From the NCBI GenBank assembly GCA_016630905.1, contig WBMQ01000012.1, positions 372,001 through 436,000 on the forward strand: 64,000 nt of DNA, written 5' to 3'. Below are positions 1 to 64,000 of the stretch, in pieces. Source of the stretch: Capillidium heterosporum. Its lineage: Eukaryota > Entomophthoromycota > Entomophthoromycetes > Entomophthorales > Capillidiaceae. Under the pieces are notes generated by a model. It did not search any database and was not told the origin of the DNA. It saw only the letters and a list, made by a program, of their open reading frames with translations. Both the position numbers and the translations under genes were made by a program. Positions within the stretch are counted from its first letter, which is position 1, and every line of letters begins with the position of its first letter.

Positions 1-979
1 AAAATACTATACAAGCTAGGTAGACACTGATGTGACCGATTTTATCCGATACCGATCCCAGAACTATCCTACTGATGGCTGAAGATCCATTCATCAATGC
101 TACCAAAGTTGCCCCTTGATGTAAGGAAAGTTTAATAGAAATGGCGTAGGAAGGAATAAAATAGAATGGGATGTGATAAGCAAACGATGTAAATATGGTG
201 CAGATGCCAAAGAGTATAAACTTACAATTTAAAACCATGCCTATATGGAAGTGGCTTTTTACTTGACCTGAATCTGTAAAGTTGGACTCTTGGTCATCCA
301 ATCTATCTACACTTTTATCAGGAAGTTTGATGAGCATCGTAGACAACACCAGACATACGAATATCAGCACCGCATTGAATCGCAAAGTCCATTTATTTCC
401 AAAATTATGTAGCATATGAGAGGTCGACAAACTGAAGATTAATCCCCCAATACCGCCACCCGATGTAGCTACCCCAACTGCAAGCCCTCTATTTTCAGCA
501 AACCAATTTACAACTACTGTATTAGCTGGTATATAAGCTAAAGCACATCCAAGTCCAAATAGAAAACCTTGTGTTACGGCTAAATGCCAAATTTGAAAGG
601 AGAAGGATGCTGCTACCAAAGCTACTGACATTATTACAGTACCTAGAAAAATACATTGACGAATGCCTAGTTTGGTATATAATTTTCCAGTGAATATAGA
701 GGTGAAGGCGGTAGTTGTTATAGCTAAAGTTCCAATTGTGGAAGTAGTAAAGTAGGTAGAAGTGGGAAAGGAGGTCTCTGTGTAGTAATCTAAAAAGACA
801 CCGAAACTAGATATAGTACCCATGGAACAAACTTGAATTAAGAAACTTGCTAGCACGATTATACATCCATACCGCCTTAATTCGGGTTGGGATAGGGATG
901 GATGTGAAGCTACTGAATCGTCACTAAATGAACTTTTGTTGAGGTGCACTTCTTTTTTAATGTTATCTTTCTCCATCAT
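1..979 (-). CDS. MFS monocarboxylate-type transporter, 3' part cut by window edge
   Basis: An uninterrupted frame runs from an ATG at 979 leftwards to the window edge: 326 codons with no stop, about three quarters of the roughly 445-residue paralogs at 10158, 23312, 31770 and 35554. The product is a plasma-membrane-type major facilitator of the monocarboxylate porter (MCT) group. Features seen: a hydrophilic N-terminus of about 36 residues, a first membrane segment beginning RYGCIIVLASF, the loop 2-3 motif in the form GKLYTKLGIRQ, the family motif YIPANTVVVNWF followed by NRGLAVG, a charged central loop, and the start of the second six-helix half with VSDKIGH. It is the most divergent MFS copy here: the loop 2-3 motif reads LYTKLG where the others have LCDxIG. 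The substrate cannot be read from sequence; fungal MCT-like proteins carry varied substrates. A second ATG directly follows the first. Confidence 0.9.
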   Translation of the reverse strand, partial: MMEKDNIKKEVHLNKSSFSDDSVASHPSLSQPELRRYGCIIVLASFLIQVCSMGTISSFGVFLDYYTETSFPTSTYFTTSTIGTLAITTTAFTSIFTGKLYTKLGIRQCIFLGTVIMSVALVAASFSFQIWHLAVTQGFLFGLGCALAYIPANTVVVNWFAENRGLAVGVATSGGGIGGLIFSLSTSHMLHNFGNKWTLRFNAVLIFVCLVLSTMLIKLPDKSVDRLDDQESNFTDSGQVKSHFHIGMVLNCKFILFGICTIFTSFAYHIPFYFIPSYAISIKLSLHQGATLVALMNGSSAISRIVLGSVSDKIGHISVYLACIVF

Positions 980-2126
980 ATAGACTCTTTAAGTTGCAAA
1001 GTTATATCGGGCTTGGACTATAGCCTTCGTTATTATAGTTGGTATCACTATTGTTGATAAATTTTAGTTTAAGTGTTAATACAACTTCCTAGAAGTAGGA
1101 TTGGAATATTAGTTTGAGATGAGCTAAGTTTATATAGTTGGAAAACTTCAACGATGGGATCTTCAATACCAATTTAAATTTTGAAGTACTATAATGTGGG
1201 TATCAATCCCGTCATTTTATGGCATTTACTCAAAGTTTTAGTTTACTATAGCTTGAACGTCATCAGTTTACAGTAGGTGTATGCAATCAAAATACTATAG
1301 GTTTACTGTCAGATACCTTTATTGAAATTATCGTTTTTCAGACTTACAGTTCCTTTTCATCATGTGATTAGACTTTTAGCTTAAATTAGCATCGCTCTAT
1401 AGCTTACTACACCATTCCTTTGTATATATTTGCGTGAATCAATTTAAATTATACTTATGATTAACTTTCAATATTTTTCACTTATATATTGGGAACTCTA
1501 AACATATTGCTTTTGACAGTTGAGTTGATTAATGTTTATTTGATACAATTAGTTCTACCTCTTATCCTGAAAATAGTAGTTTGAACTAAGTTGATTATGG
1601 TATGGTTTATATCGAAATATAATAAAGCTATTAAACTATTGTTTATAGGTTATATAGTGCTATTTTACATATCGATGTCAATTTAGAGTTCAACTATTTT
1701 TATAATTTATATATCAGCTCATTTATAAACATTTATAGGAGAACAATACCAGTCATAAATAGTATCGATTTAAGTTGTGCAAAGTTGCTAAAGCTGTCTA
1801 TTAATTAATGCTAATGTATAAACCTACTATATCAAAAAGATTGTTTTCTATTTTTAAATATACCCAGTATATTCTTTACCTATATGCTATATATCATTTT
1901 CAAATAGTATGTTTTATCTATCTGATAAACTATTATTATTAATCACCAAATCTAGCCTTCAAAATGAGTTGATAGTACTGAGAAATGATATCAATTCTTC
2001 TGTAAATTGTCCAATCAACAAACTAAATTATAACGACACGTCAGTACCTATAAATAGCTTAAAATCGACACTTACCTTATCATCTCAAAGCTACTTTTTC
2101 CAACCTAAACTTCAAGCTTCGACACT
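980..2126. other. Intergenic, divergent promoter region
   Basis: This is AT-rich sequence between the leftward MFS gene and the rightward cysteine synthase gene. The open frame at 1909-2130 is low-complexity, has no family resemblance and overlaps the cysteine synthase start, so I do not call it a gene. I see nothing else here. Confidence 0.6.
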
Positions 2127-3563
2127 ATGAAATTGAAATTGAACTTACAAACTAAAAGTTTACAAGCAGTACGTTACTTTAACAGTAAAGTTGATTTATC
2201 CAAAAGTACAGTTGATGGGTTCGTAGGCTCTATTGGAAACACTCCCTTGGTATTTTTTAGTTTACAGCCATTTTGTTTATTGATTTGTATATAGTTGAAG
2301 ATAAAGTCATTGAGTGCAGAAACCGGTTGTAACATCTTGGCCAAAGCCGAATTTATGAATCCAGGTGGCTCAGTCAAGGATAGAGCAGCTTTATATGTAG
2401 TAGAAGATGCAGAAAAGAAAGGATTGTTGAAGGAAGGAGGTACCGTCGTTGAAGGAACAGCTGGTAACTATTTTTATTGCTATAAATTTCTTAGTCTATC
2501 AATTATAGGCAATACCGGCATCGGTTTGGCACACGTATGTAGAGCTAAAGGCTATAAATGTGTTATCTTTATGCCTAACACTCAGGTAACCGATTTACTT
2601 ATCCGAAATTATCCAACTAACCTATCCAAACCAGAGTCAAGAGAAGATCGATTTACTCCGCATGTTAGGAGCTGAAGTGTACCCAGTACCAGCAGTAGCT
2701 TACGAAAATCCCAAGAATTACAATCACCAAGCCAAAGAGTACGCTCAATCGCGTACAAATGCAATTTGGACCAACCAGTTTGATAATATAGCAAATCGAT
2801 TAGCTCACATTGAGACTACGGGACCTGAAATTTTTAATCAAACTGGAGGAAAATTAGACGCCTTTACCTGTGCTACTGGTACTGGGGGGAGTTTCGCTGG
2901 TGTTACCAACTACCTCAAAAGCAAGGACAAAGGTATCAAATGCTTTTTGGCCGATCCACCTGGTTCGGTACTGACTAGCTACGTTAACAGCGGTGGCAAG
3001 TTGGTGGAACGATCGGGATCTTCTATCACCGAAGGTATTGTATTTTATCTATTTTAAATAGTTTATATTTAATTTACCAAACTCATACAATTAGGTATCG
3101 GTCAAGGTCGTGTGACCGATAACTTGAAGCAAGAAATCCATCTAGTTGACGGTGCCTTCACTGTACCCGATGAACAGTCCATCCATATGGTAAGGCCTCC
3201 CATATCCCCACTTTTATTTTAACTACAACGTATAGGTCTACAAACTTTTGAATGATGATGGTATCTACGTTGGCGCTTCATCGGCTTTGAATGCCGCCGC
3301 CGCTGTCGAAGTTGCTAAGAGAATTGGCCCAGGTACTTGCTATATATCAGTCTCTTTTTAACATATTTTGCTATTTTAGGCCATACGATTGTGACTTTGC
3401 TATGCGATGGCGCCTACCGTTATCAATCTCGACTTTTCAGTACTAAATTTAAGGTTGATATTTTACTAATATATATGTGTTTTTAGGTAGAAGCTGGTTG
3501 CAATCGAAAAATTTGTTGGGTGCTATACCCGACCACCTACAAAAGTATATTATTTTGGAATGA
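2127..3563 (+). CDS. Cysteine synthase (O-acetylserine sulfhydrylase type, PLP-dependent)
   Basis: Eight exons: 2127-2249, 2295-2463, 2509-2585, 2635-3034, 3095-3189, 3236-3332, 3380-3439 and 3487-3563. The introns are 45-60 nt with GT-AG ends, and all phases close to give 365 aa. The enzyme makes cysteine from an activated serine and sulfide using PLP. Visible motifs are IGNTPL (residues 36-41), [12 protein letters not shown] with the expected PLP lysine K69, the substrate loop EGTAGNTGIG, and [10 protein letters not shown] for the PLP phosphate. The sequence [19 protein letters not shown] and the C-terminal [12 protein letters not shown] match the fungal cysteine synthase 2 / Mcy1-like subgroup, whose yeast member is mitochondrial outer-membrane associated. 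The start at 2127 gives a short basic N-terminus compatible with organelle association (inference). The last intron uses an early donor (3440), because only that donor keeps the conserved RLFS-R-S-W frame. Confidence 0.93.
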
Positions 3564-3844
3564 TGGGAAAAATTGGAACAATAAACATTTTGTAAGCTTG
3601 AAATTGCATCTTTAATTTAGCTATATAGAATTTAGAATAGTGATTTGAAAAAGACGAAATCTATATGCAGTGAGTAAATATTTTGATAAATACAGCTAGT
3701 ATATTAAAAATATTGGTTAGTGGTTTTGCTATATCCAATATAAATTCCAACTTGAACCAAATTTACTAAAAATAATAGTATATAAGCTTTAATAATAATA
3801 CTACACTGCCTTTCAAACCTTCCTACCATCCTAAATTCAACCAG

Positions 3845-4363
3845 CTATCCTTTCGAGAACATATGTTCATTACTCTCGACCCACTCCTCAGCCAACTTAA
3901 AATTATTCAGGTTGGCTTGGAACAACGTATCTAAAAGATCTCCAATCCAGGGTAGTATTCCAATCAAAAAATCCAATACCACATTAAAAACCATCTTCAT
4001 CAACACATTCCCAGAAATACCCAGACCAAAGTAACATAAACTTACTAAATGTAGTGAAATGATAAAAGTTATCAAATCACCCAAAAAAGGTATCAAACCA
4101 ATAATAGCATCTAAACCAATAGGTATAGGCAAAGGATTGAAACTAAAGTTATCCATAAGTTTAGCTAACTTTTCCACCTTTTTCAACGTCTTCTTGGCTT
4201 GGCTATACTTTATCTGAGAAATAGAAGGACGCTGGGTAAGTTTGATGAATATTAGGTAGAGTTGCTGGAGGTCTATGGCTACACTTCCATCTTTAGGATT
4301 GTCATTTGTGGTTGTAAATTTGGGTGAGGTTGAAGTTTCTTCATGTATTTCTTCGATCTTCAT
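3845..4363 (-). CDS. DUF4112 domain membrane protein
   Basis: A single-exon gene of 172 aa. The central region matches the DUF4112 pattern: LAKLMDNFSF, then IPIGLDAIIGLIPFLGD followed by a hydrophobic helix, then a second repeat-like segment IGILPWIGDLLDTLF and the terminal NLNNFKLAEEW. The two glycine/proline/aspartate GxxPxxGD elements, each next to a hydrophobic stretch, are the hallmark of this family of small predicted membrane proteins. No biochemical function is established. The N-terminal 60 residues are polar and not conserved as far as I can judge. TATA-like sequence (tttttataag) lies about 55 bp upstream, and the gene shares a 0.7-kb divergent intergenic region with ERG7. Family membership is likely; function is unknown. 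Confidence 0.85.
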   Translation of the reverse strand: MKIEEIHEETSTSPKFTTTNDNPKDGSVAIDLQQLYLIFIKLTQRPSISQIKYSQAKKTLKKVEKLAKLMDNFSFNPLPIPIGLDAIIGLIPFLGDLITFIISLHLVSLCYFGLGISGNVLMKMVFNVVLDFLIGILPWIGDLLDTLFQANLNNFKLAEEWVESNEHMFSKG

Positions 4364-5058
4364 GTTGCTTTTTAAGCTTGTAAATTTCTGGGTTGAAAGT
4401 GGGCTAATTTATACTTTTTTATAAGCTTGGAAGTTTGGATAAGTGCTTATCATTATGATGTAAGTTTGGATAATTTTTCGATTTGAAGTGATTGATTAGA
4501 AAGGTAATGGACCTAATTTACGTGCTAAGCCAGCTAATCAAAGTCATGACAGGTGGAAATTTATTCATAGTTAGAGTTGAATTTAGAACAAGTCTAAGTA
4601 TTTTTAATAGTGTTGTTGATAGACAAGGTACAGTACTCCCTATATAGTTTTAAAATTTTGGACAAGCTACGATTAACATAACTTTATACTGGCTAATTAT
4701 TTTAGATAAATTAGTATAGTAGTACTCTATCCTGTATGTGGCGATATATTTTGAAAATACACTAATAGCAAATGCCAAAAGTTTGAATAAACTTGCACCC
4801 TATTTGCTAGGTTACGAGTAATTTATTTAGTGCAGCTCATAAATCGGTTCTATAATGCATTACTAAAAGTTAAACAGATTTGGTAACTTTTGCAAACTCA
4901 AATCAGTAAACCAACTTTAAACCAAAAATCGAACCATCATTAATTTAATTCTCGGGAATAATTTCATTCGATAGAAATTTTACGATCCAATTTATCGAAC
5001 CATCAAAGCATTCAAATAAATTTGACAGCAGTCATCCAAGTTAAACTTTCTGCAAGAG
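4364..5058. other. Intergenic, divergent promoter of DUF4112 gene and ERG7
   Basis: AT-rich sequence of 695 bp between two divergently transcribed genes. A short palindrome GTCATGAC lies near 4541-4551. I see no coding potential. Confidence 0.6.
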
Positions 5059-7794
5059 ATGGAACTAGAAACGAACATCGAGAAAACCAACCTATTGAAC
5101 TGGCGCCTCAAAGTAGATGACGGTAAGCAAGTTTGGCACTACCTCGAAACTTCTGAAGAACTGGAGGCTTGGCCCCAAACTAATGCCGACAAATACTTTT
5201 TGGGATTACCTTATGTAAACTACCTACCAATAACTTTAAGCTAACAACATTGCAGAATAAAGTCGAACACCCTAAACCAAAGACGGCCATGGAAGCAGCC
5301 AGCAACGCGTTTGACTTTTTAAAGGATTTACAAACCGAAGATGGGCATTGGGCTTGTGAGTATGGAGGCCCTATGTTCCTTATTCCTGGGTTGTGTATAG
5401 CTAGTTATACAACTGGCTTTCCGATACCTAAACCTTACAAAATTGAGATGATACGGTATCTTTGCAACCGAGCCAACAAGGAGGACGGTGGCTGGGGCCT
5501 GTAAATTTTTTTACAAAAGAAAAGGTAGTAACAGTTCTATTTAGTCATATTGAACATCACTCTACAATGTACGGTACTGTTATGAACTACGTAGCACTAC
5601 GTATTTTAGGCATGGATGCTAACCATGCAGTTGCTGTAAAGGCAAGAAATTTCATCTATGAGAATGGTATTTTATTACAAACTACTCTTATTAACTTTCA
5701 AAGGTGGTGCTATCTCGGTTCCTAGCTGGGGGAAGCTACTTTTAGCATGTATGAATCTGTACGAGTACAGCGGTATGAATCCTATTCCACCTGAGCTCTG
5801 GTAAGTAAAATTTACCATACCTTTACTTATAAATTAGGGTTCTACCCAAGTGGTTCCCCTTCCATCCCGAGAACATGTGGATCCACAGTAGAATGGTCTA
5901 TATGTCCATGTCCTACCTTTATGGTGTTCGATTTAAGTGTGAAGTGGATGATTTTATCGAATCTCTACGTTACGTAAGCTTCTATAATGAAAATTAGTAT
6001 GAACTTTTTTGTAGGAAATTTATGGCCAGGGCTATGAACATATTGAATGGTTCTATTGCAGCAACAACGTTCACGAAAAGGATCTTTACCACTCCCATAC
6101 GAACTTTGCTATCGCTGCCAACTGTAAATTTTGAGCATTAAAATATTTGTGATAACTAATACCTACTTTATAAAGTGGCCATAGGCGCCTACGAAGCTGT
6201 ACTACCCTGCTTCCCATACCTACGTAAAGCAGGGATCAAAGAAGCTATAAACCAAATCCACTTGGAGAACGAGAACACTAAATACTGTGGTTTGGCACCG
6301 GTAAAGCGATTACACTATACCAACTAACAGTTTCTAGGTCAACATGATAATGAACATTATGTGCGTTTTTGATGCTGAAGGCGCCGACTCTTACGAGTTT
6401 AAACAGTTAGTCAACCACGTACCCGACTTTATGTTCATGGGACAGGAGGGGATGATGATGTGTGGCACCAACGGAGTTCAACTTTGGGATACGGCGTTCA
6501 TAGTTCAGGCTATGACCGAAGCCAAGCTCTACCAGAAAGAAGAGAACCAGCAAGTTATTAGAAAGGCCCATCAATTCTTAGATAACTGCCAGGTATTATT
6601 TACTTCAAGTTTATATTTGACATGTATAGATTCAAACCAACTCTAAACATTACGGGAACGACTACCGACACATGACTAAAGGAGCTTGGCCCTTCAGTAC
6701 TCGTGACCAGTCTTATGTCGTATCAGACTGTACCGCCGAAGCTTTGAAGGCTGTACTGTATCTTCAGGACTTGGAGTGAGTTTTATTTCTATTTTTACAA
6801 TAGTTTACCAACAATATAATTAGCTTCACTGATAAGTTGATCGATAACTCTCGACTATTCGACGCTGTCAACATCCTACTATCTATGCAAAACCCTAATG
6901 GTGGATGTGCCTCTTACGAACTGGTACGAGGTCCAGCCTACTACGAATGGATGAACGTATCCGAAGTTTTCAGTAATTCAATTTTACAAACTTTGTACTA
7001 ATCTATCGTAGAGGATATCATGATCGAGTACTCTTACCCTGAGTGTACTACTGCTGTCCTACTAGGCTTAACTAATTTTGCCAAATTTTTCCCCAAGCAC
7101 CGCACTGATGAGATTAAGTAAGTTTCAACCATATTACCTACTAAATTTTATCAAGGATGGCCCAAAAGAAGGCGGTTCAATTTATCAAATCCATTCAGTG
7201 GAAGGATGGTTCCTGGTACGGGAGTTGGGGTATCTGTTTCACCTATGCTACTTTCTTTGCTCTTGAATCTCTGGCTACCTTTGGAGAGTTCTACGACAAT
7301 AGGTAAGCTTAAATAGTTGCACTACAGTGCTAATGAAATTTAGTGAATCGGTCAAGAGGGCTTGCGACTACCTTGTTGGTAAGCAGCAGGAGGATGGTGG
7401 TTGGGGCGAGACTTTCAAGGTAACATTTATATATCTGATGATTTGGCTCTAACCCAATCCCTATTTGTGTAGTCTTGTGAACTACGTGTGTATACTCAAG
7501 CCCCCACCTCTCAAGTTGTCAACACCTCTTGGGCCGTCCTATCACTCCTAGCTGCTAAATATCCCGACCGCGCCGTCATCGAACGTGGTGCCAAGGTAAA
7601 TGCAATAAAATATTTGTGCTAACAACCGGTAGCTCATCATGGAGCGTCAGTTGCCATCGGGAGAGTGGGCTCAGGAACTTATCGAAGGAGTCTTCAACAA
7701 GAACTGTATGATCAGCTACCCCAACTACAAGCTGTACTTTACCATGTGGGCTTTAGCTAGATTCGCTAATGTCTACAACAACCCTGAGCTTTAA
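5059..7794 (+). CDS. ERG7: Lanosterol synthase (oxidosqualene cyclase)
   Basis: Fifteen exons: 5059-5214, 5256-5500, 5545-5666, 5704-5800, 5838-5973, 6015-6123, 6176-6300, 6338-6592, 6630-6775, 6824-6972, 7012-7117, 7156-7302, 7344-7419, 7473-7595 and 7633-7794. All 14 introns are about 37-55 nt, GT-AG, and all phases close to give 717 aa (yeast Erg7 is 731). The enzyme cyclises 2,3-oxidosqualene to lanosterol, the first cyclic sterol precursor of ergosterol, on the ER or lipid droplets. Visible: several QW-type repeats ([26 protein letters not shown]), the MWIHSRMVY and [10 protein letters not shown] segments, and the catalytic motif VSDCTAE with acid D448, close to yeast D456. DCTAE rather than DxDD marks an oxidosqualene rather than a squalene-hopene cyclase. 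No frameshift or missing key residue was seen. This is the most intron-dense gene of the window. Confidence 0.96.
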
Positions 7795-8198
7795 GGGCAT
7801 GGTTGAGTTAGCTTGCAAATTTGATAGTTAAACTGGTATTTTTCTTCTATTAAAGCGTTGTTTTGATTATAATGTTTTTAAATATTGTTCTTTTATCATA
7901 TATATCTAGTTTGTAGACTTGTCTTTAAGACTTTGTTTAAAAAATGTTTAGATATTGTCTATTTCACCTATTATTTACATCAATAGATAGGTAAATATAT
8001 CAACTATTATGAATATTAACTATCGTATATATAGCAGTATTCTTTTCGGAATCCAGCTAATATAGCTAAAATTATATTCTAAAGTGACCAGTTTAGTATG
8101 CAAAAATACACTTTAAACATATATGAAAATACTATATATAAAGTTGATACCAACAATTCATTGAAAAATTTCAAATTGTAAACCATATTTATAGATCT
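7795..8198. other. Intergenic between convergent ERG7 and MFS pseudogene
   Basis: Very AT-rich 3' flank shared by ERG7 (+) and the MFS pseudogene (-). I see nothing else. Confidence 0.6.
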
Positions 8199-9510
8199 CT
8201 AAGTGCCAAAATTTTTAGCCACAGCAACAGCTCTCTTGGTGAAGAAGCGATCAGCGATCACCACTTTGACAATAATTACAAAGAAACCTGCCGTTGCATA
8301 TAAACTGATGCTATAATCAACTAAGTATATACCTTTCCGTCATATCCAATATCGATCCGGCTAGAGGTGGATCACTCAGATTTCCAAACCAGGTGAAAGT
8401 GTAGGCGAAACTCATCAAGGTTGCCAAGTCCTCTAATTTGAACAACACGACACAAGCGGCTGAGATACTGTAGAATATGAGAAAAACCATCAACAAGGGA
8501 AACAAAGTGAAGAAATTTCAAATTACAAGAGTTAGAGTTGAAGCAACAGTGCACTCCAAATATACATTGGAATGAACAATTCAATCGGAAGCTAATCCCA
8601 GGAAAATCTTACTAACGGCTGAGAAACCATTTATTATTGCTATCAGGGTGACACCTTGCTGAACTGATATATATTTGGTGATAACATATTAGAGTAGGTA
8701 GTAAAGGTGCATAAAGTAGAAAAGTGAAGAGAATATGATGCTTATAGCGGATGAGATAAATATTTGGTTGGCTACCATACCCACATTGAAAAGTTGAATT
8801 ACTTTTATCTGCGTTAGATTAATGGCCTTCCAAGTCACGAATTTGGACCTCAGGTAATTTGATGGTTACTTTTGATACTACTAGACATAAGAATATGATA
8901 ACAGCGCTATACCTCAGAATTTACTGGCAACTGACCTCATATAATAAGTAGGAGTTGACTAAGCTGGAGATTAAACCACTTAATCCTATGCCTGAAGTCC
9001 TAATTTCAAAAATTAACCCTTGACGCTTGATGAGCCAGTAGACAGCCGCAGTATTGGCCGGTACATAGGCTAAAGCCCACTCAACTCGAACATAAAACCT
9101 TGGATCATGACCAGATGTCAACCTTTAGTCGAGAAATAAGCTACTGCTGATGAGCCAACCATTGCTAAAGCACCAATCAGGGCATATTTGCGGGTATTTA
9201 TAACGTCACATAACTTCCTCATGAACATGGAGGCGAAGATAATCGTAGTTGGAACGATAGTCCTAATCAATGATATTTCTGTGTATTTGAAAATGGCAAA
9301 AGTTTTTTCAGGGTAATAATCAGCAAAGGTATTGAATCTAGAAGCCATCCTGATCAAACAGTCTTGAATGAAGAGGCTAGCTAAAACTACCAGCCATATG
9401 AACTTACTTTCAATAGCTATTTGCCGTGAAGTTGAATTATTTTTGCTCATATCCCTACTTGAATCTTTGGCATATTCCAACTCCAGCGTATCGTCAAAAG
9501 TATGTTTCAT
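8199..9510 (-). pseudogene. Degenerate MFS monocarboxylate-type transporter
   Basis: This is a full-length but broken copy of the MFS gene at 10158-11498, lying next to it in the same orientation. The start (ATG at 9510, MKHTFDDTLELE) aligns with the start of the intact neighbour (MKTNSDDVLELE). About 130 codons are open in the first frame, to about 9118. The alignment then jumps to a second frame (about 8921-9121, containing ALAYVPANTAA and TSGIGLSGLI), and the C-terminal half is scattered over further frames between 8317 and 8584. The last codons, ending in a stop at 8199, still resemble the family C-terminus (ADRFFTKR). Several frameshifts and missense changes in membrane segments make a functional product very unlikely. 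It is best explained as a tandem duplicate that has decayed. Confidence 0.88.
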
Positions 9511-10157
9511 TGGAAACTCTGATATAGGATGAAATGTTGAATATTTAAGTTTATAGCTTTTGAAAGAGTGGTTCAAGCACTTTAATCTTTAGTATAGCTA
9601 TAAAAGAAGGGACACTTATCACTGTGAAAAAATCTTTATTCTATAATATTTTGTTATCCACATGTGGCTTTTCAGGTTAGAGAATGGATGGATGAATCTC
9701 TTACAACTCATATTGACCTGTCATGAATAAAGTTCAAATCAGTTTCTCAGATTAAAGTTTATATCACCTGATCCTATACATTAGGTTTAATTCGATACGA
9801 ACTCGGTATTAATGTAGATTTTCTACTTTTTCAGATTTGTTGAAGGCATTACATGCCAACTAACCAGTAGGTCTTCAATGCTGTGAGGTAAAGTAGCTTA
9901 TTTGAGGTCTGTTCTACAGCTTTCTGAGTTCAACTGTCAAGTCTGATCAAGTTTGAACTATTGACTGGTATTAAAGAAATAAATAAGACTTGGTAAAGCG
10001 ATTGATTGAAATACATAGTTGGATAAAAGAAAGCAATAACAACGATTTTAAAATTGTAATTGCCACCAGGAGCTAAACTGAATATAAAAGGCTCTATAAA
10101 GTAAAACAACACTAATTTATTGAAGTATTCCAAACTGCAGATTAAATCTATAGACGA
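9511..10157. other. Intergenic between tandem MFS pseudogene and MFS gene
   Basis: Contains the decayed promoter of the pseudogene and the 3' flank of the intact gene. The frame at 9930-10133 has no family resemblance. Nothing else is supported. Confidence 0.55.
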
Positions 10158-11498
10158 CTAAACACAAAAATCCTCAACCGTAGAAGCAGTACTCTTTTTG
10201 ATGAAAAAGCGATCGACAATTATCACTTTGACAATACTCATGAAGAAGCTTGCTGTTGCATACAAGCCAATGTTGTAGCTAATCAAGTAGACGTAGCTCT
10301 TTGTCGTATCCAAAATGAATCCAGCTAACAGTGGGCCACCTAAATCTCCAAATCCTGTGAAGGCATAAGCAATGCCCAACAAGGTCGCCAAATTTTCTAA
10401 ACCAAAGAGAGCAGCACAGGCGGCTGGGAATCCACCAGCAAATCCACCACTAGGTATACCATAGAGAATGGAAAAGGCAACTAGGACAGGGAAAGAGGTG
10501 GAGAATCGCCATATCACGAGACACAGTGTCGAGACAATCATACAGCCCAGGTATACATTGAGATGTCCGACTCGATCAGATGCCAAGCCTAAGAGCACCC
10601 TACCGACAGCTGAGGAACCGTTCATTATCGCTACTAGGGTGGCGCCTTGCTGAGCTGATAAACCTTGGGCCACAGCATATGAGGGTAGGTAGTAAAGAGG
10701 TATGAAGTAGGAAAAAGCAGCAAAGATGGTGCTGACGGAAAATACAATGAACTTCTTATTGAGGACCATAGACATTCGGAAAGATTTGGCCTCGGTTTTT
10801 TCCAAGTTGGATTGCGAATCGTTGATAGGGGCGTCAGGTAACTTGACGAACATGGCCGATACTACTAGACATACGAATATGATAATAGCGTTGTACCTCA
10901 GAGTCCACTGGTAGCCAACCTCATGCAGTAGGTAGGAGTTCAAAAGACTGAAGATTAAACCACCTAACCCTATACCTGAAGTTCCAATACCGAAGGCTAA
11001 ACCTCTATTCTTGGTAAACCAATGGGCGACGGCAGTATTGGCCGGTACGTAGGCCAAGGCACCACCTAATCCGAACATGAAGCCTTGGGTAATAACTAGG
11101 TGCCAAACCTCAGTCGAAAAGGAACCTAGGACCAATGCGATTGCGATGATTAGGGCACCGATCAAGGCACATTTACGAGTACCTATAGCGTCACATAGCC
11201 TCCCAGTGAACATGGAAGCGAAAGCAGTAGTAGTTGGAGTAATGGTTCCAATCAATGATATCTCAGTGTATTTGGAATTGGGAAAAGTGTTTTCAGAGTA
11301 GTAGTCAACAAAGACACCAAACCCAGAAGCTACCCCGACTGAACAAGCCTGGATTAAAAAGCTGGCTAAAACTACTAGCCATCCGTACCTACCTTCGGTA
11401 TTTGCAGTTGGTTGTGCATTTGAATTGACTTTGCTAATTTCTTTGCTTGAGGATTGGGTACATTCCAACTCTAGCACATCGTCGCTATTAGTTTTCAT
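10158..11498 (-). CDS. MFS monocarboxylate-type transporter
   Basis: A single exon encoding 446 aa, the normal length for a 12-helix MFS protein. Membrane segment 1 begins at about residue 38 (RYGWLVVLASF). The loop 2-3 signature GRLCDAIGTRK is at 99-109, followed by the monocarboxylate-porter-like stretch ALAYVPANTAVAHWF, KNRGLAFGIGTSGIG and HEVGYQWTLRYNA. A polar central loop of about 30 residues separates the two halves, and the second-half counterpart of the signature is LGLASDRVGH. The family moves small organic acids or related solutes across the plasma membrane; the substrate here is unknown. It is intronless, as are all MFS copies in this window, and is the intact partner of the pseudogene at 8199-9510. 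Confidence 0.94.
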   Translation of the reverse strand: MKTNSDDVLELECTQSSSKEISKVNSNAQPTANTEGRYGWLVVLASFLIQACSVGVASGFGVFVDYYSENTFPNSKYTEISLIGTITPTTTAFASMFTGRLCDAIGTRKCALIGALIIAIALVLGSFSTEVWHLVITQGFMFGLGGALAYVPANTAVAHWFTKNRGLAFGIGTSGIGLGGLIFSLLNSYLLHEVGYQWTLRYNAIIIFVCLVVSAMFVKLPDAPINDSQSNLEKTEAKSFRMSMVLNKKFIVFSVSTIFAAFSYFIPLYYLPSYAVAQGLSAQQGATLVAIMNGSSAVGRVLLGLASDRVGHLNVYLGCMIVSTLCLVIWRFSTSFPVLVAFSILYGIPSGGFAGGFPAACAALFGLENLATLLGIAYAFTGFGDLGGPLLAGFILDTTKSYVYLISYNIGLYATASFFMSIVKVIIVDRFFIKKSTASTVEDFCV

Positions 11499-13445
11499 TA
11501 GATTTGTTTTTAATATTTAGGTAGAGTCGTATATGTTGGCTTTATATAGTTTTGGAAAGGATGAAAGAATATTCTAGCTGGTTCTTGCTATATAAAACGA
11601 AGGTACATTGTCGTCAAAGATGCTTTATAATATTTAAATATGCACCGCATCGCCTTTCAAACTAGGGATTTTGTAGTGACTTATATGACTCACTTCTACT
11701 TGTCATAGTTCAAGTTTAAGGTAAATATTTTAATTGGAATCGGTGTCTCCTGAGCAGGTGCATAAAAGTTCAACCTAATGTAGGTTCAGTATAAAGACCT
11801 ATTCTTTGCCCCTTTAGGTTTGTTAGTGACACCTTCAAAGGATTTTATACAGTGGTTTTCCATGCCATACGATGGAGCAGTCCTATGAACCCCGTTCTTC
11901 AAGCCTGGTTGGTTTAGAATAAAATTGGGCGAATTATATATGTTTTAATTTATACCAACTTTGGTAAGATCGAAACCTAGAACTGAATAGGCTGAAGTGT
12001 CAAGGAAATGAGTACCCAATAATTATCCTATTTATAAAGTAGATCCTGATACAGGTAGGGTAGCTTGGGTCGGATACTTAAACCCGATACCTATTTTTAC
12101 AGTATAGTACACACGCATGACCTCCAACCGCCAGTCCGAAAGGTGATGCATTTTTAGCCAAGTTCAAATTTATTTCTAAGCTGCTAGCTTTGCTACATTC
12201 TCTTTTATTTCTAATTGGTGGGAGATCGCCGCTAAATCGAGAATTCCTTTATTTAGCTGTGGCACTTTTCAAACTCTATTGAACATCAAATTACTTTTGA
12301 AATGGTTCCATTTAACTATTATCCGTCCCTTTCAAAAGTTTGAAATGCATCATCGATGTAGTGAATTCTAACCTACTATATTATATGTATCTAAATTTGA
12401 TTGTAGGCTGGGGGAAATTACAGATTTCGAATATCCAATTACTGTATTTGAATGAAAAATAGCCATCAAATTATATTCTTTATGTAGCTCTATGTTTTGA
12501 TAAGTCGATTTTGAAGTAATATTCGGTTTTTCAAGCTAGAAGTTTTTGAGACACCGTAGTGCACTTAAATTTCAAATATAGGATTTCAAGAAAACCAAAC
12601 ACTTGTACTATGTATATATGGTGCGAAATATCAGCTCGCTATACAGTGAGGTTGCAGGTAGGTATTGTCGAATTTGAAGCTCACTATGAAAATGCTCAAA
12701 GTAAAAACTAGAATCTCTTTGTTGTTGAATGCTATCGTATGATATTGCTTTTGATCAAGGCTGAATGTGTGAGCTTGAAGGATGTCTTTTCCAATATAAA
12801 TTACATCATTCTGTATTTTTACGATATATATTAATGATTAAAAGATTACTTACTGTTTAGTCTTCTACTCTTTATCTAACAACAATAGTAACCTGTAGGT
12901 TAGTAATTTCAAATTTTAATCACATCAGTGGCTTAGAATGTTTAAAAATAGTGTTAAATTTTGAAATTAAATCCAATTAAATAAACTATACAAGCTCTGA
13001 TTTCGATCAATTCCAAGAATGTATTTATTTAGATTTTATAAACATCGGGTGCCAGGCTTAATCCATCATTCAATACCCATCTATCAATTCAAAAATTTGA
13101 TAAAATTTATAAGTATAGATCAGAAAGTATAATGTATTTGTCAAAATAGCTAATTAATTTAATGGCGATGATGTTTGGTTATGGCACATCACATCTAAGT
13201 TGCTATAACATAATATCATACAACTACCAACCTTGTAAACGACTGCGATTGATAATGGTTTATATATCATAGTAGTATATTTTAAAGTAGCAAACGCTTA
13301 CATTTTTTATGTTGTTTATAAATATTCCCCAGAAGGACTGCTTCCTTTCATGGTAAAAGTATATTTTCTGTTAAATAATACAAAAACTAAACAAATATAA
13401 TAAATATGTATTTGGAAATGTGAAGCATCAAATACTGAGTTGATA
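11499..13445. other. Intergenic, no gene seen
   Basis: A 1.9-kb gap between the MFS gene promoter and tRNA-Asp. The sequence is AT-rich with a few less AT-rich patches near 11750-11900 and 12050-12250. I found no open frame with recognisable protein features and no clear RNA gene. Confidence 0.5.
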
Positions 13446-13517
13446 TCTCGGGTAGTATAGTGGTGAGTATCCCCGCCTGTCACGCGGGAGACCGGGGTTC
13501 AATTCCCCGCTCGAGAG
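13446..13517 (+). tRNA. tRNA-Asp (GTC anticodon)
   Basis: A 72-nt cloverleaf. The acceptor stem TCTCGGG pairs with CTCGAGA (seven pairs, one G-T). The D-arm region TAGTATAGTGGTGAGTAT is characteristic of eukaryotic tRNA-Asp. The anticodon stem CCCGC/GCGGG carries loop CTGTCAC with anticodon GTC, and the T arm is CGGGG-TTCAATT-CCCCG. The discriminator is G, no intron is present, and CCA is not encoded. A T run directly after the gene (13518-13527) fits a Pol III terminator. Confidence 0.97.
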
Positions 13518-14262
13518 TTTTCTTTTTGCTTTTGAACTTTGTATATTTTATAGTTTTCAAATGTAGCATTTGATATGTTTTAATATATATAGTGAAGTTT
13601 TTACAACTTTCATACTACCCTTGTCATTCAGATGCGGTCCTATTTCTATAGACGAGAAATAGAAATTAGATTACATCTATATTTATTTAGTTATGAATAA
13701 TCGCTTTCATTTTTTGAGCAAATATGTTGATATGTAATTACTGTAAACAGAATTTTGTAAAAGCACATAGTATAAAATTGAATGCTTTTATAGAAATAGT
13801 TAACTTTATTTAAACAACCTTTAGCTATTCAAGATTTAGGGAAAACTCTATTTAACACAATAATTTACTAGCCTATTTTTCCATAAGCTTAATCTTTATG
13901 TTACTTGAACCAAAATATAGTGATGGTTTTCGAATTTATAATATACTTCAATTTAACCATGAAAAAGCAAACATACAAATGTTAATGATTGTATTTTTAC
14001 TATACTGATGACCTTTAACTTAAGAGATAGATCCTAAACTTTAAAAAAGTTGCTGGAACCTTTCATCCGGAAAATTTTTGAACCGGTTTGATCCGATAAA
14101 CTTTTGTGAATAAAAACTTTTTGAACCTTTGTAGTCAATTGACGAAGCTGTATCTGAAAGCAAGAGAAGAAAAGTAGACATAGGTCCAGCCACAAACTAA
14201 TTAATAGATATAGACATTTCAACTTCAACTTTAAGATCAAAGTAAATAGATAGAAGGTAGAT
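13518..14262. other. Intergenic, tRNA terminator and promoter of mitochondrial EF-G
   Basis: Begins with the T-rich Pol III stop of tRNA-Asp and ends with the presumed promoter and 5' UTR of the EF-G gene. No coding feature is supported; the 14034-14351 frame is antisense to the EF-G start. Confidence 0.55.
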
Positions 14263-16745
14263 ATGAAAGTCAGTAGAGTAAACTTATCCAACTTGGTTAC
14301 CAAAGGTTTGAGAACTTCAACTAGAACTTTAGGTCCTTTAAATCGAGTCAATGCTCCTAGGTTAAGCCAAGGTTCAACTTCAACTCCGATGTTGATAGGT
14401 AGGGTACCAAGCTTCCAAGCTTACCGTCTTATGTCCAGTTCCAGCAAGTTAGATCTGGAAAATATTCCCAAACCAGCTGAAGTCGAGGCCCAGGATTGGG
14501 TAACTATTTTTTGTTTCCATTAATTAATATATTTTATTTTTCAAGTCCAGGTTAAACCAACTACGTAACATTGGTATCTCAGCCCACATCGACTCTGGTA
14601 AAACCACCTTGACTGAGCGAGTACTATACTATACCGGTAGAATTAAAGAGATCCACGAAGTACGTGGTAAGGACCAGGTAGGAGCCAAAATGGATTGGAT
14701 GGAGTTGGAACGTGAAAAAGGTATAACCATCCAATCGGCTGCCACCTACTGCCAGTGGGGCGATATCAACCTGAACATTATTGATACCCCCGGACACGTA
14801 GACTTCACTATCGAAGTTGAGCGTGCACTACGTGTCTTGGACGGAGCTGTCCTAGTTCTGTGCGCCGTAAGTGGAGTTCAATCTCAAACTATCACGGTAG
14901 ACCGACAGATGAAACGTTACAATGTTCCTAGAATCAGTTTCATCAACAAGATGGACCGAGCTGGTGCCAATCCCGACAAAATCGTCGAGCAGATCCGTTC
15001 TAAACTTAAGATCCCAGCTGCCGCTTTGCACCTTCCCATTGGCAAAGAGGATTTCAGTGGTGTTGTCGACCTCATCACCATGAAGGCCATCTACAACCGT
15101 GGGTTCCGTGGCAACGAAGTCGTCTACGAAGACATCCCCGAGCACCTCGTCCAGAAGGCCAACAAGAAACGGGCCGAGTTAATTGAACACCTCGCCGATG
15201 TCGATGAAGAGATCGGTGAAATATTCTTGAATGAAGAGGTACCTACCGAAGAGCAGCTGCATCAAGCTATCCGTAGGGCTACTTTAGCCTTGAAGTTCAC
15301 CCCCGTCCTCATGGGCTCAGCCATCAAAGACAAAGGTATCCAGACCTTGTTGGATTCCGTCGTAAGATATCTACCCAAGCCCTTCCAGGTTGAGAACCAA
15401 GCTTTGGATTTGAAGGATGGTGAGAAGCCTGTTAGCTTGAAACCCTACTCCAACCAGCCCTTTGTAGGTTTGGCCTTCAAGTTAGAGGAAGGTAAATACG
15501 GTCAGCTGACCTACATCCGAGTCTACCAAGGTCAGTTGACTAAAGGTACCTTTGCTACTCACGTCAAAACTGGCAAACGTATCAAGGTTGCCCGACTAGT
15601 CCGCATGCACAGTAATGAGATGGAGGTAATTTCAGTTAAAGCTTTTGAGTTTTAACTTTTAATTTTAGGATGTAGAAAGTGTAGGTGCCGGTGAGATTTG
15701 TGCCCTGTTTGGTGTCGAATGTGCCTCAGGAGATACCTTTACTGACGGAAAAGCATCCCTGTCGATGGTAACCTCTACTTCTACCTTAGAAATACTCACC
15801 TTTTAAATTTAGACTTCTATGTTCGTTCCCGATCCCGTCATCTCGTTGTCGTTAACCCCCAAGACTAAGGATACCGGTGCCTTTTCCAAAGCTTTGAACC
15901 GATTTCAAAAAGAAGATCCCACCTTCCGCGTTCATTTGGACCACGAATCCAAGGAAACCATTATCTCGGGTATGGGTGAACTCCACCTCGACATCTACGT
16001 TGAACGACTTCGACGTGAATACCAAGTCGACTGTGTCACCGGTAAGCCTCAGGTTGCCTTCAGGGAGACCATCGCTCGTAAGGCTCAGTTCAACTACACC
16101 CATAAGAAGCAGACAGGTGGTTCGGGTCAGTTCGCTAGAGTAGTCGGGTACATTGAGCCCACCCAACCTACCATGGATGAAAACGAGGTCGAAGTTCCAG
16201 CTGTTGAAAGTGAATTTGCTGATGAGATTGTCGGTGGTACCATCCCCCAGAACTACATCCCAGCAGTTGAAAAGGGATTCCTGGACGCTATGGCCAAAGG
16301 TCCTTTGGTTGGGCATCCCGTCAAGAATTGTAGATTTGTACTACAAGATGGTCTCGCTCACTCGGTGGATTCTTCCGAGTTGGCTTTCCGTACCGCCGCC
16401 TTCTACGCTTTCCGTGAAGCTTACCAAAACGCTAACCCTACTGTCATGGAACCCATCATGAATGTAGATATCAGTGCCCCTACCGAGTTCCAAGGTACTG
16501 TCATGGGTACCATCAACAGACGTAAGGGTATCATCGTTGATTCAGAGGTTGGTGAAGATTACTTCAACTGCGTCGCCAAAGTTCCTTTAAACAATATGTT
16601 TGGCTACTCGACCGAGTTACGATCGGCTACTCAGGGTAAAGGAGAATTCACCATGGAGTATTTGGAACATAGTCCCGTCAGTGGCGAAGTGCAGTCCGAG
16701 ATGGTTAAAGAATACAGTAAGTTGAGGGCAGCTGGTAAGGCTTAA
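14263..16745 (+). CDS. MEF1: Mitochondrial elongation factor G (EF-G1)
   Basis: Four exons: 14263-14499, 14546-15625, 15669-15767 and 15813-16745, with introns of 43-46 nt, giving 782 aa (yeast Mef1 is 761). It is the GTPase that translocates peptidyl-tRNA on mitochondrial ribosomes. The first 79 residues are rich in Ser, Thr, Arg and Lys with few acidic residues, as expected for a matrix-targeting sequence. The G1 loop AHIDSGKTT is at 92-100, DTPGH at 159-163 and NKMD at 213-216. GITIQSAAT belongs to the switch region. The later domains, including the GMGELHLDI and [10 protein letters not shown] segments, are present. [20 protein letters not shown], with [10 protein letters not shown], places it in the EF-G1 rather than the recycling EF-G2 group. 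The first acceptor is at 14545 (TCAAG), not the nearby CCAG, because only the former keeps the frame into LRNIGIS. Codon choice is more C-rich than in the neighbours, suggesting strong expression. Confidence 0.96.
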
Positions 16746-16978
16746 ATCTGAGATTTTTTGAAGATGTTGGAATTGGGATATAATAAAAATTTATTGTTTT
16801 TGACTTTTGGGTCGTATGTTTGAGGTCAGCTAATTTCATAGTACTTTTTTGAGAAGCGGTATATAGCTAAATATACAAGATGTAGTATATAAGTTCAAGT
16901 TTTAAACTAATTACATATACATAGCCTTTAAAATGTACTTAAATACATCGAATAAAAAATATATGTAGATATAAAAAT

Positions 16979-18826
16979 CTACTTTATACCTTGGAATCCA
17001 TCACTTAAATCAAGATATTCCGCCTTCACCATAAGAGATGCCATACGATAACATTCAGCGGCAAAAGTGTTGTAGTTTTTACTCACCTCGAGGATATTCA
17101 GAGCAGACTTCAAATTCGCTTTAGCTCTCCCAGCCAACTCTCTATCCTCTGAACTAGCGTTTTTAACTTGATAGAGAGTAGCCATACACAGCGAATAGAA
17201 TTTGTAGGGGGTACTGTCCAAGAAGAACAAAGTGCCCATCTTTTTCGAAGTATCTATCGTATCGTCGGCTACTTTAATTGCTTTCTTTGTAAAGTAAGAG
17301 GCTATACCTTTATCATCAACTTTTGAAAATGTCTGATAAAGTTGAAGTAAGACCGAGTACATGCCTAATTTTAAAGTGGAGGTGAAGCGGCAGGCTACAT
17401 GTTGAGATTTTGCCAAACTAGAATTTAGAAGTTGGTTGAACTGAGCGTCCACTTTCAACCCCCACAGTTCTACATGCTTTCCAGTTGCTTGAGCTAAACT
17501 GCTGACTTCTTCCAATTGAGAACTGGGGATACGAGTGGCGAACTCAAACTTAACGATCATCAAATTCATAAAATGACAGAGCTCGCCCAGTAGCTTGATG
17601 TAGAGGCAAGAGCACTGCATGACGAATCTATCTACCTTATTGTCATCCTTACAGCAGTCTAAGCTACCAAATTTTGGAGCTGGTCGCTTGCTAAACCGAA
17701 AGTCGTGGGCGAAAGGTTTACTGACGGCGAATCCCAAGAACTTATCCTTTATGTGCAACCACCACCACACTCGGTTTCGAAGTTCAGCGGTATTTGGGTC
17801 AGTTCCAACTGGTGGATCCCTATCTAGCCCTATAGCATAGCTCATTCGAATTGCAAGTCCTGTTCTAAAGAATCCGTTACAGTAGTCTTTGGGATTATGG
17901 TGAAAATTGGACATGAGGCAGAGAACAATGATGTTATCCAAAGCACAGTTTAGATAGCAAGTTTGAGATAAGTTGACGGCCAGATCGCTGAAGTGATCTC
18001 GGATGTCTTTAGACATTTCGGGAATGAAGGTGGATCCTAAAGAACAAATTATATTCTGTAGGGCTAAAGGTTGATTTGCAAAATCCTCGACAACTGAGCG
18101 TTTGTTAACTATGGGAACCTGAGGGTGGTAGTGTCGGAAATAGGCTTTGATGCATCGGTTGACTATTTCGATCCAATTAAACTTATCCTGCAAACTCTGT
18201 ACGTCTATTAGTTTAGTGATTGGAGGAAATACAGCTGAAGGTGGAGGTCCTTCACTTCCAACTAATTCATTTAATACTTTTGGTTTGGAATGATGGACCA
18301 GGTACATGGTCACTAATCTACCCACTGGGCTTTCGCCATAGTAATCCATAGTCCCGGATGTGAAAATGAACACTTTCTGCTTGGTATCGATTATAGAATT
18401 TCGAAAAAGTACGTGTACCAAGCCAAACTTGGCGTTGACATACTCTAGGGTTAACTTAGAATGGGCGGCTATGTCTCTCGATGAACTTTTCCGACAGCTA
18501 GGTTTGAGTACGATTAATGACATTTTGTTCAAATCTATCTCCATTTGCTTCTTGGCTGACCTATCATTCAAGCTTCGCCTTGACTCCAAATTTCTAAAGT
18601 CATTGCAAGTTAAACTTCGAAAGTCCGATTTGCCCATCTTCGGTTTGGATATAGTAGCCCTAAGTCCTTTTGATTTGTTGGTTGGAGATCTCTTTGAAAC
18701 GAAAGTGTAAGTGCATTCCACTGATCTAAACCAACATTTCCTACAGCTAGGTAGTTTCTTATCACAGTAAATCCTTTGGCTCCTACACCTATCACAGGGG
18801 ATTGATATGAATTTGGGAGTTTCCAT
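16979..18826 (-). CDS. Zn2Cys6 fungal transcription factor
   Basis: Single exon. I choose the ATG at 18826 (615 aa) over one 11 codons upstream, because METPKFISIPC aligns with the starts of the paralogs at 28607 and 53830. The binuclear zinc cluster C11-x2-C14-x6-C21-x6-C28-x2-C31-x6-C38 is complete. A basic linker follows, then the fungal-specific middle homology region with ELRNRVWWWLHIKDKF and a C-terminal helical region. Such proteins bind paired CGG-type triplets as nuclear regulators of metabolism or transport. The target genes are unknown. The repeated interspersion of this TF family with MFS genes suggests, but does not show, a regulatory link. Intronless and intact. Confidence 0.93.
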   Translation of the reverse strand: METPKFISIPCDRCRSQRIYCDKKLPSCRKCWFRSVECTYTFVSKRSPTNKSKGLRATISKPKMGKSDFRSLTCNDFRNLESRRSLNDRSAKKQMEIDLNKMSLIVLKPSCRKSSSRDIAAHSKLTLEYVNAKFGLVHVLFRNSIIDTKQKVFIFTSGTMDYYGESPVGRLVTMYLVHHSKPKVLNELVGSEGPPPSAVFPPITKLIDVQSLQDKFNWIEIVNRCIKAYFRHYHPQVPIVNKRSVVEDFANQPLALQNIICSLGSTFIPEMSKDIRDHFSDLAVNLSQTCYLNCALDNIIVLCLMSNFHHNPKDYCNGFFRTGLAIRMSYAIGLDRDPPVGTDPNTAELRNRVWWWLHIKDKFLGFAVSKPFAHDFRFSKRPAPKFGSLDCCKDDNKVDRFVMQCSCLYIKLLGELCHFMNLMIVKFEFATRIPSSQLEEVSSLAQATGKHVELWGLKVDAQFNQLLNSSLAKSQHVACRFTSTLKLGMYSVLLQLYQTFSKVDDKGIASYFTKKAIKVADDTIDTSKKMGTLFFLDSTPYKFYSLCMATLYQVKNASSEDRELAGRAKANLKSALNILEVSKNYNTFAAECYRMASLMVKAEYLDLSDGFQGIK

Positions 18827-19535
18827 GTAGTAGAGCGCTATAAAAGTATATGGAAGCAATAACTCTGTGATTATATATCAATTATATAATTATAACTGAT
18901 AGTTGCTTGAAAAATTAAGCTTTTTATATTATTTTTAGTGCATATATGTAATATTTCTACCAGCATTGATAGTATAGATGTATATTTAGATTGGAGCTTA
19001 TTCGCATACGTTTGACTGTCTTTGAATTGTAGGCAAGCTTTTATAGCTTCAACTCGTAGAAAAGACCCAAATTTTTTGAACTAGGGAAGTAATATATATA
19101 CTATATTTGTAAAAGCATATACTAAGTTTCTGAACACAGAAATACCACAAGCATGCTTGAGAAAGCTAAAGCTTGAGCTTAAGCCTATTAAGGTGGCTTT
19201 AAATAGAGCCCAAGTAATGAGTACTAAATACAAATTTCAAGCTACAATACTACTCGGGTCAGATAAGCTGGATATTGTTTTACAGCCGAACTTGCTAATA
19301 AATAGCTAAAGTTTTGAGGTGCAATAGAGGTTAAAGTTCAACTATTAAAACATTCAATCTGCAATGATATGGCTTTAAAAGTATCGATGGTACAAAAGTA
19401 ACCTACTGCCACCATCATTTCCAAATATAAATATAAATTTTCTTATCTTTTACCTTAGAAAAGAGTGAGTTGGTAGCTAGCACATGATATTTTTAACACA
19501 TTCAATACCATGTGTGTTTTTACCAAAAATTATGA

Positions 19536-19581
19536 TTTACTCTACACTTTATACAATAAATTTTCAAAAGTGTAGGGTAAA
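19536..19581. repeat. Long inverted repeat (hairpin)
   Basis: A 15-bp stem, 14 Watson-Crick pairs plus one T-G, formed by 19536-19550 (TTTACTCTACACTTT) and 19567-19581 (AAAGTGTAGGGTAAA) around a 16-nt AT-rich loop. No gene is attached to it. It could be a remnant of a small mobile element or a transcribed hairpin. Confidence 0.75.
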
Positions 19582-20384
19582 GATGAAATGAAGGAATATT
19601 AAACTTCAAAAGCAGTACAAAAGTTAAGTACGCTTTGCCAAATGATTTGTCCTTATAGATGGCAATGCATTTGATAAAATCCAAACTAGCTTGTCTATTT
19701 GTTAGTGGTTTATAGATGTAATTTAAATGGGATAAATATCAGCTTTGCAACAGCCTTTTAAAGAACCGATCCTGGGATCTTTTGTCAAATAATATCATCA
19801 TTACATATAGAGTATTTATTCCTTATAGTAGAGAATATTTTCATTAAAGATCTTCATCAAAGTACAGCCTATGCTTAAAACTCTAATCAAAATCTTGATA
19901 TATATATAATTGAATAGGCATAAATGTAGGTCTGGAAACGCTTGGTTAATCGATAAAATATAGGTTCTATGTTAATCTCTCCCTAGTATCGGATACAAAG
20001 TGAAATATTATGCACAAAGCTATAAAAAGCATCCGAAAGTATTATTTGTAAATGATATATATATTGCTTATTTAATTGTTGGTTTGAAATTTTAATCAAA
20101 GACAACTATGGTGTAATTATAAAAGATTTTCAGCTTACCACAATCTGATGACTTTTAATCTATAAATTTATTTCATTAGAAAATTGCCAAATTTTATGGC
20201 TGCAAATCAACTTTACCTTTTTGAGTTGAAAACGCAGTCACAAATGACATATCATGAAAGTTAAAACAATATAGGCTATATATAAAACACGTATTAAAAT
20301 ACAAATCAAGCATAGTACAAAGTGCTGAGACTGTAATTTTATGATAAAGTTCAACAGAATATCACTAAAAAGAATACCTTGATT

Positions 20385-20438
20385 GATTAGAAAATCCCAC
20401 AACAACATCAGGGCTCAGTCGATTGAATTATATAAATA
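20385..20438 (+). promoter_or_regulatory. Preserved promoter of MFS pseudogene
   Basis: GATTAGAAAATCCCA (20385-20399) and TATATAAATA (20429-20438) match the same two elements ahead of the intact MFS gene at 23312: GATTAGGAAAGTCCCA at 23200-23215 and TATATAAATA at 23256-23265. The distance from TATA box to ATG is nearly the same (48 versus 46 nt). This supports duplication of gene plus promoter. Confidence 0.7.
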
Positions 20439-20486
20439 CTTTGGGAATGTCAAGCTAAGCATTTATAACTTCAGTATTAAAAGATA

Positions 20487-21803
20487 ATGAAGTTATTCAA
20501 GCTAAAGCACAAGGAACTTCTACAGTTTGACTCAAGCAAAGAATCTATCAGTCATGAGATTAGCAAAGTGCCTAAATTGAAGAAGCATAATGAGGCTAGA
20601 GAGTACTAGTGTGGGTGGTTAGTGGTCATAGCCAGCTTTTGATGCAGGTTTGTTCGTTCGAGGTAATCACTGGGTTCGGTGTTTTCGTCGGCTATTACAT
20701 CCAAAATATTTTTCCAACTCCAAATATATCAAAATTTTGTTGATCAATACAGTGCCCTCAATCACTATAAGAATCACCTCTATGTTTACAGAGAGTCTGT
20801 GATTTTATAGATTCGAAATTGCACTTTTTCGGTACGGTTATGCTAACAGCATCTCTGGCAATTGGATCATTCTCAACTGAGATTTGGCATCTGATAGTAG
20901 CTCAAGGTTTTATAATTGGACTATATGATATTCCAATATTCATACTAGTGAACTCAATATCCGCTCACTGATTTACTAAGAATAAGGGACTGGCTTCTGG
21001 AATTGAGACGTTGGACCTGAGCATCGGTGGGTTGATATCCAATCTGTTGAACTCGCATCTATTGAAAGAAGTTGAAGACCAGTGGATGTTGAGACTAAAC
21101 GTCATAATGGCTCTCGTGTTTTTAGACTTCTACTTTGATGGTCAAATTAGCGAATGTTCCCGAAAATGAAATTGAGAAGTACGGATTTAGCATCGATACT
21201 TTCGAAACTAAATCCTTCAAGTAAAATATGTTGTTGAATAGCAATTTTATATCTTCAGATGTAGTGTTCTAGCTACTTCATTTATCTTTTAGTATTCCAC
21301 TACTATTCATCCTCTTACGCCATTTCCAAAGATTTTACAACTCAGTAGAAGGCTATTTTAGTAGGGATGGCCAACAATTAGTCAGATATTAGTGGATCTG
21401 GTAGTTGATAAGCTTTGTCAATTCAATATATATATAGGCAGCCTCGTATTCATGATACTGAAAATCGTAGCATGGTTCCTCTGCATCTTGTTCCCAACGC
21501 TGATTGTATTTTCAGCCTTCTACGGCATATCAGCTGGTGGATTTACTGATGAGTTTTCACCTATATATGCTGCATTATTAGATTTGAGCAGCTTGGCAAC
21601 CGTGATGAGTTTCATTCACACCTTTACTGGAATTGGAAATCTATCGATCTTATTTTTGGCTAGATACGAGCGATTAGTTCTATATAGTTTGTTATTAAGT
21701 TGCTTTATACTCCTTGTCCAGTTTCTTCATGTTCATAGTCAAGGTTGTAGTTGTCGATAGGTGATTCCTTAAAAGGGTAAAGGTCGCTAGTAATCAATCT
21801 TAA
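20487..21803 (+). pseudogene. Degenerate MFS monocarboxylate-type transporter
   Basis: This is a broken relative of the MFS gene at 23312. It starts at an ATG at 20487, and the frame soon hits a TAG where the paralogs have the first-helix tryptophan (WYGWLVV becomes stop-CGWLVV). A small deletion in the first membrane segment (around 20640) and further frameshifts follow. Recognisable family pieces persist along the whole length: TEIWHL around 20878, the KNKGLASG region near 20975, and a last open block (21392-21760) covering the second-half loop 8-9 motif, the AGG segment and the terminal helices. The C-terminal end VVVDR is followed by an in-frame TGA. All signs are of an old tandem duplicate under no constraint. 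Confidence 0.9.
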
Positions 21804-23311
21804 GCGGATAAATGTGAATATTATAACTATTAATAAATATATTAACTCATTTAAATTAGCTTTATAGTATGAAAATCGCCTATATTAAATGCTATTGCAA
21901 TTAGAGATATTTAATATTTGTAATTTAGAAGCAGTTTACAGTATCCTTATGATGAAGTAGATTTCCTCAGAAAACTTTCATATTAAATGTTGAATTACTC
22001 AAATAGCTTAACATGAAACTGCATTTTTAGATTGCTGTGATGTGGAAATGGGTTATTATTAACATATGATGGCCTTCAAAACTAGCTCAACGCTATAGTA
22101 TATGGATTACTAAATTTAAAAGAAGGTCGGAATCTATTGAAATTTGATATTTTTAACTACAGACTTTGGTAAGTTTCGGTACATTTCGGATATTCCAAAG
22201 AGAATTTATTGTATCTTTGCAATTCAAAAGTGCCATTTATAACAAGATTTAAAAGATGAAACGACATATTAAGATTTGCTAAGAAAAACGGTTTAGAATA
22301 GTGGACTTAAGTATGTACTTGTAAAAGTGTCAATTATATAAAAATTTATATAGGTATTATGAGGAGTACTTTTGAGAGCTATATATGCTAAATTTATAAT
22401 AATATATATGTATACAAACTATTCAAATATTGATAAGATTGTAAGCTGATAGGTTTAAAAGTACAATAAAAATCGAATAAAACCTATCAAATGCTAGTCT
22501 TTTATAGTTGGATGATATAGTCACCAAGTTTCAGACAACTTTGACCAAATTCAATAATCCATTATAATTGCAACTAAAACTTTATAATGAAATCCCTAGT
22601 ATTACTATTAAAAAGCTGATTTTAAGATTCTTTTGTCGAACGATAACGTAATTACATCTATGATATATGTCTCTCGTACTTGTAAAACGGGTTTACTAAC
22701 AAATATTTCATTAAAATCCACTTCCTTTACAATATCCTTTTTGGATCCCTTGAATTTTATACAAATCGAACGGTAAGAGGACCAAGCCGGTAAGGCATGT
22801 TTAATTGTTAAAGAAGTCCCGGCTACCTACCTAGAACTCCTTGGGAAATATTCACAAAACCCCTTCTCGGTTCCCTAACAAATTAAAGAATTAAATCCAA
22901 AAACATTAAATATAATCCGAAAGTGCCATTTCCAAATTATAACCAAAGTGAGGTTGTAAAATAGAAATGCAACTGACCCTCAATTTATTACTGTTTTTAA
23001 CCTATAAACTTTGCTAATTGGAGAACAGTGAAATTAAATTTTACTGCAAATAAAGTTCCCATTTCAATTGGGAATCCAAGTTGAAAATGATGAAATCTAA
23101 AGAACTAGACCAACTTATACCGAAATGGAATATATTACTAACCAAGTATAGTTTTAAGAACTAGGGCTACCGTTCCGCGATAAAGTACATTGATTTATCG
23201 ATTAGGAAAGTCCCATAGTAGATAAGGAAGTCCCGTAATAGGGCCAGGGCATAGCTATATAAATACTTGAGGCATCGAACTAAAAGTTTTTAGCTTCAGT
23301 ATAAAAAACTT
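21804..23311. other. Intergenic, upstream region of MFS gene
   Basis: A 1.5-kb gap. The last 600 bp are less AT-rich and contain repeated GAAGTCCCG-like words (near 22810, 23205 and 23227) and AAAGTGCCATTT (near 22920, also near 22225). TATA box TATATAAATA at 23256-23265. No coding sequence. Confidence 0.5.
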
Positions 23312-24655
23312 TTGAAAATGTTCAAGACAAAGAAGGAACCCATAGAGTTCGACCTCAATAAAGATGCCATTACCCACGAACTTAACGAGACTCCAAAGGT
23401 GATAAGGCAAGCCGAGACTAGGGAGGAATGGTATGGATGGCTAGTCGTCCTGGCTAGTTTCTTGATGCAAGCCTGTTCGTTCGGTGTAGCTTCGGGGTTC
23501 GGTGTTTTCGTCGACTACTACGTCCAAAATGTCTTCCCCAACGCCAAATATACCGAAATTTCACTGATCGGTACGGTGTCTCCAACCACTATAGCTTTCG
23601 CCTCAATGTTTACCGGGAGACTGTGCGATATAATAGGAACTCGAAAGTGTACTTTGATAGGTACACTCATGATATCGGCATCACTGGTGATTGGATCGTT
23701 CTCGACCGAGGTCTGGCACTTGGTAGTAACCCAAGGTTTCATGTTCGGATTGGGTGGAGCTCTAATCTACGTACCCGCAAATTCGGTAGTCGCTCATTGG
23801 TTTACCAAGAACAGGGGCTTGGCTTTCGGCATTGGAACATCGGGCTCAGGTATTGGTGGGCTGATATTTAGTCTGTTGAATTCGTACCTGCTGCAAGAAG
23901 TTGGGTATCAGTGGACATTAAGGTACAACGCCATAATAACGTTTGTATGTTTAGGCTTTTCTACTTTGGTGGTCAAGCTGCCAAGTGTTGCTGAAAATGA
24001 AGTTGCGACACAAGATCATAGCCCAAAGGTCTCAGAAGCCAAACCTTTCAATATAAATACGTTGTTGAATTGTAAGTTCATTATCTTTGGATGTAGTACT
24101 CTAGCAGCTTCATTCACTTACCTGGTTCCTCTCTACTATCTACCTTCGTATGCTGTATCAAACGGTTTGTCAGCTCAGCAAGGAGCTACCTTAGTTGCTA
24201 TTGTGAATGGTTCAAATGCAGCTGGCAGGGTATTCCTTGGCTTAGCATCCGACAGACTTGGCCAACTCAACGTATATCTAGCTTGTCTCATACTATCGAC
24301 TCTAACTATGATAATATGGAGGTATTCCACCTCCTTCCCTTTGCTGATCGTATTTTCGGTCCTGTATGGTGTACCGGCTGGTGGATTTGCTGGTGGGTTC
24401 CCAGCCGCTTGTGCCGCTCTTTTTGGTTTAGACAACTTGGCAACTGTCATGGGCTTTGCTTACGCTTTCACGGGCGCTGGGGATTTAGGTGGGCCACTAC
24501 TAGCCGGGTATATATTAGATACCACTGGTGACTATATCTACCTAATTTGTTACGCTATCGCTCTGTACGCATTATCTAGCTTCTTCATGTTTGTCGTCAA
24601 AGCGGTAGTTATCGATAGGTGGCTCTTGAAAAGGATAAGGGTTGTTGAGAACTGA
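23312..24655 (+). CDS. MFS monocarboxylate-type transporter
   Basis: Single exon, 447 aa. There are two nearby start codons, MKMF: the first at 23312, the second two codons on. Features: charged N-terminus of about 40 residues, helix 1 starting at WYGWLVVLASF, loop 2-3 signature GRLCDIIGTRK, IYVPANSVVAHWF with KNRGLAFGIGTSGSG, a polar central loop rich in acidic residues, and LGLASDRLGQ in the second half. The family exports or imports small organic solutes; the substrate is unknown. A TATA box lies 46 nt upstream of the ATG, so the 5' UTR should be very short. The closest relatives by eye are the genes at 31770 and 35554 and the dead copy at 20487. Confidence 0.94.
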   Translation: MKMFKTKKEPIEFDLNKDAITHELNETPKVIRQAETREEWYGWLVVLASFLMQACSFGVASGFGVFVDYYVQNVFPNAKYTEISLIGTVSPTTIAFASMFTGRLCDIIGTRKCTLIGTLMISASLVIGSFSTEVWHLVVTQGFMFGLGGALIYVPANSVVAHWFTKNRGLAFGIGTSGSGIGGLIFSLLNSYLLQEVGYQWTLRYNAIITFVCLGFSTLVVKLPSVAENEVATQDHSPKVSEAKPFNINTLLNCKFIIFGCSTLAASFTYLVPLYYLPSYAVSNGLSAQQGATLVAIVNGSNAAGRVFLGLASDRLGQLNVYLACLILSTLTMIIWRYSTSFPLLIVFSVLYGVPAGGFAGGFPAACAALFGLDNLATVMGFAYAFTGAGDLGGPLLAGYILDTTGDYIYLICYAIALYALSSFFMFVVKAVVIDRWLLKRIRVVEN

Positions 24656-25694
24656 TCTCAAGCATTGTAAAGTGAAAAGTATAATTATCAATCAATAAAA
24701 GTTAATCATTTAAAAAACTTTGATATATCAATGATTTTTGTATGAAATTGTAGTATATATGAATGGTTAAGACTTAAACTGTGAAAAATATAAAAGTTTT
24801 ATTGTGGAAATAGTATTTTCGACATTGTTATACTATATAATCATAGTCAATAATTTCAAATCTCTTAAAAATTTGGATAGTTTGAAGTAATGAACTTCAA
24901 CCAGAGTATTTAAAATGTGCTTGCTCAGATAGGTGATGGGGGATAGAACATTTTTGAAAATACTTATGGTACGAAAATATTCATTATTGCTGTGCCAAAA
25001 CCTTCAATGCCATTTCAATACTTTGTTATCCCTTCAAATGATGATTTTAATTTCTTTGGATATAATGGTAAGTATATACAATTGCAAAAGGTTGGCTGTA
25101 TACTGCCGTCCTATATAGTCCTAAAACACTGATTAAACTAGCTATATATTTAAATATATCGAATTTTAAGCTTCATCATCTGAATTTGGCTATATATATT
25201 ATTACGGAAAGCGTAAAAGGTGGAGTTCATACAAGTTAATCTTAAAGTAAAAGTAAAGCTCAATTATAAACTTCGGGCCATAGTAGGTTAAAAGCATACT
25301 GAATCATTGAAACAGTTTTGGGAGCCATTATATAAGTAAAATATGGAAGTGTAATGGGTAGTGAAGCTTGCTTTTATATATTTCTAGACTGTAAACAGCA
25401 AGAGCTAAATAAAACTCATATAAAGCTTAATTAAGAGAATAGTATTGACTCGGTATCCTTTCGAAGATATATATAAATCCCTCAAGATAGGTAAAGTGCA
25501 TAAATATTAGTATAGTTTAATCGTAGTTACTCCATAACAGATTTTTGAATAAGTCTAGATGAGAATATAGGAAGTTCAAATGCAACCTTACCAACTATTA
25601 TATTAAGCTAAAAAATTTAAAAAGTGTGTAAAGCAGCTATTCTTTCAATCAAAGCTTCAAAGTGGCTACGAAATAGTATTTTTTACCCTCTAAG
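24656..25694. other. Intergenic, no gene seen
   Basis: AT-rich sequence between an MFS gene and a MITE. The short frame at 24933-25118 has no recognisable features and no promoter signal. Confidence 0.5.
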
Positions 25695-25825
25695 CGGTGA
25701 TCCTCAACCTTTTAAAGTTTTTCCCCACTTGTATAGAAAATTTAAACTATGGGTATATCTTAATGAGTCTTGTTAAAAAACTTGTGCAATTATATGGGTC
25801 ATGCCCACAAGGTTGAAGACCACTG
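25695..25825. mobile_element. Non-autonomous hAT-like MITE
   Basis: A 131-bp element with imperfect 17-bp terminal inverted repeats. The left end is CGGTGATCCTCAACCTT and the inverted right end is CAGTGGTCTTCAACCTT, 14 of 17 identical. CAGTGGT-TCAACC ends are typical of the hAT transposon superfamily. It is flanked by near-identical 8-bp direct repeats, CCTCTAAG left (25687-25694) and CTCTAAAG right (25826-25833), which differ by a one-base slip and match the 8-bp target duplications of hAT elements. The interior has no coding capacity. It sits just upstream of the Zn2Cys6 pseudogene. Confidence 0.8.
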
Positions 25826-25883
25826 CTCTAAAGTAGAATAAACAAATTATTTGGATATGTTACCTTTTAAACAGTTTTTGTCA

Positions 25884-27732
25884 TGGAAAAGAATAATTTC
25901 TCGTTAGTTCCCTATGATAGATGTAGGATAAACAAGTACTATGATAAGATGCTCTTAAGCTGTAAAAGCTGCAAAGGTAAATCTTAAATGTTCTTATTTG
26001 GCGCGTACTAGAAAACTCCGAACAAACCGATCTAGGCAAAGTTTGTGTAATCAACTATTCTGAAATCGAGCAGAGATATTTAAAATTTTGACTTGTAGTA
26101 GCTTTGGAGACTTGGGTGCCGTTAATGTATATGGACCAAAGGCAAGGTGGGTTTCAAAAAACCTGTCAAAAAAGAAAAAGGCGTATTTAGTGTTGGATAG
26201 TACGTCATTGAAGATGTAGAAGCCTACAGGCAGGAAAACTGCAATAGAAAGTACTGATGCCTATTCCAAGTTAGCTCTAGAATACATAAATGTAAAATTC
26301 GATTTGGCATATATGTTTCTTCGAAGCTTTTTGGTAGATATCAAGCAGAAAGCGTTTGTATTTACAATTGAGTCTATGGACTATTATGGGGAAAGCCCTA
26401 TAGGAGAGTTGTTGACTATGTATATCGTCCACCACTCCAAACCTAAATCATTAAATAAGTTGATTGGATGTAGAAGAACACCATCATCTACTGTATTCCT
26501 CCCTATCACTAAATTAATCGATATACAAAGTTTAAGTGATGAGATCAACGGGATCACTATAGTTAATAGATGTGTTAAAGTCTATTTCCAATACTACCAC
26601 CCCCAGGTGCTGATTATAAATAAGTGCTTAGTAGTTAATTTTAAAGTCAATCTCCAGTACTACATAATATAATATGTTCCATCGGATCTACTTTCATCTC
26701 AGAGATGGCTGATGGTATACGAGATTAGTTTATTGATAACTCGATCCAATAGCTTATAAGCAGATTCTTAAACTGCATGATTAATAATATCAGCATAATT
26801 ATTTTGATATCCAACTTCAAATATAATCCAAGAGACTATTCCAAAAGGTTCTTTAGGATCGTCTATGCCATTCGGATGGGCTATACGTTGAGACTGGATC
26901 AAAGTTCATCACCTGGAGCCGACTTAAAAGCAACAGAACTTGGAAATCAGATCTGGCGGTGGTTACACATAAAAGATAGGATTTATAGGTTTGCAATAAA
27001 TCAATCCTTCACCCTCAACTTCAGATATAACATCCAGCCATTTTCAAAGTTCAATGTGATGGGCTATTCAAAAGATGATGATATTGGGTACCAATTCGCT
27101 ATAAAGTGCTTCTGCCTATACATAAAGTTGCTGGGAGAACTTTGTCATATGATGAGTTTTATAGTTGCCAAGCTTAGGCTTTCTACCCACATCCCCGATT
27201 CTAAATTTGAGGAAATCAACAAGTTAGTCCATGCAATCAGTAGGTATATATAATTGTGAAATCAGAAAGTACATTTCCAGTTCAACGAGCTCATTAACGA
27301 CGATGACAATTGGTGTAAAGAAGTGGTTTTACTATTCACTTTAAATTTAAACTTAGCTATAAATTGTGATATACTTCAAATTAACAGATGTTTTCAAAAG
27401 TTAAAGATCAAAGTATAGTTTTTTACTTTAATCAACAAGCAGCCAAGGTAGCCAATAGCACCTTTGATGTTTTAGTAAGAGTGAATAATGTTTTTTTCTT
27501 CAGTGTTTCCTACAAGTTCTACTCTTTCTATATGGCTACTTTCTATCAAGTTCGAAATGCAACTTTGCAAGATAAGCTGGCAATCAAATCGGTAGCTAAA
27601 TTGAAGCCAGCTTTACAGATCCTCTAAATTAATAAGACCTACAATGAGTTCGCTACTGAATGTCATCATATAGTTTCTCTTATGGCAAAGGCAAGAATTT
27701 TGGATTTGGGTGTTAGATTTTATACTCTATAG
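25884..27732 (+). pseudogene. Degenerate Zn2Cys6 transcription factor
   Basis: A full-length decayed paralog of the intact gene at 28607, 0.9 kb upstream in the same orientation. The start at 25884 (MEKNNFSLVPYDRC) aligns with MEKIDFSSIPCDNC, but the first cluster cysteine is tyrosine, another reads YYDK for YCDK, and the cluster is followed by stops. Three long open blocks remain: 26304-26672, 26777-27253 (with ELGNQIWRWLHIKDRI, the middle-homology motif) and 27388-27627, separated by stops and frameshifts. It ends at a TAG at 27732, in line with the paralog end. A stretch of about 176 bp (26414-26589) is almost identical to the intact gene while the flanks are not. A DNA-binding product is excluded. 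Confidence 0.92.
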
Positions 27733-28606
27733 CATTCCTTTTAATCACTATTAATTACCACTTTAAATACTTTCTGTTGTGAAATTTTAGCTATATCGTT
27801 AGTAAGCAAATTCAAGTGCTTGTATTGTTATAAAGTTTCAAGTGTTTCTATATAAATAAGGATATGCTTATATATTATAGTACAAGTATAGTATTATTAC
27901 TAAACTATACTATATCAGACTGCTTAAATTAGATCTTTTACAATACCACTTTTGATATTAAAACCACTACCCCATTTCTTAATATAATGGCATTGTGAAA
28001 TTCATTTCCTGATAATTATCTTTTTGAAATTCAGCTGCTCAAATAATTTATACTAACCAGCGCACTTTTAAAATTTTTCATAGTACAAAAAGATTAATTG
28101 GTAATCTATAGTAAGCTCCATTATAGAACACGGGGTTATTTCAAAATATGTAATTTTACGTAATTTTAGGTACATTTTCGGTTTTCTATAAATAGCTGGC
28201 TGATAAATTACGTAAAGTCAAGAGGAATATGGAAATGGAAATTGAAAACTGGGTCTAGCGATCCATGAAACCGGTTCAACATTACACTAGTTAGTATAGA
28301 AGGATGAATTTAAATATAGTAAAATGTTGAAACAGTCAAGGGTAGTATATAATTAAGGGATATGACACCTTTGCTGGTGAAGTTTTCTCTTATATTTAGG
28401 ACTTTGGAGCGCGCAATTAATAAGCTTCGATTTAATACTCTCAGCTATAGCATACAAGTGAACAAAGGTCAATTTAAATAGCTATAGCTTTCCATGCTCC
28501 CAATCAAAACTATTAAAGTGGCCAAGAAGTAGGTTAGATTTAAATCCTCAAAACATAAGATTGATACAATTTACTTTAACATTTAAATGTTTAAATCGCT
28601 TCTTTT
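27733..28606. other. Intergenic between Zn2Cys6 pseudogene and gene
   Basis: A 0.87-kb AT-rich upstream region of the intact factor. No clear TATA box was recognised. I see nothing else. Confidence 0.5.
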
Positions 28607-30475
28607 ATGGAAAAAATCGATTTCTCGTCAATTCCCTGTGATAACTGTAGAGGCAAAAAGATATACTGCGATAAGGAGCTCCCTACTTGTAGGAGGTGCC
28701 GGTTCAAATCAACAGAGTGCTCATACACGTTTATACCTAGAAAGCTTCATAAAAATGAAGCGAGGCTAGGTGAAGGTACATCGTCCAATCCGGAAACGTG
28801 CAAAGTAAAGTTTAAAACGTTGACTTGTAGTGACTTTGGAAGCTCGAAGATGGTTACCAAATATAGATTAGAAGGAAAGCGAAGCTCGAACGATAAATCA
28901 ACAAATATAGTACGAGTAGAGGTGAATAATAAGTCGGCAAAAGTATGGAAGCCTAGGAACAATAATGGCTCGATAAGAAGTACAGTCCTTCATTCCAAAC
29001 TGGTCCTAGAGTATGTGAACGCCAAGTTCGGTCTAGTACATGTATTGCTTCGAAATTCGATAATAGAGACCAAACAAAAGGTGTTTGTGTTTACAACTGG
29101 GTCTATGGATTACTACGGAGAAAGCCCTATAGGAAGGCTGTTGACTATGTATATCGTCCACCACTCCAAACCTAAATCATTAAATAAGTTGGTCGGATGT
29201 GGAAGAACACCATCATCTACTGTATTCCTCCCTATCACTAAATTAATCGATATACAAAGTTTAAGTGATGAGATCAACGGGACCACTATAGTTAATAGAT
29301 GTGTTAAAGCCTATTTCCAATACTACCATCCCCAAGTGCCGATCATAAATAAGCGTTTAGTAGTTAAAAATTTTGAAAGTCAATCTCCAGTACTACAGAA
29401 CATAATATGTTCCATCGGATCTACCTTCATCCCGGAGATGGCTGATGGCATACGAGATTATTTCAGCAATTTGGCGGTCAGATCGCTCAAGGCCAAGTAC
29501 TTAGATTGTACACTGACAAACATAAGCATACTAATCCTAATGTCTAATTTTCAACACGATCCTAAAGACTACTCCAAAGGATTTTTTAGAATCGGGCTTG
29601 CTATTCGAATCAGCTACGGGTTAGGGCTAGATAGAGATCCATCACCTGGGACCGACCCCGAAACCATTGAACTTCGAAATCGGATCTGGTGGTGGTTGCA
29701 CATAAAGGATAAGCTCTATGGGTTTGCAGTGAATCGACCCTTTGCCCATGATTTCCGATATAGTACTCGACCATTTCCAAAGTTCAGTACGATGGATTAT
29801 TCAAAAGATGATGATGCTGGGTACCAATTTTCTATAAAATGCTCCTGCCTATACATGAAGTTACTGGGGGAGCTCTGTCACATAATGAGCCTTATGATCA
29901 CCAAGTTTAGGTTTTCTATCCGCATCCCCGATTCTGAGTTAGAGGAGGTCAATAAATTAGCTCGTGTGACCAGTAGGCATATAGAACTGTGGGGTCAGAA
30001 GGTGTATACTCAATTCAGGATGCTTATAAACGATAATGGTAATCAGTATGAAGATGTAGCTTCCCCCTTCATTTTAAACTTAAAATTGGCCATGAACTGC
30101 GTCTTACTTCAACTGTATCAAACGTTTTTAAAGGTTAGGGATCAAGGTATAGCTTCCTACTTTGCAAAAGAAGCAACCAAAGTGGCGGACAGTACTATAG
30201 ATGTTTCAGTAAGAATGGGAAACGCTTTTTTCCTTTCCAGCATTCCTTACAAGTTCTACTCTCTCTGTATGGCTACCCTCTACCAAGTTCGAAATGCAAC
30301 TTCGCAAGATAAGAAACTGTCACTCAAATCGATAGCTAAGTTGAAATCGGCTTTACAGATCCTCCAAGTCAATAAGATCTACAATGGGTTTGCTACCGAA
30401 TGTCATCATATGGTTTCTCTTATGGTTAAAGCGGAAAATTTAGAGTTAGGTGATGAGTTCTATAATATGCATTAG
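28607..30475 (+). CDS. Zn2Cys6 fungal transcription factor
   Basis: Single exon, 622 aa. The zinc cluster C11-x2-C14-x6-C21-x6-C28-x2-C31-x6-C38 (CDNCRGKKIYCDKELPTC and onward) is complete and followed by a basic linker with KLHKNEAR. A conserved block HSKLVLEYVNAKFGLVHVLL lies near 127-146. The fungal transcription factor middle region, ELRNRIWWWLHIKDKL, is near 354-369. The C-terminus is helical with no obvious acidic activation tail. It is a nuclear DNA-binding regulator by family; targets are unknown. It has a dead twin just upstream and MFS genes on both sides. Intact, with the same overall architecture as the factors at 16979, 53830 and 62541. Confidence 0.94.
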   Translation: MEKIDFSSIPCDNCRGKKIYCDKELPTCRRCRFKSTECSYTFIPRKLHKNEARLGEGTSSNPETCKVKFKTLTCSDFGSSKMVTKYRLEGKRSSNDKSTNIVRVEVNNKSAKVWKPRNNNGSIRSTVLHSKLVLEYVNAKFGLVHVLLRNSIIETKQKVFVFTTGSMDYYGESPIGRLLTMYIVHHSKPKSLNKLVGCGRTPSSTVFLPITKLIDIQSLSDEINGTTIVNRCVKAYFQYYHPQVPIINKRLVVKNFESQSPVLQNIICSIGSTFIPEMADGIRDYFSNLAVRSLKAKYLDCTLTNISILILMSNFQHDPKDYSKGFFRIGLAIRISYGLGLDRDPSPGTDPETIELRNRIWWWLHIKDKLYGFAVNRPFAHDFRYSTRPFPKFSTMDYSKDDDAGYQFSIKCSCLYMKLLGELCHIMSLMITKFRFSIRIPDSELEEVNKLARVTSRHIELWGQKVYTQFRMLINDNGNQYEDVASPFILNLKLAMNCVLLQLYQTFLKVRDQGIASYFAKEATKVADSTIDVSVRMGNAFFLSSIPYKFYSLCMATLYQVRNATSQDKKLSLKSIAKLKSALQILQVNKIYNGFATECHHMVSLMVKAENLELGDEFYNMH

Positions 30476-31769
30476 GTTATTTGAATACTTTTCAATCTCT
30501 ATTAAACGTTTATGTTTCGATTCAAGTAGTTGTATATATTAGATGGCAGTAATCCTGCCCATAAATGTCAAAATCCAACTATATGAAGTCTATAGAGGCA
30601 TCTTTGACCTTTATTGCGGCACACTAATAGTATGCTTACCTACCTATGCTTTATTAGATTGACAAAAACTTTATTCAAATAATACCAATTTCAAAATAAC
30701 CAAATATTATAAACAGACTGCTGCCACGAATGAAACATCTAAAAGAGGTCTCAACTCTATAGGTGGAGAATCGAATTAAATTGGTTTGATCCGAGAAAAT
30801 ATGCTAAAAAGTCGATAGATGTTTTTTATAAATAATAGGACTTGAAGTATCTATACTAAATATGGATTATTAATAGCTTTAGTAGTATACTGGGATTCAA
30901 AGGCTTCTTAAAATCTAAATATATCTGAACAATCGCTCATAATTTTATATTTAGGTCTGATAGGAAATTTATACTACATAAGTAAATTTATAAGCCGATC
31001 ATACACTTAACGAAGTAGAGATAAGCTCAGCTATATTCCGTTTTACCTACACTGTTATCTAAAACATGGCGAATGATAGTACATTATTTTCAAAGAAATT
31101 TCGGACTTGGTCCAACGTTCCAAACGCCGTTTCCTTATCTGTCGATTAAGTCTTTCCCTTACATGTGATATGTATCAAACTGCAATTTGGATGGACAAGG
31201 TGATCTATTTATAGCAACTACTTTCAAATATGCCAGGACTTGTTAGTTATTGGGTGGGAGGTGCCGCTAAGGTTTAACTACAACCTCTTAGGCAACTATC
31301 TATAGGAAAAAGGGTGGGAGTTGGCTTAAATGTTGAAACGATAGATATACTGAATGGGGAAGGATAAGTTGAATCTGTTCTCAGCATCGGCTATGTTATA
31401 ATATATCTTGCTAAAGAGCTAAAAATAGAGTGCTATGAGTACCTTACTTTATTTGGATAGCTATGGTGTAGATGCAAGCAAAGTAATCTATAGTAAATTC
31501 TATGGTAGTGTCTATCTTCCAGTTTAATTGATGAGAAGATATAGTAGCGCATATTTCACAATTATATTCTAAAATTGGAACAGCAAGGAAAAAACAAGTG
31601 ATTTGATAGCTAGACTAGTTTATACCAAATACCACTACGAAATAAATTATTTTATCAGTTATAATTAAAATACATACACCTTATTTTCGAATCATAGCTT
31701 TTGAAAAAGTATAAATACCTGAGATGTTTAAATAAAAAACGAATATTCAGTACTCCAACGATCATAAAG
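30476..31769. other. Intergenic, upstream region of MFS gene
   Basis: A 1.3-kb gap. TATA-like TATAAATA at about 31710-31717, with the ATG at 31770. TCGATTAAG at 31142-31150 resembles TCGATTAGG ahead of the MFS genes at 23312 and, inverted, 35554. No gene is seen. Confidence 0.5.
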
Positions 31770-33110
31770 ATGATAAAGGAAGAGCAGAGCGCATCAATTC
31801 AACTCAATTCCAACAAAAGTCCTATAGCCTACGAAACTGACCAAGTATCAAACGTGATAGCCCATAAAGCAGCTGTGGAGAGTAGGTATGGGTGGTTAGT
31901 CGTCCTAGCCAGTTTCCTGATGCAAGCCTGTTCGTTCGGCGTAGCAACTGGGTTCGGAGTCTTCGTTGACTACTACTCTGAAAAGACCTTCCCCAATTCC
32001 AACTACACTGAGATCGCTCTCATCGGCACGATAGCGCCAACTACACTTGCCTTTGCCTCCATGCTCACGGGGAGGTTATGTGATCTTATAGGGGTTAAGC
32101 GATGTGCCTTACTAGGTACTCTTACCATCACAGCTTCACTGGTAATTGGGTCATTCTCAACTGAAGTTTGGCACCTAGTGGTGACGCAAGGTTTCATGTT
32201 CGGGTTAGGTGGTGCCCTAACTTATGTACCAGCCAATACGATAGTGGCTAGTTGGTTTACCAAGAATCGGGGCTTAGCTTTTGGCATTGGAACTTCAGGG
32301 ATAGGCATCGGTGGTTTAGCTTTCAGTTTACTCAATTCGTATCTGTTGCATAATGTCGGGTATCAGTGGACTTTGCGATATAATGCTGTAGTAACGTTCG
32401 TATGCCTAGGGTTCTCTACATTGGTTGTAAAGTTACCAAGTACAATCGAGGATGACATCGCGAAACAGGATTCCAACTCACATACTAAAGAAGCCAAACC
32501 ATTTAAGATGCACATGCTTTTGAATAGTAGATTTCTCGTTTTCGGATGCAGCACTATATTTGCTTCCTTTGCTTTTCTATTGCCAGCGTATTACCTGCCT
32601 TCATATGCCGTTGCTAATAGCTTAACAGCACAAAAGGGGGCTACTTTAGTAGCAGTACTCAACGGCTCCTCAGCTTCCGGTAGAGTACTGCTTGGATTGG
32701 CTTCAGATAGGTTTGGCCAACTGAATGTGTTTTTAGCCTGTCTTGTAGCTTCTGCTTTGACGATGTTGATCTGGAGATTCTCCACTTCCTTTCCCCTCCT
32801 CATTGTATTTGCAATTCTTTACGGCGTACCGGCTGGTGGCTTTGCCGGCGGGTTCCCAGCTACTTGTGCAGCGTTGTTTGGCTTGGATAACTTGGCAACC
32901 ATCATGGGTTTCGCTTATGCTTTCACTGGGGTCGGAGATTTGGGTGGTCCACTTTTGGCCGGCTATATCTTGGATACAACTAAGGACTACACTTACCTCA
33001 TTTCTTATGGTATTGGTTTATACTGCTTGGCGAGCTTTTTTATGTTTGCAGTCAAAGTGATTATTGTCGATCGGCTATTCTTCAAAGTTAAGGCGATTGC
33101 TGAGAGTTAG
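31770..33110 (+). CDS. MFS monocarboxylate-type transporter
   Basis: Single exon, 446 aa from the ATG at 31770 (MIKEEQ). The open frame extends 69 nt further upstream, but without an ATG and across the TATA box, so that extension is not coding. The architecture matches the paralogs: helix 1 at RYGWLVVLASF, GRLCDLIGVKRC in loop 2-3, TYVPANTIVASWF and KNRGLAFGIGTSGIG, a central loop with HTKEAKPF, then LGLASDRFGQ. It differs from its sisters in having SWF where most have HWF, and LPAYYLPSY in helix 7, possibly altering substrate choice (inference). The substrate is unknown. The tail ends KAIAES. Confidence 0.94.
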   Translation: MIKEEQSASIQLNSNKSPIAYETDQVSNVIAHKAAVESRYGWLVVLASFLMQACSFGVATGFGVFVDYYSEKTFPNSNYTEIALIGTIAPTTLAFASMLTGRLCDLIGVKRCALLGTLTITASLVIGSFSTEVWHLVVTQGFMFGLGGALTYVPANTIVASWFTKNRGLAFGIGTSGIGIGGLAFSLLNSYLLHNVGYQWTLRYNAVVTFVCLGFSTLVVKLPSTIEDDIAKQDSNSHTKEAKPFKMHMLLNSRFLVFGCSTIFASFAFLLPAYYLPSYAVANSLTAQKGATLVAVLNGSSASGRVLLGLASDRFGQLNVFLACLVASALTMLIWRFSTSFPLLIVFAILYGVPAGGFAGGFPATCAALFGLDNLATIMGFAYAFTGVGDLGGPLLAGYILDTTKDYTYLISYGIGLYCLASFFMFAVKVIIVDRLFFKVKAIAES

Positions 33111-35553
33111 CTCTGTTTGGTATCTAAATGGAATCGAGTTAGTGATAGTAAATTTTGTCAGCTGTCTAATAAACATTTCTATTGTATCAGTTTTAATTAA
33201 TGTTGAACTTTTAGATTGTAAATGACTATTTGGTGTTAAGTGATGTAAAATAGTGTACAATTGAATTAATTTCTGTAGTAATGTTGACTGTTAACTGTTG
33301 GGAAGTGTCCATAAAGAACGCTTACCAGAAGGTGTTAGCCAGGAGGTGGTAATGGCCAATACTTTGCAAAAGCTAAACAAGTTGGCTACAAGGCTATATA
33401 AAGACGCAAATCGCGCTTGGAGCTTAACTTAGAGGCGGTGAGCTGACAGGAAGGCACCAATTGTAGCCGAGGCTATGGGGCAAAGTGAGATTCATCAATT
33501 CAATTGCGTTCTAGGATTCGGCTCAGGTCAGTGCAAATCTAAAGTTCTGAGAGATATTAATTCTAAGTTCTAAGGTATACTAAAGATAGCAACTTTATGC
33601 TATATCGATAGTAGAATAAAGTACCAAATGATTGAAGACGCCCATTTAATAATTACTTAGCCTAGTATTAAATTCATAGTGTGCCTTATATAGACCACTA
33701 GTCTTCAGTAGTAGGTATTCTGGATACAGGTGATTAGATTTTACCTAACTCCAAGTACCATCGCCCATATTTTTGTTTTGGGAGGTATCTTCTAGGATTT
33801 CAATAGCTTCAGGTGCTGTAGAAGTTGAGCAGAAAAAATCAAGTTGAAATAGGAGATTATTGATTCAATATTGAAGGAGGGGAATTTCTAGAATTGATAA
33901 GGGTAGTGCCAAACTTGTAGTTTATGAGTTTGGGATACAAAAACTATATTTAGCTAGTAAGCAAAGCTATAGCTGATTTAAGAAGGTATCCTTACATTAA
34001 CCTTCAACTTAGCAACTAAATAGATTTTAAATTTCCAGCCTATTGTATGACGTTAACTAGATTTAGTGATAAAGTTAGCAGTAAGATGGAGATCACCCTT
34101 TGTCAATAGTTTTGGCTTTTCTGATTAAAATTGCATACTATTCAGTTCTTTAAAAGCCAAGTTTATTCTTATAATTCTATTGCTTTAATATAACTAGAAT
34201 TTCGGAACAAATAGTAGGCGATTTTCAATTGCTCAAAGAACTTTATCGGCATGGAATTCGAACTTTTACAGTATAAAATTATTTCATATTAGTATAGCTC
34301 TAGGTATTGATTGGTAGGTTTTGATCCATATGGGTTAAAAACTATACGAATATTCTATACATGTCTACTTTAAAGCTATCGTTTTCTGTTGCAGCTGAAG
34401 TTAATATAAAGAATTCAAATATGTATATATAAAACTATCAATTAATCCAAACTTCACCTAAGAAGGTGTATTTATAGTTGATAAGTACAGGATGGTGTGC
34501 TATATACACTATAATTGATCTTAAAATATAACCCTTTTCATATCATTCAAATAACGACTCACTTACAAGATATTAAACTAATGGATTTACAAGAGCTAAA
34601 TATATCTCACTGCATATTGAATTTATTCCTAATGAGCGATGTGTTCAATGAAATCTAGATACCTTGATTGCGTGTAACTATATCTTACATGATATTTCAA
34701 ACAATAAATAGCAACTATGCATTACAGCAATAGCTAAAATATGAGAAATAACGATCCTGCAACTATGTAGGCGTTCCTACAATCCTAGTATACTCGCTTC
34801 GTTGTCGATAGATGACAGGTTCGAGAAAATCTAGACTTTCTCAACCCTGCGTAGTAATACCTACCATCAGAATTTCAAATCTACAAGTGGTAGCTATGCC
34901 ATGCAGCGCAATTATAACGTGATAACGCAAATCCTGCAACTATGTCGACAAATCCTTGATCCCAGCACAGCTATCCTGACTCGACTACCTTATTGTTGAA
35001 GTTTGTTCTACTTTACGTGTGGAAATTACCTATTATTGCAATTTTAATAAGAAATACAGCCTATCTATCATTACCTTGAAGATATAATCGGTACTTTACA
35101 TAGTCGGAAAGGAAGGTTGGATTATTGAACCGGGAATGTAAGCTGAAGTACCCATTTCATATCTTCCATAACTTAGGAGTCTTTGCATGAAAGTTACAAA
35201 TAAAACTTCGCAAAAGTGCCTGTTATTCGGCCGGATCTTTTGGATTTATATGCAGCACTATATGGAAAGACAATAGTTACCAGTCTTTAGGTTTGATTTA
35301 TTGGAGAGCTGAATCTAAACTGCAAATATAGAATGCAGTCTATACCTGGAATTACAAAAATGAAAACTAGATGGATCTCGAGAACACGATCAACTTATAC
35401 GTTATACCACCACCTAATCGATTACTTTGCTAATAATAGTTTAGAGAATTGATGCCAACCCTTCATACCCAGTTGTCAAAACTTCTATAAATACCACAAG
35501 CTACTGTCACAAACCTTTTTGATTTTTTCAACATAAATTTTTCCAAAGACAAG
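33111..35553. other. Intergenic, contains GC-richer island and diverged tandem repeat
   Basis: A 2.4-kb gap between two MFS genes. A less AT-rich island lies at about 33295-33545 with a TATA-like CTATATAAAG near 33393 and only a 32-codon frame (from 33475), possibly a promoter relic. A diverged duplicate is at 34700-35000. A TATA box, TATAAATA at 35486-35493, serves the next gene. No gene is supported. Confidence 0.45.
34708..35000. repeat. Diverged tandem duplication, about 177-bp period
   Basis: The word ATCCTGCAACTATGT occurs at 34754-34768 and again at 34931-34945. The 45 bp before each copy also align loosely: TAGC-x-TATGC, CAGC and a purine-rich GATAACG-like run. Divergence is high elsewhere, so this is an old duplication or a remnant of a repeat family. 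Confidence 0.5.
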
Positions 35554-36885
35554 ATGACAAAACTAAAGCAAGAGGAAGGTATAAACTTTAACAAAGATAT
35601 TATCAACCACGAAATCAATGAGACGCCAACAACACAAGTGACGAAAGCTAGCGAGAGCTGGTACGGGTGGTTAGTTGCCCTAGCCAGCTTCCTTATGCAA
35701 GCTTGCTCTTTCGGAGTAGCTTCAGGGTTCGGCGTCTTTGTCGACTACTATGCCGAAAAAGCTTTTCCTAACTCCAAGTATACGGAAATTGCTCTTATTG
35801 GTACAATAGCACCAACCACTATAGCTTTTGCTTCCATGTTTACGGGGAGGCTATGTGATCTAATTGGGATTAGGAAGTGTGCTTTGATAGGAACGATATT
35901 AATTTCGGGTTCGTTAGTGATTGGATCGTTCTCAACAGAAGTTTGGCATTTAGTTGTAACGCAAGGTTTCATGTTTGGACTAGGTGGTGCCTTAGCTTAC
36001 GTACCTGCAAATACGGTAGTCGCTCACTGGTTCACCAAGAATAGGGGCTTAGCTTTTGGTATTGGGACATCGGGTATAGGTGTTGGTGGTTTGGTATTTA
36101 GTTTGTTGAATTCGTACTTGCTGCATGAGGTCGGGCACCAATGGACGTTGCGGATCAACGCTATAATAACATTCATATGTTTAGGCCTCTCTACCTTGAT
36201 CGTCAAATTGCCGAATACCACCAAAGACGATTCTGAGGAGCTAAATTCCAACCTGGCTACCAAGGAAGCTAAACCTTTCAACATATATATGCTTTTAAAT
36301 AGTAGGTTCCTTATTTTCGGATGCAGCACTATATTTGCATCTTTCGCTTATTTAGTACCTCTTTACTTCCTGCCTTCGTATGCCATCAACAACGGCTTGA
36401 CAGCGCAGCAGGGGGCTACTTTGTTAGCTGTAGTCAACGGTTCGTCAGCAGCTAGTAGGATAGTCCTCGGTCTACTATCAGATCGACTTGGCATCCTCAA
36501 CGTGTATCTAGCTTGCCTCATTGCTTCCACCTTGACGATGGTGATCTGGAGATTTAGTTACTCATTCACGCTGCTTATAGTATTTTCGGTTCTATATGGT
36601 ATACCAGCTGGTGGATTCGCCGGTGGATTCCCAGCCGCTTGTGCAGCGTTGTTTGGTTTAGATAATTTAGCGACTATAATGGGCTTCGCTTACGCTTTCA
36701 CAGGTGTAGGTGATCTAGGTGGCTCACTTTTGGCTGGGAGCATTTTGGATGCTACGAAGGATTACACCTATTTGATATACTATACTATTGTTCTGTATGC
36801 CTTGTCGAGTTTCTTCATGTTCATAGTCAAGGCTGTAGTTGTCGATCGACTTTTCTTGAGAAAAGTGAGAGTTGTTGAGAACTGA
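35554..36885 (+). CDS. MFS monocarboxylate-type transporter
   Basis: Single exon, 443 aa. The N-terminus MTKLKQEEGINFN is polar; helix 1 starts at WYGWLVALASF. The signatures are GRLCDLIGIRKC, AYVPANTVVAHWF, KNRGLAFGIGTSGIG and LGLLSDRLGI. The half-loop region carries ATKEAKPFN like the sisters at 23312 and 31770. The glycine pair in the late motif GDLGGPLLAG of the paralogs reads GDLGGSLLAG here, a Pro to Ser change in a membrane helix. TATAAATA lies 60 nt before the ATG. It is an intact member of the plus-strand MFS array; substrate unknown. Confidence 0.94.
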   Translation: MTKLKQEEGINFNKDIINHEINETPTTQVTKASESWYGWLVALASFLMQACSFGVASGFGVFVDYYAEKAFPNSKYTEIALIGTIAPTTIAFASMFTGRLCDLIGIRKCALIGTILISGSLVIGSFSTEVWHLVVTQGFMFGLGGALAYVPANTVVAHWFTKNRGLAFGIGTSGIGVGGLVFSLLNSYLLHEVGHQWTLRINAIITFICLGLSTLIVKLPNTTKDDSEELNSNLATKEAKPFNIYMLLNSRFLIFGCSTIFASFAYLVPLYFLPSYAINNGLTAQQGATLLAVVNGSSAASRIVLGLLSDRLGILNVYLACLIASTLTMVIWRFSYSFTLLIVFSVLYGIPAGGFAGGFPAACAALFGLDNLATIMGFAYAFTGVGDLGGSLLAGSILDATKDYTYLIYYTIVLYALSSFFMFIVKAVVVDRLFLRKVRVVEN

Positions 36886-38009
36886 GTGCAAGGCTACCAT
36901 AAGTTAAAATAATTAATGTTAATAAATCTATGCTAATTGTTTAAATATTTATTTCATCAAGTTTAACTGATACCAAAAGTTTATTGTAGGTTTAGATGGG
37001 CTATTTGTAATATGTGAAAAGCCACAATGTTCTGTCAGTAAAACTGAGTTTCTAAAAATTTGCATATTTCTCTATAGAATCACAGAACAGTAAACTCGAT
37101 TACACAAATTGTCGAGTTAAATTATATAACTTTGGTAGCATAGGTGATCCAGCAAGAGAGATGATTATTAAAATTTATATTACAAAGAGAACTAGTTTAA
37201 ATTACTTGTAAAAGAAGTTTTATTGCTGACAGTATATGCTTTGATTTTGTTTAGCAAAAGGTGTTTCAATCAGTTAGTTAAGGTGTGCTGCTTACAAAGC
37301 TCACTTGGATTACTTTTATTGGATATTCTAAATTTTATAACGATACCAATTTTTATAATATAACTACTCCATAAATTCGACCTTAAAGGCAAGGTTAGCT
37401 GTATAATCATATATTGAATATCAGTAAATTTAAATATATTTATTTGATACTATGTATCAATGTGAGTTCGCCTAGATATGTATAAGCAACATGTCCGTCC
37501 ATTTTCAAGTTAGTACATTTGATAGAAGTTAGAATTATCAACCTGACTGAAAACAAACCGCCTTTTATCAATAGTGCTGAGTTTAAATAGACATATTCAT
37601 TAGTAACTAACTTGAAGTTGTATATATAATTTATTGTCTTATAATGACTGAATAACTTCAGTAAGTTAGCATTCTTTTATGCAGTTTTCAAGAAATATAT
37701 TTTGTAAAATTAGTAATTTAAAACTTATAGCTTCGAAACAAAAATAAAGTTCTCCTAATATTGGAAAAAATATGTAAATCAAACCAGCTCTATTTAACTT
37801 TGATTTTCAAAGTACTTTGGTTTTGAGCATTACATTTTGTATAGTTAAGTATATATAAAACAAGCTACTAAAAGTTGATAGAGATTGAAGTATACTTATA
37901 AATACATCTAATGTTCAAAACTATGAGACAGGTATGTAGTTTTTAAAATAGTTTATAAAATTTGATGCTACTATCGATATAAATAAGTAGGTTTAAAGGA
38001 ATCCCATAT

Positions 38010-38022
38010 TGACACCATGTCA
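38010..38022. promoter_or_regulatory. TGAC-N5-GTCA dyad
   Basis: TGACACCATGTCA, set within a longer perfect inverted repeat ATTGACA-CCA-TGTCAAT (38008-38024). A near copy, CGACACCATATCA, lies at 38080-38092. It is 84 bp before the relic frame at 38106 and 890 bp before the carboxypeptidase start. Confidence 0.5.
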
Positions 38023-38105
38023 ATTAATAGAGCATAGCGTCTTTGTATCAATAACCAGACCTACCCGCTTCAAAAAAAGCGACACCATATCAGATATCGG
38101 TATTT

Positions 38106-38300
38106 GTGCTTTTAAATCTTCCCAAAAGCTCGAATAAGTACCGTCTCAAAGCCAGATTTGAACATATGTTTGCTAAGGCTTTACCACAAGACTTGATGAC
38201 CAAAGTTCACCTCTTACCACGCCCATTCTACAGCAGCTGCTCTTATGGCATTGTAAAAATATATCGGAATAGGGTGCTAATAACGTGTATATACTTTTAA
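38106..38300 (+). pseudogene. Possible gene relic, unidentified
   Basis: An open frame of 64 codons reading LPKSSNKYRLKARFEHMF, then ALPQDLMTKVHLL and PRPFYSSCSYG. Its composition is more protein-like than the surrounding noise frames, but I recognise no family, the start is doubtful and the C-terminal end runs into AT-rich sequence. It has two dyad sites just upstream. It may be a remnant exon or chance. Confidence 0.25.
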
Positions 38301-38743
38301 AGGAATATGAATAGAGGCTGATCCTTGGGTAAATTTCTAAGCAAACCTAAATACTACCTAAAGACGCCGTTACCATATCTAAAAATAGGTATATCAAAAG
38401 ATGTTTGCACCACAGTTCTGGGGATGACTTAAGAACCAGGGCTACTTGACGTTTACAAAGGATCCTTAAAAAGCTTCTTTGGTAATGTGACTTAGTTATC
38501 TATATGAAGTTAGCCTACTTGCTAAATCTGTCACGTGGGTCAGGATGAGTGGCTTGAAAAAAGGCTAATCTGCTGGTAAAAGGTCGTGACAGTCGCCTGT
38601 CTCATGTCAGATTGCAATCCTTCAAACAAGTAAGATTTAGTTTGCTAAACTTTAGTACCAAATATAGGCTAATTGAGGGATAAACAACTAGTACGCACCA
38701 CAAGATACTAAATTTCATAAAAAATAAGGTATGTTGCTAAGAT

Positions 38744-38776
38744 CCGATCGCATGGGAAGTACATGACACCTAGTCA
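38744..38776 (+). promoter_or_regulatory. Composite upstream element of carboxypeptidase gene
   Basis: CCGATCGCATG (38744-38754), nine bases, then the dyad TGACACCTAGTCA (38764-38776), ending 132 bp before the ATG. The same two words with the same 9-base spacing occur upstream of the paralog at 48000. Confidence 0.7.
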
Positions 38777-38908
38777 TCAGTTGATAAAAGTAGTTATATG
38801 GTAATTTAGATAGCTAAAAGTCTCACCTGAAGGGAATACGCTTTGTTATCTTAATGTTAGGCTTATAAATACCACCCAAACTCCTCCAACTTCTAAACTA
38901 AACTCAAA

Positions 38909-40126
38909 ATGAAATTCAGCGTCTCCATTCTACTCTCCGCATTGGCCTTTGCCCAGCTTTCCCAGGCTGCTGTCGACTACACCAACCACAAGCTACTGAG
39001 ATTCGATGTTACTAACGACGCCGAAGTCGCCACCATCAAGGAGTACGTTGCCAAAAACCAGGTCGATACCTGGAACCACATCATGGTTGGTAAAGTCGAC
39101 CTCCGTCTCACCCCTGACCAGTTCAAATCTTTGGACGCCAACCTGAAGATCAAACATGAAGTCTTGAGCGACAACATTCAGAAGCTGTTCGACGAACAGA
39201 ACCAGCAGAACAGCCGTGCAGCCGGCTTCCCTGACAGCTACCACAGCTATGCTGAGATCACCCAGTGGTTGGACCAGATCGCCGCTGCAAGCAACGGTGC
39301 CGCCACCACTTTCAACATCGGAACTTCCTACCAGGGCAAGCAAATCAAGGGTATCTCCTTCCGCAAGCCTGGATCCAGCCCCAAGAAGACCATCTTCTAC
39401 CACGGTGGTATCCACGCCCGTGAGTGGATCTCTCCTGCCACCTTGGTTTACTTGATTGATGCTTTCTCTCGCTACTCCTCAGATTCGGCTCTCAGCTCCT
39501 TATTAGATACCTTCGAGTACTCCTTTATCCCTGTCGTCAACCCCGATGGTTACGAATTCTCCAGAAGCGGTGACCGTCTGTGGCGTAAGAACCGTCAGCC
39601 CAACGGAAGCTGCTTAGGTACCGACTTGAACCGTAACTGGAACTACCAGTGGCGTGCCGGTACCTCCTGTGACGAAGCTTACCCTGGACCCAGCGCCTTT
39701 TCGGCTCCCGAATCCAAGGCCATCTCCAACTACATCTCCAGCAAGGGCAACGTAATCAGCTACATTGACTTCCACTCATACGGCCAGCTGTTCATGCACC
39801 CCTACGGCTATACTTGCTCGGCCAACCCCGCTGATTTCTCCGCCCAGGATGCCGCCGCTAAGGCCGGTAACGCTGCCCTACGTGCCGTCAACGGTAGATC
39901 TTACAAGCAGGGTACCATCTGCAAGACCATCTACCAGGCCTTTGGTTCCTCTGTTGATTGGGCTTACGGTGTTGGTAGAGTTAAATACCCCTTCGCCATC
40001 GAACTACCCGATACTGGTGCCTACGGCTTTGCTTTGCCTGCCTCTTTCATCCCCTCCACCGGTGCCGAAATTTTGGCTGCTGTCAAGGCTCTCGGTAGCC
40101 ACATCAAGGCCAAGGAAGGTCTCTAA
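38909..40126 (+). CDS. Secreted metallocarboxypeptidase A (M14)
   Basis: Single exon, 405 aa. A signal peptide (about 1-20, ending LSQAA) is followed by an activation propeptide of about 90 residues, then the M14 catalytic domain. Zinc ligands are H169 and E172 in HGGIHAREW and H289 in DFHSYGQ. The catalytic general base is E365 in FAIELPDTG. Substrate-binding DLNRNW and LWRKNRQ are present, and Y342 corresponds to Tyr248 of bovine enzyme. The residue aligned with position 255 is Val (GSSVDW), which in this family predicts A-type preference for hydrophobic C-terminal residues. It is a secreted zymogen that trims C-terminal amino acids from extracellular peptides. TATA box at 38864-38871. The coding sequence is C-rich at third positions, suggesting high expression. 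A dead copy (46187) and a live copy (48000) follow. Confidence 0.96.
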   Translation: MKFSVSILLSALAFAQLSQAAVDYTNHKLLRFDVTNDAEVATIKEYVAKNQVDTWNHIMVGKVDLRLTPDQFKSLDANLKIKHEVLSDNIQKLFDEQNQQNSRAAGFPDSYHSYAEITQWLDQIAAASNGAATTFNIGTSYQGKQIKGISFRKPGSSPKKTIFYHGGIHAREWISPATLVYLIDAFSRYSSDSALSSLLDTFEYSFIPVVNPDGYEFSRSGDRLWRKNRQPNGSCLGTDLNRNWNYQWRAGTSCDEAYPGPSAFSAPESKAISNYISSKGNVISYIDFHSYGQLFMHPYGYTCSANPADFSAQDAAAKAGNAALRAVNGRSYKQGTICKTIYQAFGSSVDWAYGVGRVKYPFAIELPDTGAYGFALPASFIPSTGAEILAAVKALGSHIKAKEGL

Positions 40127-40715
40127 TCCAATCGTTTTTATTTCATTAAAGTTATTAACCCTTTTTAAAATATAATTTCTTCAAATTATTTATTTATATA
40201 TCAGTATACTATTCAAATAACTTGCTTATAGGCATGGCTTGACATGGAAAGAGATACCGTAATTTAATTTATTTACTGTATATAGATGTCATTTAAATAA
40301 CAATCTTTTATGAACACTATGCAGTGAAAACGGCCTTCTTTATTAGATGTCTCACCAAAATCTAATTTACAGAGCGTTATAATACACAACTCATCCTTCA
40401 TCAAATATTATTTAGCTTTCAATCCAAATTAACACTTCAAGAAATGAAGGTTTACCTAATAGTTTTGAGGAAGGTAAGGATCAACAAGCAAATTTTTGGA
40501 AAAAATTACCTAATTATCTAACATACTGATTTTTATTCGTGGATAATGGGACCTAAAGCTCGCTTAAATAAAGGAACTTTGAAAATAAGCCTTCAGGTTT
40601 ACCTAATCACTCCATCAAGTAGCCAGAATACCAGCATAAGCGTGCAAACTACATTACTAAATTTCGACACCAATTCTAGACGTAGGCATCTCAATTAGTA
40701 AATCGAACACACAGC
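40127..40715. other. Intergenic, no gene seen
   Basis: 3' flank of the carboxypeptidase and upstream region of the SANT-like gene. AT-rich; nothing recognised. Confidence 0.5.
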
Positions 40716-41466
40716 ATGAAAAAGACACGCGGTACTGGATGGAAATTGGAAGAGCTAACTGAGCTTGTCGACACCTGGATAGCCATCAATAGCGAAAATG
40801 AAAAGGTAGAGTCCACCAACAAATTAGCTATCAAGATAGTTGAAAGGGCAAGTGCCAAGGACACAAGCTACTCCAGAACCGTAAAATCTGTTGAAGAAAA
40901 GATGCTCAAGATCCAACGTTTCGTCAAGTAAATTTTTATAAAGTTCAAAATTTGATATAAATAGGTTCATTATCAAGTACAAGTTGGAGTTCCATACCGA
41001 CGAAGCTAGTTACTACAATTTAGCTAAAGGCGAGAAAGATAAGTTGCATGTGCGTATGAAAGGTCAGAGGTTCTACGAAGTCCCACAAGTATTATACAAC
41101 AAGTTTGAGGAGGCAGTAGCTGCGGGCGAACCGATAATTTTTGAACGTACCAACTCAATCGTACATGAATCTATGCCAATACTGGAACCGAGGCTAGAAT
41201 TGGGAAATGAGCTACAACCGGAACTAGAGCTGGAGCCTATCGTTTACGAGTTAATGGGAACTTTGGATGACAAAGGTTTAGGCGATGCTAACGGTATAGA
41301 TAATGGTAGCAATATTGACAAGGATAGCGTTATGGATCAATTTACAAAGAAGTTGAAACTCTGTGAGGAACTTTGTAACCGGCAACGGGAGCTATTCTTC
41401 CGAGATTTCGATACCAGTTTAGCAAAGTTTGCGACACAGTTGAAGGGTAAGGAGAATAGTAGTTGA
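40716..41466 (+). CDS. Myb/SANT-like (trihelix-type) DNA-binding protein
   Basis: Two exons, 40716-40927 and 40965-41466, joined across a 37-nt GT-AG intron (40928-40964), giving 237 aa. The frames read as two separate proteins only if the intron is ignored; joining gives RFVKFIIKYKLEFH without a break. The N-terminal 80 residues form a predicted helical domain starting KTRGTGWKLEELTELVDTW, with the W/L-rich spacing of Myb/SANT-like or trihelix domains found in regulators and transposase-derived proteins. The middle is acidic with ELE/PELELEP runs, and a C-terminal amphipathic helix (LKLCEELCNRQRELFF) could form a coiled coil. It is likely nuclear. It may derive from a transposon-associated gene, but no transposase is adjacent. 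Family assignment is moderate; function unknown. Confidence 0.7.
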
Positions 41467-42519
41467 AAAAGTAGGATTGAGGTAAATAAATGCATTTTGA
41501 TAGATTTAGGCTTAGTGCAAAGGTTTAGTTGAATGCGTACTGTAGAATGAAGACTAATAAACATAGTTGTGGGATCTACTTTTCATATATTTTATATTAT
41601 ATTATATACCAACTTCTACTGCTTTTATATCTATTAAGTTTTGTTACGATAGTATCGGCCTTAATAAGTGTTACCTAGAATTTATTGTTGAGGCAGAATG
41701 ATCTTTGAGTTTACTAAATTGAGATTAACATGTACTACCTGAAGGATAAATATTAATGAATACAGTAAGGACTTCCTGACATTTAAATATTGGACTGTAG
41801 TATATAGTCGCCTATATTTGTTTGATTTTTTTTTAACTTAAAGTTTGAAGGGACAAGTCGAATTTAAAGATACATTTAAATACTTACACCGACCAATATT
41901 TCTTTTGATTCTAATGGTCATATCAAATACTGCAATAACGTTTACTACCATATCTTTTCCCAAAATATACATTTAGTATATATAAACCATATTCATTTAC
42001 CGTTTTTTGTTATACGAACCTTAGATCCTCTATCGATTATAATTTTACCAAGAAATCTCCTTATTATATATCCTCGTACTTACTATAGAATATGTTGAAG
42101 TTTAAATATATAACAATGGATTTTGAACTACAGTTCTGTAGAAGGTGAACAAACTTTCAATGCAGTAATCATATGCATTAGTAGATGAAAACTGAAACAT
42201 GATGGTTTTGTAAAGTTACTAGTGTACTTTTTCACTTCAGTTTGATCTTTAGCATCAGCTCATCTTCATATCTATCTTTGAGGTGAAAACTTTGATTAAT
42301 ATAAAATATGTACTGCAAATAAATGAACCAATAGTAAGACAGTATAAAGTACATTTACTACAACTCGTTATATTTTTGATAAAATTTAGATGACATATAT
42401 TTATGACATAATGTTAAAGATAAAGATTAGTAGCAAATAAAGGTATACAAGACAAAAAAACAAATATACAAGACTAAAAGTTAAAACTTTTACTTTTTAC
42501 GAAAATTGGCACTAAACTA
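41467..42519. other. Intergenic between convergent genes
   Basis: A 1-kb very AT-rich gap between the convergent SANT-like and LPMO-like genes. I see nothing in it. Confidence 0.55.
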
Positions 42520-43485
42520 TTAGGAACCGTAGTTAGTCTTATCGTTAGCAGGGTTGTAGCCAGCTGGAGGGGTCCACTTGAAATCAGCAGGGGGAACCCA
42601 ACCAACGGGGTGAGCCTTGGCCCAATCTTCAGGCTCCTGATAAGGCTCACCGTTAGGGGGGAACTGCTGACCCGATTGAGCAGGTGTACTTACGGCGTAA
42701 CCTTGCTGGGCATTAGCATTAGCAGGGGCAGTGAAAGCAGCAGGAGCGCCTATACGAGGAGGACCATAGGGGCAGACGTCAACTTGGGCGGGGTCGAGGG
42801 AGTGGCCCTTGGCGCAAGATTTCTCGTCGTTACGACCCCAGAACCTACACTTGGTCTTGTCGGCGACGGCGACATCGCCACCTTCGAAGAGAACAGGAGC
42901 TTTGACATCAGTCAAAGGAGCACCGCCACTGATGATGAAGTCGGAGCAGGAGTAGAAGTTGCCAAAAGGAGCGTAGCGGTTCCCTTGGTTCATACCACCA
43001 GCGAACCAGATGAACTGGATGGTGTACTCACCGTCGGGGACGTTGGTAGGTAAAGTAAGGGTGGAGCGGCAGGTACCGTTGGATTGGGGGCCGGGGTGGT
43101 TGGGGCCACCTAGATACCCGTGGTAGGGGCTGGCACCGTCTTCACTACAGCCAACTTCAGCGCAGTTGTACTTGATGACACCTTGGTCAAAGGATTCCTG
43201 GCTATTGGACTGGGAGGTAGGTACTAGAGAGAAACGAACGAAACCACCAGGGTGGTTGAGACGCAACCAGGTGGTGGGAATGGTCTGACCACGCTGATAG
43301 GTGGGTTTCTGACGGTAGGTGTAGTCGGTTTGAGCATAGGTAGCTTCGCAAGGTCCCTCACAGCCCCGTTCCGGAGTACAAAAGCCCCAGTTGGGGGCCT
43401 GACTACCACGAATGGGAGGCTGGTCCATACGCATGTGACCGGCTACCAAAGACAATAAAGCTAAGGTGAAGGTAGACTTTAACAT
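42520..43485 (-). CDS. Secreted LPMO-like protein
   Basis: Single exon, 321 aa. A 16-residue signal peptide ends exactly before His17 (LVAG/HMRMDQPP), so cleavage would expose an N-terminal histidine, the hallmark of copper lytic polysaccharide monooxygenases. A second candidate brace histidine is H78 in LNHPGGFVRFSLVP, and an aromatic near the end of the core (GNFYSCSDF) is in the usual axial position. The core (17 to about 195) has paired cysteines including CTPERGCEGPC and YNCAEVGC. A Cys-containing segment and a long Pro/Ala/Gln-rich tail with WVPPADFKW and TPPAGY repeats follow, possibly a linker or wall-associated region. It probably acts on extracellular or wall polysaccharide. The exact AA family cannot be assigned by eye. 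A 5' UTR hexamer repeat and a TATA box at about 43614-43621 precede it. Confidence 0.75.
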   Translation of the reverse strand: MLKSTFTLALLSLVAGHMRMDQPPIRGSQAPNWGFCTPERGCEGPCEATYAQTDYTYRQKPTYQRGQTIPTTWLRLNHPGGFVRFSLVPTSQSNSQESFDQGVIKYNCAEVGCSEDGASPYHGYLGGPNHPGPQSNGTCRSTLTLPTNVPDGEYTIQFIWFAGGMNQGNRYAPFGNFYSCSDFIISGGAPLTDVKAPVLFEGGDVAVADKTKCRFWGRNDEKSCAKGHSLDPAQVDVCPYGPPRIGAPAAFTAPANANAQQGYAVSTPAQSGQQFPPNGEPYQEPEDWAKAHPVGWVPPADFKWTPPAGYNPANDKTNYGS

Positions 43486-43537
43486 ATTAAGTATTTAATT
43501 AATTAGTTGAATAGGTGAAGTTTGTCGATCGAGGTTA

Positions 43538-43568
43538 AAGTCGAAGTCGAAGTCAAAGTGGAAGTCGA
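43538..43568. repeat. Hexamer AAGTCG tandem repeat in 5' UTR
   Basis: Five tandem AAGTCG-type units (two with single changes: AAGTCA, AAGTGG) lie between the TATA box and ATG of the LPMO-like gene. On the transcript they read as a CTTCGA/CGACTT pyrimidine-rich tract. Confidence 0.7.
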
Positions 43569-44059
43569 AATTGTGGTACAAAACAAATTGAACAAAATTT
43601 CCCAGCCCATACTTATATACGAACTTTGGAGTTATAAATTTTGAAATGAAAGTTCGTAGATAAGGTGGGATTTAGGTTAGTTCTAATTTAAACTCCCTAC
43701 ATTTCTCCATCATGGTATCAAAAAGTGCCTTGCCAATTAATTGGGAAAGCTCAAATTCCAACAAAAGTAATAGTTCTAACCAATAATCTGCCTATATAGT
43801 TTAACTTAGGGAACAATCTACTTTCAAATCGTGTTGCCTACTGGAAATTCTGGAGATAAATGGAAGTGTGTGGATCACTTTGTCAGAAGCAGTATAAATT
43901 CGAAGAGAGCATGAGCAAGTATCGCTACATCTTTTTGCAACCGTCCATCTAAATTCCCTCCATTCCTAATATATTTATTTTACTAGTATTAGGTTGGTAT
44001 GGTCTAGTAGTTGAAGGTTGCCTCTTAAGGAATTAGTCCTAAAGTTGAGCCTTTCGAAC

Positions 44060-44082
44060 TTGAAAGGTGCGGTACCTTTCAA
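44060..44082. repeat. Perfect 9-bp palindrome
   Basis: TTGAAAGGT-GCGGT-ACCTTTCAA, a perfect 9-bp inverted repeat around a 5-base centre. It lies in a less AT-rich patch about 575 bp upstream of the LPMO-like start. It could be a protein-binding dyad or a hairpin. Confidence 0.7.
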
Positions 44083-46186
44083 TTTCCGAGTGTGTAAGTT
44101 CCTAGGTCTAGGTTCTGCTGCAACAGTATCGTTTCCAATCTATCTTTTTGATAAGGGAATCGTTCCTTGGCTATGCTTATAAGCAGCCCTCTACCTTTCG
44201 ACGAATGAAAGCAACATATCGACATTTAGCCACAGCAATATATTGCAGTGCCAAGTTATGATTTCAGTGCACTGAAAAAGCTATGTCAATTCGTTCGATA
44301 TGGTTTGGGTAAATACCAATTTACGTTTTAGGTATCGTTTATCTACCAAGACGTACATTGCATCAGCTGTTGAAGTATTCTCCCTAAAATTTAGCTTATG
44401 TTCTGATTTTTGGTTTCGAGAATGTATAATGCTCATTCCAGATTAATTGCATCGTTCTTTCGAGACTTTGATTTATTATGTACATTTAATTTGAATATAT
44501 CAGTAGTTTACTAATCCAAATTTTTGAAGCTTTTCCCAAAGGAATTCTAAACTCTATATCAACATCCTAGTTCACCCCCTAATTTAATACTTCAATAAAA
44601 AGGAACGTATATCTAGCCAAAATTTCATTTAGAAGGGATATAATTTCGATATATGTAACCCCTTCAATTAATAGACATCCTACTAAATTTAATTTTGTCT
44701 AACACATCGAGCCGTTTACATGAAAGTATGAGACCTCCTAAAAATTTTCCGTAAAGAGTTAGTGTTACTGTCGTTTTGGAAATATGAAAATTCAAGGATG
44801 GTGTATTATAAGAACCTTTACTACCGCCTTTAGTTCGATAAGTTTCATATTGTCAAAGCGGGAATCAACTGCTTTTTACAATAAATCCTTTATAATAAAA
44901 GGGATGTATAAGCTATTCTCGTTAGTAGACTTATAGCCGTCTGTATATTGATTTCAATTGTAAATTTCGTTCCAGTATTTTGTAACAAAAATGCCCTCTA
45001 TCTCAAAACGAACTTAACTCAGTATTTTTACCATATCTAAAGTTTTACTTTTTAGTTGACCTATTTTAAAAGGTAAAGTTAACTAGCTAAATACTAAATA
45101 CGTATCAATGGAAAATAGCCTACTTAACATGCCCTTTTACTCAGTAGTAAATAGTCAATGGGTGTTTTGATATTTTTCATTTGGAATCGACGTTTGGTAA
45201 GTTGAGTCCCTAGTTGCACTTTGCTGGTACTCTGTAAGTTGAATAGGGATCTATAGCAATACATATAAAGTAGAATTAAGCCTACCTCCTTGACAAAAGT
45301 ACAGTTTTCTTCATAAAAGTTTTTACAGTTGAAAATTTGGAGCTCATAAAGAATCAGTTGGATGTACATACATTATCGGGCCTGTATACTTTTGCTATTG
45401 GATTCAAGAATCAAGTTCAATTTCACAGCATGCTTGTCCTACAAAAGTATTATTTAATAAGATTAACAAATATAATTTAGTAAAGTTTATACTAGTGACT
45501 ATTTGTTATGTATATGGTAGTTTACTTTTTATATATGGGGTACTTTTTTATATATGTGATGTTTTTTATATAATGAAGATTGGGTTATTATAAACGATAT
45601 CCTTTTTTTTGATTAAGCATATACTGTCTTTGATAAACTATGGATGACTTTAAAATATGAATACTAATACAGCTACATGTCTTTCAAGGTATTCTTTGGC
45701 TTTATCTGGCAAATATAAGTTTCGTTCAAGTTTAGATCTTTTTTGCAGTAAGAATCTAGTGGCTAATTTGTAAAATTGAACACGATAACTATAAATCATT
45801 GATGATAAACATATTTCAACCAATGAAACTGGTACTTAATGCAAAACGATAGCAATGTATCCAAAAATATTGAATAGCTGGGAAAAATTGTACTAAACTA
45901 TTATATTCAAATATAAAATTCACTGTAAGTTATTCCATGTTATCAAAGGAGAGTGCTAGTGAAGGTTAACGAAATATTAATTTATGGTGAGAGACGAAGT
46001 TTATATATACCACAATCTTGGTAGATGCTGAAAAGACAAATTACATATTAAACCTCAAAAGGTAAAATATAGCTATACTTGAGTTAAGGTGATTAAAATT
46101 TAAGACTTGAAAGGATCAGTATGATTATGCTTACAAAATATAAATGTATCGACCTTTTTAAAAATAAACTAAAAGTTCAACTTACA

Positions 46187-47323
46187 ATGAAGCTCAAAAT
46201 CTCAATTCTACATCACATATTAAAAATTGTTTAGCTATATCAAGCTGCTGTAAACTATACTAACCACAAACTAATACGATTTGATATGACCAACAATACC
46301 AAAATCACTATCATCGAAGACTACATCTCCAGCAACAAAGTCGACATCTGAAATCATATCGAAGTTGGTAAAATAGACCTCTGTCTTACTCCTGACCAAT
46401 TTAAATCTTTTGATGGCAAACTTGATATTTAACATAAAATCTTGAGTCACGATATCCAGAGGTTATTCGATAGAAAGTGGGAAAATTCAACTCGCTTTCC
46501 AATTTTACTGATAACTACTACTCCTATACAGAGATTACTCAATAGCTAGGTATGGTTGCAACCACCTCAAAGGGTGTTGCTATCACCTTCAGCATCAGAA
46601 TTTCGTACGAAGATCATCAAATTAGGGGAATTGCATTCAAAAAGCTTGGATCCTTCGTTAATAGGATCATTTTTTACCATGGTGGTGCTCACACTTATGA
46701 ATGGATTTCGCCTGCCACTTTAATATATCTAATTGATAACTTCTCTAGGTACTCTGTCACGAATATTTTAGGAGCAGTGATCGATTATGGCGAAAGAACT
46801 GTTAGCCTTACCGAAAGTGTCTGGGTATCGACTTGAACCGAAACCAGGATTTTAGGTGGCATAAAAGTACTTCCTATAGCAAAACGTATCCGAGATAAAG
46901 ATCTTTCTTGGCTCTCAAATCCTTAGCTCTATTCAATTTATCTTGACTAGAGGCAACATCATCAGTTCTATCGACTTCCACAGCTATAATAAGCGAGTTA
47001 TATTCTCATTTGGATATTTGTGTAAAATTAAATCAGTGGACTTTGATATTCAACATAAAGCTGCAGTCGCTGCACTGTTCAGAGTCAACGGTAGATCGTG
47101 CCATCAAGAAACTATCTGTAAGATAATCCATATATTTTACAATAGTTCGGTCGATTGAACTTACCAAATTGATAAAATGATGTATCCCTTCACTATAGAG
47201 TTATCGGACGATGAGGAATATAGGTTTGCACTATCGACATCCTACATATCCTCTACTAGCACTGAAATTTTTGCTATAATCAATACTATTTGCAGGTATA
47301 TCAAAGCTAACGAAAGATTCTAA
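46187..47323 (+). pseudogene. Degenerate M14 carboxypeptidase
   Basis: A decayed copy of the flanking carboxypeptidases. The start at 46187 and the NYTNHKLIRFD block align with the intact propeptide, but stops interrupt it early (in the signal peptide, at the DIW position and in the LDIKH position). Open blocks at 46552-46836 and 46943-47158 keep recognisable catalytic-domain pieces, including HGGAHTYEW with both zinc ligands and the DFHSYN region. The catalytic-end sequence reads TIELSDD. The Tyr248-equivalent is His. Multiple stops and frameshifts exclude a product. The composite upstream element of the two live copies is not visible here. Confidence 0.92.
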
Positions 47324-47999
47324 TAGAGTTGTTGAGATACGACTAAAGTTAATAAACAGCTTTAAATCTTTGTATACATCTTTCATCGGGTATTTCAAAG
47401 CGTCTATGTGATAAATTTTTAAATGATACCATTCCAACCTAACATTCCATCTTGTTTTGTATTCTTTGGAGTATAGTTCGGATATTCCGTCTATTGCTTA
47501 GTTCCTATAGCAAATGTTGCCACGAGACTAAATGTTCAAAGTAACCGAACATCACACCTACTTTCAAAGATACTTTTACTGGCTCAATAAAGCTAACAAT
47601 ATATCTTCATTTATGCATGTAGGTATATATGTGTTGCTACTTTTATTTAAGAAATGAATACCCTGAACTATTTGCCAATATCTTCAAGTTAGCTTGGCAC
47701 CTATTGTGATAAAATACTAAAAGTCTATTTATTTATCTTAACAAAGCATGCTAAAATTTAGAAAGCTAAATGTAAGCTGACCAAGTAAATGAAAATATAA
47801 AATTAAGATACTACAAAAAAGTTGTTAAGTAATGAAAAAACCGATCGCATGTCACCAACATGACATCTGGTCACTACCAAGTAAAAATAAGCTATAATTC
47901 ATCATATGTATCAAAGTATCACTTGTCTGAAGATTTTAGAGTCGAGCTAAAATGTAGTATAAAAAGCAGCTAACTTCCAGCTATTGAAATAAACATATT
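47324..47999. other. Intergenic, promoter of second carboxypeptidase
   Basis: Holds the composite element at 47841-47873 and TATAAAAA at 47958-47965. Nothing else is seen. Confidence 0.6.
47841..47873 (+). promoter_or_regulatory. Composite upstream element of carboxypeptidase gene
   Basis: CCGATCGCATG (47841-47851), nine bases, then TGACATCTGGTCA (47861-47873), ending 126 bp before the ATG. It matches the module at 38744-38776 in words, spacing and distance to the start, although surrounding promoter sequence has diverged. Confidence 0.7.
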
Positions 48000-49217
48000 A
48001 TGAAGTTCAATACCTCAATCTTACTCTCCATATTGGCATTCTCGCAGCTGTCTTCAGCTGCAGTTGATTATACCGGGCACAAACTGTTACGATTCAACGT
48101 AACTACCAACGTCGAGGTTGCAGCTGTCCAAGCCTATGTCTCCAAAAACAATATCGATGCCTGGACCGACATTCGAGTTGGAAATGTGGACCTCCATCTG
48201 ACTCCAGAGCAGTTCAAGACAGTGAATCGTAATCTTGGGATCAAGCACCAAGTTGTAAACAATAACATCCAAAAGCTGTTCGACGAGCAGTTTGACAAAA
48301 CCAGCCGTGCCGCCAGCTTCACCGACCAATATCACAGCTACGCCGAGATCACCCAGTGGTTGGACCAAGTCGCCGCTGCCTCCAAGGGTGTTGCTACTAC
48401 ATTCAGCATCGGAACCTCCTACGAAGGTCGTTCCATCAAAGGGATCTCATTCCGCAAGCCTGGATCCTCAGCCAAGAAGACTATTTTCTACCATGGTGGT
48501 ATCCATGCCCGTGAGTGGATCTCTCCTGCAACCTTAGTTTACTTGATCGACGCCTTCTCCCGCTACTCTTCGGACTCTGTACTTGGCTCATTGTTGGATA
48601 CTTTCGAGTACGTTTTCGTTCCCGTTGTCAACCCGGACGGCTATGAATTTACCAGAAGTGAAGACCGTCTGTGGCGTAAGAACCGTCAGCCTAACCAAGG
48701 CTGTTTTGGTACTGACTTAAACCGCAACTGGAACTACCAATGGCGTCAAAGAAACTTCTGTGATGAAGCTTATCCCGGACCTAGTCCCTTTTCAGCCCCC
48801 GAAACTAAGGCGGTAGCTGATTACATCTCGAAAAAAGGCAATATCCTCAGCTACATTGACTTTCACAGCTATGGCCAGTTCATAATGCACCCGTACGCAT
48901 ACTCTTGCAGTACTACCGCACCCGACTTTGACGTTCAAGATGAAGCTGCCGAAGCTGCTCGCACGGCTATTTTAGCAGTCAACGGTAGAAGTTATCGCCA
49001 GGATACAGTATGCAACATCGTAAAGCAAACTTTCGGATCCTCGGTCGATTGGACCTATAACGTGGGTAAAATCAAGTACCCATTTGCCATCGAGTTACCA
49101 GATACTGGGAACTTTATGTTTGCTTTACCTGAATCATTCATCCCTTCCACTGGGGCCGAAATTTTGGCTGGAGTCAAGGCCATCGGCAACTATATCAAGG
49201 CTAAAGAAGGCCTTTGA
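48000..49217 (+). CDS. Secreted metallocarboxypeptidase (M14), Tyr248-equivalent replaced
   Basis: Single exon, 405 aa, collinear with the gene at 38909 without length change. Signal peptide about 1-20 (ending LSSAA), propeptide, then the M14 domain. Zinc ligands H169, E172 and H289 and catalytic E365 are kept, as are LWRKNRQ and DLNRNW. The residue equivalent to Tyr248, which caps the bound substrate in carboxypeptidase A, is lysine here (CNIVKQTF versus CKTIYQAF in the sister). The 255-equivalent is Val. The enzyme should still bind zinc but may differ in specificity or rate (inference). TATAAAAA lies 34 nt upstream of the ATG. Less C-biased codon use than in the first copy. Confidence 0.95.
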   Translation: MKFNTSILLSILAFSQLSSAAVDYTGHKLLRFNVTTNVEVAAVQAYVSKNNIDAWTDIRVGNVDLHLTPEQFKTVNRNLGIKHQVVNNNIQKLFDEQFDKTSRAASFTDQYHSYAEITQWLDQVAAASKGVATTFSIGTSYEGRSIKGISFRKPGSSAKKTIFYHGGIHAREWISPATLVYLIDAFSRYSSDSVLGSLLDTFEYVFVPVVNPDGYEFTRSEDRLWRKNRQPNQGCFGTDLNRNWNYQWRQRNFCDEAYPGPSPFSAPETKAVADYISKKGNILSYIDFHSYGQFIMHPYAYSCSTTAPDFDVQDEAAEAARTAILAVNGRSYRQDTVCNIVKQTFGSSVDWTYNVGKIKYPFAIELPDTGNFMFALPESFIPSTGAEILAGVKAIGNYIKAKEGL

Positions 49218-49868
49218 TATTATTTGATTGACTATTAAATTTAGCAAATCTACAGTACTTTGTTTTGGTCTATATATTAAAATTATTTTCATCAATTCTA
49301 AATAATAGGTATCTGAAAGTGAAAAGCAGCTTACATGAAAGTAAACCAACTTCTTGGGGCCCGTTCCTATTTTGAAAAATGCATTGCTGCTTATGGACAA
49401 AAGCCCAATATCCCTGGTAACTTTTCCAAAACTTAAGCAAGTTCCATATTGCCAATGGAATAACGATGGCTTTCAGTTTATACTTTGAAAAGTTTCAACA
49501 AGACTAAATGGAGTTACATGCATATAAGTAGAGGAACAAACTAACAGTCTTTATTATTTAAGAATAGCATCTGCATATCTCTTTATACAATAAAATTTAA
49601 GGTGCTCTATTAAATAATAAAGTGCGTTTTGGCACTATAAATTAAGAAAAATAACTAAACACAATTTATTTACTTGTAATTGTAAATTAGATGAAGGTAG
49701 TAGCAGGGCTCGGAAAGCTCGATTGAATATCCACTTTGCTTCGCATTACCAAAACAGAGCTCTATTTCTCTACGACAGCCCTGACATCTCAAAGGCATCC
49801 TTTTCTACCAAAAACCAAAAAAAAAACCTACCTAAAAATCGCAGCTCAGAAACAAAATTTAAAAAAGT
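49218..49868. other. Intergenic between convergent carboxypeptidase and SDH4
   Basis: AT-rich 3' flanks of two convergent genes, with an A-rich run near 49816. The frame at 49723-49953 overlaps SDH4 antisense and is rejected. Nothing else. Confidence 0.55.
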
Positions 49869-50446
49869 TTATTCAATCTTCTTAGGGGATAGAGAGGCCC
49901 AAAGCTTCTTCAAGTACTCGGTTAGACCTACATCCTCGGTATTGATGATGTAGCACCCGTACATGGTAGCCAAAGTTAAAGCGGCCTGAGTGAAGACGGC
50001 AATCTTGTTAATAACGGGGAACTTGCGGTGAGGTAAGTAGTCGGTAACTACAGCAGACAAGCCGATGTGAGTATGAATAGGTACGACGAAACCAAGTAGA
50101 AAGTCATTGATAGGGTGCCCACCGTAGACGAAGGAGACTCCTAACATGGGGACTAGAGAGACGGATAAGGCACGTTCGACATACCAGTGCCAGCTTCCTT
50201 CCCATCGATTGACTAAATTTGATACGTTAAAATAAATACATTTAAGAATAGAATACCTGGATGAACGGTTATCCCATCGACTTTTTTAATTATTCAATTT
50301 AAGATTAATATTGGCATGAAATGTATAAAAAATGTACCTTTGGTAGTGTTGTTTCGGACTTGAACTAGGCCAGAGACTAAACTTCGGTTGATACCACTGC
50401 TTTTAAACAAGTTGAGTCTTAAACTGCTTCGAACTAAACCGGCCAT
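49869..50446 (-). CDS. SDH4: Succinate dehydrogenase membrane anchor subunit (CybS)
   Basis: Three exons on the minus strand: 50446-50338, 50280-50257 and 50212-49869. The introns are 57 and 44 nt, and all phases close to give 158 aa. It is one of the two small membrane subunits of mitochondrial complex II, which anchor the catalytic dimer and bind quinone and heme. The first about 35 residues are basic and Ser-rich, a matrix-targeting sequence. The core follows as GSWHWYVERALSVSLVP (helix 1), then HTHIGLSAVVTDYLP, with the heme histidine and DY pair typical of SdhD/Sdh4, and a last helix FTQAALTLATMYGCYI. Exon 2 is a 24-nt microexon encoding GITVHPV-like residues; both its splice sites and the NRWEGSW junction support it. 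Confidence 0.93.
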
Positions 50447-51860
50447 CTTCTCAAGTTGATATACTGGTATGATTGGAACTGATGAAATTGAAGTTTGGTT
50501 TATGGAGGTGATGAGTTTGATTAGATTAGATTTGATCGATAATTTTTAGGATCAATTTGCCAGCAAATTTAACCAATTAACGACTATAACTTTGAAGATC
50601 ATTGGTTATGGTACAAACTGATAAAGTTGTCAAGATGTCAAATTGAATTTTAGTGAAGCTGTTCTACGGACTTGAAAGGAAGGAGAATGAGATATAAAAA
50701 TGTTTATTAGATGAAGATTTTATAGGATGAAAGTTGAGTAGATTGGAGTATCAGCTTACTAGAAGAAGAGAATATCAGAAAGGATAGATAGGATTATATG
50801 ACTCTACTAAATGTGATCAATTTATTAATAGAAGAGTAGCTTTTGTTGTAGAATCTACCTAAAATGGAATACCAGCTATTAATTTAAAAGGTATAGGTTA
50901 AAATTAATAAAGGTAAATTTCAGTACTTATTAATTACAGGGTATACGTTAATTTTATTTACTCAGAATTTTGCATTTTACAAGTTTACTTTGTATCTGCC
51001 TCAAAGGTACTTACTGTTAGTTCAATATTTTATTAGTTTTTTGTATATGTATATACCTATTATGTTTTAGGATAGCTATCTATCGAGTCTTGCCGGTACT
51101 ATTGGAATTTTGAACACATATGCATAGCCAAAGTTTGGTTACTATTCAACTAAACCAATTTTTATATCAATGTGTGTAAAGAAATTTATATTCTTTATTC
51201 CTTTATCCTGATTATCGTATGAATCTTTCAACAATCTTCCATCTTTAACAAACAGGTTAACAGATCCATTCGATTAGCTACACTTTATTTAATTGACCGC
51301 CACTAACCGAATGATAGCTTGATAAGTAAGCAAAAATCCTAGTAGATTAACCACCTTCAAACTTGACTTAGGTATTCCAAAGGAAGGTGAGGTGATCTTT
51401 AGATAAAATCTGACATTTAAATGCTCGTAATATTTAGATATCGCTATCTCCAGCCTTAAGACTATGAGATAATCTAGTAAAGTTTTAAAGGTCTCAACCA
51501 CTATATTTAAACAAAATAGTATAGGAAAGTGTAAATAAAATAATTATGATGTATGTATTATATGTATAAAATGTCAATAGCTTGATATTGAAAAGATATA
51601 TACATTTAATAGGTTTATTGCCAGTACCTTCAGTACTAACCCACGTTTAAGATGGAATCAAAGTTGAGGAAAACAAATGTATCGTAGTACCGAAAATGTC
51701 AAGAGGTAACATCAATGGTCATCTTTCTGATTCTTATTTCGAATCTCAATGAAGTGTTTGTAGTCGATATAGGTAGATTTCTCTATGAATCCCCTTTATT
51801 GGCATATTTCTCCTCGCTGATATTATTGACAATCTTAGTAAAGAACTTACCTATATTGCA
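50447..51860. other. Intergenic, no gene seen
   Basis: A 1.4-kb AT-rich gap. The minus frame 51289-51501 and the plus frame 51715-51987 (antisense to the small secreted protein) have no supportable features. Confidence 0.5.
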
Positions 51861-52100
51861 TCATTTGATACAAGCCTTGAAACTACCCTTGTCACTGTTT
51901 TCGAGGCTACTCTTGCACTCGATCTTTTTGGTGCATTTAAATTTTTTGGAGTTCGTGTCCTTTTCGTTTACAATAACTACGCAATAGAACTTGCTCATAC
52001 CTGACTTAGAATAGCTATAGTATAAAGCATCAATTGGGCAATTGAGTTGAACGTAAGAAACTGAGATGAGGAGAGCGGTCAAGATAATGTATTTGAACAT
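51861..52100 (-). CDS. Small secreted cysteine-containing protein, orphan
   Basis: A short intact frame of 79 aa. A hydrophobic N-terminus (residues 5-17) makes a good signal peptide ending near VQLN. The remaining roughly 59 residues are polar, Lys-rich and contain five cysteines (21, 40, 56, 62, 77). No family is recognised and it does not align with the 10-cysteine proteins at 57-61 kb. It is supported by an upstream core promoter TATATAAAGTCGA (52163-52151 on the minus strand), the same word found before the 58427 gene. The odd cysteine number could reflect a missed 3' exon or dimerisation. Hypothetical, probably secreted. Confidence 0.6.
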   Translation of the reverse strand: MFKYIILTALLISVSYVQLNCPIDALYYSYSKSGMSKFYCVVIVNEKDTNSKKFKCTKKIECKSSLENSDKGSFKACIK

Positions 52101-53829
52101 TGGAATAGAAGCTGTTTGTAGAGAACTATATGTTTCGAGTTATCTTAAAATCGACTTTATATACTTGTTACAAAGCTTATAAAATATAGAAGCGTAGGTT
52201 AAAGATGGCATTAATGTAGCTAACAGTTCATATTGCATCTCTAATTATTCTAATCAAACATATTTTACACTTTACAATAACTATGCCATAAATGAAGACT
52301 TTCCTATTTGACAAGTTACAAAATATTTATGCCTTAAAGGGTATCTATTCGATTTTATATAGAGTACTCTATATTTTCCTTTCATGATAACTTAGCAATA
52401 AGGTCCAACTCCACATATTTGTATATACATTATAATAAAAGTTGAAAAAATTTGATAAATGAGAAATATAAATAGCTGATATTCGAGTAATATATTCACT
52501 ATTCTTAGGTTGAGGATACCTATGGTAACTTATTTAGATATTTGAGCCAGTACTACCTACCTTTAAAGCCAGTAGTGCGTGCCTTTTGGTTCATATCATG
52601 CAAATAGTAGTCATCGATAAAGCAGCTAATTTATAGCTCTTACTGGAGTTGGTATTACCCATCATACCTAACACCAGGTAGATTGCAAATTGAGCCATCT
52701 ACTGAAGTGCTAAGGATTTCATCCCTTTAGATAAAGTTGATGTTATCTGTAGCTCCTAATTTAAAAACTGAAGTTGATGCAGTTGTATACGGACTTCTTG
52801 ACACTTACATTCCCCCCTAAATTAAAATTCTAACCTGAAATTATACATATATTTAAGATAATTATATTTTAATTGGAGTGCTTTGTAACTAACAGGGATG
52901 ACAATGAAGCTTTCTATTTATTATTTTGCCATATAGCCTTAAACTTACATTTCTACTGTTATTTAAAATACAAGCTAGCTTGCTTGCTTGATCAATGTTC
53001 CTTTTATACACTTTATTTACACTGATCTTAGCAGCTATTATCCTTTTGTAGTATAAGTTTCGAAAGGATGTGTTTAAGTGATTTGATGGAAAATTGCTAC
53101 CATCATTGTTACCAAAGCTGAAAACATGCACACATTAAAATTTTATAGCACAGATGTTTGAATCCTTCCAAATGTAAGAAATATTAGATATAATACTCCG
53201 ATTTCATTGAATGGGCATTTTAACATGTAAACTTATGGACTAAAAGCATTCACTTGATAAAGTCATGATAGCTATTAGCTGGCAAGTAATTGTTTTGCAA
53301 GTCAGAAAGTGTCTTTTTAAAGATTTAGTTGAGTGGCTGTAAATTACAATATGAGTTTAGCTTCCTTTATATAGTTCAAGGTAAATCGAGCTAGAGATAG
53401 AAGGCTTATTTTGCATGGATGGTGTACAATTAGCTGTATTTAGTCTCCAAAGATTTCGAAATGCTAGATAAAGTTAGGCATCCTTGTTCAAGGCCTATAT
53501 ATATGATTTGGATTGAAAATTTCCAAAGGGAATAAAGGGTTTAAGCCGCATTTCGCCCAAAATATGGTTGTAGGAAATTAAACTATATAGGTTTAAAAAT
53601 AAGTGAGTTGCCTAATAGCGTTGATATCTCATAAATTTATTGGAATACCACTTGCAAGTTTAACCTAATTTATGTCATGTACTGCAGTTTTCATTGGAAA
53701 TATGCTTCAAAGTGAACAGGGTGTCAGAATACATTTTCATCCAGATGTTTGACAATGCTTGCAAAAGGCATTTGCAGTAAATATTAAACATGGGTATTTG
53801 GATATTTAAGCTTTTTAGTAACTACAGCC
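52101..53829. other. Intergenic between divergent small secreted gene and Zn2Cys6 gene
   Basis: A 1.7-kb AT-rich gap starting with the core promoter at 52151-52163. A short GCTT microsatellite is near 52976-52991. The frame 52889-53131 is not supported. Confidence 0.5.
52151..52163 (-). promoter_or_regulatory. Extended core promoter TATATAAAGTCGA
   Basis: On the minus strand this reads TATATAAAGTCGA, ending 50 nt upstream of the ATG at 52100. The identical 13-mer occurs at 58384-58396 and 61440-61452. Confidence 0.65.
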
Positions 53830-55695
53830 ATGGAAAATATCAACCTATCGTCGATTCCTTGCGATAGATGTAGGCATCAAAGAACTTACTGCGACAAGGA
53901 GCTCCCTACCTGTGGAAAGTGTCAGCACAAATCCTTCGAATGCTCGTATACATTTATCGCTAGAAGAAAACCGGTCAACAAACAAAAACTACATATGGAT
54001 ACGTTGCTAAATGAAGAGGCAGGCAAAGAAAGCTTCAAAAATCTGACCCTTAGCAACTTTAAAGCTCCAGAGACAGTCACTAATAACAAATGTGCAGTGC
54101 AGCAAAACCAAAGCGATAAGGCAACAAAGGTGGGAATAAAGTTGAATGATAGATCTTTGAGGTTGTGGAAGCCCAAGAATAACAGATATTCGATAAGAGA
54201 TACAGTTGTCCATTCCAAGTTATTCCTAGAGTACGTAAATGCCAAGTTTGGTCTTTTGCATGTACTGCTCCGAAATTCCATAGTAGATACCAAGCAAAGG
54301 GTGTTTGTCTTCACGACTGGTACTTTAGACTACTATGGTGAGAGCCCTATCGGAAAGTTGCTGACAATGTACATCGTCCATCATTCCAAACCCAGTTCTC
54401 TAGATGAGCTGATTGGATGTAGTAAGGCTCCATCATCCGTCATACTCCCTCCCATTAGTAAATTCATTGACGTTCAAAGTTTATATGATAAGTTTAGCTC
54501 ATTTTTTATAGTAAATCGATGTATAAAAGCATACTTCCAGTATTGGCATCCTCAATTACCAATAGTCAACAAACGTTTGATAGTCGAAAACTTCGAGAGC
54601 CATCCTCCAGCACTACAGAGCATAATATGCTCCATCGGGTCTACCTACCTTCCAGAGATGACTGATAGCATACGAGATTATTTCAGTGATGCAGCAGTCA
54701 AAGCATTGGAAAGCCGTTATCTGGATTGTACGCTCGATACCATCAGTATACTCCTCCTAACGTCCAGCTTCCAACACAACCCCAAAGACTTCTCCAAAGG
54801 GTTCTTTAAGCTCGGCCTTGCCATCCGAATGAGCTATACCTTAGGCCTGGATAGGGATCCACCACCTGGAACTGATTTGGAGACCATTGAACTTCGAAAT
54901 CGAATATGGTGGTGGCTGCATATATACGACAAGCTGTATGGGTTTGCGGTGAACAAATCGCTTTCTCACGATTTTTGGTACAGCACTAGACCGTCCCCGA
55001 AGCTCAGTACGATGGACTTTTCACAAGATGATTCTGAAGAGTACAAATTTGCCATGATGTGCTCCTGCCTGTTCACCAAATTGTTTGGGGAATTGTGCTA
55101 CATCATGAGCGCCATGATAATCAAGTTTGAATTTTCGACGCGCATTCCACACTTCAAACTGGCAGATGTCAACCGATTGGCACGGACAGCTGGGCAGAAT
55201 TTAGGATTGTGGGAGCAAAAGGTAGATGCCCAGTTTAGAGAGCTCATTATCTACAACGAGGGTAAAGCTGCAGATGTAGCTCCCCCCTTCACCTTCATAT
55301 TGAAGTTGACCATGAACTTTGTCTTACTTCAGACCTACCAAGCTTTTTCCAAGGTCGACGATCGAGATATAGCCATCTACTTTAGGGAGAAAGCTAGTAA
55401 GGTGGCTGATAATATCATTGAATTTTCAGCAAGTATGGGCAATGCCTTCTACTTTGCCGGTCTCTCCTACAAGCTTTACTCCCTCTGCTTGGCCGCCCTC
55501 TACCAGGTTAGGAATGCAAATTCGGAGGATAGTGTGTTGGCAGCAAAATCCATAGCCAACTTGAAGTCGGCCCTGAAGATCTTTCAGGTGGACAGGATTT
55601 ACTGCAGCTTTGCAGCCGAGTACCTGCAGTTAGTTTTGCTGATAGCAAAGGCGGAAAACTTGGACTTGGGGAGTGAGTTCTATGATGTTAGTTAG
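53830..55695 (+). CDS. Zn2Cys6 fungal transcription factor
   Basis: Single exon, 621 aa. The zinc cluster C11-x2-C14-x6-C21-x6-C28-x2-C31-x6-C38 (CDRCRHQRTYC and onward) is complete; a Lys-rich linker follows (KPVNKQKLHMD). The block VHSKLFLEYVNAKFGLLHVLL and the middle region ELRNRIWWWLHIYDKL (about 353-368) are shared with the other copies. It is a sequence-specific nuclear regulator by family, with unknown targets. The family's KDK triplet is YDK here, and FAVNKSLSHDFW replaces FAVNRPFAHDFR, so the middle domain has diverged somewhat. Intact and intronless, with the small secreted protein genes on both sides. Confidence 0.94.
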   Translation: MENINLSSIPCDRCRHQRTYCDKELPTCGKCQHKSFECSYTFIARRKPVNKQKLHMDTLLNEEAGKESFKNLTLSNFKAPETVTNNKCAVQQNQSDKATKVGIKLNDRSLRLWKPKNNRYSIRDTVVHSKLFLEYVNAKFGLLHVLLRNSIVDTKQRVFVFTTGTLDYYGESPIGKLLTMYIVHHSKPSSLDELIGCSKAPSSVILPPISKFIDVQSLYDKFSSFFIVNRCIKAYFQYWHPQLPIVNKRLIVENFESHPPALQSIICSIGSTYLPEMTDSIRDYFSDAAVKALESRYLDCTLDTISILLLTSSFQHNPKDFSKGFFKLGLAIRMSYTLGLDRDPPPGTDLETIELRNRIWWWLHIYDKLYGFAVNKSLSHDFWYSTRPSPKLSTMDFSQDDSEEYKFAMMCSCLFTKLFGELCYIMSAMIIKFEFSTRIPHFKLADVNRLARTAGQNLGLWEQKVDAQFRELIIYNEGKAADVAPPFTFILKLTMNFVLLQTYQAFSKVDDRDIAIYFREKASKVADNIIEFSASMGNAFYFAGLSYKLYSLCLAALYQVRNANSEDSVLAAKSIANLKSALKIFQVDRIYCSFAAEYLQLVLLIAKAENLDLGSEFYDVS

Positions 55696-57005
55696 ATCAC
55701 TCAGCCACCTTTCCATCCTTCCTAAAATGAGTAAGCTCTAATCTTTAGATGGCCCTGGCTACAAGCTCTCGCTTATGCATCTAATTTATTAGTATCCAAT
55801 TGAATTGCACATTTGATTGAATAAGTTTGGAAACATCTAAGTTTTGACAAACCAGCTTTAGAATCGAAGCAACCCAATATCAAGTCCATCCCAGCAAGAT
55901 AAACAAGGTTCTAAATTAAATAGGGTGCAGTTAGTCAGGGACCTATTGAGCACATCTTTTTGGAATGGGCGATTAACTCACTAGAGCGCACATCATAGTG
56001 TTTGTGATAAAGCATCGTAATGGGGAGTAGCTGTAGACATAAAGAGAATGAGCACATACACCTATTTTCATTTCATTTTAAACTTGAGGCCTTGACGGAT
56101 CAATGAGCACTGTACTACTAAAAATTTGCAGTAGCTGTTCTGAGCTAATAAGATACCTTCTTTATAAATAAATTTATATAAAGTATTGAAAATACCCCTA
56201 CTAATTTGAAACGAAGTATTGCGAGAAGCTTCATGATTTGGTAGATGATTCAACCAAGGCTTACGTAGCATCTTTAGGTAGGAACTATGCTAATATTCTC
56301 TGTACCGTTCCAATTTTATCAGGTATAAGAGACGTATAGAAATACATATTACACTTAAACAGACGTCAGAATATTGTAGATATAACTAACAAAATAGCCA
56401 TGTGGGCTAGAGTTTGTAATGGCTAAATCATCTTTGAATCAAGCTTGGAGGTTGGATCGTAGCTTTCAAATTCAAACTGTATTAAGCTTTAAAACAATGA
56501 CTTTTAATCAATGGACTGCTGTAGCAGATATCATAAATAGCATATTTTACAAAATATATAGTTTTCACTTCAAAATGGAATGCATATACAGCTACTGGAT
56601 GAAGAGACTTGATACTCCAAGTTAGAAGCTGATCGAGCAACTGGACTAAAATTACTATAAAAGCATACCTTCAAAGCCTTACAAAGACACAATCCAAATA
56701 GTACTATTGAAGAACAAGAAAAGTCAAACCATACCTATGATTTATTCAACGCGTACAAAACAAAAGACTAAAGGTGGCGAATCTGAATGCCTGATTAATT
56801 TGAGCAACTTTTGTAACCTCAAATCAATTAAATCCAAGAATTTGCATGGCTTCTATATAAAATATCAAACCAACCCATCAAAAACCATAAGCTCCAACTC
56901 AACTGTCAACAAAACTCAATATCAACACGACTACCTACATACTAAACATATAAGCAAAATACAAAATATCAAATTAGAATGTAATATTTATATAAGATAA
57001 AGCAC
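55696..57005. other. Intergenic, no gene seen
   Basis: A 1.3-kb gap. The plus frames at 56419-56625 and 56707-57000 are Lys/Asn/Ser-rich low-complexity reading of AT-rich DNA with no domain, and I do not call them. Confidence 0.5.
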
Positions 57006-57287
57006 TTAACATCCAGAACCACAGGTCCACTTGTGAGTCCAACAGCCACCAAAGCTGGCTGTCTTCTTGCAGGATAAGCTGTTGTAACCTTCGGGCTTGC
57101 AATCATAGCCACGGTTGGATAGGCCATTCAAGAACTGGTCACGGTGATGGGAACCTGAGTAGTGGCAAGCGTTGTCGGTACAAGAGTAGTAGCAGCGGCC
57201 ATTGCGGTCACTGGCGGCAGAGCAGGCAGAGTCACAGGCCAAGGTGGTGGCTACGAGAGTGGCGATGAGGATGAGATTCTTGAACAT
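57006..57287 (-). CDS. Small secreted 10-cysteine protein, copy 1
   Basis: An intact 93-aa frame. Residues 1-17 are a clear signal peptide (hydrophobic, ending TTLA), leaving a 76-residue mature chain beginning with Cys. It has ten cysteines, enough for five disulfides, in the family pattern C-x3-C-x9-C-x3-C-x4-C, a long loop, then five more, ending C-x6-C-x3-C. Conserved blocks are GRCYY, HHRDQFLNGL, RGYDC and HKWTCG. I do not recognise a named family. Size, secretion and disulfide density fit extracellular effector, antimicrobial or toxin-like proteins, but activity is unproven. The 3' two thirds are nearly identical in DNA to the copy at 59336. A TATA-like element lies at 57344-57352. Codons are C/G-rich compared with the surroundings. 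Confidence 0.85.
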   Translation of the reverse strand: MFKNLILIATLVATTLACDSACSAASDRNGRCYYSCTDNACHYSGSHHRDQFLNGLSNRGYDCKPEGYNSLSCKKTASFGGCWTHKWTCGSGC

Positions 57288-58426
57288 TTTGAATTGTTGG
57301 ATTTGGATTTGTTTTTTGTTAAAATTGGATAGTTTTGGAAGTCTTTATATATCTTTGTAGATGTCAATTTTTTATGGTGACTTTGTATGTTATGTAGTGG
57401 GTTTTTGAGAATCTATGTGTTTTTAAAGTATGTACCGAAGTTTAACAGTATATCAGTTGTCTCGTATAATTCTTTTCAATATATTGAGCCAGGTGTATTC
57501 TGTCGATAAGCAATGGAAGTAGAACTTCGGTATAGTGGCTCGACCAGCTTGATTGGAAAGCTTCCTATTTAGCCTCGAAGTTGGGTAAGCACTAATGTGA
57601 AAAGGTGTCACTGCACTTATTGCAATGTATCCATAGGAAATTTCCTCCATATAGGTAAATAAGACTCGGCTTTGATTTGAAACGTAAATCACTTTGTCGA
57701 TATTCAGCCAGCCTTTGCTATATTTAGCTAACACTTTACCAAATATAGTTACATTAAAGTGCTACGTCTCGCATGCAAACTGCCAAACTAAAGATGGCTT
57801 TGGTCTATAAAAGGTAGAATTGATGAATCCAATGGTAAATAGTTTAAGACCTAGGTACCTTTACCAATGTTATTCCATCTACATATAGATGGGTTTTATT
57901 CTAAAACCTACATCTGCAGGCTAGCAGTTGAGCGGATGCCAAATCGATTAGCTTGGTTATATTTATGGAAGAATGTTGCAATTGTGCCTCAAGCATATTT
58001 TAGTTTGGCTCCCTTGATCGGCTGAATTTAATTGTCTTGCCAAAGTTGGTAAAGTTGCTGACGGCATATTTAAGCGTAAAGACCTTGACAGGTAGCTAAA
58101 TTGTCCAAGTTATCCAAAACCAAATTCATGTATGACGGAATGGACAGGGTATCTTTGGGGTTGGATCTGTAGGATGGCTTCTGTTAGGTGAGATTTATGC
58201 CTTTGCCAATATCCTGCTTTAACTAATAGGTTAAAGCTTACAAGTCCGAAACATATAGGTTGAATGACCAGCATTCCCCTATATGGTTCCGGTACATAAA
58301 TCGAATCTTTACATCACACTCTAAGCAGCTTGAAAACTCTACCGCCAATTTACAAATCAAGTAAACGATGACACCAGGTCACCTATATAAAGTCGACACT
58401 AGCATCCTTCCTCACCAAAGACAAGA
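57288..58426. other. Intergenic, divergent promoter region of two 10-Cys genes
   Basis: 1.1 kb between divergent copies 1 and 2. It holds the TATA box of copy 1, and the dyad plus TATA of copy 2 at its right end. The minus frame 57453-57734 is not supported. Confidence 0.55.
58369..58396 (+). promoter_or_regulatory. Dyad plus extended core promoter of 10-Cys gene copy 2
   Basis: TGACACCAGGTCA (58369-58381) directly abuts the core promoter TATATAAAGTCGA (58384-58396), 30 nt before the ATG at 58427. The dyad matches the TGAC-N5-GTCA sites of the carboxypeptidase promoters. Confidence 0.7.
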
Positions 58427-58705
58427 ATGCTCAAAAATATTTTAATTTTCGCCACCCTAACTCTAGTCGCTTTATCCTGTGATGATGCTTGTACGGCAAC
58501 CAAGGACAGCGGAGGTCGTTGTTACTATACCTGTAAACGCATGTGCAGTTGGGATGCTACTCACCACCGTAATCAGTTTTTGAATGGCTTGGGACTTCGT
58601 GGCTACAGTTGCAAAGCCGAAAGTGCAAGTACTTTGTCGTGTACCAAAACAGGTGACTTTGGTGGGTGTTGGGGTCATAAGTGGACTTGTGGTGCTAACT
58701 GTTAG
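58427..58705 (+). CDS. Small secreted 10-cysteine protein, copy 2
   Basis: An intact 92-aa frame with a 17-residue signal peptide (ending LVALS) and a 75-residue mature chain with ten cysteines. It shares GRCYYTC, HHRNQFLNGL, RGYSC and GHKWTCG with the other copies but is the most divergent: the fourth-to-fifth cysteine spacing is three residues instead of four, and the Asp of HHRDQ is Asn. Function is unknown; probably secreted and disulfide-rich. It is the only family member with the TGAC-N5-GTCA dyad, placed right next to its TATA box. It is convergent with copy 3. Confidence 0.85.
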   Translation: MLKNILIFATLTLVALSCDDACTATKDSGGRCYYTCKRMCSWDATHHRNQFLNGLGLRGYSCKAESASTLSCTKTGDFGGCWGHKWTCGANC

Positions 58706-59335
58706 GTGTTTGGATTTAATAAATACATTTTCATAGTCCTCTTTTGTCAAATTTATATTTCTTAACGTAGTCGGTAGATTTGAAGGTGGTGTAGTCGTAT
58801 ATATAATGTGTTAGCATATGTTACGGGTGTTGGTTTGAAAGTTCAAAGTATATTTGTGCTGGTATATCTATCTACATGGGATAAGTTGCATTCAATAATT
58901 CCACTTATCGATGGAAAAGTTAGAATAGTGTTATGAATTTAACCTTGCAATTTGTAGTTATCAAAACACACTATCTGTACTGCCAACTTGAGGTTCTGAT
59001 TGTAGCTAGCAAATCACCAATTCAACATCTTTTCAGAATACAAATTTGTATCAGCTTACTATAAAGTTTGTCAATACTCTTTGATAAAACTGTCAATATA
59101 AATATATTTTATAATAGTATGCCTTTCTTTTCATGTAAAACACCACGCCCAACCCTATTTCAATTTTTTGTAAGGCTCATATTAAAAATTAGAATAAAGC
59201 ATCAATATAAGTCGGTGATGCTATCTTGCCTATCTTTGCATACCTATTCAACACAAATTAGTTCAAGTGATTACATATAGGCATTAAACACTAACAGCCC
59301 AGCGCTTATAAAAGTAAAATTTATTGAGTATATGC
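58706..59335. other. Intergenic between convergent 10-Cys genes
   Basis: A 0.63-kb AT-rich 3' flank of two convergent genes. Nothing recognised. Confidence 0.55.
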
Positions 59336-59617
59336 TTAACATCCCGAACCACAGGTCCACTTGTGAGTCCAACAGCCACCAAAGCTGGCTGTCTTCTTGC
59401 AGGATAAGCTGTTGTAGCCTTCGGGCTTGCAATCATAACCACGGTTGGATAGGCCATTCAAGAACTGATCACGGTGATGGGAACCTGAGTAGTGGCAAGC
59501 GTTGTCGGTACAAGCGTAGTAGCAGCGTCCGTTACGATCACTGGAAGCGGAACAGGCGTTATCACAGGCCAAGGTAGCAGCGACTAAGGTGGCGATTAAG
59601 AGAACGTTCTTGAGCAT
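59336..59617 (-). CDS. Small secreted 10-cysteine protein, copy 3
   Basis: An intact 93-aa frame; signal peptide 1-17 (ending AATLA), mature chain of 76 residues with ten cysteines. From the third cysteine region to the end it is identical to copy 1 except for one residue (YYAC versus YYSC), while the signal peptide and first mature residues differ more. At DNA level the last about 180 bp differ from copy 1 at only about four sites, so even silent positions are nearly fixed. TATA-like element at 59667-59674 (reading GGTATATAAACC on its strand). Function unknown; same caveats as copy 1. Divergent with copy 4. Confidence 0.85.
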   Translation of the reverse strand: MLKNVLLIATLVAATLACDNACSASSDRNGRCYYACTDNACHYSGSHHRDQFLNGLSNRGYDCKPEGYNSLSCKKTASFGGCWTHKWTCGSGC

Positions 59618-60868
59618 ATTGACTGTTGTGTATTGTTTTTAGTGTGGATGGCTATGCTTTGCATGGTTTATATACCTCTTCAAATGCCATATTTCAACTC
59701 ATATACTTTGAATTATTTAAGCTCACCAAGCTATTTTTTCATGTCTATGTCATCAATATATTGAAAGTCACTTGAGCATTTGGATTCGGTATGCAGTCCT
59801 GTAGCTATATTTAGAGATACTATCAAAGCATATATAGAATTTAAGCGATCCTAAAACGCTAATGAACCTTGATACATCTGCAGGTTTCTTAACATACTCA
59901 TAGCTATTACAAAACATCTGGATAAGGTAGTATTTGTAAAGTATACATGCATACATCCGTACTATGTCCCGTACCCGCTTAAGGGATATTTATACACTAC
60001 TGCCATGGTACCAGCTCAAAGTGGATACGCACTTTATATATAGTCTTTTAGAACAAAGAAGTGGCCTTGAAGTGTTAGAATTAAGTACACTATAGTTTTA
60101 ACCCACCAAGCTTAAAATATATGTTGGAAACGTTTGGTTAGCTCCAATACGTTTACTTATCTTCATATTTGCCAAAGCTGTAGGTATACATTGAAGTTAG
60201 TTCCGAACCAGCTAGAACGTTTAGAACTAACCTGCTAATCTACTTATAATAAAAAAGCCTTTAGGCTATATATAAGCTATTGGAATTAGAGTTAGAACAT
60301 TTGCCTGTCTACAAATGTCCTATTGCAGCAACCACTATATCTTCGGCTATCCAGACCTTCAACCCAAACTTCCATATCCGAATGACTAAATTAGGCAAAA
60401 ATGTAATTAGAGTACTTTAGGTAGAGCAGTCAAAATTTTTGGAATATTTACCCGGAGTCCATGAGCTCTATACTTCAAAATGCATAGCTTATCAGAAGCT
60501 AATTGCTTTCGAGCAGTCACCTACTGCCAAAGTTCAACAGGCATGTCTTGTTATTTTTAAGCGCTGCATGCACAATTTAGTATAGGTTTCTAACAGTAGG
60601 CATTACAAACTATTATAATCCTACCTAATCTAGGCATACGCCGATTTCTGCCTCTTTATTAGAGGCTCAGATGGGTCGTGCCATGTACTTTTATAGATTA
60701 CGGTTTTTATTTCAGAAGCTCGATGCTATGATGTAGAAATCATTTGTAAGGTGATATGCTTTGCTGAAAGTTTGGATACCCCTGATATATTTGATTGAAG
60801 GTAGCGTATATATAGCAGCCCAGAGATCTCTCACATCAAAAACCAAGCATTCCATTCCAATACTAACT
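59618..60868. other. Intergenic, divergent promoter region of 10-Cys copies 3 and 4
   Basis: 1.25 kb with TATA boxes at both ends (59667-59674 and 60807-60814). Half-site-like TGACA words occur but no full dyad was found. No gene is seen. Confidence 0.5.
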
Positions 60869-61144
60869 ATGAAATCCCTAGCTCTACTAATCGCCTTTGT
60901 CGCCGGTGTACTGTCTTGTGACACCGCCTGCTACACCAACGGGGATCGTAACGGTCGTTGCTACTACATCTGCCAGAAAAAGTGCAGCTGGGCTGAAAGC
61001 CACCACCGCGACCAATTTTTGAACGGGCTACAGATTCGTGGTTATGACTGTAACGCCGAAGGATACAACACTTTATCCTGTAAGAAGAATTCTGGATTCG
61101 GAGCTTGTAACTCTCATAAGTGGACTTGTGGTGCCAACTGTTAA
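60869..61144 (+). CDS. Small secreted 10-cysteine protein, copy 4
   Basis: I start at the ATG at 60869 (91 aa), not at an in-frame codon 108 nt upstream, because the upstream extension crosses the TATA box at 60807-60814 and lacks family similarity. Signal peptide 1-16 (ending GVLS), then a 75-residue mature chain with ten cysteines. It shares GRCYY, SHHRDQFLNGL, RGYDC and SHKWTCG. The eighth cysteine is in GACNSHKW, where copies 1 and 3 have GGCWTHKW. The fourth-to-fifth cysteine spacing is three, as in copy 2. Probably secreted; role unknown. Confidence 0.85.
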   Translation: MKSLALLIAFVAGVLSCDTACYTNGDRNGRCYYICQKKCSWAESHHRDQFLNGLQIRGYDCNAEGYNTLSCKKNSGFGACNSHKWTCGANC

Positions 61145-62540
61145 TACTTTTCAATAAAATCTATGTTGTTTTCTTAATATATGTACCGCCAACTCTTAAT
61201 TTGTATATTTGGCTATATACATAATGCGTATATAGTTTTCTGATATTTATAAGGCTATAGTTGTATCAGATCCATTTATTTTTCAAATCGATGGTTTTCA
61301 ATCAGGATATAGGAATTCCAAAGTTCGGTTCCTTGGCTCATAACTGTTCAGGAAATCTGGGCAAGTTTTTATAACTCAATAGTGAGAATCTGTTCAAAAT
61401 CTCTGAACAGAGTTCTAACTTTATAAAAAGGTCTCAAAATATATAAAGTCGACAGCCATCGTTCGATACCACAAGCTAAGACAGTAATCAAAAGTTACTG
61501 CTACACTGTTTATAATTAATTAGGTCTAATATATCTAGATTTATAGATGGGCTTGCAAATTCAATTCCAAAATAAAAGGATACTATCATTTATTTAAGTG
61601 TACTATTCTGTCTGTTTTGGAACATATAGCGATAGTCTATGGATCAAAGATTCCTCGATTTGAGTTTCGTAAGAGAAAAAACAAATCTACGCATCAAAAG
61701 CTGAGATAGGTGCTTGACAGATTTAGATATAACCTCTAAAAAGAATAGCTACACACTTGATTGCAACTAATAGTAGTGCTGAATTTACATTTAAGTTTTG
61801 GATGGCTTCACATAGTTGGACGTATAGATTCTAGGCCTACTTACACTACTTCCATTTTATATATCATATCGCTTTTAGTATTCTAAATTCTCTAAGCAAG
61901 GAAGCAATAGGCTCGGAATTAAAGTGACCCAGTTTAGGTTTATAGTTCTATCAGTTAAGTTTACTTTTTGCAGTAGTAGGTGGATAGCTGATGAGTGTTT
62001 AAAGGTGTAAGTATTTGGTAAATCTTTCGATCCTATGAGATTTGTTCGCTTTGTCAATCTTTGCAACTTATAAATTGACATATTTTGATGGGCAGCTAAA
62101 GCCAAGCAGAAACTACTTGGTACTGCCCAATTCAAAATTTCGGAAGAGTTGTTCATTGCAGCCCATATCCAAACTTGCTAACTATGCAAAGCTTCTAATT
62201 TGTAATTCATCTTCCAATTAGAATTCCCTACCATCTTTAAGCTTTTACTTATACTGCACCTGTTTCAAGTTGCTGCAACAAACCTACATTGCCCATCAAT
62301 TTAAATATTAGTTCGATAAGGAAAGCTCAAAAGCAATACAAACTGTTGCAAATATTGTGGAATGGAGCCCTATTAGCATCCTAGTTTTAGGTAAATGCCA
62401 ACTTAATATATGTGTAAAAGCTTAATTCCATACACTATTCTAAAGCAGTCTATTTTAAACAATGCTGATCATATAAGCTATCTTAACTTTTATAAACAAT
62501 TGTAAACTATTTATACAGGCTTTTATGATCTTAGTATTCA
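61145..62540. other. Intergenic with promoter relic
   Basis: 1.4 kb between 10-Cys copy 4 and a Zn2Cys6 gene. It contains the orphan core promoter at 61440-61452 with no frame behind it. The minus frame 61875-62156 is not supported. Confidence 0.5.
61440..61452 (+). promoter_or_regulatory. Orphan core promoter TATATAAAGTCGA
   Basis: The same 13-mer as at 58384-58396. The following 20-25 bp also resemble the 5' UTR of that gene (AAGTCGACA, then a CATC word, TC-rich bases, ACCACAAG versus TCACCAAAG). No coding frame follows, so a gene may have been lost here. Confidence 0.5.
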
Positions 62541-64000
62541 ATGAGCTCCAAAAAAGAATGCAGTGTTACATCGAGAGTTTCCTGTGATCGATGCAGAAGG
62601 CATAGACGAGCTTGCGACAGAGGGATGCCCAGCTGTAGCAGATGTCAACAATCATCAAGTGAATGCAACTACACATCAACCTTCAAATTTATTCCGAAAA
62701 ACAAACCGACTTTAGATAGATATCCAGCTTTCAATATAGAACAAAATCAAAAGTCCAAGGGTATAGCACTAGGTGTCTTTGAACAGATGGGGCCCAACAC
62801 AAGCCAATTAGAAATAGTCCACTGGCAAAAATCAGCAACCTCAGAGAAGAAAAACCAAGTGGACTTCACCAACAAACCAACTTATATATGGAGGCCACCT
62901 AACCAGAATGGTCGATTAAGAGATAGATACCTCCACCCCAAGCTAAAGTTGCAAAGAACAAGCATCAAATTCCATCTGCTTCACGCCTTGTTCAGAAAAT
63001 CCATCTTTGACAACCAAAAGGTATTTGCATTTGGAACCGGGTCCCTAGATTACTACGGCGACAACCCGATGGGTAGATTGATAACGATGTACGTGATCCA
63101 TCACTCCAAGCCCAAATCTCTAGATGAGTTGATTCGAAATAAAAAGAAGGTGTCTACCACTTTACTCCTCCCCATAACTATGTTGGTCGACGCTAAGGAT
63201 TTACAGGATAGGTGCAGTGCGAACTTCATAGTTGGTCGATGTGTTCAAGCCTACTTTCAGTACTACCATCCCCAAGTACCAATAATCAGTAGACGCTCGA
63301 TAGTTGAAAACTTTAAAGGCCATTCGCCAGCGTTGCAAAACATAATATGCTCCATCGGATCCACCTTCATCCCGGAGATGGCTGTCGACATACGGGACTA
63401 CTTCAGCGATACCGCAGTTCGATCGCTTAGAAGCAGGTACTTGGACTGTACGCTCGATAACATAAGTGTACTCATACTGATGTCTGACTTTCAACACGAT
63501 CCCAAGGACTATTCCAATGGATTCTTTAGAATCAGTCACGCCATTCGCATCAGCTACACACTAGGGTTGGATCGAAATCCACCGCCTGGGACTGACCCAG
63601 AAACTACCGAGCTGAGGAACCGAATTTGGTGGTGGTTACATATAAAGGATAAGCTCTATGGGTTTGCAGTTAATAGACCCTTTGCTCACGACTTCCGATT
63701 TAGCACTAGGCCGTTTCCAAAATTTGGTAATATGGATTTTTCCAAGGACGATAGCTCAGAGTACAAATTTGTCATCCGGTGCTCCTGCTTGTACCTGAAG
63801 TTACTGGGAGAGCTCTGCCATATAATGAGTCTTATGATCCTCAAGTTCAAATTCTCAACACGTATTCCCGATTCCGAGTTAGAAGATATCAACAAATTAG
63901 CCCGTGCAACCGGCCAGCATGTAGAGCTATGGGGCCAGAAGGTGCATGCTCAATTTAACGAACTTACCAACGAACATGACCATCGGTATGAAGGTTTGGC
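62541..64000 (+). CDS. Zn2Cys6 fungal transcription factor, 3' part cut by window edge
   Basis: Open from the ATG at 62541 to the window edge: 486 codons, about 78% of the family length. The zinc cluster is at C15-x2-C18-x6-C25-x6-C32-x2-C35-x6-C42, set four residues deeper than in the paralogs because of a different N-terminus (MSSKKECSVTSRVSC). The cluster is more basic than its sisters (CDRCRRHRRAC). The conserved block around LHALFRKSIF, the DYYGDNPMGRL segment and the middle region ELRNRIWWWLHIKDKL are present. It is the most divergent N-terminus of the four factors, so it may recognise different DNA spacing (inference). No stop or frameshift in the visible part. Confidence 0.92.
   Translation, partial: MSSKKECSVTSRVSCDRCRRHRRACDRGMPSCSRCQQSSSECNYTSTFKFIPKNKPTLDRYPAFNIEQNQKSKGIALGVFEQMGPNTSQLEIVHWQKSATSEKKNQVDFTNKPTYIWRPPNQNGRLRDRYLHPKLKLQRTSIKFHLLHALFRKSIFDNQKVFAFGTGSLDYYGDNPMGRLITMYVIHHSKPKSLDELIRNKKKVSTTLLLPITMLVDAKDLQDRCSANFIVGRCVQAYFQYYHPQVPIISRRSIVENFKGHSPALQNIICSIGSTFIPEMAVDIRDYFSDTAVRSLRSRYLDCTLDNISVLILMSDFQHDPKDYSNGFFRISHAIRISYTLGLDRNPPPGTDPETTELRNRIWWWLHIKDKLYGFAVNRPFAHDFRFSTRPFPKFGNMDFSKDDSSEYKFVIRCSCLYLKLLGELCHIMSLMILKFKFSTRIPDSELEDINKLARATGQHVELWGQKVHAQFNELTNEHDHRYEGL

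Follow-up and report, generated by a model that had tools for sequence, protein, structure and literature searches.

Antifungal proteins of the PAF/AFP type are strongly cationic, as are most membrane-acting antimicrobial peptides. In CS-alpha-beta defensins of the VdAMP3 and plectasin type, the helix carries a CxxxC motif, the last strand a CxC, and the order is alpha-beta-beta. Verticillium dahliae has two proteins described as secreted antimicrobial effectors, VdAMP2 and the CS-alpha-beta defensin VdAMP3 (PMC9438471). Here we analyzed four genes, c1-c4, in a 64,000-nucleotide stretch of Capillidium heterosporum DNA (contig WBMQ01000012.1; the whole stretch is referred to as the window). Most likely, their products form a family of small, cysteine-rich secreted fungal proteins that is undescribed as far as the open-access literature was searched.

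The initial annotation had placed four intact ten-cysteine paralogs, in the order -,+,-,+, at 57006-61144, and all four are indeed complete open reading frames of the expected lengths (Table 1). Both HHR[DN]QFLNGL and HKWTCG are present in each protein, and the ten cysteines are spaced 3-9-3-(3 or 4)-21-9-8-6-3; c2 and c4 have one residue fewer between the fourth and fifth cysteine, so that c2 reads 3-9-3-3-21-9-8-6-3. As judged by eye, the signal peptide is a hydrophobic N-terminus ending before C-D. With this signal sequence, a length below 300 aa and ten cysteines, the proteins resemble effector-type small secreted proteins. c1 and c3 are 92% identical over the full length and 96% over the mature part, and mature c1 shares 60% with c2 and 65% with c4. 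When the window was searched at the DNA level for the HKWTCG block, with up to two mismatches allowed, exactly four sites were hit, those of c1-c4, against 0.14 expected; together with the relatives in the genome and in other fungi, this shows that the cluster is not a product of chance.

Table 1. Positions of the ten-cysteine genes, their TATA boxes and linked features in the window.
Feature	Position	Strand	Remarks
Left arm of 32-kb inverted duplication, part inside window	52457..64000	.	other arm C4:470510-502555
Zn2Cys6 / Fungal_trans regulator	53830..55695	+	tail to tail with c1, 1311 bp apart; PF00172 + PF04082 above cut-off
c1, ten-cysteine secreted protein, group A	57006..57287	-	93 aa; intact ORF
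TATA box of c1	57346..57351	-	-64 from ATG
TATA box of c2	58384..58389	+	-43
c2, ten-cysteine secreted protein	58427..58705	+	92 aa; intact ORF
c3, ten-cysteine secreted protein, group A	59336..59617	-	93 aa; intact ORF
TATA box of c3	59669..59674	-	-57
TATA box of c4	60807..60812	+	-62
c4, ten-cysteine secreted protein	60869..61144	+	91 aa; intact ORF
Second regulator, same family	62541..64000	+	tandem, ~1.4 kb downstream of c4; extends beyond window end; tblastn, tree

The genome holds 26 matches to the family, which confirms c1-c4 as members of a real multigene family. On the window's contig (C4), thirteen of the matches are full-length and intact, and four of these are products of the 32-kb inverted duplication; nine distinct genes on this contig, c1-c9, include the four of the window. 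The two arms are 99.4% identical over 32,051 alignment columns, with 189 substitutions. The c3 coding sequence is identical to its second-arm copy at C4:495392-495670, all four mature proteins are the same in both arms, and the sole amino-acid change lies in the signal peptide of c4. The ten-cysteine framework is kept in all 21 aligned intact sequences, with slight spacing changes in three; this alignment omits a six-cysteine copy on C23 and the decayed copies. Copy number varies and decayed copies are present in the genome; duplications of three kinds, local, inverted and of whole modules, have added copies. Features that the initial annotation had not noted are the linked Zn2Cys6 regulators, the 32-kb inverted duplication and the additional family members in this genome and in other fungi.

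Outside this genome we found 11 clusters of relatives, with six named species. Mature identity is 52-83% for the relatives in the Mucorales and Purpureocillium; the latter is the only genus among the named ascomycete matches. PLICBS_005253 (P0001) of Purpureocillium lilacinum and P0006 of P. lavendulum share the ten-cysteine framework and are 83% and 82% identical to mature c1, respectively, and 86% to each other. Both are ascomycete proteins on which no study was found in the open-access literature; the former is designated a hypothetical protein, and the name 'Aur1' on the latter is, in our reading, a mis-annotation. The proteins of Mucor velutinosus (ATC70_013172), Backusella (K501DRAFT_170510), Halteromyces and Mycotypha also share the framework, with 52-78% mature identity to c1-c4, and are uncharacterised, unnamed and without a listed Pfam domain. 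Nothing above chance level was matched in Pfam, NCBIfam, PHROGs, PADLOC or the PDB sequences, in line with the earlier statement that no named family was known to carry this signature, and no description of the family was found among open-access titles and the starts of abstracts. In a tree of 21 mature sequences, 13 of the 18 inner branches are open and none is starred, with the bootstrap not settled; the distribution and the identity values are therefore what suggests a possible horizontal transfer between fungi, and extreme constraint would give a similar pattern.

Full-length dN/dS could be calculated for 18 of 36 pairs and was 0.010-0.254, thus not near 1; the values are rough because dS exceeded 1 in 16 of the 18. 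Moreover, in 32 of the 36 pairs dN of the signal peptide exceeded that of the mature part. From these comparisons, the mature protein looks to be under strong purifying selection.

AlphaFold2 models of c3 and c4 predict the order beta-beta-alpha-beta-beta with pLDDT 84 and 90 (90.4 for mature c4), and the secondary structure agrees between two jobs with different first sequences. No convincing structural match to these models was found, and no fold match pointed to any particular activity. A CS-alpha-beta defensin was rejected, as the main helix (residues 28-41 in c3, 27-40 in c4) is free of cysteines in the predicted models, the strand order in both differs, and a cysteine spacing of 1 occurs in none of the 21 sequences. 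No Pfam match to KP4 was obtained for the four window proteins at E ≤ 1, or at E ≤ 10 for ten proteins (one from the window, six from other species and three paralogs from the same genome); the KP4 alpha/beta fold is absent among the fold matches listed, a listing that could not exclude it. The PAF/AFP type was also rejected, with pI 5.8-8.6 and a net KR-DE of -2 to +4 over the 21 mature sequences and no Pfam match.

The regulator next to c1 belongs to the Zn2Cys6 family by its Zn_clus and Fungal_trans domains. Among 13 sampled regulators, a single clade (support 100/99) unites the three that lie tail to tail with a group-A copy; it includes the regulator next to c1 and leaves out the one downstream of c4. 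A colinear alignment of the regulator-peptide units at C4:464 and on C10 spans 2573 bp at 82%, by which regulator and peptide have been copied together one or more times; this duplication and the facing-regulator clade are new here. A regulator lies tail to tail with only two of the nine distinct contig C4 genes (c1 and c5), and for c7-c9 the nearest one found is 18-22 kb away. Five regulators compared between the duplication arms show 33 silent and 33 changing codons and are thus not tightly constrained, so that the linkage is accounted for equally well by hitchhiking and by regulation. Pairs of CGG/CCG at most 12 bp apart occur within 400 bp upstream of just two of the nine genes (c3 and c6), and hence no regulator site is evident. 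None of 4465 candidates for regulator relatives outside the genome reached E ≤ 1e-10.

As to promoters, TATAWA lies at -43 to -67 in all nine distinct contig C4 genes, and no other convincing shared upstream motif was found in them. However, the TATA promoters cannot be called dedicated, as had been proposed, since TATA boxes are general in this genome: TATAWA within -70 to -37 was found in 4/4 MFS, 5/10 regulator and 3/4 other genes, against 8% of random slots. The claim of distinctive codon use holds for c1, c3 and c5 pooled (lysine AAG 15, AAA 0) but not for c2 and c4 (AAG 6, AAA 6). The window also holds an AA11-type LPMO and two intact M14 carboxypeptidases; pooled M14, LPMO and DUF4112 genes have AAG 48 and AAA 23, and regulators 263 and 256. 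The AAG leaning that group A shares with the M14/LPMO/DUF4112 genes hints at high expression.

We propose, with a probability of roughly 45%, that the family consists of secreted, disulfide-locked proteins with a conserved extracellular target, and that this target most probably lies in rival microbes or the hydrolases of such microbes, in antagonism or defence. Removal of the signal peptide from the preprotein would leave a mature protein of ~75-76 residues, presumably five disulfides would lock the predicted beta-beta-alpha-beta-beta domain, and the protein, once released, would act outside the cell as a stable binder; in part of the family, a neighbouring Zn2Cys6 regulator may switch it on. 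A general outside target fits the occurrence of relatives in Mucorales and Purpureocillium, mostly soil or dung fungi. Antagonism is favoured by the cysteine framework, purifying selection, arm-identical mature proteins, model agreement, the regulator clade, the colinear regulator-peptide units, the AAG bias and the LPMO/M14 neighbours; the lack of a strong positive charge, sparse CGG/CCG pairs, facing regulators at two of nine genes, loose regulator constraint and the lack of a fold match count against it. It is doubtful that the whole amounts to a regulator-plus-peptide module, with a new ten-cysteine disulfide fold, a dedicated Zn2Cys6 regulator, module duplication and horizontal exchange between early-diverging fungi and Purpureocillium, serving as an anti-organism tool.

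The proteins may instead be directed at a host or prey: the fungus would secrete them while infecting or preying on an animal such as an insect or nematode, and they would disable a host protein. Their effector-like size and cysteine content, the tandem expansion, the relative in P. lilacinum, a nematode-egg and insect fungus, and the chitin-type LPMO and M14 carboxypeptidases nearby would all agree with this, but selection on the mature domain appears to be purifying and gives no hint of diversification, and the close relatives in Mucorales are mostly saprotrophs. The initial annotation had proposed effectors or toxin-like proteins, which these may be; near-neutral, conserved and undiversified proteins are, however, more in keeping with a constrained target outside the cell than with an arms race against a particular host, and we hold host attack to be possible but rather unlikely. 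Strong constraint, near-neutral charge, linkage to a regulator clade and occurrence in saprotrophs would suit a self-directed role in the wall or spore coat, in development or in the wetting of surfaces, possibly controlled by the linked regulator; this too is unlikely, for a core structural protein would not usually have such a patchy distribution, nor a copy number that varies and includes decayed copies. A catalytic mini-enzyme or a metal or ligand scavenger, with His30, Glu49, Ser55, Lys58, His68 and Trp70 (c3 mature numbering) as its site, is improbable: all six are the same in 19 sequences, other phyla among them, but the two intact ten-cysteine paralogs C44 and C42 depart from this at Glu49, Ser55 and His68, C42 also at His30, and no enzyme fold was matched.

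Work on fungal effectors rests mostly on Dikarya. A constrained secreted protein common to Mucorales and one ascomycete genus, with a regulator adjoining in places, would make a handy experimental system, which could address function beyond plant infection and movement between fungal phyla. If the proteins are antagonistic, the ten-cysteine domain would add a new stable scaffold to the known fungal antimicrobials. The KP4 killer toxin and the PAF/AFP proteins are likewise compact disulfide-rich fungal exoproteins; c1-c4 have no Pfam match and, unlike PAF/AFP, are not strongly cationic. No match to VdAMP3 or VdAMP2 was found in sequence or fold, and the CS-alpha-beta framework and order are absent here, but VdAMP3 is cysteine-stabilised, as the ten-cysteine proteins presumably are, and both Verticillium proteins are secreted and deployed against other microbes (PMC9438471).

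The family proposed in the initial annotation is genuine and appears to consist of unnamed fungal small secreted cysteine-rich proteins, with 26 matches in this genome and relatives in other fungi. Its four window genes, c1–c4, are intact at the positions and in the -,+,-,+ orientation first described. The ten cysteines of c1 and c3 are spaced 3-9-3-4-21-9-8-6-3, those of c2 and c4 3-9-3-3-21-9-8-6-3. In the mature part, after the putative signal peptide, c1 and c3 are 96% identical, while c2 and c4 share 60–65% with these two and 61% with each other. The window corresponds to C4:372001-436000. The 26 matches were obtained with c3 as query against the whole genome (29.5 Mb, 44 contigs; E<=0.001); 13 are full-length and intact, all on contig C4 (429–523 kb), three more are open copies on C44, C42 and C23, and the remaining 10 include seven with stops or as frame-broken halves. 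The presence of intact, decayed and extra copies indicates that, judging from sequence, copies are actively gained and lost. Two decayed fragments, C4:91595-91708 and C4:97154-97267, lie on opposite strands 5.5 kb apart, and their translations are identical across about 700 bases, which hints at another recent inverted duplication.

Features in the window and related loci on contigs C4, C10, C23, C32, C42 and C44 (extended, window numbering carried past 64000)
Feature	Location	Strand	Remarks
c1	57006-57287	-	
c2	58427-58705	+	
c3	59336-59617	-	
c4	60869-61144	+	
Intact ten-Cys copy	C44 156861-157136		c3 search
Intact ten-Cys copy	C42 14131-14418		c3 search
Open copy without last block	C23 1393701		c3 search; six cysteines kept
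Stop-bearing or frame-broken halves (n=7)	C10 pair; C4:504711, 517844, 91595, 97154; C44:154595		
Partial or broken matches (n=2)	C32		
Diverged match	C23 1490719		frame open
Extra copy with stop	C44:155662		C44 copy as query
Dense intronless Zn2Cys6-family paralog array	16979-18826, 28607-30475, 53830-55695, 62541-64000 onward		53830 (+) tail to tail with c1
Group-A-facing regulator	C4:464956		70% to regulator 53830; 137 bp from peptide gene
Group-A-facing regulator	C10:24125		66% to regulator 53830; facing peptide copy decayed
Inverted duplication arms	52457 to extended 84500; extended 98510-130555 (C4:470510-502555)		
MFS transporter paralog array	10158-11498, 23318-24655, 31770-33110, 35554-36885		broken-looking pieces in between; three 69-74% identical to 31770 copy; Pfam check on two
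Secreted protein	42520-43485		matches AA11 LPMO structure 4mah, E 2.3e-05; no confident Pfam domain
M14 zinc carboxypeptidases	38909-40126, 48000-49217		both intact, 74% identical
M14 carboxypeptidase, third copy	46187-46937		broken-looking

In the 164 kb examined, 15 Zn2Cys6/Fungal_trans-family genes have open frames, five per duplication arm (Pfam domains were checked for 3). Regulator 53830 as query gave 71 genome matches at E<=1e-30 (71 of 195 candidates scored), and one search found no relatives outside this genome at E<=1e-10. Beyond itself and its arm copy, its best two matches are the two other regulators lying tail to tail with a gene of group A (c1, c3, c5 at C4:464535 and the decayed C10 copy). 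All three form a single clade with support 100/99 when 13 regulators are placed in a tree (10 from C4 and a single one from each of C10, C42 and C43) that omits arm copies and leaves most of the 71 matches unsampled. The C4:464 and C10 units align in one piece (2573 bp, 82%) and therefore represent a single unit duplication rather than two separate events. Against them the window unit matches as two blocks, because its regulator and peptide are ~1.1 kb further apart. Regulator 62541, in tandem with c4, falls outside this clade. Of the nine distinct peptide genes on C4 (c1–c9), seven have no tail-to-tail regulator. There is good evidence that certain regulators and peptides were passed down as one unit, and the arrangement is no more than suggestive of a linked regulator controlling its peptide gene.

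The two arms of the inverted duplication, which is read from the assembly and may be an assembly error, are 99.4% identical over 32,051 alignment columns, and each carries five regulators and four peptide genes. Of 189 substitutions, 78 fall in the 10,392 bases of nine coding regions, and the remaining 21,652 bases contain 111; coding DNA overall is thus no less altered than the rest. The peptide genes differ by four silent codon changes and one residue change, located in the c4 signal peptide; the regulators differ by 33 silent and 33 residue-changing codons. The regulator at extended 69788-71647 has a surplus (21 silent, 14 changing), possibly through conversion from another paralog.

Values of dN/dS near 1, named initially as a sign against the proposal, were not found among the nine distinct C4 copies: full-length dN/dS was 0.010–0.254 in the 18 of 36 pairs where it was computable. 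Two of these pairs, c1-c3 (dN/dS 0.099) and c8-c9 (dN/dS 0.098), have dS below 1; for the others dS exceeded 1 and the values are rough. Comparing the two regions, 32 of the 36 pairs showed a higher dN for the signal peptide than for the mature protein (exceptions: c1-c6, c5-c6, c7-c8, c7-c9). TATAWA occurs at -43 to -67 in all nine peptide genes; within -70 to -37 it also precedes 4/4 MFS genes, 5/10 regulators (one start uncertain) and 3/4 other genes, compared with 8% of random slots, so the promoters are not dedicated. The distinctive codon use held for c1, c3 and c5 (AAG at 15/15 pooled lysines) and not for c2 and c4, which differ. Fifteen bases of the c2 promoter, TATATAAAGTCGACA (58384-58398), recur past the end of c4, at 61440-61454, where no peptide ORF follows; this may be a promoter relic.

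A single-sequence search returned five clusters of relatives, and a profile from 13 sequences returned 11 at E<=0.01 out of 1521 candidates. Eight of the 11 carry a species name: Purpureocillium lilacinum (two), P. lavendulum, Mucor velutinosus, Backusella circina, Halteromyces radiatus (two) and Mycotypha africana. Contamination is unlikely for the Purpureocillium genes because the longest contigs bearing them reach 5.1 Mb (P. lilacinum) and 4.2 Mb (P. lavendulum). In the mature part, c1 is nearer to P. lilacinum (83%) than to the adjoining c2 (60%) or c4 (65%); a tree of 21 sequences was too weakly supported to decide for or against transfer. AlphaFold2 (14 input sequences, five models per job) predicted beta-beta-alpha-beta-beta in the best models of c3 (pLDDT 84.0) and c4 (90.4), but mean pLDDT fell as low as 51 and 53 across the five models, and the fold therefore remains a prediction. 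None of the structural libraries searched gave a convincing match.

As to function, we tentatively favour antagonism or defence against a conserved outside target (probability about 0.45) over three other roles. An effector acting on a host is an unlikely alternative, a self-directed role is slightly less likely again, and an enzyme or scavenger seems improbable. Proteins of this kind are already well known; what is new here is the framework, the predicted fold, the cross-phylum pattern and the regulator linkage.
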